Positions 1 to 36,502 of a stretch of DNA of 36,502 nucleotides are shown in pieces. Source of the DNA: a virus. The translations under genes were made by a program, and so were the position numbers. The first letter of the stretch is position 1. Every line of letters begins with the position of its first letter. Below the pieces are notes generated by a model. It made no database searches. It had not been told where the DNA came from and saw only the letters and a list, made by a program, of their open reading frames with translations. The stretch covers positions 1 to 36,502 of IMG/VR virus record IMGVR_UViG_3300011253_000831. One strand, written 5' to 3'.

Positions 1-1507
1 AATCTTCAATATCTTCATCAGGTATAGCAAACACTCTTTGTTTTGCTGAACCTCTTGCTTTTGGTGTTTTTGTGCTAGCAGGGGATGTTGGTACATCGTA
101 AGGTATTCTACCCTGTGTTACATTAGTAATTCTATCAATCACCTCTTCTGATAAAGTATCTAGCTCAACATCCATACGACCTGCACGGGTTGATCCTGCC
201 TCGGCTAGTTCTCTCTCTTTTTTTAACCAAGTTAAAACACGTCTCTTAAACTCAGGGCGGTTAGCCTGAATCTTATTAATGTCATATACACGCTTCATCC
301 AACTATCGGCAGTTTTAATATCGATCTCATCTACATTCTTAAATATACCGACCTCTTCTGCCCTCTTTAGAACAGGGTCAAATACATTACGGCGAGCAGA
401 TTGCGCTGCTTGTTGTATTTCAGGCACATCAGAAACATCCTTGCGCCTCATAGCCTTTCCTATACCCTCATCAAACTCACCACGTGACATGCTCTTCTCA
501 CCTAAAGCCTTAACCCTAGTGTTGTATGTTTTCCAAGCCTCATTATAATCCTTGTAGAACGGTACACGTAAAGTGTCATACATCTTTACAGCTAATTCTA
601 CTGACTGTTCAGAGGCTATACCTTGTGTGTTTTTATTTTTTACTAAAGATAGATCGCTAAGCTTTTCCGTTAAGTCACGTACAGCCTTGTTGCCAGAGGT
701 AGCCCCTTCCCAAGTTGGATTTTTAAGAAATCCCGGTATCTTGCTAAACACCTTCTTAGTTTTATTTAACCCCTTTATCTCTTCTTGTTCAAACGTTGTC
801 CCAACTCGCATTGCACCAACAGAGTCAACACCGGTCTGCATATTCAGCTCAGGAGTTACCATTTCATCATTATACCTAGAGACGATATCATCTATGTTAG
901 ACTTTGATAAACCACCAGCGGCCCCTCCTAATAAACCCCCTATAACAGAGGCGGCTGTAATGTTAACTAAAGACTCATTAGTTGTTCTGGTATCTTGGTT
1001 GTACTGAAGCACGGCTTCTCGCCCAGTTTCAACCCCCATAGCTATTCCTGCTGTCTTAGTAGCACCTTCTAAGATACGACCAGAAACCCTGTACGTATTA
1101 TGCACAGCGCCCCCTAAAGGGATCATTGCAGTAGGATCTGTCACTATAAAAGCCCCTATACTCAAGGCTTTCTGAAAGCCATCTGCACTAGCAAAGTCTG
1201 ACCTAACCTCTTGCTCCTCATCTATCTTTTGTTTACGATAAACCATCTCTTCTCTTGATTTAACATTACTTAACTCAGATGAAAAACCTTCGTAACCACT
1301 CAGGTCTTCGAACACATTATACTCAGGGTCTTCAGGAAAGCTTCGTCCAAAAGTCAGGGCTTCGGCAGCATTAAACATTACGTTCTCCTGCTCCATAAAG
1401 CCTTTTACCACTTGTGATGTAGGGATGTCCCTATCCACAGATAAACCTGTGCTCAGTAAACTTCCTGTAGAACCTTCACCTTCATGTTGAATTGGTTTTT
1501 GTGGCAC
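1..1507 (-). CDS. Large internal virion protein, N-terminal part (cut by window edge)
   Basis: An open frame of about 502 codons runs from a GTG at 1507 off the left edge. The GTG overlaps the TAG of the upstream internal virion gene (TAGTG), which suggests translational coupling. No ATG lies near the 5' end in this frame. The product has a Gly/Ala-rich, hydrophobic stretch around residues 165-185 (VIGGLLGGAAGG) and long charged, helix-prone segments afterwards. It follows the gp14-like and gp15-like genes, the place of the T7 gp16-type protein that is ejected into the cell and helps DNA cross the envelope. No lysozyme or transglycosylase motif is visible here. The C-terminal half appears to be the frame at the right edge (35029-36502). 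The role is inferred from order, size and composition. Confidence 0.75.
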   Translation of the reverse strand, partial: MPQKPIQHEGEGSTGSLLSTGLSVDRDIPTSQVVKGFMEQENVMFNAAEALTFGRSFPEDPEYNVFEDLSGYEGFSSELSNVKSREEMVYRKQKIDEEQEVRSDFASADGFQKALSIGAFIVTDPTAMIPLGGAVHNTYRVSGRILEGATKTAGIAMGVETGREAVLQYNQDTRTTNESLVNITAASVIGGLLGGAAGGLSKSNIDDIVSRYNDEMVTPELNMQTGVDSVGAMRVGTTFEQEEIKGLNKTKKVFSKIPGFLKNPTWEGATSGNKAVRDLTEKLSDLSLVKNKNTQGIASEQSVELAVKMYDTLRVPFYKDYNEAWKTYNTRVKALGEKSMSRGEFDEGIGKAMRRKDVSDVPEIQQAAQSARRNVFDPVLKRAEEVGIFKNVDEIDIKTADSWMKRVYDINKIQANRPEFKRRVLTWLKKERELAEAGSTRAGRMDVELDTLSEEVIDRITNVTQGRIPYDVPTSPASTKTPKARGSAKQRVFAIPDEDIED

Positions 1508-3627
1508 TATCTACCTACCCCTGCTTTTTCTCTTGCTAGCCTTAGCCTATCAAGCTGGAGCGATGACGAGCCAAAACGCCTTACGACATCAGACTCTCTC
1601 TTGTCCCACTCAGCCTTAGCTAAAGACTTGTCTTGAGCCATTTTAATCAGCTCATCTTTGCGCTGTTGTTGGTCGAAATGAAACAGATGGTTGTCATCGT
1701 TAAGTTTAATTAACTCCCCACTAGCACCTATCATAACAACATTATAGCCGGGGTCATTTACTTGTGCTCCACGTGCTGTTTCTTTAATATCAGGAACTAA
1801 CTGTATTCTATCTTCAAAGCTTTCTAAGGTTTTTGGATCCATCAAAGTATCTTTGGTTTGTTCCCTAGCAAAGTCTAACATCTGTTCTCTTATCCAAAAG
1901 TTATCCTCTCCCTCTATACCAACGTATCGAGAAGGGGGGAACTCTATAATTTGGTCTTGGCCATTAACATCATCTCTACCAAATCTACTGTTAAGCGCCT
2001 CTATACCCGCCTTCTTAGCCTCGTCTGAGCTACGTGTCTCTGCGTACTTATCATCATGCGCTATTCTATAAAAAACCTCTGCACGGTCTAAAGCTACAGC
2101 AGGAAGCCCCTCTGTTTCTAGTACAGATGTAAAAGGTATTTTATCAATCCAAGATGTAAAGTTCTCCCTAACAACTTCCCTATAAGGTGTTTCTTTCTTT
2201 ATTGCTGTCAATTCCTTAGCCACGGCCTCACTACTAGGTTTGGCTATAGTGGACAACTTTTGATCTACCCTTTCCACAGCCTCTGAAAAATCAGAACCAA
2301 AACGTAGTCTCTCAGCTATACTATCAAGCCTTGATCGATTTTCTGATGACATAACTTTATTGGCTAAGTATGTTGTCTCAGGATTAGACACAACCCTGTT
2401 AAGCAAGTCTACAGCCTCTACAACCGCTTGTTCATCATTAGATGATGCAGCCTGATCCATTCTCTCCTTTAGTAAAGTAGGGACCTCTCTGTTCCGAGCT
2501 ATAATATCAAAGTTATATTGGGTTCTATCCTCTGGGGTTAGATTGTTTAACTCTGATTGGATTGTTTCATAAGTAGTATTAAAAGCCTTAACTTGTTCTT
2601 TATTAGAGGCTGACACCACCTCGCCATTGGTAATAATATCAAAACCAGTTGTTATCTCTGTCTTCGTGTCCTCCCTCTCTTTGAATAACCCCGTTATCTC
2701 ACCATCAGTTAGTCCTAGCGTTTCCCTTGCTTCTTTAATGTTTTCATCAGTTACAGAGAAAGGGTCTTGCTTCATTGAAGATCTGAACTCACCAAGTGCT
2801 TTTAATTGCTCAAAAGATTTCTTGGCCTGTTCTCGTTTTTGACGACTCTTAGATAACTGAAGAAACTGTCCTTTCTGGATTGGGGAGATTGCATCATCAA
2901 ATGTTCCATTATTCAACAACGCCTCAAGCTCTATTGCTCCATCTGGAGTAGAAGCTAAGCCTCTGATTGTAGATTCAGCCAGCATGCCTTTTGCCTTTTC
3001 AAAAACTTTAGGACTTAAGGTCGCCTTAGCTTCGCTTAACAACTCACCATACTTCTCTGGGTGGTTAAAGCTATCCATTGCTTTTGCATCAATAATCTTT
3101 TTAATGTTGTTAGCTTGCTCTATCCTTCTTAGCTCAGCTTGATACTCAACAGCCTTTCCTGCTACTTGAATACGATTCTCTGAGTACTTTTGTTGTAACA
3201 TCTTTTTCTGAAAAGCGCTAAGGTCACTTTTAGCCAATGTCTTACTAACAACATCATCATAAGCCCTCATAGTGTTATCTGGTATGTCCGATATACTAGA
3301 GCCTTGTCGTGCTTGTTCTATCTGTGTTTCAATTAAGAACTCAGATTCAGCTAATACAGCTTGAGCCTCAATAGTCTGGTCCTCTTCTACGCCAGCTTGG
3401 GCTTGTTTAGTCTGTTCAGCTGAGAAGTTAAACTGTCTATCAGCGACCATCTCCAACCGCTTTGCATCATCCGCAAAGTTAATTAACATATCGATTTGGC
3501 TCTGTGCGGCAAATGCGCTAACACTAGGAGCTGAGGTTAGATTAGGTATAGCGCCTGTAAGCTGAGGAACACCGGGTGCGCTACGCTTACTAAAGGATTG
3601 TGGTGTAAGTTTAGGTGTATCAACCAT
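1507..3627 (-). CDS. Internal virion protein (T7 gp15-like position), 706 aa
   Basis: This is a long, polar, mostly helical protein rich in Lys, Glu, Gln and Ala with no signal peptide or obvious enzymatic motif. Its ATG shares one base with the stop of the upstream 222-aa gene (TAATG), and its own stop overlaps the GTG of the next internal virion gene. Length, helical composition and position between a gp14-like and a gp16-like protein match the middle member of the podovirus internal core or ejection complex. That complex stacks on the portal inside the head and leaves with the DNA. Assignment is by synteny and composition and not by a diagnostic motif. Confidence 0.7.
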   Translation of the reverse strand: MVDTPKLTPQSFSKRSAPGVPQLTGAIPNLTSAPSVSAFAAQSQIDMLINFADDAKRLEMVADRQFNFSAEQTKQAQAGVEEDQTIEAQAVLAESEFLIETQIEQARQGSSISDIPDNTMRAYDDVVSKTLAKSDLSAFQKKMLQQKYSENRIQVAGKAVEYQAELRRIEQANNIKKIIDAKAMDSFNHPEKYGELLSEAKATLSPKVFEKAKGMLAESTIRGLASTPDGAIELEALLNNGTFDDAISPIQKGQFLQLSKSRQKREQAKKSFEQLKALGEFRSSMKQDPFSVTDENIKEARETLGLTDGEITGLFKEREDTKTEITTGFDIITNGEVVSASNKEQVKAFNTTYETIQSELNNLTPEDRTQYNFDIIARNREVPTLLKERMDQAASSNDEQAVVEAVDLLNRVVSNPETTYLANKVMSSENRSRLDSIAERLRFGSDFSEAVERVDQKLSTIAKPSSEAVAKELTAIKKETPYREVVRENFTSWIDKIPFTSVLETEGLPAVALDRAEVFYRIAHDDKYAETRSSDEAKKAGIEALNSRFGRDDVNGQDQIIEFPPSRYVGIEGEDNFWIREQMLDFAREQTKDTLMDPKTLESFEDRIQLVPDIKETARGAQVNDPGYNVVMIGASGELIKLNDDNHLFHFDQQQRKDELIKMAQDKSLAKAEWDKRESDVVRRFGSSSLQLDRLRLAREKAGVGR

Positions 3628-4295
3628 TATGTTGCCCTCTTAGGTTTTCTACCGGGTGTTGGTACACGACTTCCAGTTTTAAATGTTCCTGCAAAGTCCA
3701 ATGCAGACTGCCCTATACCAGCCAACTGTTGTAGCCCCTTCTGCTTTGAGCTTGCTAAACCAGCCTCTGCTGAGCTAATAAGACTCAAAGACTTGCTAAT
3801 ACCAGCGGCTTGTAGCCCTTTGCCTTGTATACTTAGTGTAGTTAATGTGTCTTGCAAACCTAACTCTGCCAATCTGCTTTCCCTATTAATTTCACCTACT
3901 GTCTGGTCCTGAATAGCGGCAGGAGTACCTGAAGTAATATCTGCACCGCCTCCAGCAAACCTTGCCTTCTGAGAAGCCAATGTTCTACGCAGTCTACGCT
4001 GTCTCTCAGCTTCTTCTATAGCAGATTGTGTTCTTTGTCTTTGTGCATCAACGTCAGTTTGGGCAACCTGTACCCTAGAAGCGTCAATCGCTGCGCGTGA
4101 GGCCGCTATTTGTGCATCATAGGCAACATCTGCCTGACTCTGACCTTGGAAGAACGACATAGCCTGACCAGCTATGCCTAGCCCAGTTGCTATAGTACCA
4201 AAACTTACTCCAGCGACACCAGCAATACCTGTAACACCAGCTAACGCCGATCCTCCACTTGCTAATAAACTTCCTACTGCTATAGCTGTTGGCAT
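3627..4295 (-). CDS. Internal virion protein (T7 gp14-like position), 222 aa
   Basis: The N-terminus (about residues 4-48) is a run of Gly, Ala, Ile and Val, consistent with membrane-inserting helices. A Gln/Arg/Glu-rich segment (about 70-110) is probably a long helix. The central stretch with ARFAGGGADITSGTP is of the kind seen in the smallest internal virion proteins of podoviruses. In T7 the equivalent protein forms the outer-membrane part of the ejection conduit. The ATG directly follows the stop of tail tubular protein B, and the stop overlaps the start of the 706-aa gene. Confidence rests on the pattern plus perfect synteny. Confidence 0.75.
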   Translation of the reverse strand: MPTAIAVGSLLASGGSALAGVTGIAGVAGVSFGTIATGLGIAGQAMSFFQGQSQADVAYDAQIAASRAAIDASRVQVAQTDVDAQRQRTQSAIEEAERQRRLRRTLASQKARFAGGGADITSGTPAAIQDQTVGEINRESRLAELGLQDTLTTLSIQGKGLQAAGISKSLSLISSAEAGLASSKQKGLQQLAGIGQSALDFAGTFKTGSRVPTPGRKPKRAT

Positions 4296-6275
4296 CTAAC
4301 TAACCTTTACTGCGAAATGTGTTGCTAACACGTTTAGTTCTAATGGGACTTCCTGAGTAATCTCAGGTTGTAACTCACGTCCTACACCACCAATATACAC
4401 CTTTTGCCACTTAGTATAAAGGGTTGCATTACTTTCAGTATATGTAGTGGCAAACTCTTCCAAGGAAGGCTTGCTTGTTTGGCCATTATGTTTAACAATA
4501 AATTCTCTTGAATTGTATATACGTACGTTTGCAAATATAAGGTTTTTATATTCACCAGCCCAGCTCTGACCTTGTATAATTATTTCTAATGGCAAATGTT
4601 TTACCCGAGCAAAGAAAGCGAAACCTGCCTCTAACTCAGCAACACTCTCGGACGAAGTGATCAACCCAGCAGTAGGTGTTTCGTTTTCAAGAACAAAGTC
4701 GTCACCTATTACCCAGCATTCCTCATCATCTAAATGATCAAGTCCCGACCAGCTTGTTGTTGCTGTCTGGGTCTGGACCAAAGAAGAGTCTAACCTGTTG
4801 TTAGGGTTTAAAACCTCTAAGTACCTCACTGTGGCTCCATTAATCGTGCGGTTTACCACAAAAAAGGTTTTGTTACCGCTAACAGCCACATCTTCAAAAC
4901 TGCCTTGTGTCTCAAACAAAGTCCAAGCCAGTAAGCTCTGCTCCCTGAGGGAGTTAAGAACTGCACAGGTTCCATCACTGTTAACCATATATAAGTAATT
5001 AGATGGATGGGACTCTGTTGAGCTACGGATATCCATAGCTACAGGATCATTTACTAAGTGTTGACTAAATACAGATATGTTAGGGGCATTGAAAGACTGC
5101 TCTGTATCATTAAACACAAACTGCCTTACTATACGTCCTGTAGAAGCATCACCGGGATCTTCGCGCTCTACAAAAATTACAGTACCATCTAATGACACTG
5201 GTCTTACCTTAGAAGAGCCGTGACGAGTTTCTTTTTGTATTTGATTGGCTATATTACCCGGTGTGATTACATTATCTATATCACCCCTTATGGAGTATTC
5301 TCCACCAGAAGTAAGTATAGTAAGAACAGCGCCGGAGTATACATTGCGTATAATATTAACCTTATCGTCATCAATCGTCACATCTATAGCATCATCATCA
5401 AGGCTTTCCTCTATATTGATATCATAGAACTTACCTATCTGGCTCATAAGTACTGTCTGAGGCCTTTCTTTTAGACCACCTAATATAAGCCTAGATTTAT
5501 GGAATGTACCTGATCTAGGCCACCCACGTGTAGCAGACATAACATCTTCATACCCCGTCTCTAACTCCCAGCCGGACAAAGCACCCGTACCTTCCAGTTC
5601 AATTCTTACAACCCCATTAACATGAGCTGTATCTGTAAACTCAGTAATAAGTATACGACCACCTTTTGGCGTGTTAATAAATTGACCTACGTGAGACGAC
5701 AAGAAGGGTGTGCCTGATGCTGTGACAGTTACTATGCCAGTAGTTACATCATTTGTAATAGTTCCTGCTGGGGTTGTTACGGTCAAGGCTCCATAAGCAT
5801 AAGGAGGTACGTTTGTAAATGTTATATTAGTAGCGGACCAGACAGTATCACTAGATCTGGTTATTTCTATAGGTTGTAAATCTTTATGGAACAGGATTAA
5901 TGTATCAGCAGATTGTGTCCAGTTTAATTCGCTTAACATTGCTTCCGTAATCCCATCAATAGGACTAGAAACTACTGTTGCTTGTAACGTCTTACTATCT
6001 GTACGATAAACGTCCATACGAGCTTCTGTGAAGACTAGGATGTATGTTTGCTCATCATTGAACTGGAAGGGCACTAAACGTGCTGTAGCGTTGTTATTTA
6101 CTCCAGCATAGTATTCTAAACCTTCTCGGCGAAAAGCACCGCCTTGAGGTCTTACGTATACGTTACGAAGTTTATCGGCACCTTGTGAATAATCATCAAT
6201 ATCAATACGGCCTAGTAATGTAGGGTCAAACTCACCCGATACATATGATGCTTGAATAGTTCTGACTTTTGCCAT
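4296..6275 (-). CDS. Tail tubular protein B (tail nozzle), 659 aa
   Basis: The N-terminus has the typical opening of podovirus tail-tube B proteins: an ASYVSGEFDPTLLGR-like phrase, then DKLRNVYVRPQGGAFRREG. In this family it is followed by beta-propeller-like repeats. Length is within the usual 600-800 aa range. The protein forms the distal nozzle of the short tail, below tail tubular protein A, and carries the fibres. The ATG shares one base with the stop of the tail tubular A gene (TAATG). The gene sits between tube A and the internal virion proteins, the canonical order. Confidence 0.9.
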   Translation of the reverse strand: MAKVRTIQASYVSGEFDPTLLGRIDIDDYSQGADKLRNVYVRPQGGAFRREGLEYYAGVNNNATARLVPFQFNDEQTYILVFTEARMDVYRTDSKTLQATVVSSPIDGITEAMLSELNWTQSADTLILFHKDLQPIEITRSSDTVWSATNITFTNVPPYAYGALTVTTPAGTITNDVTTGIVTVTASGTPFLSSHVGQFINTPKGGRILITEFTDTAHVNGVVRIELEGTGALSGWELETGYEDVMSATRGWPRSGTFHKSRLILGGLKERPQTVLMSQIGKFYDINIEESLDDDAIDVTIDDDKVNIIRNVYSGAVLTILTSGGEYSIRGDIDNVITPGNIANQIQKETRHGSSKVRPVSLDGTVIFVEREDPGDASTGRIVRQFVFNDTEQSFNAPNISVFSQHLVNDPVAMDIRSSTESHPSNYLYMVNSDGTCAVLNSLREQSLLAWTLFETQGSFEDVAVSGNKTFFVVNRTINGATVRYLEVLNPNNRLDSSLVQTQTATTSWSGLDHLDDEECWVIGDDFVLENETPTAGLITSSESVAELEAGFAFFARVKHLPLEIIIQGQSWAGEYKNLIFANVRIYNSREFIVKHNGQTSKPSLEEFATTYTESNATLYTKWQKVYIGGVGRELQPEITQEVPLELNVLATHFAVKVS

Positions 6276-6844
6276 TAGACATCATTCCCTCTTACCGCAG
6301 TCAAAGAAAACTCAGATTCAGATATAAGCTTGTTAGGGGAGTTCTGAGAGTCAGTAGCCCTAGCCTCTCTCATAGCTAATAAATAATTACGCTGGTATAG
6401 TTGAGCCATATTCTCATCTTGTGTTAAAGCAAGGCTAAGTATCTCCGCCATTCTAAATTCTATTACCCTAACTAAATAAGCAGGGTAAAACTCTTCTCCG
6501 GGGTCTTTTTGGTAAAGTAGCTCCACATCATCCTCATTAGACAAAAGCTTATCTTTTAGTATGCGGTAATCATTACCTAGATTATCTGTCTTAAGTATAC
6601 GGATGTAGCCGATTGGAAGTTGATATTCATTATCAAAATCAAACAACGGTGTTCCTGCTGTTTCAGCTAAAACCTCTTGAAATACAGTACACGCCCAAGG
6701 ATGTTTTGAAAGTATTGCCTCTTTAGTTACAGCATACATTGCATCACACATTGCAGCTTCTCTGGTTGAGTCATCAAAAGCATTTATAGTAGAAGCATTA
6801 GCCATCAGTAGGGCTGTGTTACAAATAGATATGTCTGATGCCAT
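6275..6844 (-). CDS. Tail tubular protein A (adaptor/gatekeeper), 189 aa
   Basis: The protein opens with a short helical segment (ICNTALLMANASTINAFDDST) and continues with SKHPWACTVFQEVLA. These are hallmarks of the podovirus tail tubular A / adaptor family, where AxxxYxxxRxxxLxxHPW-like patterns are typical. About 190 aa is the usual size. The family forms a dodecameric ring joining the portal to the nozzle. It overlaps the downstream tube B gene by one base. A 30-bp hairpin lies just upstream, between this gene and the decoration-like gene, and may modulate read-through from the very highly expressed capsid genes. Confidence 0.9.
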   Translation of the reverse strand: MASDISICNTALLMANASTINAFDDSTREAAMCDAMYAVTKEAILSKHPWACTVFQEVLAETAGTPLFDFDNEYQLPIGYIRILKTDNLGNDYRILKDKLLSNEDDVELLYQKDPGEEFYPAYLVRVIEFRMAEILSLALTQDENMAQLYQRNYLLAMREARATDSQNSPNKLISESEFSLTAVRGNDV

Positions 6845-6871
6845 TAGATACTCCTAAGTTAAATTAAAGAT

Positions 6872-6901
6872 ACTAGAGGGACAAGGGGATGCCCCTCTAG
6901 T
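6872..6901 (-). terminator. Hairpin between decoration-like gene and tail tube A
   Basis: A perfect 9-bp inverted repeat (ACTAGAGGG and CCCTCTAGT) encloses a 12-nt loop. It lies in the 78-bp gap after the 94-aa gene and before tail tubular A. No good T-run follows on the minus strand, so it is better read as a partial terminator or mRNA-stabilising or processing hairpin that sets the ratio of capsid to tail messages. This function is inferred. Confidence 0.55.
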
Positions 6902-6922
6902 GTAAGGGTGAGACAGAAACCC

Positions 6923-7207
6923 TTAGTCTGTGTCAGAAGCACCGTCGATTGCGACAGTATCTGCTACATCCACTACTCCAGAAGCATTAGCGTTAACTAA
7001 GTAACTGTCGTATGAAGGTGTTCCTCCTGTATCAGTGATAGCGTATATCACATCACCAATAGTTAGGATGTCTGCTGCATTATTAAAGTAACCAGCCGTG
7101 TCTACTACTGCTGTCAAGTCTGCGGTCGTGTAAGACCAGAAACGAGGACCAACAGAAGAGTTTCCGCTAGAGTCTTTAAGTGCTAAATTTGAGCGATCAA
7201 AAGCCAT
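6923..7207 (-). CDS. Head decoration-like small structural protein, 94 aa
   Basis: This small protein lies directly downstream of the major capsid gene, with a good ribosome site (AGGAGAAATATA before the ATG). It has the pattern MAFDRS...G...SVGPRFWSYTTAD...VDTAGYFNNAAD...IGDVI, which I associate with small proteins found right after the capsid gene in many podoviruses and siphoviruses, often annotated as capsid decoration or hypothetical. It is beta-rich, acidic at the C-terminus and has no transmembrane segment. A decoration or head-stabilising role is inferred from position and expected high expression. Confidence 0.65.
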   Translation of the reverse strand: MAFDRSNLALKDSSGNSSVGPRFWSYTTADLTAVVDTAGYFNNAADILTIGDVIYAITDTGGTPSYDSYLVNANASGVVDVADTVAIDGASDTD

Positions 7208-7218
7208 TATATTTCTCC

Positions 7219-8067
7219 TTATGATTCATCTGTAGTTATTGTTACGACACCATCGTCCTGTAGAAGTACCGCACCAGCTGAAAGCTTTCCAACAATAAAG
7301 TGAGCTTGCTTTTCAGGAACCCAGTCGATTGTTACTTTAGGTTCCATATTCATAGCTAGCCCGATTGACTGTTTCTGCCAAGCGTAGTTAGTACGATCAG
7401 TTCCTGATAATGCTAGTCCACCAGCAGCATCTCCAACTATAACAGAGTCTCTATCACCCATCTTATGGATATTAAAGCCCATAAAGCTAGGTTGCTTACC
7501 ATCTGTTAATGGTTTGTGGAAGTTGCTATCAGCTGTCTTAACGTCAGCTTCTTGCAAGAAGTGGTAGTAACCGTCATCATGACAAAGAAAGTTACGATCC
7601 ATCTCTGGAACAGCTGAACCAAGTAGACGAGCTGACTCGGCGAAATGGTTAACGTTAAGATTATCAGAACCAGATGCCACAGTTTTACCTGTTGCTGAGT
7701 CTAGCGCTGCAATAACAATCTCATCCATTCTACGGTTTAGCGCAGAAACGATACCTGTCACAGCAGACTGACGACCATCCCAACCGATTTGGTTGTTTAG
7801 GAAAATATCAGTATAGATACCAACTGTGTAGTCAGTAACTGTAGCTGTAGGGATTGTGATTGATGGGTCTTGTGCAGGGATGTTCGTGTGAACAGCAGTT
7901 CTTGCGTTAGCAATTACCTCACCGTAAACTTGGAACTGCACTGATTTTGCGCCTTTTGCGTCACGAGTTGTGACTTGGGCACGTAATGAGCTACCGTTTT
8001 CTTGAAAAGATTGTTGAGCTTCTTTTTCAAACTTTTTAACCGCAGCTGTGCTTAGATTAGTAGACAT
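7219..8067 (-). CDS. Major capsid protein, 282 aa
   Basis: The gene follows the acidic scaffold gene. Its own leader has a strong ribosome site (GGAGGACAATC directly before the ATG). The sequence fits the small podovirus HK97-fold capsid proteins: a helical N-terminus, the segment GEVIANARTAVHTNIPAQDPSI, a YTDIFLNNQIGWDGRQSAV spine helix region, then a beta-rich C-terminal part ending in VLLQDDGVVTITTDES. At 282 aa it is short for an HK97-type capsid protein, which is usual in this podovirus group and leaves no room for a large propeptide. The assignment rests on order (portal, scaffold, capsid, tail tube) and composition. Confidence 0.85.
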   Translation of the reverse strand: MSTNLSTAAVKKFEKEAQQSFQENGSSLRAQVTTRDAKGAKSVQFQVYGEVIANARTAVHTNIPAQDPSITIPTATVTDYTVGIYTDIFLNNQIGWDGRQSAVTGIVSALNRRMDEIVIAALDSATGKTVASGSDNLNVNHFAESARLLGSAVPEMDRNFLCHDDGYYHFLQEADVKTADSNFHKPLTDGKQPSFMGFNIHKMGDRDSVIVGDAAGGLALSGTDRTNYAWQKQSIGLAMNMEPKVTIDWVPEKQAHFIVGKLSAGAVLLQDDGVVTITTDES

Positions 8068-8246
8068 GATTGTCCTCCAATGTTGAGTTAAGTTTAAGTT
8101 ACCAGTCGTTTCGGGTAAGCCTCAACTTAGGAGGGGCCGTTACTTGCAATTTACAGTTTGCCAACTGTGGAACTACAAGGGGGTGCAAATGTTACAGTGA
8201 GCCCTTTTCGTATCTGTGATCATCATAACAAGAATTATGGGAATAA
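8068..8246. other. Scaffold-capsid intergenic leader with small hairpin
   Basis: This 179-bp gap is the largest inside the structural operon. It holds a perfect 6-bp stem with a 4-nt loop at 8153-8168 (ACAGTT-TGCC-AACTGT), a weaker CCTC/GAGG pair at 8120-8134, and the strong capsid ribosome site. I see no convincing sigma70 promoter and no credible gene. The leader probably tunes stability or translation of the capsid message. Confidence 0.45.
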
Positions 8247-9182
8247 TCAACGACCTTTTTCTTCAGCGGCGACTGCTTCATCCATCTTCTCGTCATAGAG
8301 AGCCTGAGCAGTTGTGTTAAACTGGAAGTTTTCCCCTGCTTTTTTCTTTAGCGCAAAAGCTTCAGAATACAGCTCCTTGGAGGACTTGCCGGACTCAAGA
8401 CGAGCACCATCTGTAGGGATAGTTTTCTCGCCACCCATCATCTTCTTTATCTTATTAATAAGTTTAACCTCGTCTCCAGTGGTTGCCCAGCCTTCGATAA
8501 TAGACTGCTCTTCAGTAGAAAAGTCTTTCAAATCACGGAAGTCTTGTGCGCCTTGGATAAGCTCTGTTGCTTTAGTGCCCAGTGCTTCCATCTCTGCTTT
8601 AGGATCAGTTTGACTTGCTGATTGAAACTGGAGCCAAGCCTTAGTAGCGGCTGTAACTTGATCTTGTGTGAAATTGTTATCTTTAAACACAGGTTCCATT
8701 GCCTGAACTAAAGGATCCTCTGAGAAATCAAAGTCTTCAGGTACAATGTCTTTCATGTCCTCGTCACTACCAAAACTGTATTCATACTCTTCTGGAGCTG
8801 TGGGGGTTTTCTCTCTACGTAACTTACCGTTCTCACTCTCAAGCTTCTTAAAGGCTTCTCTAGCTGCTGTAGCATCCTTGTACTTACCAAAGACCATACC
8901 ATCTTCATCCGCTAGGTCCACCTCACCAGATGAAGCTCTATCAAGCATAGCCTTTGCATCTTCTTCTGATAAATTAAGCTGTTTAAATAAAGGAATCATC
9001 TTCTCATATATTTCAGCACGTTCAGTATCCTCAACAGCAGGTTTATCCTCTAACTCAATTTCCTTCTCAGAAGGTGCAGGGTGTGAGTGTTGATCTTCCT
9101 CCTTAGTTAACTCTTCAGTAACTTCTTCTGTTGTATCGTCTACTGACGTTTCTTCTGTTGCTAATAAGCTATCTTCAATCAT
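8247..9182 (-). CDS. Scaffolding protein, 311 aa
   Basis: This is a very acidic, Glu/Asp/Lys-rich helical protein placed immediately before the major capsid gene, as expected for a podovirus assembly scaffold. The first 50 residues are extremely acidic (EETSVDDTTEEVTEELTKEEDQ). The C-terminal third contains charged helices (KKKAGENFQFNTTAQALYDEKMDEAVAAEEKG), the region that in other scaffolds contacts the capsid shell. There is no protease motif, so removal is probably by exit and not by cleavage. The function is assigned from composition and synteny. Confidence 0.85.
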   Translation of the reverse strand: MIEDSLLATEETSVDDTTEEVTEELTKEEDQHSHPAPSEKEIELEDKPAVEDTERAEIYEKMIPLFKQLNLSEEDAKAMLDRASSGEVDLADEDGMVFGKYKDATAAREAFKKLESENGKLRREKTPTAPEEYEYSFGSDEDMKDIVPEDFDFSEDPLVQAMEPVFKDNNFTQDQVTAATKAWLQFQSASQTDPKAEMEALGTKATELIQGAQDFRDLKDFSTEEQSIIEGWATTGDEVKLINKIKKMMGGEKTIPTDGARLESGKSSKELYSEAFALKKKAGENFQFNTTAQALYDEKMDEAVAAEEKGR

Positions 9183-9194
9183 AATATGTCTCCA

Positions 9195-9503
9195 TTATGT
9201 TTTTGTTATTACGGCTATCCTTGTTACCCCACCCGGCAAGCCGAACGACCGGAAGGTATTTGCTGGTAATAATATACTGTTTTGATCTGCTATAACAGAT
9301 GAATCACCTAGTAATATATAACTATCTATATCAGCGTGAATGATGATATAGCTCGTCTTACTGTCGAAATTAAAGCTAGTTTTAACAGATGTAGAAGTGT
9401 AAGTTAACTGTGTTCTAGCCGTGTTTATATGAGGAACATCAGCTAAGTCGCCATTGATATCCTTTAAAACTGTACTATATTCTTCTATATGTAATGTGCT
9501 CAT
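9195..9503 (-). CDS. Small beta-rich structural-region protein, paralogue of the 12522-12824 gene
   Basis: This is a 102-aa protein between the fibre-like gene and the scaffold gene. It aligns by eye along its length with the 100-aa protein at 12522-12824. Both start MS...(V/I)EEY(T/S), have a Pro near residue 23, a YIIIHADIDSYILLGDSS / YVIISSDADEAFKVGSSA core, and end in an (A)F/VI(T/N)K-type tail. The predicted strands suggest a compact jelly-roll-like fold. Position inside the head gene block suggests a virion or head-completion protein, but I recognise no named family. It has its own start with a short 12-bp gap from the preceding gene. Confidence 0.7.
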   Translation of the reverse strand: MSTLHIEEYSTVLKDINGDLADVPHINTARTQLTYTSTSVKTSFNFDSKTSYIIIHADIDSYILLGDSSVIADQNSILLPANTFRSFGLPGGVTRIAVITKT

Positions 9504-9515
9504 GTTATTTATCCT

Positions 9516-10727
9516 TTAATTAGGTCTTTCAATTATTGACACAAGACCACCTAGTGTTGCGGTAATATTACTAGTATCAGATTGGTTTTCTAACCAAACT
9601 TCTATCCTGTCATTTTCTTCTACTGTTGCGTAACCAAGTAAAGATACACCCTCTGATCTTCCTGCAGAGTTCATAGTGACAGAACCGCTATTGCCTATCT
9701 CTATATAACCACTTGCGCTATCATCCCACTGCCTTAGTAACACCCTAACTTGGTCATTATTACCACCTGATAAGGATACCGTTCCTTTAATCTCAATCTC
9801 TATTTCTTGATCGCTAGCTGATGTGAAAGCGTTATCCGTACTACCAGTAAACCACTGCATATCAACATATGTGGTAGTACCAGCCATCTTAACAGGTGTA
9901 TTTACCGTTGCTATAGTAGTAACCGCCTCAGATGTTATTGTATAACGACCACCTATATATGTGTCGCGGATACCTATGCAGTTTCTAAACCTAGCTTTAA
10001 CACTTGAGCCAGTTATATTAGGTACTGCATCATCAGCTACTGTACGAACATCATTTAAGTCAAAACCACCGTCAGAGAGTATATTACTCTCCTGAAAATC
10101 AAATAGCACACTAGATGACTGAACGCTTAAAAAGTTTATATTAGAACGCACATTATCTGTAGTAAACGTTATCCCCTCTTTAAACAAAGTGGTACTAGCA
10201 GGAAAGCCCACAGCAATAGTAGTCACAACCGTTATACCTGTCCAAGTACCATTAAATGTTAAGCCATCGTCAATAAAAATAAAACCAACACCGTTCATTA
10301 ACAATTGCCTATAGTCTGTAAGCTCACCTAGTGACAATGTACTAGATGGGGACGAGCCAAAATTAACATTAGTTATATCTAGCGCATTAGAATTACCATC
10401 GTTATCAAGATCAAAGACTTGTGATCCTGTTCCTGTTAATTCAAGAGAAAGACTTTCAAGAACCACATTACCAGAGTAAGAACCACTAGGAGAAGTGAAC
10501 ATTGTATAGTTATCTTCACTTGAAATAAGCATAGATGTGTCACGTGCGCCGTTTAGCCCTGATATACTAATACCACCAGTGGGAACTTCAATAGTCTGTG
10601 ATCCCATATCAACAATACCGTCTACCACATAGTTCTTAGTACTATCGATAGTCAATAGATCACTAGCTTGCTTGACAACAATAGTGTTCCTAAACCTTAC
10701 TCCGGGTGATGGGGAGTAAAAAGTCAT
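9516..10727 (-). CDS. Beta-rich fibre-like protein, possible head fibre, 403 aa
   Basis: The first 260 residues are short, repeated beta strands rich in Ser, Thr, Asn and Gly with recurring NI, DL and GLT turns, resembling a right-handed beta-solenoid. The last 130 residues (from about VTTIATVNTPVKM) look like a TNF/C1q-type jelly roll with alternating hydrophobic strands. No enzymatic motif is visible. It lies in the head cluster between the Bbp19-like gene and the scaffold, far from the tail fibre, so a head fibre or decoration spike is a reasonable inference. A tail appendage cannot be excluded. It starts at the last base of the stop of the 66-aa gene. Confidence 0.65.
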   Translation of the reverse strand: MTFYSPSPGVRFRNTIVVKQASDLLTIDSTKNYVVDGIVDMGSQTIEVPTGGISISGLNGARDTSMLISSEDNYTMFTSPSGSYSGNVVLESLSLELTGTGSQVFDLDNDGNSNALDITNVNFGSSPSSTLSLGELTDYRQLLMNGVGFIFIDDGLTFNGTWTGITVVTTIAVGFPASTTLFKEGITFTTDNVRSNINFLSVQSSSVLFDFQESNILSDGGFDLNDVRTVADDAVPNITGSSVKARFRNCIGIRDTYIGGRYTITSEAVTTIATVNTPVKMAGTTTYVDMQWFTGSTDNAFTSASDQEIEIEIKGTVSLSGGNNDQVRVLLRQWDDSASGYIEIGNSGSVTMNSAGRSEGVSLLGYATVEENDRIEVWLENQSDTSNITATLGGLVSIIERPN

Positions 10728-10927
10728 TACTTATTACCCTTCTTTATTTGCGCTTCTATATAGCGCAATACATGACGTTGCCCTTCAAGATGGGCTAAAG
10801 CGCCTAGCTCAACATTTTGGGGTGGTGACTTCCACGTATCCTGTAGATCCAGAAGAACCTCTTTACCTAAAGGCGTGTTAAATAACTCAGCGTATTTCCT
10901 GAATATCTCTTTTGTATTATCAGTCAT
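10727..10927 (-). CDS. Bbp19-like small protein, 66 aa
   Basis: This is a small charged protein with the pattern IFRKYAELFNTPLGKEVLLDLQDTW, then EGQRHVLRYIEAQI. It matches what I know of the Bbp19-like phage domain (named after Bordetella phage BPP-1): a helical pair with the F-tp-Gk-vL-dL core and a conserved EGQR. In that phage group the gene also sits next to the portal. Its function is unknown, and a connector or head-assembly role is suggested by position. It overlaps the next gene by one base. Confidence 0.7.
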   Translation of the reverse strand: MTDNTKEIFRKYAELFNTPLGKEVLLDLQDTWKSPPQNVELGALAHLEGQRHVLRYIEAQIKKGNK

Positions 10928-10943
10928 AGTTCCCCCTTTTATA

Positions 10944-12515
10944 TTATAACCCGGCAGTTCCTGCTACATCCACATTCCCTTGAGCTGCTTGCTGTGTTAA
11001 AGCCTGTTTAATTTGTTGCTCAGCCTCTTCAGTAGGTTTCAACTCTTCCGGAACATTTAACTCTTCGCCTAGCCAGCGTGCAAAAGCAAATGGATCCGCT
11101 ATTCCCATAGCTACCTGTGGGCCGTACATCTCACCTATTGTCTGAATATAACGTATTCCCTTAAGTATGTCTTCCTCATCCTGTGCTTGTGCTAAAGGAG
11201 AGATGTGTTCTATAGCTAAATTATTACCATCAACCTTAAACTCCCCAAGATCTATCAAGCCTAAACTATCAAGGATATCCAGTAGGCGATTAACCAAAGG
11301 GCTAATCAATTCAAACTGAAGTTTACCGAAAGCTGAGCCAATGCGTTTTGCAAGCTCTTGCTGGCGCAACGACACTTCTGTTGCAGTCTTTACAGGGAGA
11401 TTCACATCCCCCAAAGGATCACCAAATAATATTCTTTTAATCTGAGATTGTTGGTTTTCGATAATCAACTGGGCCAGATTAGGATTACCAGCGGTCTGTA
11501 GTGGCTTTAAAGTTTCTCCCTGCATTTGGGAACCATTACTTGTTACTGGAATAAGGGCACCACCACCTAGTTTTATGTTGTCAAGATTGACAATGCCGTC
11601 ATCTGCGACCGTATACATACCAAGGGTGGCTATAGATGCTGCTTGGAGCAGTATCTTAACTTGTTCATTTAAAGTTTTAATAGCAGGTAAGGCCGTTAAT
11701 ATTGGTCCTCTACCGTAGATCTCACCCGGTAAGTTAGACCATCTAAAGACAATCCACGGTGAAGACCTCATACTACGTTCAACTATAACCTTCTTAGAGT
11801 TTTCCTCTAAAACATAATACTTATAACCGTCTACCTCAACTAAATCGTCAACTCTACGGTCAAATATTTCTACTCTCTCAGGAACTGTAGCCTCTATAAA
11901 CTTCATCTCCTTATCAGGAGTTTCAGCAATTTGTTCACTAAGCTCTGTATCAATCTTAGCATCTGGCCATTGTTTTTCTATGTTACGGGCAGTGAGCTTG
12001 AAACACCTAAATGCTGTATCAATACGCCCGTGAGGTCCTTCCTCCAAGAAAAGCTGAGACAAAGGAACGTTAACAAAATTAAATGGCTTGTTCTTATCCC
12101 CCTCAAACACAAGCAATGCACCAGTACCTATAAATAAGTCTTGGTATGATTCTGTTATCTGGGTATCAAAGTTAGAGTTATGCAGGTTGCTAAATAGTAC
12201 GTCGGTAATAGCCTTAAGGTTTGCTCCTATATTATCATTACCCTGTAAAGATGTCCCTGCTTTAAGCTCAATCCACCGCTTCATAGGAGGTGTTAAAGAG
12301 CTATGTAAATTACTTACCCCACTCATAACACTATCTTGGGCAGTGGAATCAAAGACTAACTGGGCACCATCCTTAGACTGGCCTTTAGTTTGTTCATCAA
12401 AAGTCTCTCTATGCGGAGCAGAATACTCCTGTGCATCTCGATACAACTCATCCCAAAGAGCTTTACGCCCACGAGCCTTTTCAAACCTTTTAATTATCTC
12501 GCTTGACTTAGCCAT
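10944..12515 (-). CDS. Portal / head-to-tail connector protein, 523 aa
   Basis: This is a podovirus-type portal of the head-tail connector family. Diagnostic phrases include the N-terminal RFEKARGRKALWDELYRDAQ-like start with YSAPHRE, then FDSTAQDSVMSGVSNLHSSLTPP and a GPILTALPAIKTLNEQVKILLQAA segment. The C-terminal half has the TATEVSLRQQELAKRIGSAFGKLQ helix typical of these proteins. About 520 aa is the usual size. It forms the dodecameric ring at the unique vertex through which the terminase packages DNA. The gene is preceded by two small structural-region genes and the terminase. Confidence 0.93.
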   Translation of the reverse strand: MAKSSEIIKRFEKARGRKALWDELYRDAQEYSAPHRETFDEQTKGQSKDGAQLVFDSTAQDSVMSGVSNLHSSLTPPMKRWIELKAGTSLQGNDNIGANLKAITDVLFSNLHNSNFDTQITESYQDLFIGTGALLVFEGDKNKPFNFVNVPLSQLFLEEGPHGRIDTAFRCFKLTARNIEKQWPDAKIDTELSEQIAETPDKEMKFIEATVPERVEIFDRRVDDLVEVDGYKYYVLEENSKKVIVERSMRSSPWIVFRWSNLPGEIYGRGPILTALPAIKTLNEQVKILLQAASIATLGMYTVADDGIVNLDNIKLGGGALIPVTSNGSQMQGETLKPLQTAGNPNLAQLIIENQQSQIKRILFGDPLGDVNLPVKTATEVSLRQQELAKRIGSAFGKLQFELISPLVNRLLDILDSLGLIDLGEFKVDGNNLAIEHISPLAQAQDEEDILKGIRYIQTIGEMYGPQVAMGIADPFAFARWLGEELNVPEELKPTEEAEQQIKQALTQQAAQGNVDVAGTAGL

Positions 12516-12521
12516 TTCAAC

Positions 12522-12824
12522 CTACTTGTTTATAAATGCGACATGAGTGTCAGACTCTTTAACTTCTACTTCTCGGTATGTTTTAGCGTACAGAGGCCTA
12601 TCTGTTGTGGCGGCTGTTACTGCACTAGAACCAACCTTAAATGCTTCGTCAGCATCTGAGGATATAATCACATAGTTTGTTAGACTATTAAGAGCTGTGG
12701 CATTCTTAGCCGTTGTACCGCTACCCGTTATATTGTGCTTCGCTATAAGTGCACCCGGTATCTGGGGTTGATCACTGCCAGCATCTGCTAGACTTGTATA
12801 TTCTTCTACTACTATATTTGACAT
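12522..12824 (-). CDS. Small beta-rich structural-region protein, paralogue of the 9195-9503 gene
   Basis: This 100-aa protein is immediately upstream of the portal gene. It shares start, core and end patterns with the 102-aa protein at 9195-9503 (EEYTSLADAG versus EEYSTVLKDI; YVIISSDADEAFKVGSS versus YIIIHADIDSYILLGDSS). The two flank the portal and fibre-like genes, so they look like diverged duplicates. A short stretch NATALNSLTNY suggests a beta-sandwich edge. Its role is unknown; a head or connector accessory is inferred. It starts at the stop of the preceding 86-aa gene. Confidence 0.7.
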   Translation of the reverse strand: MSNIVVEEYTSLADAGSDQPQIPGALIAKHNITGSGTTAKNATALNSLTNYVIISSDADEAFKVGSSAVTAATTDRPLYAKTYREVEVKESDTHVAFINK

Positions 12825-13084
12825 TATCCTAAAGTTCCTTCTGTTCCTAGTTCACTACCTGTTTTAATTAAACTTGATCTTCCTGAAAGTCTGCGTTGAG
12901 TAGCGGACTGTGCTGATATTCTTTGTTTACGGCTCTTGTCAGCCTCTAACGTTGCTTGGGCCTCTTGTTCTGCTAACTGTTTCTTCTGGGCCTCTAGCTG
13001 CTCGCTTTGTTGTTTAGCCAACTTAGCTTGCTGAGCCTCTAACTCTACATTTCTCTTGGGCTTACTACCCATTAAACTACCCAT
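12824..13084 (-). CDS. Small coiled-coil protein with RRLSGRSSLIKTG motif, 86 aa
   Basis: Residues 13-55 are almost entirely Gln, Glu, Lys, Ala and Leu, a strong coiled-coil or single-helix signature. The C-terminus carries RRLSGRSSLIKTGSELG, which resembles the RRGRASTILT-type tail motif I have seen in small virion-associated proteins encoded near phage portals. It has no cysteines and no membrane segment. Position between terminase and portal supports a minor virion or packaging accessory role, but this is inference. Confidence 0.65.
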   Translation of the reverse strand: MGSLMGSKPKRNVELEAQQAKLAKQQSEQLEAQKKQLAEQEAQATLEADKSRKQRISAQSATQRRLSGRSSLIKTGSELGTEGTLG

Positions 13085-13087
13085 AGG

Positions 13088-13585
13088 TTATTTCTCCGCT
13101 TTTAAATAAAGATAAGCACCATCCTTTAATAGACTATGCAATAATTTCTTAGGTGATACAGCATACGAAGAGTACCCTGTTGCACACTTGACTACAGTAA
13201 CACAAGACGGGATGAAGTTAAAGATGCTTTTACTTCCTTTGATATTTGGGATATACACATGAGATACCACTGTGTGACCTGCATCAGTTAACTCTAATGC
13301 ACAAGCAACAGCGCTTAAGGTGGCACAATCCTCTGTCGGGTATTTTACAGTAAATTCTATATGGGAGTTATTCGGCTCGACAAACAATAAGTAATCACCG
13401 ACCTGAGTAAACGCGTATGTATGCTGAAGCCCAACAGGGTCTCGTCTCATCCACCAGCGTTGGTACCAAGGCAGGTTATCATTGTTCTGACAAAACGCAA
13501 AGAACCACTCCCTATAGTCCTTATCAGAGTTTAAATCCAGTGTCAGCAAAGACTGTTTTTTTATGTGTGGCACGACCCCTCCCAT
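13088..13585 (-). CDS. Unknown protein following terminase, up to 165 aa
   Basis: The frame overlaps the 3' end of the terminase gene by about 60 bp from ATG 13585. An in-frame GTG at 13573, with GGGAGGGG five bases upstream, is an equally good start. The protein is Trp- and Tyr-rich near residues 27-50 (WFFAFCQNNDNLPWYQRWWMRRDP). It has five cysteines and mixed alpha/beta character with a Val-rich core. I do not recognise the family. Its location between the terminase large subunit and head proteins suggests a packaging or head-morphogenesis accessory. Confidence 0.7.
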   Translation of the reverse strand: MGGVVPHIKKQSLLTLDLNSDKDYREWFFAFCQNNDNLPWYQRWWMRRDPVGLQHTYAFTQVGDYLLFVEPNNSHIEFTVKYPTEDCATLSAVACALELTDAGHTVVSHVYIPNIKGSKSIFNFIPSCVTVVKCATGYSSYAVSPKKLLHSLLKDGAYLYLKAEK

Positions 13586-15014
13586 ACATCTTCTTTAATT
13601 CACCCATTCCACAAAGTACATACTGCAAAGCATCTTGTACATCGGAATATCTATTCTTTTCAGGCTTATCGTCATACCTTCCACCACCAGAAGTGTTTAA
13701 CTTACGGTAACGATAACCACCATTCATCCCTCGTGTTAAAACCTTACAGCTAGGATTAACCTTTAACGCTGGTTGTCCTTGTGTGTTTCTCTCTAAAGTT
13801 GCTATAACGGTCTCTAATCGCTCAGGAACACGTAAACCCGGCGAAGGTTTAACAAACAAGCCCTCCGCACGCAGTATATCAAAGTATGTTCTTTCATCGT
13901 TCTGAGAAGCCCAAGCACCGGCTGGATCACCCCATATCTCAAAGTCATGCGCTTTGAACTTTAGTGATATCTCTTGTTTTAATAACCTAGCGAAACTCAC
14001 CGCACCCATTCCTTCTTCAGCTGTAACGCATAATTCATGTAGCAGTTGGAGCTGTCCTGTTAATGTACGGTATAGGAATACCGCAGCAGGATGCCTTCCT
14101 GAAGCATCAACTCCAATGTAAATAGTTCCTCCAGCAGGGACTGGCATCTCTTCCTTGCTCATATGGATATCAGGATTCCAACTGTTCTTGTAAACAGGAA
14201 GCCCAGATTTAATAAAACCATAATTACCGTGGACATAAACATTAATCCACTCTTCGGTCTTACCCCCTAACTGCTTAGTATAATAATCAGTACCACCGGG
14301 AAGGTTTTCTATATTCTCACCTAGTGGGTCCAGACCAGATGGTTGTTTCCAAAATTCCCAACTCATAGTCTCAGGTATTTCCGAGGCATCTGTAGGATTA
14401 CCAAACTTGTCTACCGCCCAAGCCTGTTCCTCCGCCATCTTATACCACCAATGGTCATCAGTAGGTGGATTGGTATCCATAATAATCCCTGACCAAGTAG
14501 GCCATTGATCATCAGGTATATGTTTTGGTTTATCTTTCTTGGGTGGGTAACGCCCAACACGACCTGTCGCACCAGCTATAACCTCATATTCCATCTCACG
14601 TGCCTCATTAAAGAATACCCCTGTAACTTCAAAAGACAGGAGTTTTTTAACGTCTTCAGGCTTATCAAGAGCAAGAAATATCACCTCTAATTCAATATCA
14701 CCTAACTTTACAGTATGAGTAAATGGTGGTTTACGGCTCATTCTGCCAAACGTAGACTCTGGGAACCAATCTAACCACGTCTTAATTGTAGTTGTTTCTA
14801 GCTGAGGCTGTGTATTACGAGCTATAATCCAGCGAGATCTCCGTACACCATCTTCACCAGCAGCCTGTTGTTTGGCTCTCATAAAGATTTCCCAGACCAT
14901 CATTACCGATTTCCCAGAACCAAATGGTCCCATAACTCCTCTAACAAAAGCATCTGACCTATGAAACAGTTGAGCAGTATTAGAGGCTTTGTAATTGATT
15001 AACTTATTAGACAT
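13524..15014 (-). CDS. terL: Terminase large subunit (packaging ATPase and nuclease), 496 aa
   Basis: An N-terminal ATPase domain has Walker A GPFGSGKS (residues 29-36), a Walker B-like GVFFNEAR with catalytic Glu (about 132-139) and a DTNPP motif III (about 180-184). A C-terminal RNase H-like nuclease has IYIGVDASGR (Asp near 303), a central GDPAG Asp and a late DVQDALQY Asp. This is the motor that cuts concatemers and pumps DNA through the portal. Length is normal. The ATG overlaps the stop of the preceding small gene. The family resembles podovirus terminases rather than T4 or lambda ones. Confidence 0.94.
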   Translation of the reverse strand: MSNKLINYKASNTAQLFHRSDAFVRGVMGPFGSGKSVMMVWEIFMRAKQQAAGEDGVRRSRWIIARNTQPQLETTTIKTWLDWFPESTFGRMSRKPPFTHTVKLGDIELEVIFLALDKPEDVKKLLSFEVTGVFFNEAREMEYEVIAGATGRVGRYPPKKDKPKHIPDDQWPTWSGIIMDTNPPTDDHWWYKMAEEQAWAVDKFGNPTDASEIPETMSWEFWKQPSGLDPLGENIENLPGGTDYYTKQLGGKTEEWINVYVHGNYGFIKSGLPVYKNSWNPDIHMSKEEMPVPAGGTIYIGVDASGRHPAAVFLYRTLTGQLQLLHELCVTAEEGMGAVSFARLLKQEISLKFKAHDFEIWGDPAGAWASQNDERTYFDILRAEGLFVKPSPGLRVPERLETVIATLERNTQGQPALKVNPSCKVLTRGMNGGYRYRKLNTSGGGRYDDKPEKNRYSDVQDALQYVLCGMGELKKMYGRGRATHKKTVFADTGFKL

Positions 15015-15168
15015 CGTTTTCCAGTTTCTTTAGTAAGTCCTGCATATAACCAAAGATTAAGGCTGAGCGTTCTTCCTCTGGAATCTTATCAACCTCTGTT
15101 ATTGTTCCTTCAACAAAAGCACTACCATCCTCGGTTGTGCTTGTAATAGATATGTTATATTTCATCAT
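15007..15168 (-). CDS. Small unknown protein upstream of terminase, about 53 aa
   Basis: This is a short beta-then-helix protein (MKYNISITST... then ...IPEEERSALIFGYMQDLLKKLENDV) that overlaps the start of the terminase large gene by 8 bp. Its likely start is ATG 15168 or the adjacent ATG 15165, both inside the end of the upstream 56-aa ribbon gene. A GTG at 15192 is a longer alternative without a better ribosome site. The C-terminal helix is amphipathic. Function is unknown. Tight coupling with terL suggests co-expression with packaging. Confidence 0.6.
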   Translation of the reverse strand: MMKYNISITSTTEDGSAFVEGTITEVDKIPEEERSALIFGYMQDLLKKLENDV

Positions 15169-15325
15169 CCTGCCCTGTTTGTGTTTGTCCACAGCCTATA
15201 CATATCAACCCCTCGTCAATTGCATAGTGGAACTCTATACATCCGCAGTAACACTGCCAAATTTTATAGTCATCCTCTAAGTCTTCGTATAAGTTAACAA
15301 ATGGAATTACGTTATCATTACACAT
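15155..15325 (-). CDS. 56-aa zinc-ribbon-like protein
   Basis: This short frame has an excellent ribosome site (AGGAGGGACTG directly before the ATG at 15325). The product carries two cysteine knuckles, CYCGC (about residues 25-29) and CIGCG (about 44-48), the layout of a small zinc ribbon. It sits between the 92-aa gene after terS and the pre-terminase gene, and its 3' end overlaps the next small gene in another frame. The role is unknown. Small ribbons in packaging operons may bind nucleic acid or protein. I trust it because of the ribosome site and the paired CxC/CxxC motifs. Confidence 0.65.
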   Translation of the reverse strand: MCNDNVIPFVNLYEDLEDDYKIWQCYCGCIEFHYAIDEGLICIGCGQTQTGQDDEI

Positions 15326-15347
15326 CAGTCCCTCCTCTGGTTATACT

Positions 15348-15626
15348 TTACTCTACTACCAAATCCCCATTATATACAGCAGTAAAATTTTTGAGAGCTC
15401 GTAACCTCATATCCTGTAAAGCAGTACCAGCACCATACTCATCAATAGCCTGAGCAGTAACCATACCACTATATTGAATAGGTTCCCCCTTGATTCTTTT
15501 AGTAGCAGTAAACTGGTACGAATCATGAGGTAAAGGTACATATTTCACGCTGTAATCAGCATTATCTTGCCTACTAAAGTGGTCTAAGAACTTCTTAACA
15601 GCTGGTGAGTTGTCTAATTTAATCAT
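15348..15626 (-). CDS. Unknown protein after terminase small subunit, 92 aa
   Basis: The start at 15626 is preferred because the ATG overlaps the TAA of terS (ATGATTAA) and AAGGAAAAG lies just upstream. A longer frame back to 15683 would begin inside terS with an Arg/Lys-rich stretch that looks like an out-of-frame reading of the terS tail. The 92-aa product is basic to neutral, with a Tyr-rich beta section (VKYVPLPHDSYQFTATKRIKG) and an Ala/Leu helix (ALQDMRLRALKNF). I do not recognise the family. The position suggests packaging. Confidence 0.65.
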   Translation of the reverse strand: MIKLDNSPAVKKFLDHFSRQDNADYSVKYVPLPHDSYQFTATKRIKGEPIQYSGMVTAQAIDEYGAGTALQDMRLRALKNFTAVYNGDLVVE

Positions 15627-16212
15627 CTTTCTTTTCCTTCTTGCCTGAAATCTTAACCTTATTCTCTGCCTCAGGATCACCACCTAAATCAATATTAATA
15701 ATAACCTGTTCTTGAGCAGTATCATTTCCGTGGTTAAAGTGGCCAACAGCCTTCAAGTAAGTCTCTGAAGCCTTGACACGAGGGTTAGCCATCTTACTGC
15801 GCTCAACAGGATCATCAATCTTGTGATAATCCTCCTCCATCTCATTCATCAGTTTAATGTGTTTAGCAGCTGCATGTTCAGCAGTCATCTTACGGTTTAA
15901 CTGCCACACTTCCTGTATCTCAGCTAACTCTCTACGTAAATGTTCCTTCTTCAGCATATTATATACCTGACCCTTAGTTAACTCCAGTATTGCTGCTATA
16001 GCAGTTAGATCAGCTTTATGTTCTGCATACTTATCAAGAAAGTCTATCTCCTCCAAAGTCAGCCTGTTATACCCCGTGATTGGCTGATCTACGGTAGTGG
16101 TACCCGGTGTGTACTGAGCAGGATTGAAAGCCACACCTTCGTTTGTACGGGTAGCCTCTATGTCCGTCCCCTTGCTACCCTTAGTGATGTATTTGTCTGT
16201 TTTACGTGGCAT
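15619..16212 (-). CDS. terS: Terminase small subunit, 197 aa
   Basis: This is the first gene of the late operon, two small genes upstream of terL. A helix-turn-helix-like segment lies at about residues 65-92 (KADLTAIAAILELTKGQVYNM), followed by long charged helices (about 95-165). A flexible acidic/Lys-rich tail ends in KKEKKDD. This matches small terminases, which recognise the packaging site and present DNA to the large subunit. A ribosome site (AAGGGGAGGGCCT) precedes the ATG. The GC-rich leader upstream is a candidate packaging recognition site. Confidence 0.82.
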   Translation of the reverse strand: MPRKTDKYITKGSKGTDIEATRTNEGVAFNPAQYTPGTTTVDQPITGYNRLTLEEIDFLDKYAEHKADLTAIAAILELTKGQVYNMLKKEHLRRELAEIQEVWQLNRKMTAEHAAAKHIKLMNEMEEDYHKIDDPVERSKMANPRVKASETYLKAVGHFNHGNDTAQEQVIINIDLGGDPEAENKVKISGKKEKKDD

Positions 16213-16447
16213 AGGCCCTCCCCTTGATTGTTACCCCATAGTAACAGAGGTAGCCCCGTGCGTACAAGGCTAAATTATTTTAGGTTAAACAGGGGGTTCG
16301 GGCGTGGCTTAGTATTTTATATATGTGATAGGAATTGTAACAGGCAAGTCCGCGTCTCCGGGGTACCCCCCTCCAAAGTAAAACACCCCCACCCCCTAAG
16401 TTAAGTGATAACGTATATTATGACAATGAAGGAATGACTATATAACA
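16213..16447. other. Divergent intergenic region with GC-rich blocks; possible packaging site
   Basis: This 235-bp gap separates the divergent late and early operons. In an otherwise AT-rich genome it contains unusually G/C-rich pieces: a perfect 10-bp palindrome GGGGTACCCC at 16360-16369, poly-C runs at about 16366-16396, and CGGGCGTGG near 16299-16306. It also holds the candidate late promoter. Location beside terS and the composition make it a candidate cos/pac or terminase-binding region. This is inference only. Confidence 0.4.
16318..16347 (-). promoter_or_regulatory. Candidate late-operon promoter upstream of terS
   Basis: On the minus strand TTGCCT (16347-16342) is followed after 18 bp by TATATA (16323-16318), which also runs into an AAAAT tract. 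This gives a start about 95 bp upstream of the terS ATG. It is the best sigma70-like match before the whole structural operon. The mismatched -35 suggests it may need activation. It does not contain the GTTATC pairs seen at the early promoters. Confidence 0.5.
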
Positions 16448-16603
16448 ATGACTTACAGAACCAAGCGCAACAATAGTACAACATTGTGTGCATCTATTGC
16501 TACTTATGACAATCAATGGCGTGCTTGGGTTAATAGTGCCCTCATGCGTGGCGATGTGTGGGTTTGCAGACTAAACGTAAACACAACCAAGCAACCCTTG
16601 TAA
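16448..16603 (+). CDS. Possible small early protein, 51 aa
   Basis: This short frame begins ATG ACT TAC and ends TAA at 16603. It encodes a Trp/Asn/Thr-rich peptide with the phrase YDNQWRAWVNSALMRGDVWVCRLNV. AAGGA lies about 14 bp upstream, too far for an ideal ribosome site, so translation is uncertain. It would be the first plus-strand gene after the divergent regulatory region. No family is recognised. Confidence 0.4.
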   Translation: MTYRTKRNNSTTLCASIATYDNQWRAWVNSALMRGDVWVCRLNVNTTKQPL

Positions 16604-16678
16604 AACTCCAAGGTATTATGATACCCTTTGGTAATAACTTAAGGGAGACAAGCCAGCCTAGGCTATATATGTAATGCT

Positions 16679-16981
16679 ATGAGTAAACAACCATTGTACA
16701 TCTACTATGTCACAGTAAGGCATGATGATCATAGGCAACACACCTACAAGGTCAAAGCCAAGTCAAAACGTGGTGCTGTCATTAAGGCGTGCCAACAATA
16801 CGAGCATAACGAAGTCAGTAGTGTTAACTGTACTGATGGCGTACCATATACTGCGGCTGCCAAAGCAGCAATGCTTGCCAACAAAAGGCGTGCAAAAGAG
16901 CGAGCTAAGTTAAAGGCAGAGGCTGACATAATGAAGTATGACGGGCTTAACTGTATTGATGTTGATCACGACAAGGAATAG
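16679..16981 (+). CDS. Small basic early protein, 100 aa
   Basis: A 100-aa protein starts at ATG 16679. Residues 5-35 read as beta-strand then helix (YIYYVTVRHDD...TYKVKAKSKRGAVIKACQQY), a pattern common in small phage proteins with a 'kaksk..Ai..a' phrase. Residues 60-85 form a very Ala/Lys/Arg-rich helix, and the tail is acidic (DVDHDKE). The charge pattern would suit nucleic-acid or protein binding. It stands between the divergent region and the 17-kb regulatory region and is followed by a GCTTTTT/AAAAAGC hairpin. Function unknown. Confidence 0.6.
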   Translation: MSKQPLYIYYVTVRHDDHRQHTYKVKAKSKRGAVIKACQQYEHNEVSSVNCTDGVPYTAAAKAAMLANKRRAKERAKLKAEADIMKYDGLNCIDVDHDKE

Positions 16982-16999
16982 CTTTTTGTTATAAAAAGC
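16981..16999 (+). terminator. Short hairpin after the 100-aa gene
   Basis: GCTTTTT (16981-16987) pairs perfectly with AAAAAGC (16993-16999) around a 5-nt loop, starting one base after the gene's stop codon. The stem is A/T-rich and no long T-run follows, so it would be a weak terminator or pause site. Confidence 0.35.
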
Positions 17000-17059
17000 G
17001 GTTAAAAGTGCAAACTTTAACATAAGCACTGCTCTGGGATTGCCGTAGAGTACAATGAA

Positions 17060-17072
17060 ATATGTTTTAGGT
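17060..17072 (+). repeat. 13-mer direct repeat, copy 1 (ATATGTTTTAGGT)
   Basis: An identical 13-mer occurs at 18618-18630, both in non-coding DNA flanking the early plus-strand operon and both followed by loosely similar sequence (..AAT.AT..). It may be a protein-binding site or the trace of a duplication. Confidence 0.55.
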
Positions 17073-17106
17073 ACAATCATACCGAGGCTTTTTCGACCTC
17101 TGTACG

Positions 17107-17153
17107 AGCCTTATTTATAATCATATATACTGTAATCCGCATGAAATAAGGCT
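17107..17153. repeat. 10-bp perfect inverted repeat, 27-nt spacer
   Basis: AGCCTTATTT and AAATAAGGCT are exact reverse complements, 35 bp upstream of the -35 box of the early promoter. On the plus strand the two arms can form a stem. A single regulatory or origin role is inferred from location only. Confidence 0.6.
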
Positions 17154-17188
17154 ATCTGAAGTTATTTAATATTTATCTGTTTATTTAC

Positions 17189-17218
17189 TTGACTAGTTAT
17201 CTTCAGTTATCTTATAAT
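17189..17218 (+). promoter_or_regulatory. Strong sigma70 early promoter with tandem GTTATC pair
   Basis: TTGACT (17189-17194) and a perfect TATAAT (17213-17218) are separated by 18 bp. The spacer carries two copies of AGTTATCTT whose GTTATC cores start at 17196 and 17206, exactly one helical turn apart. The promoter lies about 50 bp before the first gene of the early operon (17267). A bound regulator would sit between the polymerase contacts, so repression is the simplest reading. Confidence 0.8.
17196..17211 (+). promoter_or_regulatory. Candidate operator 1: GTTATC x2 at 10-bp spacing
   Basis: Two GTTATC hexamers start at 17196 and 17206 inside the early promoter spacer. The same arrangement recurs in the promoter at 23357-23385 (opposite strand, same orientation to transcription) and at 24395-24410. 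See the finding on shared operators. Confidence 0.6.
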
Positions 17219-17266
17219 GAATACATAGAGAGGAATAATCCTCCAGACAAATGAAAGGTTAATACA

Positions 17267-17581
17267 ATGGCTATAACAAAAACAGTAAATACAAGTGAGC
17301 TATACCACGACTTAAAACAAACAAGTGGTTATCAAAATAACTTCAGTTATGACGGTGCAAAGGCTCTAATGGAGTATCTGGGGCTACTAGCAGATGAGTG
17401 TGATATGAACATAGAATATGACCCTATTGCATTTTGTTGTGAGTATAGTGAGTATTCAAGCTTAGAGGATTTTAATAAGAATTATAACAGCGCTGCTCAC
17501 TTTGATAACTGGGAGCAGATTGAGGAAAATACAACTGTTATACGCTTTGGCATAGATCAAGCAATAGTACAAGACTTCTAA
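17267..17581 (+). CDS. Conserved-looking early protein of unknown function, 104 aa
   Basis: This is the first gene behind the strong early promoter, with an AAAGG ribosome site ahead of the ATG. It is a small acidic protein. The central phrase FSYDGAKALMEYLGLLADE, then YDPIAFCCEYSEYSSLEDFN and a late NTTVIRFG...AIVQDF end, matches a small protein family I have seen repeatedly in phages and plasmids with a DPIA(I/F)CC(E/D)(Y/W)(S/T)EY core. That family has no function I can name. Early timing and acidity would suit a host-takeover or anti-defence protein, but that is inference. Confidence 0.75.
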   Translation: MAITKTVNTSELYHDLKQTSGYQNNFSYDGAKALMEYLGLLADECDMNIEYDPIAFCCEYSEYSSLEDFNKNYNSAAHFDNWEQIEENTTVIRFGIDQAIVQDF

Positions 17582-17657
17582 CCTTAGACCGATAGAGTGT
17601 AGTAATGCACTCTATTAGCCTGCGATTAGACAGGGCAATAAATGAAAGGAAAAGACA

Positions 17658-17957
17658 ATGAAATACTCTTACTCAGACATACATGAGACTTGCTCCTATC
17701 AGGATTATGTAGACCAATACAACCCTATTAAATTAGAAGTTGGCGAGGTATATACACAACATCCTGATACTTGGGAAGAGACTGAATACAAGGTTATGTA
17801 TATACACAATAAAATAGCCTTTGCGGTTGAAACAAGATCAAAATATCCGGCAGTGACTAAAGAAGTTAATTATTGTCTCTTTTATGTAGATAGTGGTTTT
17901 AAATATAAAGATACTGTTAGGCCTTGTTACAGGTTACAAGCTATAAATAAAAAATGA
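17658..17957 (+). CDS. Early protein of unknown function, 99 aa
   Basis: The gene is preceded by ATGAAAGGAAAAGACA immediately before the ATG, a leader very like those of its neighbours at 17267 and 17971. The product is acidic, Tyr-rich (about 13 Tyr) and beta-rich, with the phrase EVGEVYTQHPDTWEETEYKV followed by KVMYIHNKIAFAVE. That suggests a small beta-barrel or SH3-like fold. Four cysteines are scattered and do not form ribbon knuckles. No family is recognised. It belongs to the early operon. Confidence 0.65.
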   Translation: MKYSYSDIHETCSYQDYVDQYNPIKLEVGEVYTQHPDTWEETEYKVMYIHNKIAFAVETRSKYPAVTKEVNYCLFYVDSGFKYKDTVRPCYRLQAINKK

Positions 17958-17970
17958 AAGGAAAACCACA

Positions 17971-18063
17971 ATGGCAACTTTAGAAAAACAAATCCTACTG
18001 CGTGAAATGAAAGACTTAATTGATGACATTAACAATGAGGCAGGTGTACTATGTGCCAAGTAA
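17971..18063 (+). CDS. Small helical peptide, 30 aa
   Basis: This short frame has a good ribosome site (AAAGGAAAACCACA before the ATG) and the same leader pattern as the two preceding genes. The peptide is almost wholly amphipathic helix (EKQILLREMKDLIDDINNE). Its 3' end overlaps the start of the next small gene by 13 bp. It could be a real early peptide or a coupling leader. Confidence 0.5.
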   Translation: MATLEKQILLREMKDLIDDINNEAGVLCAK

Positions 18064-18191
18064 CATATAAAAACTTTTACAGTGATTTAACTATTGCTGG
18101 TTCTTTGTTCTACTTAGGATTAGTCATAGGCTATAACAACATAGATAATGCTAATGATAACGGCAGTATCGTAAATCTATATATTAACTAG
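18051..18191 (+). CDS. Small single-pass membrane protein, 46 aa
   Basis: The frame starts at ATG 18051 inside the end of the 30-aa gene, with AGGCAGG upstream. The product has one hydrophobic segment (about residues 14-28, TIAGSLFYLGLVIGY) and a polar Asn-rich tail. It is one of several tiny membrane proteins in the early regions. Function unknown. Confidence 0.5.
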   Translation: MCQVTYKNFYSDLTIAGSLFYLGLVIGYNNIDNANDNGSIVNLYIN

Positions 18192-18207
18192 GAAAGCGAG
18201 CAAGACT

Positions 18208-18519
18208 ATGGCTGATTACTTTAACGATGGCGTATATTTAACCACACGTAACCGCAAGGGGCGCATTAGAAAATGGTTACTAACTGCCTCACTAATAACT
18301 AATGTTGTGCTTGGCTTGGCTTATGTTAACAAGCAACCCGAGGTTATAACCATAACCGAACACTCTGTTTATCAACCTAACAATGTTGAACAAAGGGCTA
18401 TAGCTTTGGACTACCTAATCAATCCACAAGGTAATCCAACAACAGTGCCGAGTAAACCAATAATTACACCCCACTCCCTAAGCGATAGCGTGGGAGAGGA
18501 GCGTAGCGAACTACCTTAA
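18208..18519 (+). CDS. Early membrane protein of unknown function, 103 aa
   Basis: A basic N-terminal region (about residues 13-22, TRNRKGRIRK) precedes one transmembrane helix (about 24-42, LLTASLITNVVLGLAYV), so by the positive-inside rule the C-terminal 60 residues should be outside the cytoplasm. The tail is Pro/Ser/Thr-rich and has no cysteines. AGGAAAGCGAG precedes the ATG. It is the last gene of the early operon, directly before a strong terminator. An envelope-acting role such as superinfection exclusion is possible but unproven. Confidence 0.65.
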   Translation: MADYFNDGVYLTTRNRKGRIRKWLLTASLITNVVLGLAYVNKQPEVITITEHSVYQPNNVEQRAIALDYLINPQGNPTTVPSKPIITPHSLSDSVGEERSELP

Positions 18520-18542
18520 GCCTTTCAGGTAGCACAACCTTG

Positions 18543-18577
18543 AACCCTCGTTAACATGTTTAGCGAGGGTTTCTTTT
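18543..18577 (+). terminator. Rho-independent terminator of the early operon
   Basis: AACCCTCG (18543-18550) pairs perfectly with CGAGGGTT (18564-18571) around a 13-nt loop, followed by TCTTTTAT. It lies 24 bp after the 103-aa gene. The stem and T-rich tail fit a classical intrinsic terminator on the plus strand. Confidence 0.8.
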
Positions 18578-18617
18578 ATGGTTTAACGGCGATATGACGA
18601 CCACTGAGGCCGTTCTG

Positions 18618-18630
18618 ATATGTTTTAGGT
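18618..18630 (+). repeat. 13-mer direct repeat, copy 2 (ATATGTTTTAGGT)
   Basis: Identical to 17060-17072. This copy sits between the early-operon terminator and the 3' end of the primase-helicase gene, so the two copies bracket the early operon. Confidence 0.55.
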
Positions 18631-18675
18631 GGAATGTATCACAAGACAATCTAAACGGGCTGTAAACGCCTTATA

Positions 18676-18744
18676 TTAGAAAGTAGCAGTTACTTTATCA
18701 AAAACACCAAAACCTGTAGAGAATTTATCAACTACGAACTTCAT
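18676..18744 (-). CDS. Possible 22-aa peptide after primase-helicase
   Basis: A short frame starts at an ATG inside the last codons of the primase-helicase gene (AATGAAGTT) and encodes a Phe/Val/Lys/Thr-rich peptide (KFVVDKFSTGFGVFDKV). Stop-start overlap would allow coupled translation. It has no dedicated ribosome site and is very short, so it is only a candidate. Confidence 0.3.
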   Translation of the reverse strand: MKFVVDKFSTGFGVFDKVTATF

Positions 18745-20194
18745 TAAACGAGCTATACCGGTTAGTTGATGTATTAAATACTAGGTCAAAGTCCTCACGG
18801 TTACTGATACCAAGCTTAGATCCGTACTTGCATTTCTCAACCCTGAGCGTACTAGTCCCCTCTTCATCGTTACGGTATATCACAAAACCAATGTTACACA
18901 TGTTGTTCCAGTTGGCAGAGTCTGAGATAGAATACAGGCTAGGGATTTTGTAGTTGCCGTCTTTGTCCTCGCTCATCTTTGTTGGATGGGCAACGATGCA
19001 TAGGTGGATGTTTAACCGCATAGCCATACGTCTAAACTCTCGTAAACATGCTGCTACGTACTTCGTGCCACTAAGCTCCATCTCGTTGTTCTCGTGGTCA
19101 ATCATATTCCAAGGGTCAATTATGACAAGCTTGGTGCCGAACCTTTTGACTGAGGTTTCTATGATTTCAAACAACCATTCAATGGATACGTCTTGCTCGT
19201 AATCTGGGAAGCAAAACGTGAAACTGTTGTTAATCCAATCGTTAGCCTCTTTGAGTTTAGCTTGTGATGCCTTGGTTGGGTCATCTTTGAGATACCAACG
19301 CTGTAGGTTTTCCTTGTGGTCCTCTTGTGGTGGATGTTCAAACGATGCAAACAAGGTCTTCCAGCCATAGTTCTGGCTTGCATGAGAAGCCCACTCAGTC
19401 ATAAACGTAGACTTACCGTGACCGGGTATCCCTGTGAATACTGACCATTCACCAAGCCTAACTTTAACCTTCTCTAGCCCATTAATACCTATATCAAACA
19501 TCTGCTTAGTTGGTATATCTGGTAGATCATCCATCTTGTGTAAACCGGGCACAGCAATGTATTTACCACGGGCTATTGTTGCTTGAACAGCCTCTATTCC
19601 GTAGGTTTGCAACACTTCGTTTAAATCTTTGCAACGGTCTTGTTTAGAATTATCCTTGTAGGGGTATTGTAAATACCTACAGCGGGATTTGCCGAGGCGG
19701 GCTGAAAGCTCGGCGAGCATCTCCATACCTGCTGGATCATTGTCCTGAGCGATTATAATATCTTCGTTATCGTTTATGTTATCAAGTATAAGCTGGATGT
19801 TATCATCGGATAGGCACTTAGAGCCATTCGGTACACTGACTGACCTGACGTGACCGGTCTGGATGGCAGTAATGCAATCAAACTCACCCTCAGTAATCAG
19901 TAATGACTGGTTGGTTGTTGTATCTAGGACAGCATCGGCGTTGAATAATGGCAATCCTGAGCCACCTTCTATCCTACAGTCGTGTTTATCTGCGATGTTG
20001 CGATACTTGGTATGGGTAGTTCCATAGGGAAATATAATATACTCAGATGCGTTTTGACCGGAGCTTCTTAAGCCCAGTCGTTCTGCTAGCTCTTGGTCTA
20101 GCCCTCTTTCCTCCAGAAAAGCTATCGTCCCCTGTGACAATGCCTCGGGCATCGCAATGGTTGCAACCGTAGATTGCTGTGTTGTCTGACTCAT
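18728..20194 (-). CDS. Primase-helicase (TOPRIM plus DnaB-like helicase), 488 aa
   Basis: A TOPRIM primase domain has LLITEGEFDC (Glu 102) and AQDNDPAG (about 149-156). A DnaB/T7 gp4-type helicase follows, with Walker A GIPGHGKST (255-263) and a Walker B-like KLVIIDPWN near 350, plus a VAHPTK motif later. In T7 gp4 a zinc ribbon precedes these domains in the same chain. Here the ribbon is in a separate overlapping gene. The start at 20194 is supported by GGGAG nine bases upstream and a TAA immediately before the ATG in this frame. It unwinds the fork and primes the lagging strand, presumably with a host polymerase since none is encoded. Confidence 0.9.
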   Translation of the reverse strand: MSQTTQQSTVATIAMPEALSQGTIAFLEERGLDQELAERLGLRSSGQNASEYIIFPYGTTHTKYRNIADKHDCRIEGGSGLPLFNADAVLDTTTNQSLLITEGEFDCITAIQTGHVRSVSVPNGSKCLSDDNIQLILDNINDNEDIIIAQDNDPAGMEMLAELSARLGKSRCRYLQYPYKDNSKQDRCKDLNEVLQTYGIEAVQATIARGKYIAVPGLHKMDDLPDIPTKQMFDIGINGLEKVKVRLGEWSVFTGIPGHGKSTFMTEWASHASQNYGWKTLFASFEHPPQEDHKENLQRWYLKDDPTKASQAKLKEANDWINNSFTFCFPDYEQDVSIEWLFEIIETSVKRFGTKLVIIDPWNMIDHENNEMELSGTKYVAACLREFRRMAMRLNIHLCIVAHPTKMSEDKDGNYKIPSLYSISDSANWNNMCNIGFVIYRNDEEGTSTLRVEKCKYGSKLGISNREDFDLVFNTSTNRYSSFNEVRS

Positions 20195-20336
20195 TTAATT
20201 TTACTCCCATACACTTTGTTTTTTGGTGGTGTTGTTTTCTGCTGTCTGAACAAAACGGACAGATGATGTACTGATTACCGGGTTTATCGGATATCCTCAT
20301 ACCCATATCCAGTAAGTTTTCTAAAAGCTTCTTCAT
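20043..20336 (-). CDS. Free-standing primase zinc-ribbon protein, 97 aa
   Basis: Paired cysteines CPFC (residues 26-29) and CNHC (58-61), with a further Cys at 42, form the zinc ribbon that normally begins T7-type primases and recognises the priming trinucleotide. ATG 20336 is preferred over 20342 because AGGAGG lies seven bases upstream. The 3' half overlaps the primase-helicase gene by 152 bp in a different frame, ending in an Arg/Lys-rich tail (GGKRARPRASRTTGLKKLRSKR). It probably works in trans with the TOPRIM-helicase. A +1 frameshift fusion product is also possible. Confidence 0.8.
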   Translation of the reverse strand: MKKLLENLLDMGMRISDKPGNQYIICPFCSDSRKQHHQKTKCMGVKLNESDNTAIYGCNHCDARGIVTGDDSFSGGKRARPRASRTTGLKKLRSKRI

Positions 20337-21039
20337 TCTCATTCCTCCTGTAGTTTAGTTTTAGCTGATTATGTTTTACAGCATGAACACCCTCTAAGGC
20401 TTCGACCATTGTTACTTTTTGAATCGCCCCTTGATAGTTTTCCCAGCATTCACCATTCAACCAAGAAGTAGGATGTTTGATATAATTTTTCTCAGTTTTA
20501 TTTTTAACGCATTCCTTGGCATATTTTTCAGCAGCTAAATTGATGGTAGAAACCTCTGTTTTTTTGATAGCAGTTTTGTAACTTTTCATAGCCTTTTTTT
20601 TATCGATCTTTCTCGGATAAACTTCCCAAAAATTATTAAAACTTTTTGCTGTTATATCTGTCTCTGTCTCTGTCTCTGTCTCTGTCTCTGGGGTTACGAA
20701 TCTGTACGGTTTCGTTACGGTTTCGTTACATCCGCTGTCAGCAACGGTTTCCGAAGAGCATATGAATCCTGCCTTAATTATCTCATTAATTCCATTTTTA
20801 ACGTCTTTTTCGGTAATTCTGAGCCTAAATGCGATCTTTTTTAGGTCGTCTTTTATCAGTCCAGAAGTAGGGTCTTCATCCTCACTTGCGAGGAGCCATA
20901 ACATAGGTAATAATGCCCTACCATTTACCCCCATAGATTGAAAATCATAGCAGTCTAAAAGTGTCTTATGAAGTCTAATCCAAGGGGGTCTTCTGTCTTT
21001 ATATGACTGGTATGAGGACCAGTTAGTCATCTTTATCAT
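20284..21039 (-). CDS. Replication initiator, phage O / DnaD-like, 251 aa
   Basis: The N-terminal 95 residues resemble a winged helix as in phage replication proteins (WIRLHKTLLDCYDFQSM, then LWLLASEDEDPTSGLI). A linker carries an (ET)n repeat at about residues 118-128. The C-terminal part has FWEVYPRKIDKKKAMKSY and YIKHPTSWLNGECW, a signature of phage DnaD-like or O-like proteins. These proteins bind the origin and load helicase. It is encoded directly upstream of the primase ribbon, which it overlaps, and downstream of a DnaA-like gene, which fits an initiation module. Confidence 0.82.
   Translation of the reverse strand: MIKMTNWSSYQSYKDRRPPWIRLHKTLLDCYDFQSMGVNGRALLPMLWLLASEDEDPTSGLIKDDLKKIAFRLRITEKDVKNGINEIIKAGFICSSETVADSGCNETVTKPYRFVTPETETETETETDITAKSFNNFWEVYPRKIDKKKAMKSYKTAIKKTEVSTINLAAEKYAKECVKNKTEKNYIKHPTSWLNGECWENYQGAIQKVTMVEALEGVHAVKHNQLKLNYRRNENEEAFRKLTGYGYEDIR
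20661..20690 (+). repeat. Hexanucleotide tandem repeat (TCTCTG)5
   Basis: Five perfect TCTCTG units encode the alternating Glu-Thr linker of the initiator protein. Since the unit is six bases, slippage would change linker length without breaking the frame. Confidence 0.85.
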
Positions 21040-21052
21040 GTTGCCATTTCCT

Positions 21053-21382
21053 TTATTTTCTTGCTTTTGGGTTAAAAGGTGCTGGTGCTGTTAACCATTT
21101 GATCCTTCTTTTTATTACCGCCTCCTCACTAAAATACTCATCCCCTGCCTTTTTTATTAGGTTCAGTACTGAGGAGTGGTGCCTATTGATAACCCCTCCT
21201 ATATCTTCTATTGTATGCCCTCGTTGCCTTAGAAATAAAGCAACCCTACGGCGTTTTAGTATTACAGATGCAGTAACTAAGGGCCCCCTTATAAGGATGT
21301 CGTTAGTCCCAACCGCAGCACAAGCAGTTTGGAAGTCTTGGTCTAAGGTTTCCCTACGTTTTGCTATATTTTCCTTATTCAT
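21053..21382 (-). CDS. DnaA C-terminal-domain-like DNA-binding protein, 109 aa
   Basis: Residues 44-78 (RRRVALFLRQRGHTIEDIGGVINRHHSSVLNLIKK) match the helix-turn-helix of DnaA domain IV, including the GRxHSTV-like signature (NRHHSSV). The AAA+ part is absent, so this is a stand-alone DnaA-C-like protein. In DnaA this domain binds DnaA boxes at the origin. Encoded next to the O/DnaD-like initiator, it may help recognise the phage origin or interfere with host initiation. Its stop lies 14 bp before the next start. Confidence 0.75.
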   Translation of the reverse strand: MNKENIAKRRETLDQDFQTACAAVGTNDILIRGPLVTASVILKRRRVALFLRQRGHTIEDIGGVINRHHSSVLNLIKKAGDEYFSEEAVIKRRIKWLTAPAPFNPKARK

Positions 21383-21618
21383 CTATCTTCTCCTAAATTA
21401 TGGTAATTGCTAATGTTATTAATTAATGTGTGAAGTGCCTCTACAGCTATTTCATATTCTTCTATAGGCTCTATAGCCTCAAGAGACACTATGTTATTAG
21501 TTGTCTTAGTCTTGAATAACACCATCCCATCCAGTAGTTCTTCTAAGTCCGTTGCCTCGATTTGCATAGTTAAATATTCCAAGGTTAATAAACATTCTTT
21601 TAAGGTCATACTACTCAT
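21379..21618 (-). CDS. Unknown small acidic protein, 79 aa
   Basis: This is an acidic, Leu/Glu-rich protein with helical segments at both ends (LKECLLTLEYLTMQIEATDLEELLDG and YEIAVEALHTLINNI). The stop overlaps the start of the DnaA-C-like gene by 4 bp. No domain is recognised. Membership of the replication operon is clear, but its role is not. Confidence 0.6.
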   Translation of the reverse strand: MSSMTLKECLLTLEYLTMQIEATDLEELLDGMVLFKTKTTNNIVSLEAIEPIEEYEIAVEALHTLINNISNYHNLGEDR

Positions 21619-21916
21619 CTCTTAACCCCTCGTTTAGTATTTTTAATCTTTGGAACACTGATTTATTTATATCTTTCGACCATTTAATAGGGTCATCATA
21701 ATCCCCACAAAGCGGTGGAGTTTCTACAGCATTAATAACCTCATCATCAAGGCGTTTGAGGGCAATATTAACTTGCTTGTGTAACTCGCTCTCTACAAGA
21801 CTAGGTTCAAGCATTAACTTACATGCTTTAAGTGTATCCCTAGCCTCTATAATCGCTCCTTTAGTAGCCTGTGAAACAGGCGGTAACGTCGTAGACGTTC
21901 CTTTAGTGTGGGTCAT
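21611..21916 (-). CDS. Unknown protein in replication operon, 101 aa
   Basis: This is a mostly helical protein (ATKGAIIEARDTLKACKLMLEPSLVESELHKQVNIALKRL). Helical stretches of this kind are common in phage proteins of unknown function. It overlaps both neighbours by 8-14 bp, showing tight coupling. No catalytic motif, ribbon or membrane segment is visible. Confidence 0.6.
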   Translation of the reverse strand: MTHTKGTSTTLPPVSQATKGAIIEARDTLKACKLMLEPSLVESELHKQVNIALKRLDDEVINAVETPPLCGDYDDPIKWSKDINKSVFQRLKILNEGLRDE

Positions 21917-22154
21917 TGTTTTGCTCCGTTAATTTATCGCCAAGTTTAAATAACAATTCCATCTCTTCACGGTGGTCTTGTACTAATCTAGAGGCACTAG
22001 ATTTAAAAATATTATCGTATGTTGTAAACTTTACATCATCACCATCAATTACAGCTTTATTCCTTGCTAAAACCGCTTTTCTCGCACGTTCAAACCATTG
22101 TTTGGCTGTCCATCCATCACAATTAGAAAACCAATCTGTTGTGTCTTCACCCAT
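21903..22154 (-). CDS. Unknown protein in replication operon, 83 aa
   Basis: This is a Trp-containing N-terminus (TTDWFSNCDGWTAKQWFERA) followed by charged helices. The stop overlaps the start of the next gene by 14 bp. No family is recognised. Confidence 0.6.
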   Translation of the reverse strand: MGEDTTDWFSNCDGWTAKQWFERARKAVLARNKAVIDGDDVKFTTYDNIFKSSASRLVQDHREEMELLFKLGDKLTEQNNDPH

Positions 22155-22159
22155 ACCCC

Positions 22160-22405
22160 TTACTCCTTTTCTAGTCTCATTTCTTTAATGCTTTTTAACC
22201 AAATATAATCACCATCAATAATTATATTCCTACCTTTACATCCCTCTACAATTCCTCTTCTAGGGAGAAAATAACCTCTTCCAGATTTGTCAATATCAAT
22301 ATCACGTAAATATTCAACCATATTACCGATAAGAGGTTGTATCTCCGCCTTGTTATTAGGGGTAATATTCTCCCCTCGTAAAAGTTGGTTATTACCCTTG
22401 CTCAT
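22160..22405 (-). CDS. Unknown protein in replication operon, 81 aa
   Basis: This is an 81-aa basic protein with a Gly/Arg-rich middle (DIDKSGRGYFLPRRGIVEGCKGRNIIIDGDYIWLKSIKEM). That is a beta-rich pattern with an arginine patch, suggestive of nucleic-acid contact. Its ATG overlaps the 3' end of the HNH endonuclease gene by 14 bp, so it depends on read-through from that gene. No family recognised. Confidence 0.6.
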   Translation of the reverse strand: MSKGNNQLLRGENITPNNKAEIQPLIGNMVEYLRDIDIDKSGRGYFLPRRGIVEGCKGRNIIIDGDYIWLKSIKEMRLEKE

Positions 22406-22928
22406 TCTCTAACCTCCAAATTTTAGTTTTTCTATTATGGTTTTTATGGTAATTAAAATCTTTCTCTATACTATTTCTCAATTTAATAGCATCCTCCATT
22501 CTTTCAAAAGAGCCTAAATAATATTCTTTCTTATTTTTAGAAGCCCTTACCTCCCACCTCCTTGATCTTTTACTATATGTTACCCCCGAGCATTTACTTA
22601 CACTACTATCCCTTACTCTTGCGTTCTTTTGGTTTCCAGAGCAAGTTACTACTCGATGGTTTTCTTCTCTATCATCTAACGTATCACCATTTATATGGTC
22701 TATCATCCCATCTGGGTCTTCACCTGTTCGCATCTTCCAAAGCAGTCGAGAACAAAAATAATGTTTCCCATTAAAATATAATCTCCTATAACCAGATTTA
22801 GTTATGCTACCTGCTACAGCCCCTATTTTTATTTTCTTACTTGATGTCTTCTTCCAATAGATAACATTATCTATCACATAAAAATGTTCAATTAATTCCT
22901 TGTAATCTGGCAATGGCTTTATAAACAT
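22392..22928 (-). CDS. HNH homing-type endonuclease with AP2 DNA-binding domain, 178 aa
   Basis: An N-terminal loading region precedes an HNH_3 core with DHINGDTLDDREEN (about residues 77-90) and a distal NQKN (99-102). A C-terminal AP2-like domain (about 115-155, GVTYSKRSRRWEVRAS...YYLGSF) follows. This domain pair is typical of free-standing phage homing endonucleases. The usual DNRxxNLR is altered to DDREENHR, which could affect activity. It is inserted between small genes of the replication operon, and its own end overlaps the next gene. It probably spreads by cutting related phages lacking it. Confidence 0.88.
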   Translation of the reverse strand: MFIKPLPDYKELIEHFYVIDNVIYWKKTSSKKIKIGAVAGSITKSGYRRLYFNGKHYFCSRLLWKMRTGEDPDGMIDHINGDTLDDREENHRVVTCSGNQKNARVRDSSVSKCSGVTYSKRSRRWEVRASKNKKEYYLGSFERMEDAIKLRNSIEKDFNYHKNHNRKTKIWRLENEQG

Positions 22929-22990
22929 CTCACACCCTCAATCATTGTAAGGATATGCTTGCACTCGTCTATTTTATCTTGTGGGGTCAT
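22919..22990 (-). CDS. Possible 23-aa leader peptide before HNH gene
   Basis: An ATG overlaps the stop of the lipoprotein gene (TAATG), and the short frame ends inside the first codons of the HNH gene. The peptide (TPQDKIDECKHILTMIEG) is helical. It may be a genuine microprotein or a translational coupling device that controls endonuclease expression. Confidence 0.4.
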   Translation of the reverse strand: MTPQDKIDECKHILTMIEGVRCL

Positions 22991-23172
22991 TACCTGCACT
23001 CCACTACATTGTTGCCTTTATCATACTTAACTGATGCGCCATTAGTAAACTGGATATACACAACCCCATTAATACAATGCTCACTATAGCCTTTTGTGTA
23101 TGCTGTTGCTTTATCAAACCAACCACAACCAGACAAACTAATTAATGCTATTAATAATAAATACTTCATCAC
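22990..23172 (-). CDS. Small lipoprotein, 60 aa
   Basis: A signal peptide with lipobox LSGC (residues 13-16) starts MMKYLLLIALIS. After lipidation a 45-aa domain with two further cysteines remains (EHC...VECR), which may form a disulfide. Such early small lipoproteins in some phages (for example T5 Llp) block receptors against superinfection. That comparison is functional analogy, not homology. Its ATG overlaps the stop of the 52-aa gene (TGATG). It is the second gene behind the strong promoter at 23357-23385. Confidence 0.75.
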   Translation of the reverse strand: MMKYLLLIALISLSGCGWFDKATAYTKGYSEHCINGVVYIQFTNGASVKYDKGNNVVECR

Positions 23173-23327
23173 TTACCTCTTGCTTTCTCTACCACTTGTT
23201 TTGCGTTATCCATTGTTTTTCTAAAATCACTAATAACATAATATCCAATTTTCTTAGTAGAATAAGGTGTGTCCTCTATATACCTCTCTACCACGCCCCA
23301 AGGTGTCGGTGTGTGTTTATCTGTCAT
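23169..23327 (-). CDS. Unknown protein, first gene of the replication operon, 52 aa
   Basis: This small frame starts at ATG 23327 with a very good ribosome site (AAAGGAGTATAGA) about 30 bp downstream of the strong promoter. The product is basic (pattern WGVVERYIEDTPYSTKKIGYY, then MDNAKQVVEKARG) and alpha/beta. Stop and the next start overlap (TGATG). No family recognised. I trust it because of promoter proximity, ribosome site and coupling. Confidence 0.65.
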   Translation of the reverse strand: MTDKHTPTPWGVVERYIEDTPYSTKKIGYYVISDFRKTMDNAKQVVEKARGK

Positions 23328-23356
23328 TCTATACTCCTTTGTTTCTGTCTATCTAT

Positions 23357-23385
23357 TGTATAACCCTAGATAACCAACATGTCAA
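23357..23385 (-). promoter_or_regulatory. Strong sigma70 promoter of the replication operon, with GTTATC pair
   Basis: On the minus strand TTGACA (23385-23380) is followed after exactly 17 bp by TATACA (23362-23357). The spacer carries GTTATC (23374-23369) and a second near-copy GTTATA (23364-23359) one helical turn later, overlapping the -10 box. This is the same arrangement as at 17189-17218. Transcription would begin around 23350, about 25 bp before the first start codon. Confidence 0.8.
23359..23374 (-). promoter_or_regulatory. Candidate operator 2: GTTATC/GTTATA at 10-bp spacing
   Basis: Read in the direction of transcription, GTTATC then TAGG then GTTATA. The spacing and orientation relative to transcription are the same as operator 1. 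The second copy has one mismatch, shared with the -10 box it overlaps. Confidence 0.55.
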
Positions 23386-23404
23386 CAATTAAATGTAATA
23401 AATA

Positions 23405-23446
23405 TAAAAAACCCCGGTAGTATGCCGAGGCAGGGACATCCGGGGT
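23405..23446 (-). terminator. Rho-independent terminator after the SSB-like gene
   Basis: Minus-strand ACCCCGG (23446-23440) pairs with CCGGGGT (23417-23411). The loop contains an extra small stem (TGCC/GGCA), and T's follow directly. It separates the RusA-SSB transcript from the replication operon promoter a few bases downstream. Confidence 0.8.
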
Positions 23447-23474
23447 CAAGCTTCAAACTATGTATGGTTTTAGT

Positions 23475-23840
23475 TTAGAAAGGTATATCATCTGGTGTTA
23501 TAACCGCCCCTGCCTGAACAGGCGGTGCTACAGGAGGTTGTGGTGCATATGCTTGCTGGGCCGTAACAGGTTGAACTGCTGGCTGTTGGGCAGGTGCAGT
23601 ATTGTTGTACTTAGCTACATTAGCCATACGTCGTTGTTCGTCTTCAGCTGTCCAAGGGTTAAATGTTGCACGTTTATATACTGAGTTATCGCCTTGGTTA
23701 ATCTTATCTGCCGATACATTAATCTTCCATTTAACACCAGCTATTTCTACGGTACCAAAAAAACTACCCGGTTCTGCTTGTGGGTGAGTTGATGGATTTA
23801 AATACCCTGAGTTAGGATTTTTTGTAAAAGTTTGTGTCAT
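23475..23840 (-). CDS. SSB-like single-strand DNA-binding protein, 121 aa
   Basis: The C-terminus ends in DDIPF, the acidic tip by which bacterial SSBs bind partner proteins. It is preceded by a long Pro/Gln/Ala-rich disordered linker (about residues 80-115). The N-terminal 70 residues are a compact beta-rich part (GSFFGTVEIAGVKWKINVSADK) that could be a minimal OB-fold, shorter than standard SSBs of about 110-residue domains. It should coat unwound DNA and recruit host replication proteins. A ribosome site AAAGGAGACAAAC precedes the ATG. Confidence 0.75.
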   Translation of the reverse strand: MTQTFTKNPNSGYLNPSTHPQAEPGSFFGTVEIAGVKWKINVSADKINQGDNSVYKRATFNPWTAEDEQRRMANVAKYNNTAPAQQPAVQPVTAQQAYAPQPPVAPPVQAGAVITPDDIPF

Positions 23841-23873
23841 GTTTGTCTCCTTTGTTTAAACTTTATGACGATT

Positions 23874-23885
23874 GAATGGACATTC
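23874..23885. promoter_or_regulatory. Palindrome GAATG-GA-CATTC over the SSB promoter
   Basis: Perfect 5+5 inverted repeat around a 2-bp centre. It overlaps the -10 box and predicted start site of the SSB promoter, the usual place for a small dimeric repressor site. Confidence 0.4.
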
Positions 23886-23910
23886 TATGATTATTCTCTG
23901 TTATTTACAA
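23882..23910 (-). promoter_or_regulatory. Candidate promoter for the SSB-like gene
   Basis: Minus-strand TTGTAA (23910-23905), 17-bp spacer, TAGAAT (23887-23882). Start would fall near 23875, leaving a 35-nt leader with the ribosome site. The GTTATC pair is absent here. Confidence 0.45.
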
Positions 23911-23913
23911 GGA

Positions 23914-24309
23914 CTACTTTAACCTTCCTCTCCAAACATCACCAAAGCTTTCAATCTCCACCTCTATCCTTGGGTTAATTCTGTCTACCGGCATAACAAC
24001 TGCGCTGGGCATCTTTGGCATGTGCTTAGTATTATCATCTGGGATCATCCCTCGCTTAACCATAGCATCACACAAGAACTTATCTTGTATACATATAACA
24101 TTCATTATATCAAACTTCCGTTTGGATGCTGGATATATCTTATAATGAAGCCTTATCTTCTCATACCTTCTATATGGTATGTCTAAGGACATAAATATAT
24201 CTGAATAGTTTCGCTTTGCTGCGCTAAGTACCCTGTGGTGAGTGTTTCTATAGTTGTTTAAATTTAAAATAAAGAATTTATTTTTACTTACTCTAACCTT
24301 TAGTGGCAT
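23914..24309 (-). CDS. RusA-like Holliday junction resolvase, 131 aa
   Basis: The pattern FDIMN (Asp 67, Asn 70), DKFLCDAM (Asp 76, Asp 81) and IPDDNTKHM (Asp 91, 92) fits the spaced acidic residues of RusA family nucleases, as does the basic, beta-strand N-terminus. Length is near RusA (about 120 aa). It would resolve recombination branches or trim branched replication DNA before packaging. It is divergent from the exonuclease operon and upstream of the SSB-like gene on the minus strand. The match is moderate, since flanking motifs are diverged. Confidence 0.72.
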   Translation of the reverse strand: MPLKVRVSKNKFFILNLNNYRNTHHRVLSAAKRNYSDIFMSLDIPYRRYEKIRLHYKIYPASKRKFDIMNVICIQDKFLCDAMVKRGMIPDDNTKHMPKMPSAVVMPVDRINPRIEVEIESFGDVWRGRLK

Positions 24310-24368
24310 TGAAAACTTGATGGTTTCTCTCCTAAATAGTTCCTGTATTTTAGAATAACTTAAAAATA

Positions 24369-24407
24369 AACTATTGCATACAACAATAAGCTATGTTATC
24401 AATAGTT
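24369..24407. repeat. 8-bp inverted repeat AACTATTG / CAATAGTT
   Basis: Perfect arms at 24369-24376 and 24400-24407, 23 bp apart, in the 139-bp divergent region between the RusA-like and plus-strand operons. It overlaps the GTTATC pair. It could be an operator or chance in AT-rich DNA. Confidence 0.35.
24374..24402 (+). promoter_or_regulatory. Candidate promoter of the large plus-strand operon
   Basis: TTGCAT (24374-24379) and TATCAA (24397-24402) are 17 bp apart, with TG one base upstream of the -10 (extended -10). The match is weaker than at the other two GTTATC promoters. The -10 overlaps the first GTTATC copy. Promoter calling here depends partly on the shared operator. Confidence 0.45.
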
Positions 24408-24410
24408 ATC
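24395..24410 (+). promoter_or_regulatory. Candidate operator 3: GTTATC x2 at 10-bp spacing
   Basis: Two perfect GTTATC copies start at 24395 and 24405, oriented with the plus-strand operon that follows. Third occurrence of the arrangement at 17196 and 23374. Confidence 0.6.
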
Positions 24411-24448
24411 ACTAGGTATTAAGTTAAAGCTAGCAAAGGGGTACTATA

Positions 24449-24751
24449 ATGACACAATTAGAACTAGGTTTGGGTGGGGTAAGGTTTTTAACAATGTCGT
24501 CTCGTGTCGAATGGATTAAAAAAGTTAGAAGGGAACCAGTAAGCAGAACTAATGGTTATGATATATGGCCCTTACCTAAATTAATGAAGGATGAGGATAT
24601 GGTTTGTTTATATGATGGACAACGGTATGAGGATGTAGAGGTCGCTGAGAAAAATATACCTATAATCGTACCAAGTGCAGCACAACTTAAAGCAGGGACT
24701 GCAACTGTTTATGGTGCTGGTCCTAGCGCAATGATGATGGAGATGGAATAA
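24449..24751 (+). CDS. Unknown protein upstream of exonuclease, 100 aa
   Basis: First gene of the plus-strand operon, with AAAGGGG 7 bp before the ATG. The product has basic patches (SRVEWIKKVRREPVSRTNGYD) and a Met/Glu end (MMMEME). Its TAA overlaps the ATG of the exonuclease gene (TAATG), so they are probably translated together. It could be a partner of the recombination nuclease in the position of an annealing protein, but it is too short and lacks the known beta/Erf or RecT motifs. Confidence 0.65.
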   Translation: MTQLELGLGGVRFLTMSSRVEWIKKVRREPVSRTNGYDIWPLPKLMKDEDMVCLYDGQRYEDVEVAEKNIPIIVPSAAQLKAGTATVYGAGPSAMMMEME

Positions 24752-25398
24752 TGTTAATATATGATGGGTTGGAACAAGGGTCGGATGCTTGGCTTAAGAT
24801 ACGCTTAGGTATACCGACAACCAGTAGTTTTGGTAAAATAATAACCCCTTCTGGTAATAAGTCAGGGCAGTTCGATAAGTATTTAACTGAGTGCTTAACG
24901 CCGTATATATTTGGTAGGGCTCAAGAGTTTGTTAAAACAAAACCTATGCAAAGAGGAAACGATTTAGAACCAGAGGCTGTGGAATGGTATGAAAGATATA
25001 CTGGGATTAAGACCAAAGAAGTTGGTTTTATAACAACTGATGATGGAACTGTAGGCTGTTCGCCAGATCGATTAGTTGGTAGTAATGGTCTATTGGAGGT
25101 TAAGTGTCCGATGGAAAACCAGCATACTGTAAATCTAGCTAGCGGTAAAATTGACCCCAAATACATACCCCAAGTACAAGGGCAACTGATGTTATCTGGT
25201 AGAGATTGGTGTGACTGGCTGTCATACCATCCAGATGCCCCGGCATCACTAGTTAGAGTGGAGCCTGACGAGGACTTCCAAGAAGAGTTAAGAAGGTTAC
25301 TAACTGACTTTACTACCAAGTTAGTAAATCAAGTTAATGATATGACGGCACGTGGTATAGATCTTAAGATGGCTTTACCAACAAGGAGCGAGGGTTAG
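24751..25398 (+). CDS. Lambda-exonuclease-type (YqaJ) recombination nuclease, 215 aa
   Basis: PD-(D/E)XK fold. QGSDAWLKIRLG at the start (about residues 9-20), RGNDLEPEA (about 68-76), CSPDRLV with the catalytic Asp (about 108-114), LLEVKCP with the Glu-x-Lys pair (about 119-125), and QVQGQLMLSG (about 146-155). These are the classical motifs of YqaJ and lambda Exo proteins. It digests one strand from double-stranded ends to leave a 3' tail for annealing. The upstream gene has no recognisable annealase, so a partner is missing or novel. Length is normal. Confidence 0.92.
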   Translation: MLIYDGLEQGSDAWLKIRLGIPTTSSFGKIITPSGNKSGQFDKYLTECLTPYIFGRAQEFVKTKPMQRGNDLEPEAVEWYERYTGIKTKEVGFITTDDGTVGCSPDRLVGSNGLLEVKCPMENQHTVNLASGKIDPKYIPQVQGQLMLSGRDWCDWLSYHPDAPASLVRVEPDEDFQEELRRLLTDFTTKLVNQVNDMTARGIDLKMALPTRSEG

Positions 25399-25400
25399 TA

Positions 25401-25601
25401 ATGTTTACAATAATACGTACCAAGAAGCTTAAAAAACTCGAAGCCAACAAGAAACAAGCCCACCAGTATATAGATACACTATGCTTGGAGAATAAACGTT
25501 TCTGGCAGAAGTTATCAGACTTAGGATATTCTTGGGGTGAGATTATGGAAGTGCAAAGCCCAGTTGAAGAAAGTAACGTAATTAAATTTAGGACGAGATA
25601 A
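25401..25601 (+). CDS. Small coiled-coil protein, 66 aa
   Basis: This starts right after the exonuclease gene. The first half is Lys/Leu-rich helix (TKKLKKLEANKKQAHQYIDTLCLENKRFWQKL) with heptad-like spacing, followed by a GYSWGEIME phrase. The stop overlaps the next start (TAATG). The function is unknown; a partner of the exonuclease is possible. Confidence 0.6.
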   Translation: MFTIIRTKKLKKLEANKKQAHQYIDTLCLENKRFWQKLSDLGYSWGEIMEVQSPVEESNVIKFRTR

Positions 25602-26029
25602 TGACAGATGAAATAGAACATAGTAAGCGAAGCTTACAGTCTTCAAGCGAAGCGATGAAGCAGATTGATGATGCTATTGAGTATATTAACCATAAGTTTA
25701 AAGATGTGTTTGAACAAAAAATAACAATCCTCACAGCCCTAAACTACTTAAAAGAAAGCGTTGAGGGGGAACAGCTAGACGAGAACGGTTTGAAGCCTTG
25801 TCCGTTTTGTGGGGCACATGATGTGTTTGTGGAGCGAATGGAGTTAGAGGCTTCTGCTGTTTTTTGCAATAACTGTATGTCTTATGGGATTACATGCAAT
25901 ACAGAAGATGAAGAAGAAGCAAAACTTATTGATAAAAACGATGATTTATGGGGCGGTTATTATTCAGCAATCAAAGCTTGGAACACCCGCCCAACAACAA
26001 AAACCCTAGAAGAATGGATGAAGAGATGA
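25601..26029 (+). CDS. Lar-like restriction-alleviation ribbon protein, 142 aa
   Basis: The C-terminal half carries LKPCPFCGAHDV (about residues 67-78), a CNNC knuckle (about 97-100) and the end phrase SAIKAWNTRP, the hallmark of Lar family proteins. The N-terminal 60 residues are an added helical region (DEIEHSKRSLQSSSEAMKQIDDAIEYINHKF), which is unusual for Lar. In the known Rac Lar, the protein relieves EcoKI-type restriction by affecting modification. Two further Lar-like genes lie nearby. Overlap with the next gene is 4 bp. Confidence 0.8.
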   Translation: MTDEIEHSKRSLQSSSEAMKQIDDAIEYINHKFKDVFEQKITILTALNYLKESVEGEQLDENGLKPCPFCGAHDVFVERMELEASAVFCNNCMSYGITCNTEDEEEAKLIDKNDDLWGGYYSAIKAWNTRPTTKTLEEWMKR

Positions 26030-26178
26030 GTAACGCTGACCGTATATTAATTGTAATAAGTTTATCTTGTTTAATAGGTGCTTGTATGTGTTTGAAGTAT
26101 ATGACCGACCAAAATAAACAGAGTATAGCTACTATAGAGGCTCAATTGGAGGTATTGAACAATGACCAACAAAACTAA
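26026..26178 (+). CDS. Small single-pass membrane protein, 50 aa
   Basis: ATG 26026 overlaps the TGA of the Lar-like gene (ATGA). A longer reading from 25948 would lie mostly inside that gene and is less likely. One hydrophobic segment (about residues 7-22, LIVISLSCLIGACMCL) is followed by a helical Gln/Glu tail. Two cysteines fall within the membrane stretch. Unknown role. Confidence 0.6.
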   Translation: MSNADRILIVISLSCLIGACMCLKYMTDQNKQSIATIEAQLEVLNNDQQN

Positions 26179-26482
26179 CCCCCAAGGAGCGGTAGCGACC
26201 CACCAGAACTTGTTGAATGATGTTAGGGGAGATTTTAATGATTTATTAAATGATGTTATAAATTTTGCAAATGAAGAGCAGTTTCTTGATAGCACTTTAG
26301 AAAAATCAACTAAAACAATACAACGCCTAGACGCTTTCCTTGCTGCTGTTGATTTTGATGAGTTTAGTAAAGCATTAGAAGATGTGTCTTGGGGCTATCC
26401 CTATTCAGATAAAAGCAAGCGTAAGTGTGATGATGTTTTAAAGCTCCTCAAAGCAGCAACAACAGAGAATGAGGGGGCGTAA
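26162..26482 (+). CDS. Unknown protein, 106 aa
   Basis: A helical, acidic Asp/Asn/Leu-rich protein (LLNDVRGDFNDLLNDVINFANEEQF). GGAGG lies 9 bp upstream of the ATG inside the preceding gene. The tail is Lys/Arg-rich near YSDKSKRKCDDVLKLLK. No domain recognised. Overlap with the next gene by one base shows coupling. Confidence 0.6.
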   Translation: MTNKTNPQGAVATHQNLLNDVRGDFNDLLNDVINFANEEQFLDSTLEKSTKTIQRLDAFLAAVDFDEFSKALEDVSWGYPYSDKSKRKCDDVLKLLKAATTENEGA

Positions 26483-26664
26483 TGGATAACAAAGAACCGT
26501 TTTTTAATATAAAAATAGAGTATCCAGTCAGATTTTGGTTGCTAACCATATATTTTATATTCCTTTTCTTCATCATGTTACCTGCATCTTTTATGAATAA
26601 CGAAGAGCGAGCAAAGGTGTATCCGTATTTATTTGAAGAACAACAAAACCAAGCGAGGAAATGA
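26482..26664 (+). CDS. Small membrane protein, 60 aa
   Basis: ATG follows the preceding stop (TAATG). The product has a single hydrophobic span (about residues 18-36, FWLLTIYFIFLFFIMLPAS) with short charged ends (FNNEERAKVYPYLFEE). It could be a small envelope protein. It is one of at least four tiny membrane proteins in the two plus-strand operons. Confidence 0.6.
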   Translation: MDNKEPFFNIKIEYPVRFWLLTIYFIFLFFIMLPASFMNNEERAKVYPYLFEEQQNQARK

Positions 26665-26816
26665 TGAAAATACTTAAAAAAATATTATGTAAGATAGGTT
26701 GGCACAGCATATTTGCTGGTTTTGAGACAACTGGTCATGATGGTTGTAGTGTACATGCAAAATGTAAGTGGTGTGGCTATAAAGGTATGATTGATAGTCA
26801 AGGTAATTTATTTTAA
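26661..26816 (+). CDS. Small zinc-ribbon protein resembling DUF1660, 51 aa
   Basis: Frame starts ATG ATG 26661, overlapping the previous stop by 4 bp. It encodes HDGCSVHAKCKWCGYKGMIDSQGNLF, with the CxWCG(Y)xG and DSQGNLF end I associate with small phage DUF1660-type proteins. Cys/His pairs would bind one zinc. The function of that family is unknown. Confidence 0.65.
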   Translation: MMKILKKILCKIGWHSIFAGFETTGHDGCSVHAKCKWCGYKGMIDSQGNLF

Positions 26817-26829
26817 AGGAGCAGAAGTG

Positions 26830-27294
26830 ATGGAAGATAAGACGAAAGAGGCTTTGGAAATGTTTAACTCCACAATAATGGAGCAAAGAATATCAGAAGA
26901 TGAATCTTTATATTTCATTGGACGAACACAAGTGAGATTTACTCATATCGAATCAATCCGAGAAGCCCTAACCACTAAGCAAGCGGTTGATGTGGATAAG
27001 TTACAAAAGGAATGTATAGAGTATGGTAAGGAACAGTTTACTGCTATGTTCGATAATCCTAATATAGCTGTTTGTAGACTATCTGTTTACTTGGCAATAG
27101 ACTACCTTTCCCAACAAGGGCTTTTGAATGGTGGGTGGCAACCTATCGAGGAAGCTTTTCTTGCTGGATTTAAAATAAGCGGTGAAGGTTGGAATGGGGA
27201 ATATCCCCACGAAGGAGAAAATGATAGCGTTATTTGGGAAGATATTAAAGAATCTTTTGAGGATTACCTAAAACCACCAAAAGAGGAGGTGTGA
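26830..27294 (+). CDS. Unknown protein, about 154 aa
   Basis: ATG 26830 is preferred because AAAGGAG lies 8-9 bp before it. A start at 26791 would overlap the ribbon gene. The protein is acidic and helical, with the phrase GWQPIEEA (about residues 112-119) and a Glu-rich C-terminus (EDIKESFEDYLKPPKEEV). Two cysteines. I do not recognise the family. Confidence 0.6.
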   Translation: MEDKTKEALEMFNSTIMEQRISEDESLYFIGRTQVRFTHIESIREALTTKQAVDVDKLQKECIEYGKEQFTAMFDNPNIAVCRLSVYLAIDYLSQQGLLNGGWQPIEEAFLAGFKISGEGWNGEYPHEGENDSVIWEDIKESFEDYLKPPKEEV

Positions 27295-27488
27295 TTGTGA
27301 GAAAGTGTTCGAAAGGTCACGATGTTAAAATCATTAATATTGATTTATCTGTGCCTTATAATAACGAAAAATATAAAGATATGTACCAAGTCAGGTGTGA
27401 TGTTGAAAGTAACACCTGTGAATTTTCTGAATATTATTACAACAAAAGAGATGCTATTCACGGATGGAATATAAGGGAGTTACTTTAA
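27291..27488 (+). CDS. Second Lar-like ribbon protein, diverged, 65 aa
   Basis: Starts at GTG 27291 (or GTG 27297) overlapping the previous stop. It carries RKCSKGHDV, CDVESNTC and ends with YYNKRDAIHGWNIREL, which mirrors the AIxAWNxR end of Lar proteins, although the first knuckle is CSKGH and not CPFCG. Probably a degenerate Lar-family member with two remaining zinc-binding pairs. Confidence 0.55.
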   Translation: MIVRKCSKGHDVKIINIDLSVPYNNEKYKDMYQVRCDVESNTCEFSEYYYNKRDAIHGWNIRELL

Positions 27489-27489
27489 A

Positions 27490-27819
27490 ATGACACAAAA
27501 AGATGAAACAGAGCAATCTCGGAACGAATTGCGGGGTGAAAGCCTTATGCCTAGGGAGATATGGGCTTGGAATGTAGACCACGATCAAGGCTGTTGGGAC
27601 TTGGAAGATGAATATCCAATAGAGGGTTGCAGAACCCCCTACATACTAAAGTCAGAGTATAATAAGCAAACCGATCGTGTTGGAGAGCTAGAAATAGTTT
27701 TAAGAAAAGCTGACTATCTACTAAAAGATACTGGTATGATTACTAACGATAGCTGGATGCATCAACAAATACAAATAGCGTTAACCACAGCCCTAAAGAA
27801 AGGTGAAGACGATGAGTGA
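27490..27819 (+). CDS. Unknown protein, 109 aa
   Basis: Starts just after the second Lar-like gene, with AAGGGAG ten bases upstream of the ATG. The N-terminal half has WAWNVDHDQGCWDLEDEYP, Trp- and Asp-rich, followed by helical stretches (VGELEIVLRKADYLL). No named domain. Its end overlaps the third Lar-like gene by 8 bp. Confidence 0.6.
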   Translation: MTQKDETEQSRNELRGESLMPREIWAWNVDHDQGCWDLEDEYPIEGCRTPYILKSEYNKQTDRVGELEIVLRKADYLLKDTGMITNDSWMHQQIQIALTTALKKGEDDE

Positions 27820-28147
27820 GGAATTAAAACCGTGTCCGTTTTGTGGTTCAAGAGACGTCGGTGGTGTTGGTGGTAAGGCATCAGATAGGCATCAAGCTTA
27901 TAGCTATATAAATTGTTATGGCTGTAAAACAGATATTAAATATAAAGGTGGTATAGATAACGCAATCAAAGCTTGGAACACACGCAACCACGACAAGCTA
28001 ATTGAGCAGATTGAGGGGATGAAGGTGTATAAGGACCATATGATTATATGCAGGGAACATGATAGTGCCCTAGACGATGTAATTAAACTTATTAGAGGGG
28101 TATCAGAGATACCACCGTCTGTTACACAGACTAAAAGAGGAGAGTGA
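27812..28147 (+). CDS. Third Lar-like restriction-alleviation ribbon protein, 111 aa
   Basis: Opens MSEELKPCPFCGSRDV, followed by a YINCYGCKTDIKY knuckle and DNAIKAWNTRNHD, the complete Lar pattern: CPFCG, CxxC, then AIxAWNxR. The start ATG 27812 is chosen because AAGGTGAAG precedes it. The last 50 residues are an extra helix absent from short Lar proteins. Together with the genes at 25601 and 27291 it makes three members of the same fold within 2.6 kb. Confidence 0.8.
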   Translation: MSEELKPCPFCGSRDVGGVGGKASDRHQAYSYINCYGCKTDIKYKGGIDNAIKAWNTRNHDKLIEQIEGMKVYKDHMIICREHDSALDDVIKLIRGVSEIPPSVTQTKRGE

Positions 28148-28150
28148 GTG

Positions 28151-28579
28151 ATGAGTAAAGATAGATCTGGTGCAGAAGATAGCAACCACTGGCAAACACC
28201 ACAATGGCTTTATGATAAATTAGATAAGGAGTTTAGCTTTGATTTTGACCCTTGCCCTAATTATGCAACCTTTGATGGACTAGCTATAGAATGGGGGCAA
28301 AGTAATTTTATTAATCCTCCTTACGATAGAATAAACAAACCTAAGTTCATTCAAAAAGCTTACGAAGAATGGAAGAAAGGTAAAACATGTGTTTTATTAA
28401 TTCCTGCTTCTACTAGCACTAAACAGTTTCATGAATTGATCTTACCTAATGCAGAAATACGTTTTTTAAAAGGCAGAATTGCTTTTGTTGAGGGTGGTAA
28501 ACCTAGAGATAGTAAGGCTACTAGTAAGGGCAAGCATGACAGTATGGTTGTAATCCTTAGAAGTAAAGAAAACCCCTAG
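28151..28579 (+). CDS. DNA N6-adenine methyltransferase, phage Dam type, 142 aa
   Basis: Contains NPPYDR (residues 55-60), a variant of the DPPY adenine-methylase motif IV, plus WQTPQWLYDKLDKEF and FDFDPCPNY characteristic of the phage Dam family. Catalysis needs the NPPY. No FxGxG SAM motif I could pin down, as is common in these short enzymes, so it may be at the small end of the family (about 140-180 aa). ATG 28151 with AGGAG 8 bp upstream is the better start than GTG 28148. It would protect phage DNA from restriction. Confidence 0.85.
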   Translation: MSKDRSGAEDSNHWQTPQWLYDKLDKEFSFDFDPCPNYATFDGLAIEWGQSNFINPPYDRINKPKFIQKAYEEWKKGKTCVLLIPASTSTKQFHELILPNAEIRFLKGRIAFVEGGKPRDSKATSKGKHDSMVVILRSKENP

Positions 28580-28598
28580 CCGTTGTAAGAGCTAGGGG
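28573..28598. terminator. Hairpin at the 3' end of the methylase gene
   Basis: CCCCTAGC (28573-28580) pairs perfectly with GCTAGGGG (28591-28598) around 10 nt. It contains the methylase stop codon. No T-run follows on either strand, so partial termination or mRNA protection is more likely than full termination. Confidence 0.5.
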
Positions 28599-28635
28599 CA
28601 AGTTGTAATTCCGTCAGTATAGAAAGGTTAAGGAA

Positions 28636-28809
28636 ATGTTAAAAAAGATATTAAGATTTATAGCTATATTAATGGTAGTAGAGTTATTAGTATTATTAGG
28701 AATGTGCTTTTTATATTGGGGTGTGCCTGATGATATGTGGCTTGTAAGGTGGTTGGTTGTGGCAATTGGTTTACCAACAACAATATTAATAACAATGATT
28801 AAAGGTTAA
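28636..28809 (+). CDS. Small two-helix membrane protein, 57 aa
   Basis: AAGGAA precedes the ATG. Two hydrophobic stretches (about residues 7-27 and 38-53) are joined by a short WGVPDDMW turn, so both ends would lie on the same side. The two-helix layout resembles a small holin-type or unknown phage membrane protein. It is in the middle of non-lysis genes, so its role is not clear. Confidence 0.6.
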   Translation: MLKKILRFIAILMVVELLVLLGMCFLYWGVPDDMWLVRWLVVAIGLPTTILITMIKG

Positions 28810-28812
28810 AAT

Positions 28813-28998
28813 ATGGTTAAACCAGAGCCACCTTGTTGCAACAGATGCACAGCAAAGAATGCTCCATTAGGGTACTCTTACCCATACATAACCACAAATA
28901 CCCTTGTATCATTATGTAACACATGTTATAACAAGTTAAAGGAACAGGCACCTAGTAAGAGTGAGCAACAAGTATTATTAAGTAAGTATATAAAGTAA
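28813..28998 (+). CDS. Small zinc-finger protein, 61 aa
   Basis: Has CCNRC (residues 8-12) and CNTC (about 35-38), spaced like a zinc knuckle pair of the CxxC...CxxC kind, and a basic Lys-rich tail (KLKEQAPSKSEQQVLLSKYIK). Unknown function; probably nucleic-acid or protein binding. It starts three bases after the membrane gene. Confidence 0.6.
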   Translation: MVKPEPPCCNRCTAKNAPLGYSYPYITTNTLVSLCNTCYNKLKEQAPSKSEQQVLLSKYIK

Positions 28999-29008
28999 AG
29001 GATTGGTA

Positions 29009-29164
29009 ATGAGAGTAACGGTATTAAGATATGAGAAGAAGTTTAATTTAGGTAATTATGAGTCAGAGACGGTGGGTATAGAACTAGCGTTGTCAGAAGA
29101 TGAAAAAGCTTCCACAGCGCTAGTTCATGCTAAAGCCTTTGTAGAGCAGGGAGCAAAGCAATGA
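29009..29164 (+). CDS. Small unknown protein, 51 aa
   Basis: Frame begins ATG at 29009 and ends with a TGA that overlaps the next ATG (ATGA). The product mixes beta (VTVLRYEKKFNLGNYESETVGIEL) and a helical end (TALVHAKAFVEQGAK), as in small alpha/beta phage proteins. No family recognised. Accepted because of the coupling with the following HTH gene. Confidence 0.55.
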   Translation: MRVTVLRYEKKFNLGNYESETVGIELALSEDEKASTALVHAKAFVEQGAKQ

Positions 29165-29343
29165 GTACATTTTTAACAACAGCAGAGCTGGCTGAGAGAT
29201 GGAGAACATCAGTTAATAAACTGGCGAATGATAGATCACTAGGTCGTCCTCACCCAGAATATTTTAAGCGTGATCGTACAGTCCTCTATCCTTTAGAGGC
29301 AGTAGAAAAGTTTGAGACTGATGGAATACGAAACGGCAACTGA
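29161..29343 (+). CDS. AlpA/excisionase-like helix-turn-helix protein, 60 aa
   Basis: The pattern TTAELAERWRTSVNKLANDRSLGRPHPEYFKRDRTVLYPLEAVEKF is that of the MerR/AlpA/excisionase-type winged HTH: a leading helix, recognition helix, then a wing with YPLEAVEKF. Sixty residues is typical. In other phages such proteins are Xis or transcription regulators. As no integrase is seen, a regulatory role is more likely, and it is one candidate to read the GTTATC operators. It is coupled by ATGA to the preceding gene. Confidence 0.7.
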   Translation: MSTFLTTAELAERWRTSVNKLANDRSLGRPHPEYFKRDRTVLYPLEAVEKFETDGIRNGN

Positions 29344-29722
29344 TAAACATAACGAGGCAGGGTGTGGGGAATTACTCGCATCATTAGGGTTTACTGTATG
29401 TACCTTTGGTAAATTTAGTCCTTGTGACTTCTTTGCCTTTACAACTAAAGGATCTTATTTAGTAGAGTATAAGAGGCGTAGCCATAACTACGGTGATTTT
29501 CCTACTGTTATGATACCAGAGAAGAAACTCCGCAAATGCTTGAGTATAGCAGAACAGATAGGTTCCCAGTTTCTATATGTTGTAGAGTTTAATAATGGAA
29601 TATACGCCGCAAATGTTAAACATTACTCTACAGGTAATGGCGGCAGGACAGATCGAGGAGATGCTAATGACTATGGTGTTATGGCATTTATTAAAACAGA
29701 AGAATTTAGGAGACTTAAATGA
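29321..29722 (+). CDS. PD-(D/E)XK-like nuclease, 133 aa
   Basis: Starts at ATG 29321 in the 3' end of the HTH gene; a TTG at 29312 is a weaker alternative. The core NEAGCGELLASLGF, then PCDFFAF (Asp 36) and SYLVEYKRR (Glu 49, Lys 51) fits the E...D...ExK arrangement of small PD-(D/E)XK proteins (Hjc/Vsr-like). The likely role is DNA cleavage in recombination or host DNA degradation. The stop overlaps the DUF3310 gene by 4 bp. Confidence 0.7.
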   Translation: MEYETATDKHNEAGCGELLASLGFTVCTFGKFSPCDFFAFTTKGSYLVEYKRRSHNYGDFPTVMIPEKKLRKCLSIAEQIGSQFLYVVEFNNGIYAANVKHYSTGNGGRTDRGDANDYGVMAFIKTEEFRRLK

Positions 29723-30018
29723 AGGATGACTATATAGACAAGTACGATATGCCCATAACGAAACCCCCTTCCACCGTAGATGAACTAGACGATGTTAACC
29801 AACCTCCCCATTACAAGCTATGGGGATCTACTGAAGCTATCGATATTATACGCGGTGCTTTATCTGAAGAAGAATTTATGGGATACTTAAAGGGTAACAT
29901 ACTTAAATATAGGCTACGCGCTGGGAAGAAAAATAATGCTGAAAAAGATATTGCGAAAGCTACTTGGTACGAAGGAGAAGTTAAAGCCTATGGATGTAAA
30001 GATAAAGCTAGTTCCTAA
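29719..30018 (+). CDS. DUF3310 protein, 99 aa
   Basis: The C-terminal 70 residues contain VNQPPHYKLWGSTEAIDIIRGALSEEEFMGYLKGNILKYRLRAGKK and KATWYEGE, the DUF3310 (SaV-like) pattern. These proteins occur near phage nucleotide-metabolism or replication genes and have no settled activity. The N-terminal 20 residues are extra. Overlaps the endolysin gene. Confidence 0.8.
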   Translation: MKDDYIDKYDMPITKPPSTVDELDDVNQPPHYKLWGSTEAIDIIRGALSEEEFMGYLKGNILKYRLRAGKKNNAEKDIAKATWYEGEVKAYGCKDKASS

Positions 30019-30397
30019 ATATAAATGGGGTAAAAGATCGTTAGCTAACTTAGAGGGTGTAGACCATAGACTAGTAAGGGTGGTTAACAGAGCATTAAGC
30101 TTTGGTGTGATGGATATCAGTATTATATGTGGCCTCAGGACCTTAGAAGAGCAGAAGCGTCTCTACGCCCTTGGTAGGACTGAACCGGGTAATATTATCA
30201 CGTGGACTATGAAGTCTAAGCATATAGAAGGCAAGGCTTTGGATGTCCTTCCCCATCCTATTAAATGGGATGACCATAATAGATTCTATGAGTTGGCAGG
30301 GTTAATGAAAGCAGCAGCCAAAATTGAGGGTGTGGAAATTATCTGGGGAGGTGATTGGCAAAAGTCTAAAGATCTACCCCATTGGGAAGTTAGGTAG
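29990..30397 (+). CDS. M15 peptidase endolysin (L-alanyl-D-glutamate type), 135 aa
   Basis: The motif SKHIEGKALD holds two zinc ligands, His 78 and Asp 85. PHWE supplies His 131, the third ligand of the peptidase M15 family. GLRTLEEQ and GVDHRLVRVVNRAL are other family signatures. ATG 29990 is preferred since known members start about ten residues before a YKWGKRSL-like phrase. An ATG at 29936 would add a basic extension overlapping DUF3310. It cuts peptidoglycan stem peptides. No signal peptide, so it needs a holin, which lies on the opposite strand. Confidence 0.88.
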   Translation: MDVKIKLVPKYKWGKRSLANLEGVDHRLVRVVNRALSFGVMDISIICGLRTLEEQKRLYALGRTEPGNIITWTMKSKHIEGKALDVLPHPIKWDDHNRFYELAGLMKAAAKIEGVEIIWGGDWQKSKDLPHWEVR

Positions 30398-30400
30398 CCT

Positions 30401-30595
30401 ATGGTGAGCGTAGTATATATTATATTTATACTATCGTTTTCCCCATTAGGAGATTTACAAATTACTATGAGTGATTACTCGTACTCCAACAAAGCTGATT
30501 GCCTACGCACAAAAAGCGCCTTAGAAAAAAGATTAGCTTTAAGCAATATAGTTATATCTAAGTGCAAGAAGCTAAAGACTGGGGTAGACAGTTAA
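30401..30595 (+). CDS. Small secreted or membrane-anchored protein, 64 aa
   Basis: The N-terminus is a hydrophobic helix (residues 3-14, SVVYIIFILSFS) followed by a possible signal cleavage region. The rest is a 45-aa polar domain with two cysteines (about residues 34 and 55) that may form a disulfide. It follows the endolysin gene by 3 bp and ends at the convergence with the spike gene, the two stop codons sharing TTAA. Function unknown; a lysis accessory is possible. Confidence 0.55.
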   Translation: MVSVVYIIFILSFSPLGDLQITMSDYSYSNKADCLRTKSALEKRLALSNIVISKCKKLKTGVDS

Positions 30596-32322
30596 CTTAT
30601 TGTCACGCCGTACCTAGAGCCTAACTCATTCATCACAGTTGCTACGTCAGTATTAGATAAAGCTCCGTCAAATATAACTCTTGCTCCAATTCCTGCACCT
30701 GTAGCTCCGTCTGTATTCCCCGGACGTGCGAAGTAATGGATATGTGAATATATATTAAATACATCACTAGGGTCGATATTACCTGTTACAGCTTCCTCAT
30801 CCCAAAAATAATCCATTGACGAGTTGGAGTTCCACCTTAAACATAAAACATGTGTTCCTCCACCAGTTGTTGCGATTAGCGTAGGGAAGCCTCCGCCTTC
30901 ATCTTTAGCATACCTAAGTCCTGTGCCTGTTGTGTACAATGAAGCTCCCGTATTACCAGCACCATCAAATAAACCAAAAGTACATATACGTGTCCCAGTA
31001 GCGGTGGCTGGTAGATCAAGAACAAGGAACAGTGTTTTATCACTATCAGCCGTAAAACTGTCAACGTTCTGCATACAGTCTGAGCTTGCATTACATTTCA
31101 TAGCACCGTTGCCGTTACACATTGTGGCATCATAATGCGCTGGAGTATTTGTAGCATTAGGATGTTCTTCTAAGCCTTCACCATACAAGCCCTCAATAGC
31201 TGTAATCTCTGCACCCGTTCCATAAGTTTTAGTTGACCACTTAGCATAAAATGCACCGTGTATAGAACTAATCCCGTGTATAGGATTTGCATCTGTTATA
31301 GCAACCTTAGCTCCTCTAGCTGGTAGCGTTCCTGCGCTATTGTTTAGCGTGTCTGCGCTTGTAGAAGCAAGCCCTGTGTTTTGTCCAGATCCTATACGCA
31401 TATAGGGGCTATCATCTGTTCTTATGCCTACGTTAGTATCTAGTGTGAATAACGCTGTACTATCACCGGTTCTAGTAAGTGTCGTTCCTACTTTTTCTGC
31501 ATTATTTTGTTCGCCTGCACATTGACCAACACCAGAACTAGGTGCAGTAATATCACTATCAAAAGTTAAGGTGATTTCATTGTAATCTATACTTGCTGAC
31601 AGCATTACTGGGTAATCTGGTTTAGCTGTTCCGTTGATTGCATAGTTTGCCATTGCGGCCATACGCTCTCCAAATTCATCTTCACCAGCAGGGATAGAGT
31701 GGTGGGTAGCATCGTCTAAGTCAATATCACAATGTTCTACCATATAAATCAAAGCATCTGCTTCTGCTAGTTCAATATAAGCCTCTCTCATTAATTGACA
31801 GCCTTCATCTTCTTGGGCAGTTCCACTAGTCCTTCTATGGGGTAGGCCAACAACAATAACGGTATCAGCTCCGTGCTCTGATCTAAACTCATCAAATAAC
31901 CAACTAACAGCTGCCTTATATTCTGCTTTAGTTAAAAATCCTGCCCCTCCTGCTAACCTCACATAGTTACGTGATGTATTCCATTGTTGCCAGATCACCA
32001 CATTTACATCTGAACGACTTGAGTACTGCCCATCAACTATAGATAGATAGCTAGTAAGTAAGGCTCCAGCTGTGTAACTAGGGGCGGCGCTATCGTCAAC
32101 CCAATAAGGGTCCAATGTTTGATCTCCAACTGTTTTGGTTGTAGGAGTGCCACCTACCGCACCTTCTGCATATTGTGAACCTGACGGTGAAGACGCTATA
32201 AAAGCATCCCAACCCATACGATCTATTAATGACTGACCACCTCCCATAGCATTGATAGCTACAATACCAGCCACAGGAAAATTGACTGTTCCAGACCCTG
32301 TTACACTTCCAGTAAATTTCAT
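30592..32322 (-). CDS. Tailspike with SGNH-hydrolase (esterase) domain, 576 aa
   Basis: SGNH-like blocks: GGGQS (Ser 31), WQQWNTSR (111-118) and DDATHHS (Asp 203/204, His 207/208) before an FGERMAAMANYAI helix. These suggest a catalytic Ser-His-Asp esterase related to sialate-O-acetylesterases. The C-terminal about 220 residues are LamG-like (concanavalin-type) beta sandwich (FLVLDLP, LRWNSNSSMDYFW). The protein would deacetylate or bind a surface polysaccharide at the tail tip. It is the last gene of the late operon, next to the spanins, and no separate adaptor domain is clear. Confidence 0.75.
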   Translation of the reverse strand: MKFTGSVTGSGTVNFPVAGIVAINAMGGGQSLIDRMGWDAFIASSPSGSQYAEGAVGGTPTTKTVGDQTLDPYWVDDSAAPSYTAGALLTSYLSIVDGQYSSRSDVNVVIWQQWNTSRNYVRLAGGAGFLTKAEYKAAVSWLFDEFRSEHGADTVIVVGLPHRRTSGTAQEDEGCQLMREAYIELAEADALIYMVEHCDIDLDDATHHSIPAGEDEFGERMAAMANYAINGTAKPDYPVMLSASIDYNEITLTFDSDITAPSSGVGQCAGEQNNAEKVGTTLTRTGDSTALFTLDTNVGIRTDDSPYMRIGSGQNTGLASTSADTLNNSAGTLPARGAKVAITDANPIHGISSIHGAFYAKWSTKTYGTGAEITAIEGLYGEGLEEHPNATNTPAHYDATMCNGNGAMKCNASSDCMQNVDSFTADSDKTLFLVLDLPATATGTRICTFGLFDGAGNTGASLYTTGTGLRYAKDEGGGFPTLIATTGGGTHVLCLRWNSNSSMDYFWDEEAVTGNIDPSDVFNIYSHIHYFARPGNTDGATGAGIGARVIFDGALSNTDVATVMNELGSRYGVTIS

Positions 32323-32534
32323 TAATTAATCTCCCAAAGGTCTTGTTGTTGATTGGTGAACTTAAGATAAAGCTCAGGTAATTCCGATTTTAACACACGT
32401 TGTTCATTTTCCGTAATCATAATTGGCTGTGGACAAACATTGCTACTTGTCCTTGCGCTTACGCAACCAGAAACTATCAGCATCCCTAGTATTAGTAATA
32501 TCATTGTCACGTTGTTTCTTAAGTATCTTAGCAT
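32322..32534 (-). CDS. Outer-membrane spanin (Rz1-like lipoprotein), up to 70 aa
   Basis: A signal peptide with lipobox IVSGC (Cys at residue 23 of the longer form) is followed by a 47-aa periplasmic domain. ATG 32504 (MILLILG) may be the true start, since ATG 32534 lies within the inner spanin. The first 92 bp overlap the inner spanin gene in another frame, the classical Rz/Rz1 arrangement. It works with the inner spanin to fuse the inner and outer membranes in the last step of lysis. Confidence 0.78.
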   Translation of the reverse strand: MLRYLRNNVTMILLILGMLIVSGCVSARTSSNVCPQPIMITENEQRVLKSELPELYLKFTNQQQDLWEIN

Positions 32535-32646
32535 CTGCTTTATCTATCTTTGCTTGGTTATTCTTAGCTCCAGCTAGGAATAATAAAATAGGGGCAATCA
32601 GTTTTGAAAGCCCCTGTATAATTAGTGGCATTACTTTGTTAAGCAC
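32443..32646 (-). CDS. Inner-membrane spanin (Rz-like), 67 aa
   Basis: GTG 32646 or ATG 32631 starts the frame. One N-terminal membrane helix (about residues 8-26, LIIQGLSKLIAPILLFLAG) is followed by a helical, charged periplasmic part (KNNQAKIDKADAKILKKQRDNDI) as in i-spanins, here very short. The lipoprotein spanin begins inside it. The gene directly follows the holin, the usual lysis-cassette order. Confidence 0.7.
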   Translation of the reverse strand: MLNKVMPLIIQGLSKLIAPILLFLAGAKNNQAKIDKADAKILKKQRDNDITNTRDADSFWLRKRKDK

Positions 32647-32809
32647 GAGCTTTCTTATCCTTTACAGAGTAGAACACCCCTACAAGAGCTATTAAAGCTC
32701 CTACGGCTTGTTCAAGCATTTCCGCATCTATATACCCTTTAGCTACAGCAAACCCACCACCAAAGGTTAGTACGTGCCTCAAGAAGCCCATTATTGTTTC
32801 TTTATTCAT
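32639..32809 (-). CDS. Holin, two-helix, 56 aa
   Basis: A short frame with an excellent ribosome site (AAGGAGAAAGATT before ATG 32809). The sequence NKETIMGFLRHVLTFGGGFAVAKG...EMLEQAVGALIALVGVFYSVKDKKA has two hydrophobic helices and a basic tail. This is the Pam3-gp28-like holin pattern familiar from many phages of Gram-negative hosts. It would form the inner-membrane holes that release the M15 endolysin. Its stop overlaps the start of the inner spanin. Confidence 0.78.
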   Translation of the reverse strand: MNKETIMGFLRHVLTFGGGFAVAKGYIDAEMLEQAVGALIALVGVFYSVKDKKARA

Positions 32810-32843
32810 AATCTTTCTCCTTAGTTATGTAATCTGTATTATA

Positions 32844-33254
32844 CTATAGTTGCCAGATTGTGTCCACGATATCAGACCAGCTAGTATAATCATCTCCAAC
32901 AATAAACTTGTCTATATATATCCGTTTACTTTTAGTTAATACAGGGGGGGTAAATAGGATTTTCTCAATATCCAACGCCACGAAAGCAAAACAATCAACC
33001 ATCTCTTTAGTGTACTTACTGGTACAGGTACTGCCCTTGCAGGTAGAAAACTTATATGATTGTGCTCTACCGGGGTCTGGTTCTTTTGTGGATTTAACTT
33101 GTATTCGTATTGGCATCTCACCAAGGACAACAATATCATAATCATTGCCTTGCTCCACCATTATTGCTTCATAACCCCAGCGCATTAACTTGTAACGCAC
33201 TAATTGCTCACCAACTGTACCGACCTGAGATGCGTTAAGATGAGAGTTTAACAT
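32844..33254 (-). CDS. PD-(D/E)XK-type nuclease-like protein, 136 aa
   Basis: The N-terminus GTVGEQLVRYKLMRWGY (Glu 16) and YDIVVLGEMPIRIQVKST (Asp 40, then Gln 52 and Lys 54) match the PDDEXK_5 / Holliday-junction-resolvase-like pattern GxxGExxVxxxLxxxGY...D...QxK. Here Gln replaces the second acidic residue, as in some family members. Two pairs of cysteines (about residues 73 and 77, and 87) occur in a basic loop. It lies between two membrane proteins in the lysis cassette, an unexpected place for a nuclease. Confidence 0.72.
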   Translation of the reverse strand: MLNSHLNASQVGTVGEQLVRYKLMRWGYEAIMVEQGNDYDIVVLGEMPIRIQVKSTKEPDPGRAQSYKFSTCKGSTCTSKYTKEMVDCFAFVALDIEKILFTPPVLTKSKRIYIDKFIVGDDYTSWSDIVDTIWQL

Positions 33255-33266
33255 AAACCACCTATT

Positions 33267-33464
33267 CTATTTCTTAGAGCTTTTACCTTTTATGAAATAG
33301 TAATGCCTATGAAGTAATATAATTGCTTGTAGTACAACATACACAATAGTGACCGCAGCAACCCATTCATTCAACGTCAATGTTGCATATGTTGCCCCTG
33401 TGATTGCAGGTGCTGCTTTAACTGCTTGTATTACAGTTTCTTGTTTTACTGTTATGTCATTCAT
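33267..33464 (-). CDS. Holin-like membrane protein, 65 aa
   Basis: The sequence ...AAPAITGATYATLTLNEWVAAVTIVYVVLQAIILLHRHYYFIKGKSSKK has one strong transmembrane segment (about residues 33-50), a hydrophobic preceding stretch and a basic tail. The TLNEWVxxxTIVYxVLQ motif is the signature of a class of phage holins near tail-fibre genes. It follows the tail fibre by a shared start-stop base. With the 56-aa protein it gives two holin-like genes, possibly holin and antiholin. Confidence 0.72.
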   Translation of the reverse strand: MNDITVKQETVIQAVKAAPAITGATYATLTLNEWVAAVTIVYVVLQAIILLHRHYYFIKGKSSKK

Positions 33465-34999
33465 TACTTTACCCTTAGTATAGTTAGGTTGGTTGAGGCA
33501 GCAACTGTATCAGCATTACCACCGCTAGTTTGGAAAATCTCAAGCTCCACATAATCTGTAGCTACTAATGCTAAAGGGTAAGATATGGTCATCTTCTTGT
33601 TTTCTGATACTGCACCTGTGTCAATATATTCAACTACAGTTCTAGTTCCGTTGACTGACAGGGCTATACCAATGTCACCATTACCAGTGGAACTTAACTC
33701 CCATTTACCAGCCACTACATAACGTCCAGTTGTCCCTATTGTAATACGTGAGTTATTCGTTGCATTATCATGCAAGTTGTTATCATCATAGTCTTCTGTT
33801 TGGAAGGCTATAGCAGTCCAAGTTGAATTGCTGATTGTTTGTATGGCATTAGGAGTAATGCTAGTTCCATCCCCCACTATAGTTAAATCAAGAATCCCTT
33901 GTACAGTGTCTTCTTTAAGATTACTACTATCTGATGTATCGGCAAAAACTATCTGGTCTGTTAAGGCTATAGTAGCATTAGTTTGCCCTGTTATATCTGA
34001 AGCACTAAAGCCTGTTACAGATGTCCAACTAGGATTAGCACCAGTACCATTGGTTTGGAGAACCTGTCCTGCGGTACCAAAAGGCAACCTTGTCGGCGCT
34101 CCAGAGGCTCCATAATAAAGTATGTCTCCTTGTGTACCATCTTCAAGCTTAGCTAGTGTTATGGCATTGTCCGCCACTTTTACTGTACTAACTGCATCAG
34201 TTCCTAGTTTTCCTGATGTAATAGCGCCTGAACCTATCTTAGCCTCCGTAACACTACCATCAGCCGGTGTATTAACTGAAGTAGCCGCTGCTGTATTTAG
34301 GACAACAATATTGTCCGTACCGCTTCCCGGGGCTGAGACAAAACTTAATGTAGTCCCCACTACAGTGTAATCAGTTACTGGGCGCTGTCTCACATCATCA
34401 ACCCAAACAATTACAGCATTTTGTGAGCTAGGTGTAAAACTTAATGTGAAATCAGTTTCCACAGTGTCACCATCAAATGATTCATCTTCGTAATTGCTTG
34501 TTATCGTTGAACTGGAGGATATAGTTAAAAATTCAACACCGGTTAGATCGGACTTAAGGGCAAAGACCTTACCTCCGTTACCTGTGAGGGCAGGGAGCTC
34601 AGGAGCTAATCCCACTGTCTCTTCATCACTTATACGTATAGCATTTTCACTAACACGTTTGTTGTTCTGTAATAAGGTTAACATATAAGTTAACTCTGTG
34701 TTAAGCGCAGTTAGCCTTATTGTACCTGTATACTCTGCTGTACGCTCATACTCTGGATCATACACAAGGACAACTGTATCGTCCTCAGCAAGACCAGTGT
34801 TGAACACTACATTATCCCCAGTAGGGTTCTGTACTGCTGATACAGTATAATCGGTGGTGATGGTTTTAAGAACGTCATTAACATAGACAGCTATGTGTGA
34901 CGAATCTTTAATCCAGAAAGTATATGGAAATATAGTTTGAGAAGCCGCAGCAACATAACTGTTTTTTGGTGTTCCATCTGAAATAGGTATAGTTGCCAT
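33464..34999 (-). CDS. Tail fibre with T7-like N-terminal attachment domain, 511 aa
   Basis: The N-terminal 130 residues (SYVAAASQTIFPYTFWIKDSS, then VYVNDVLKTITTDYTV) match the T7-type tail-fibre N-terminal domain that docks on the tail tube. Middle repeats (about 195-290) are short beta turns with VTDY/ASDI phrases typical of fibre shafts. The last 120 residues are a TNF/C1q-like jelly roll (WTAIAFQTEDYDDNNLHDNATNNSRI). It probably anchors the receptor-binding parts, of which the SGNH spike is one candidate. Strong ribosome site. Confidence 0.82.
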   Translation of the reverse strand: MATIPISDGTPKNSYVAAASQTIFPYTFWIKDSSHIAVYVNDVLKTITTDYTVSAVQNPTGDNVVFNTGLAEDDTVVLVYDPEYERTAEYTGTIRLTALNTELTYMLTLLQNNKRVSENAIRISDEETVGLAPELPALTGNGGKVFALKSDLTGVEFLTISSSSTITSNYEDESFDGDTVETDFTLSFTPSSQNAVIVWVDDVRQRPVTDYTVVGTTLSFVSAPGSGTDNIVVLNTAAATSVNTPADGSVTEAKIGSGAITSGKLGTDAVSTVKVADNAITLAKLEDGTQGDILYYGASGAPTRLPFGTAGQVLQTNGTGANPSWTSVTGFSASDITGQTNATIALTDQIVFADTSDSSNLKEDTVQGILDLTIVGDGTSITPNAIQTISNSTWTAIAFQTEDYDDNNLHDNATNNSRITIGTTGRYVVAGKWELSSTGNGDIGIALSVNGTRTVVEYIDTGAVSENKKMTISYPLALVATDYVELEIFQTSGGNADTVAASTNLTILRVK

Positions 35000-35028
35000 T
35001 GTTTTTCTCCTAGTTAGTTATATCATAT

Positions 35029-36502
35029 TTATTCATTAATGTTTAGTGCTGAGTTAGAACCTGCTTCTATAGCATCAAAAATTCCCCTTAAATAAGGAAT
35101 ATTCTGTCCGGGTAATAATCTACGTGCAGCGTGTGTATCACTCTGTGTAAATTCCCCAGAAGCTACTGAACCAGTCAACCCAAAGATTGTTTGAGCCATA
35201 CCAAAGCTAGGCCCTAGCAAGGCTCCAGTAACGTTACGCTGGGCGTATCTACTCATAGGAGGGCCCCCCATTAAGGCATTAACACCTACGGTTCCTCTGG
35301 TGGCTTTCTCTACTATATTATTCAAATCAAACGCCCAACCTGCTATACCGCTTCTATCTACACCCTCAGCAATCCATATCCTAGGATCATCAGATAAATC
35401 TCTACCTGCCATCTTACCCTTCCAAGCGTAAACCAGTGAGCCCAACATAATAGCAGACAGAACACCTTGTGCTACAGAAGCATCTGCTTGCTGTATACCA
35501 GCTAAAGTAGTTCTTTGCGTTGATACAAATGAAAACGACTTAAACTGTCCTACCGTTCTCCAGCCCGGTTTAGATAACCATAGTGGTTTATCTAGCCCCG
35601 GTGTTGTTATAGTCTCATCTACTTGTTTCCTAACCGCTGACTGAAACAACCCTCTAGCTCTACTATTCTCCCAGTTACGTGCGTTTGCTATGCGTAATAC
35701 TCTTCTAGTCTCTCCGTGTTTAGCAAACTCTGCCGAGATGATCTTAGCCTCGTTTTTTCCTATACCGTGAGAAGATAGGTTTTCCATTTCCAAGGTGGGG
35801 ATGGTCTTACCTTTACCTAAATCATCTATTGCTTTCAGCATTCTGTTTTGTGTTACAATGCCTGAGAAGGTTTTTCCTATAGCATTCCAATGGTTAATCC
35901 CTGTGGCAGTAGCGAAGCCCGTTGAAACCTTTTGTCCAACAGCATCAATTTTGCCTGTAGTTGGCATAAACTCGTCCATATTATTACGCTTTAATGCCGT
36001 AATAGAATTAGTCAAATCTAATGCTGTGCCGAGCTCTTGTATCTCAGACTTAGCCATCTTAATCCCCTGCATATCAGTAATAGCAGATCTAAATAAATCA
36101 CCGTAAGAACGGTTTACGCCGTGGATCATAACAGGTCTAGCTACATCAGCTAAGCTACTAGCCACCATATCACCTAATTTAGTTACAAAATTAAGCGCCA
36201 TAGCACCACGCTCAAAGACATGAGCTGGGGCTGAATAATCGTCAGGTTGGGCATATAACCCACGTAGCTTGTCCCACATAGCCTTTGAGTTTTGAATATC
36301 CCTCTTGAACTCTTTATCCAAAACCAGCATACGTTTTGCTTTTTGTTCGGGTGATAAGGACTTATCGTTCTCAATTGTGTTACGTCTACCATTAATATTT
36401 TCTTGTATAGGTCCTTTTATCTCATCAAAATCTAATGTTTCAAACTTAGCCATAAGTTCATTATCAGGAGCCATAGTCCTCAGGTGGTTCTCCATAATAG
36501 AA
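35029..36502 (-). CDS. Large internal virion protein, C-terminal part (cut by window edge)
   Basis: Frame open to the right edge; the nearest ATG is 36495 but the reading continues upstream with TCT and ATT codons. The piece carries a helical, charged N-terminal side and hydrophobic Gly/Ala patches such as GIAGWAFDLNNI and GVNALMGGPPM near the end. It is followed by the tail fibre 29 bp later. In gene order it is exactly where the missing C-terminus of the 1-1507 gene should be, giving about 990 aa. See the finding about the one-base discrepancy at the join. Confidence 0.75.
   Translation of the reverse strand, partial: SIMENHLRTMAPDNELMAKFETLDFDEIKGPIQENINGRRNTIENDKSLSPEQKAKRMLVLDKEFKRDIQNSKAMWDKLRGLYAQPDDYSAPAHVFERGAMALNFVTKLGDMVASSLADVARPVMIHGVNRSYGDLFRSAITDMQGIKMAKSEIQELGTALDLTNSITALKRNNMDEFMPTTGKIDAVGQKVSTGFATATGINHWNAIGKTFSGIVTQNRMLKAIDDLGKGKTIPTLEMENLSSHGIGKNEAKIISAEFAKHGETRRVLRIANARNWENSRARGLFQSAVRKQVDETITTPGLDKPLWLSKPGWRTVGQFKSFSFVSTQRTTLAGIQQADASVAQGVLSAIMLGSLVYAWKGKMAGRDLSDDPRIWIAEGVDRSGIAGWAFDLNNIVEKATRGTVGVNALMGGPPMSRYAQRNVTGALLGPSFGMAQTIFGLTGSVASGEFTQSDTHAARRLLPGQNIPYLRGIFDAIEAGSNSALNINE

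Follow-up and report, generated by a model that had tools for sequence, protein, structure and literature searches.

The locus described here raises the question of whether tandem GTTATC pairs found at three promoters of a phage genome serve as operators of one regulator and, if so, which protein reads them. The window, i.e., the whole stretch of 36,502 nucleotides analyzed (positions 1 to 36,502 of IMG/VR record IMGVR_UViG_3300011253_000831), is derived from an uncultured, marine-type and apparently lytic phage.

Tandem GTTATC sites at three promoters

The tandem GTTATC pairs that the earlier note had described at a spacing of exactly 10 bp in three promoter regions are present as described, with GTTATA as the second copy on the minus strand, and their coordinates are collected in Table 1. 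Also as described, P1 and P2 are near consensus; P1 is the best sigma70 match (11/12) of the 15-31 kb scanned, and P2 lies directly past a terminator-like hairpin, which is itself behind an SSB-like gene. The placement of the pairs between or over the -35 and -10 boxes is solid at P1 and P2 and softer at P3, a weak promoter heading the recombination-to-lysis genes. Since the offset of the pair from the -35 and -10 boxes is unequal among P1, P2, and P3, the GTTATC pairs themselves are not promoter elements.

Table 1. Coordinates of putative operators, promoters, and candidate reader genes in the window.
Feature	Position	Strand	Sequence	Remarks
Putative operator O1	17196..17211	+	GTTATC TTCA GTTATC	copies start 17196/17206, both exact; wholly within P1 spacer; 23.8 bits
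Putative operator O2	23359..23374	-	GTTATC TAGG GTTATA	copies 23374/23364, one mismatch; spans spacer to -10 of P2; 20.2 bits
Putative operator O3	24395..24410	+	GTTATC AATA GTTATC	copies 24395/24405, both exact; overlaps P3 -10; 21.4 bits
Weaker pair O1b	17151..17166	+	GCTATC TGAA GTTATT	14.1 bits; null 0.37 per genome
Promoter P1	17189..17218	+	TTGACT-18-TATAAT	heads early operon 17267-18519; near consensus
Promoter P2	23357..23385	-	TTGACA-17-TATACA	heads replication operon 23327-18728; near consensus
Probable promoter P3	24374..24402	+	TTGCAT-17-TATCAA	TG extended -10; heads operon 24449-30595; weak by consensus
Proposed reader, 60-aa winged-helix (HTH_17/Xis/BldC-type) protein	29161..29343	+		encoded in P3 operon
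Alternative reader, 109-aa HTH protein	21053..21382	-		weakly DnaA domain IV-like; in replication operon

The exact 16-mer pattern GTTATC-N4-GTTATC occurs at only two places in the record, O1 and O3. When both strands were scanned with a matrix, O1, O2, and O3 were the three highest-scoring tandem sites genome-wide (20.2-23.8 bits, O1 at the top), and the null gave 0.00 sites per genome at 20 bits or above. The fourth-best tandem site genome-wide, O1b (scan position 17150), which had been left out of matrix building, is located 45 bp upstream of O1 in the same promoter region. O3 is followed by a degenerate third copy, GGTATT (24415-24420), and together they form the best three-copy lag-10 repeat among the gaps of the window (18/24; chance 0.07 at lag 10).

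The pairs stood out from simulated sequence: a strict test, in which one hexamer must have at least two exact and at least three one-mismatch pairs in different curated gaps, was reached by 2/2852 Markov simulations at any lag from 7 to 25 and by none at lag 10. Because a looser test (at least three gaps with at most one mismatch) was reached by chance, in 53/400 simulations over all lags (13%) and in 4/400 at lag 10, the statistical weight is carried by the two exact copies. Lag-10 repeats in general showed no enrichment in the gaps of the window (0.287 versus 0.266-0.294 at other lags).

The 10-bp layout in related phages

None of the four close relatives (G001-G004) has GTTATC pairs, an outcome that the earlier note had listed as refuting its proposal; the layout, however, is kept with a different half-site. 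In the collinear relative G001, whose terminase is 77% identical to that of the window phage, the three orthologous promoters (P1', P2', and P3') have another 10-bp direct repeat in common, WTCAYTWTRYATCAYTAYAC. The best 20-mer triple among nine gaps of G001 falls exactly on these three promoters with 46/60 identities, a value reached in 0/300 simulations (maximum 45), where the gap list was compiled after the repeats had been spotted by eye. The motif is on the strand of the transcribed direction at P2' and on the other strand at P1' and P3', a mixture that fits occlusion, and P3' matches the promoter consensus only weakly. Four extra sites at 16/20 or better, versus 1.65 expected, are only suggestive.

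At the early promoter of G004, TTGACA is followed by three AAGG(T/A)A copies spaced 10 bp apart (20/24, the highest of all lags); with p of 0.016 at lag 10 and 0.10 over lags 7-14, its support is weaker than that of G001, and no single tandem motif recurs genome-wide in G004. The strong replicate of the layout comes from one relative only, G001. An automated intergenic scan of nine genomes gave no signal, but its ORF caller absorbed several of the known sites and the scan was therefore insensitive. Homologues of the early gene at 17267 (24 loci) have unrelated surroundings, and no tandem sites upstream of them were noted by eye.

Comparison of these sequences suggests that the layout has been retained while the half-site drifted, as would be expected of a co-evolving phage regulator. 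That one regulator would serve the three operons, which had been proposed from the window, is well supported by the non-random sites and by the layout in G001.

A candidate winged-helix reader and a proposed circuit

The AlpA-like HTH protein encoded at 29161, which the earlier note had named as a possible reader, gains strong indirect support from synteny and from its predicted structure. G001 and G004 encode syntenic HTH_17 proteins (E 8.7e-4 and 3.3e-13, respectively), and the gene slot precedes a PDDEXK_14 gene in the window, G001, and G004, with recognition-helix residues differing among the three. Against the HTH_17 profile (PF12728, curated cut-off 27 bits), the proteins of the window and G001 score below the cut-off (13.9 and 20.0 bits) and that of G004 above it (50.1 bits). 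HTH_17 was undetected in 12 more distant relatives, a scan with the neighbouring gene found the slot in G001 and G004 only, and no convincing additional homologue was present among the ORFs of all fetched loci.

The AlphaFold (AF2) model of the 29161 protein (pLDDT 85) has a winged-helix fold, beta-alpha-alpha-beta-beta-alpha, and ends after the third helix, thus consisting of the winged helix without a coiled coil or sensor domain. Its Foldseek matches were RdfS (8dgl, TM 0.77-0.78), BldC (6ama, 0.64-0.66), and P2 Cox (4lhf, 0.66), with TM values normalised by query length and a best E-value of just 5e-3 for this small fold. An excisionase (recombination directionality factor) would have a tyrosine integrase as partner in its own genome; since PF00589 was not found in the window, G001, and G004, a transcriptional role is most likely for the 29161 protein. 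These observations point to an excisionase-type fold used solely for transcriptional regulation.

Direct repeats spaced by about one helical turn are present at three promoters of the window and at the three orthologous ones of G001, from which regulation is presumed, and the GTTATC sites are a new representative of Apl/Cox/BldC-type operators, a known kind. Two phage winged-helix recombination directionality factors, coliphage 186 Apl and P2 Cox, have a second function in the regulation of early promoters. They are small like the 29161 protein, and the sites of Apl, which represses pR and pL, are direct repeats 10-11 bp apart over the early promoters (PMC7498355). In contrast to the apparently lytic phage studied here, in which no integrase was found, 186 and P2 are temperate and have an integrase and att sites, and the present sites are distributed over three separate operon promoters with two to three repeats each, versus seven in 186 pR-pL. 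BldC of Streptomyces (MerR-like family) is likewise a winged helix without a coiled coil and binds head-to-tail to direct repeats spaced by one turn (PMC5859096), but it is a developmental regulator of cellular origin whose repeats span 9 bp, AATTXXXX(C), and its identity to the 29161 protein is about 20% in structural alignment. RdfS, the excisionase of ICEMlSymR7A and the best structural match (30% identity over 54 columns), occupies about 10 bp per monomer (PMC11963761); it drives ICE excision with an integrase, and has an extra N-terminal helix and no clear consensus motif.

We regard it as fairly likely that a single winged-helix protein encoded by the phage, for which the 29161-29343 product is the best candidate, uses the GTTATC pairs as its operators and represses P1-P3. 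In this circuit, for which we infer the identity of the binder, cooperativity, repression, and timing, monomers would bind cooperatively and head-to-tail on one DNA face, one per 10-bp repeat. Once occupied, the repeats would exclude host sigma70 RNA polymerase from the promoters, because they fill the P1 spacer, run into the P2 -10, and cover the P3 -10. Since its gene sits in the P3 operon, the protein would turn down its own synthesis along with the early and replication operons in the course of infection. Cooperative autorepression probably acts on all three promoters, although activation may occur at some of them.

The nearest cultured relatives are Methylophilales phage MEP301 and HTVC010P-type podoviruses (capsid and connector 35-36% identity). 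MEP301 has no RNA polymerase gene (PMC8024684), its annotation includes no winged-helix regulator and no such operators, and the insensitive automated scan described above found no recurrent tandem motif in it. Transcription timing in podoviruses of this type without an RNA polymerase gene appears unstudied, and the set of operators at three promoters, together with its plausible 60-aa reader, amounts to a circuit open to direct testing. Constant layout with altered half-sites between relatives also provides a small system for the co-evolution of winged-helix regulators and their sites. More broadly, and only tentatively, an excisionase-fold protein could have become a dedicated multi-promoter autorepressor in an integrase-less lytic podovirus clade, where the half-site rewritten between close relatives at fixed repeat spacing and promoter positions would constitute a natural series of regulator-operator co-evolution.

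Other explanations of the sites

A host regulator that recognizes tandem repeats about 10-11 bp apart, for example an OmpR/PhoB-family response regulator, might read the pairs and couple early phage transcription to the state of the host; the direct repeats bound by such proteins are spaced close to a helical turn. Response regulators are named as the other group of direct-repeat binders (PMC5859096), and the near-consensus sigma70 promoters make the phage seem dependent on host RNA polymerase. We consider this unlikely, however: half-sites that differ under a kept layout between two phages whose terminases are 77% identical would call for different hosts or regulators, and the syntenic phage winged-helix protein would be left without a target.

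The winged-helix protein might instead read the sites with activation or architectural DNA bending as its main role; RdfS and Apl-like proteins are DNA benders, some of which also activate promoters (PMC7498355, PMC11963761), and the poor promoter P3 might need help. This role appears quite improbable, as P1 and P2 come close to consensus unaided, the repeats lie within the RNA polymerase footprint, and the polarity of the motif relative to transcription varies in G001. The spacers of 17-18 bp also differ from the 19-20 bp typical of MerR-activated promoters, and a classical MerR activator, which needs a palindromic operator in addition to such a spacer, was rejected for these direct repeats.

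The DnaA box is TTATCCACA, the start of which GTTATC matches, and TTATC half-sites could be read by host DnaA or by the 21053-21382 protein, tying transcription to replication. The latter is encoded next to replication genes in the P2 operon and is weakly similar to Bac_DnaA_C of Pfam (E 0.007, below cut-off) and phrog_27829 (E 0.028). We nevertheless hold this reading to be rather doubtful and rejected DnaA boxes as the main explanation: boxes show no enrichment (42 observed, 50 expected), a six-frame search found DnaA_C in none of the three genomes, and the sites are without the CACA half of the box, no TTATNCACA box with 0 or 1 mismatch occurring at O1-O3. Furthermore, the single-sequence model of the 21053 protein is unreliable (pLDDT 49), and no counterpart was found in G001 or G004, yet G001 retains the layout. 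Recurrence by chance in A+T-rich promoters, which would suit the unenriched 10-bp pairs and the looser test reached in 13% of simulations over all lags, is very improbable against the strict test, the independent fourth site within the P1 region, and the independent recurrence of the 10-bp layout at three orthologous promoters of G001.

Tandem repeats at three promoters of the window

The tandem operator shared by three promoters of this phage is real; its kind is known from Apl, Cox and BldC, and its setting is new. All three repeat pairs (O1, O2 and O3), whose coordinates in the earlier note agree with the sequence, lie within short non-coding gaps heading operons. When the whole record was searched, the exact tandem pattern was found in 2 copies only, with no exact 10-bp-spaced GTTATC pair besides O1 and O3. 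The hexamer itself was seen 37 times in the whole window against 19 expected, mainly on the plus strand opposite late genes, and this genome-wide excess probably reflects codon usage rather than operators.

Features of the window and of the relative G001 (locus L037)
Feature	Position	Strand	Sequence or content	Basis
O1	17196-17211	plus	GTTATCTTCAGTTATC	sequence
O2	23374-23359	minus	GTTATCTAGGGTTATA	sequence
O3	24395-24410	plus	GTTATCAATAGTTATC	sequence
Early genes	17267-18519	plus	downstream of O1	
Replication operon	genes 23327 down to 18728	minus	replication protein, primase/helicase; headed by O2	
Operon headed by O3	24449-30595	plus	exonuclease, Lar-like, Dam-type methylase, PDDEXK, endolysin genes	
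P1' (G001)			behind orthologue of window gene 16679	gene context
P2' (G001)			behind SSB-like gene and its terminator	gene context
P3' (G001)			divergent from RusA, ahead of exonuclease operon	gene context
G001 20-mers, one at each of P1', P2', P3'	L037 12287; 9028; 7806		ATCATTTTACATCATTACAC; TTCACTATGCATCACTACAC; TTCACTTTATATCACTATAC	best-triple search

The near-consensus boxes previously claimed were read for the early promoter P1 (TTGACT-18-TATAAT, its spacer holding both O1 repeats) and the replication promoter P2 (TTGACA-17-TATACA, the O2 repeats extending from the spacer into the -10), and P3 (TTGCAT-17-TATCAA, TG-extended) is weak, with its -10 covered by O3. Since the offset of the repeats from -35 and -10 varies each time, they are an added signal and not promoter elements. 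From their positions, a protein bound there would exclude RNA polymerase; activation at the weak P3 is possible, if less likely.

Tandem 10-bp pairs are not generally enriched in the window gaps, and a loose recurrence test was passed by chance in 13% of simulations when all lags (repeat spacings) counted and in 1% at lag 10. The strict pattern (one hexamer, two exact pairs and a third near-exact, single lag, different gaps) arose in 2 of 2852 simulations when lags 7-25 were allowed, and never at lag 10. O1, O2 and O3 ranked first when the whole record was scanned with a matrix, and shuffled genomes gave nothing close. The fourth-ranked match, at 17150, had been left out when the matrix was built; it belongs to the promoter region that holds O1, 45 bp further upstream.

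Repeats in related phages

By sequence, the phage is a MEP301/HTVC010P-like podovirus, its MCP and connector matching MEP301 at 35-36%. Conservation of the GTTATC pairs had been proposed as a check; four closer uncultured relatives were identified and none carries them, so literal conservation fails. One relative, G001 (34,056 bp), is collinear with the window across the early half, so that gene context shows which of its promoters correspond to those of the window. When nine G001 gaps were searched for the best-matching triple of 20-mers, spacing left free, the three lay exactly at P1', P2' and P3', with 46/60 pairwise identities against a simulation maximum of 45 (n=300), for a gap list curated only after the repeats were spotted by eye, the automated list being without some sites. 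Each 20-mer is a 10-bp direct repeat in itself, and the P2' repeat lies in TTGACA-17-TACACT, paralleling that in P2. Weaker copies in three more gaps (12654, 4218 and 852) exceed chance only slightly. At the early promoter of G004, another relative, three AAGG(T/A)A units stand 10 bp apart immediately 3' of TTGACA (p is 0.016 for lag 10 and 0.10 across lags). Thus spacing and location are kept, and the half-site is altered.

GTTAGTGTTA-type repeats recur in G004 leader regions (L041 8980-8998, 9812-9832 and 5623-5645), and the 20-mer TAGAGGTATTATTATACCAT is an exact repeat in two structural gaps, about 13556 and 16351. Just downstream of P3', L037 7690-7800 (-) is tRNA-like, with a T-arm-like GGTTCGAATCC; ARAGORN made no call there.

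The candidate reader

Regulator identity is by inference, and points to the 60-aa winged helix-turn-helix protein at 29161, whose gene has the same neighbours in the window, G001 and G004. The HTH_17 profile matches clearly in G004 (E 3.3e-13), below cut-off in G001 (8.7e-4) and weakly in the window (0.07), with no match among 12 more distant relatives. Predicted recognition-helix starts are unlike (RTSVNKL, PFTEGSL, SLSKSTL), which would suit changed half-sites. The predicted structure (pLDDT 85) best matches, among solved structures, the RdfS excisionase (TM 0.77-0.78); DNA-bound BldC and P2 Cox are also among the matches. The scan of G001 early genes recognised no other HTH. An excisionase role is unlikely, because a search of the three genomes turned up no tyrosine integrase.

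RdfS, BldC and Cox/Apl-type proteins are known to align on direct repeats spaced by roughly one helical turn (PMC7498355, PMC5859096, PMC11963761): BldC head-to-tail (PMC5859096), RdfS with one monomer per 10 bp (PMC11963761), and Apl, which represses the two early promoters of phage 186, on repeats 10-11 bp apart (PMC7498355). At entry, host sigma70 polymerase would initiate from P1, P2 and P3, and the 60-aa protein would be produced from the P3 operon; accumulated monomers, in pairs or triples, may then lock on the 10-bp repeats and shut all three promoters, their own source included. Reading by a host protein is possible but less likely. The same grade applies to the DnaA-like 21053 protein as reader. 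This replication-operon product (109 aa, 21053-21382, -) has a weak DnaA domain IV-like HTH (NRHHSSVLNLIKKA).

Other elements of the record

The putative gene for the small terminase has upstream of it a non-coding element, at 16213-16440 (-), that is strongly conserved in four relatives (ATTCCTATCA-ACATATA-AATACTAG, with G-runs and an ACCCCG block before it) and is likely a cos/pac site or late promoter. One internal virion protein gene, a single 1008-aa ORF in G001, is split by the record ends (1-1507 and 35029-36502); the record is therefore probably a circularly permuted, near-complete genome that was cut within this gene, with a frame break at the junction, where some tens of bases may also be missing. 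The small structural proteins of 9195-9503 and 12522-12824 both match L038 12427-12738 and appear to be paralogues.
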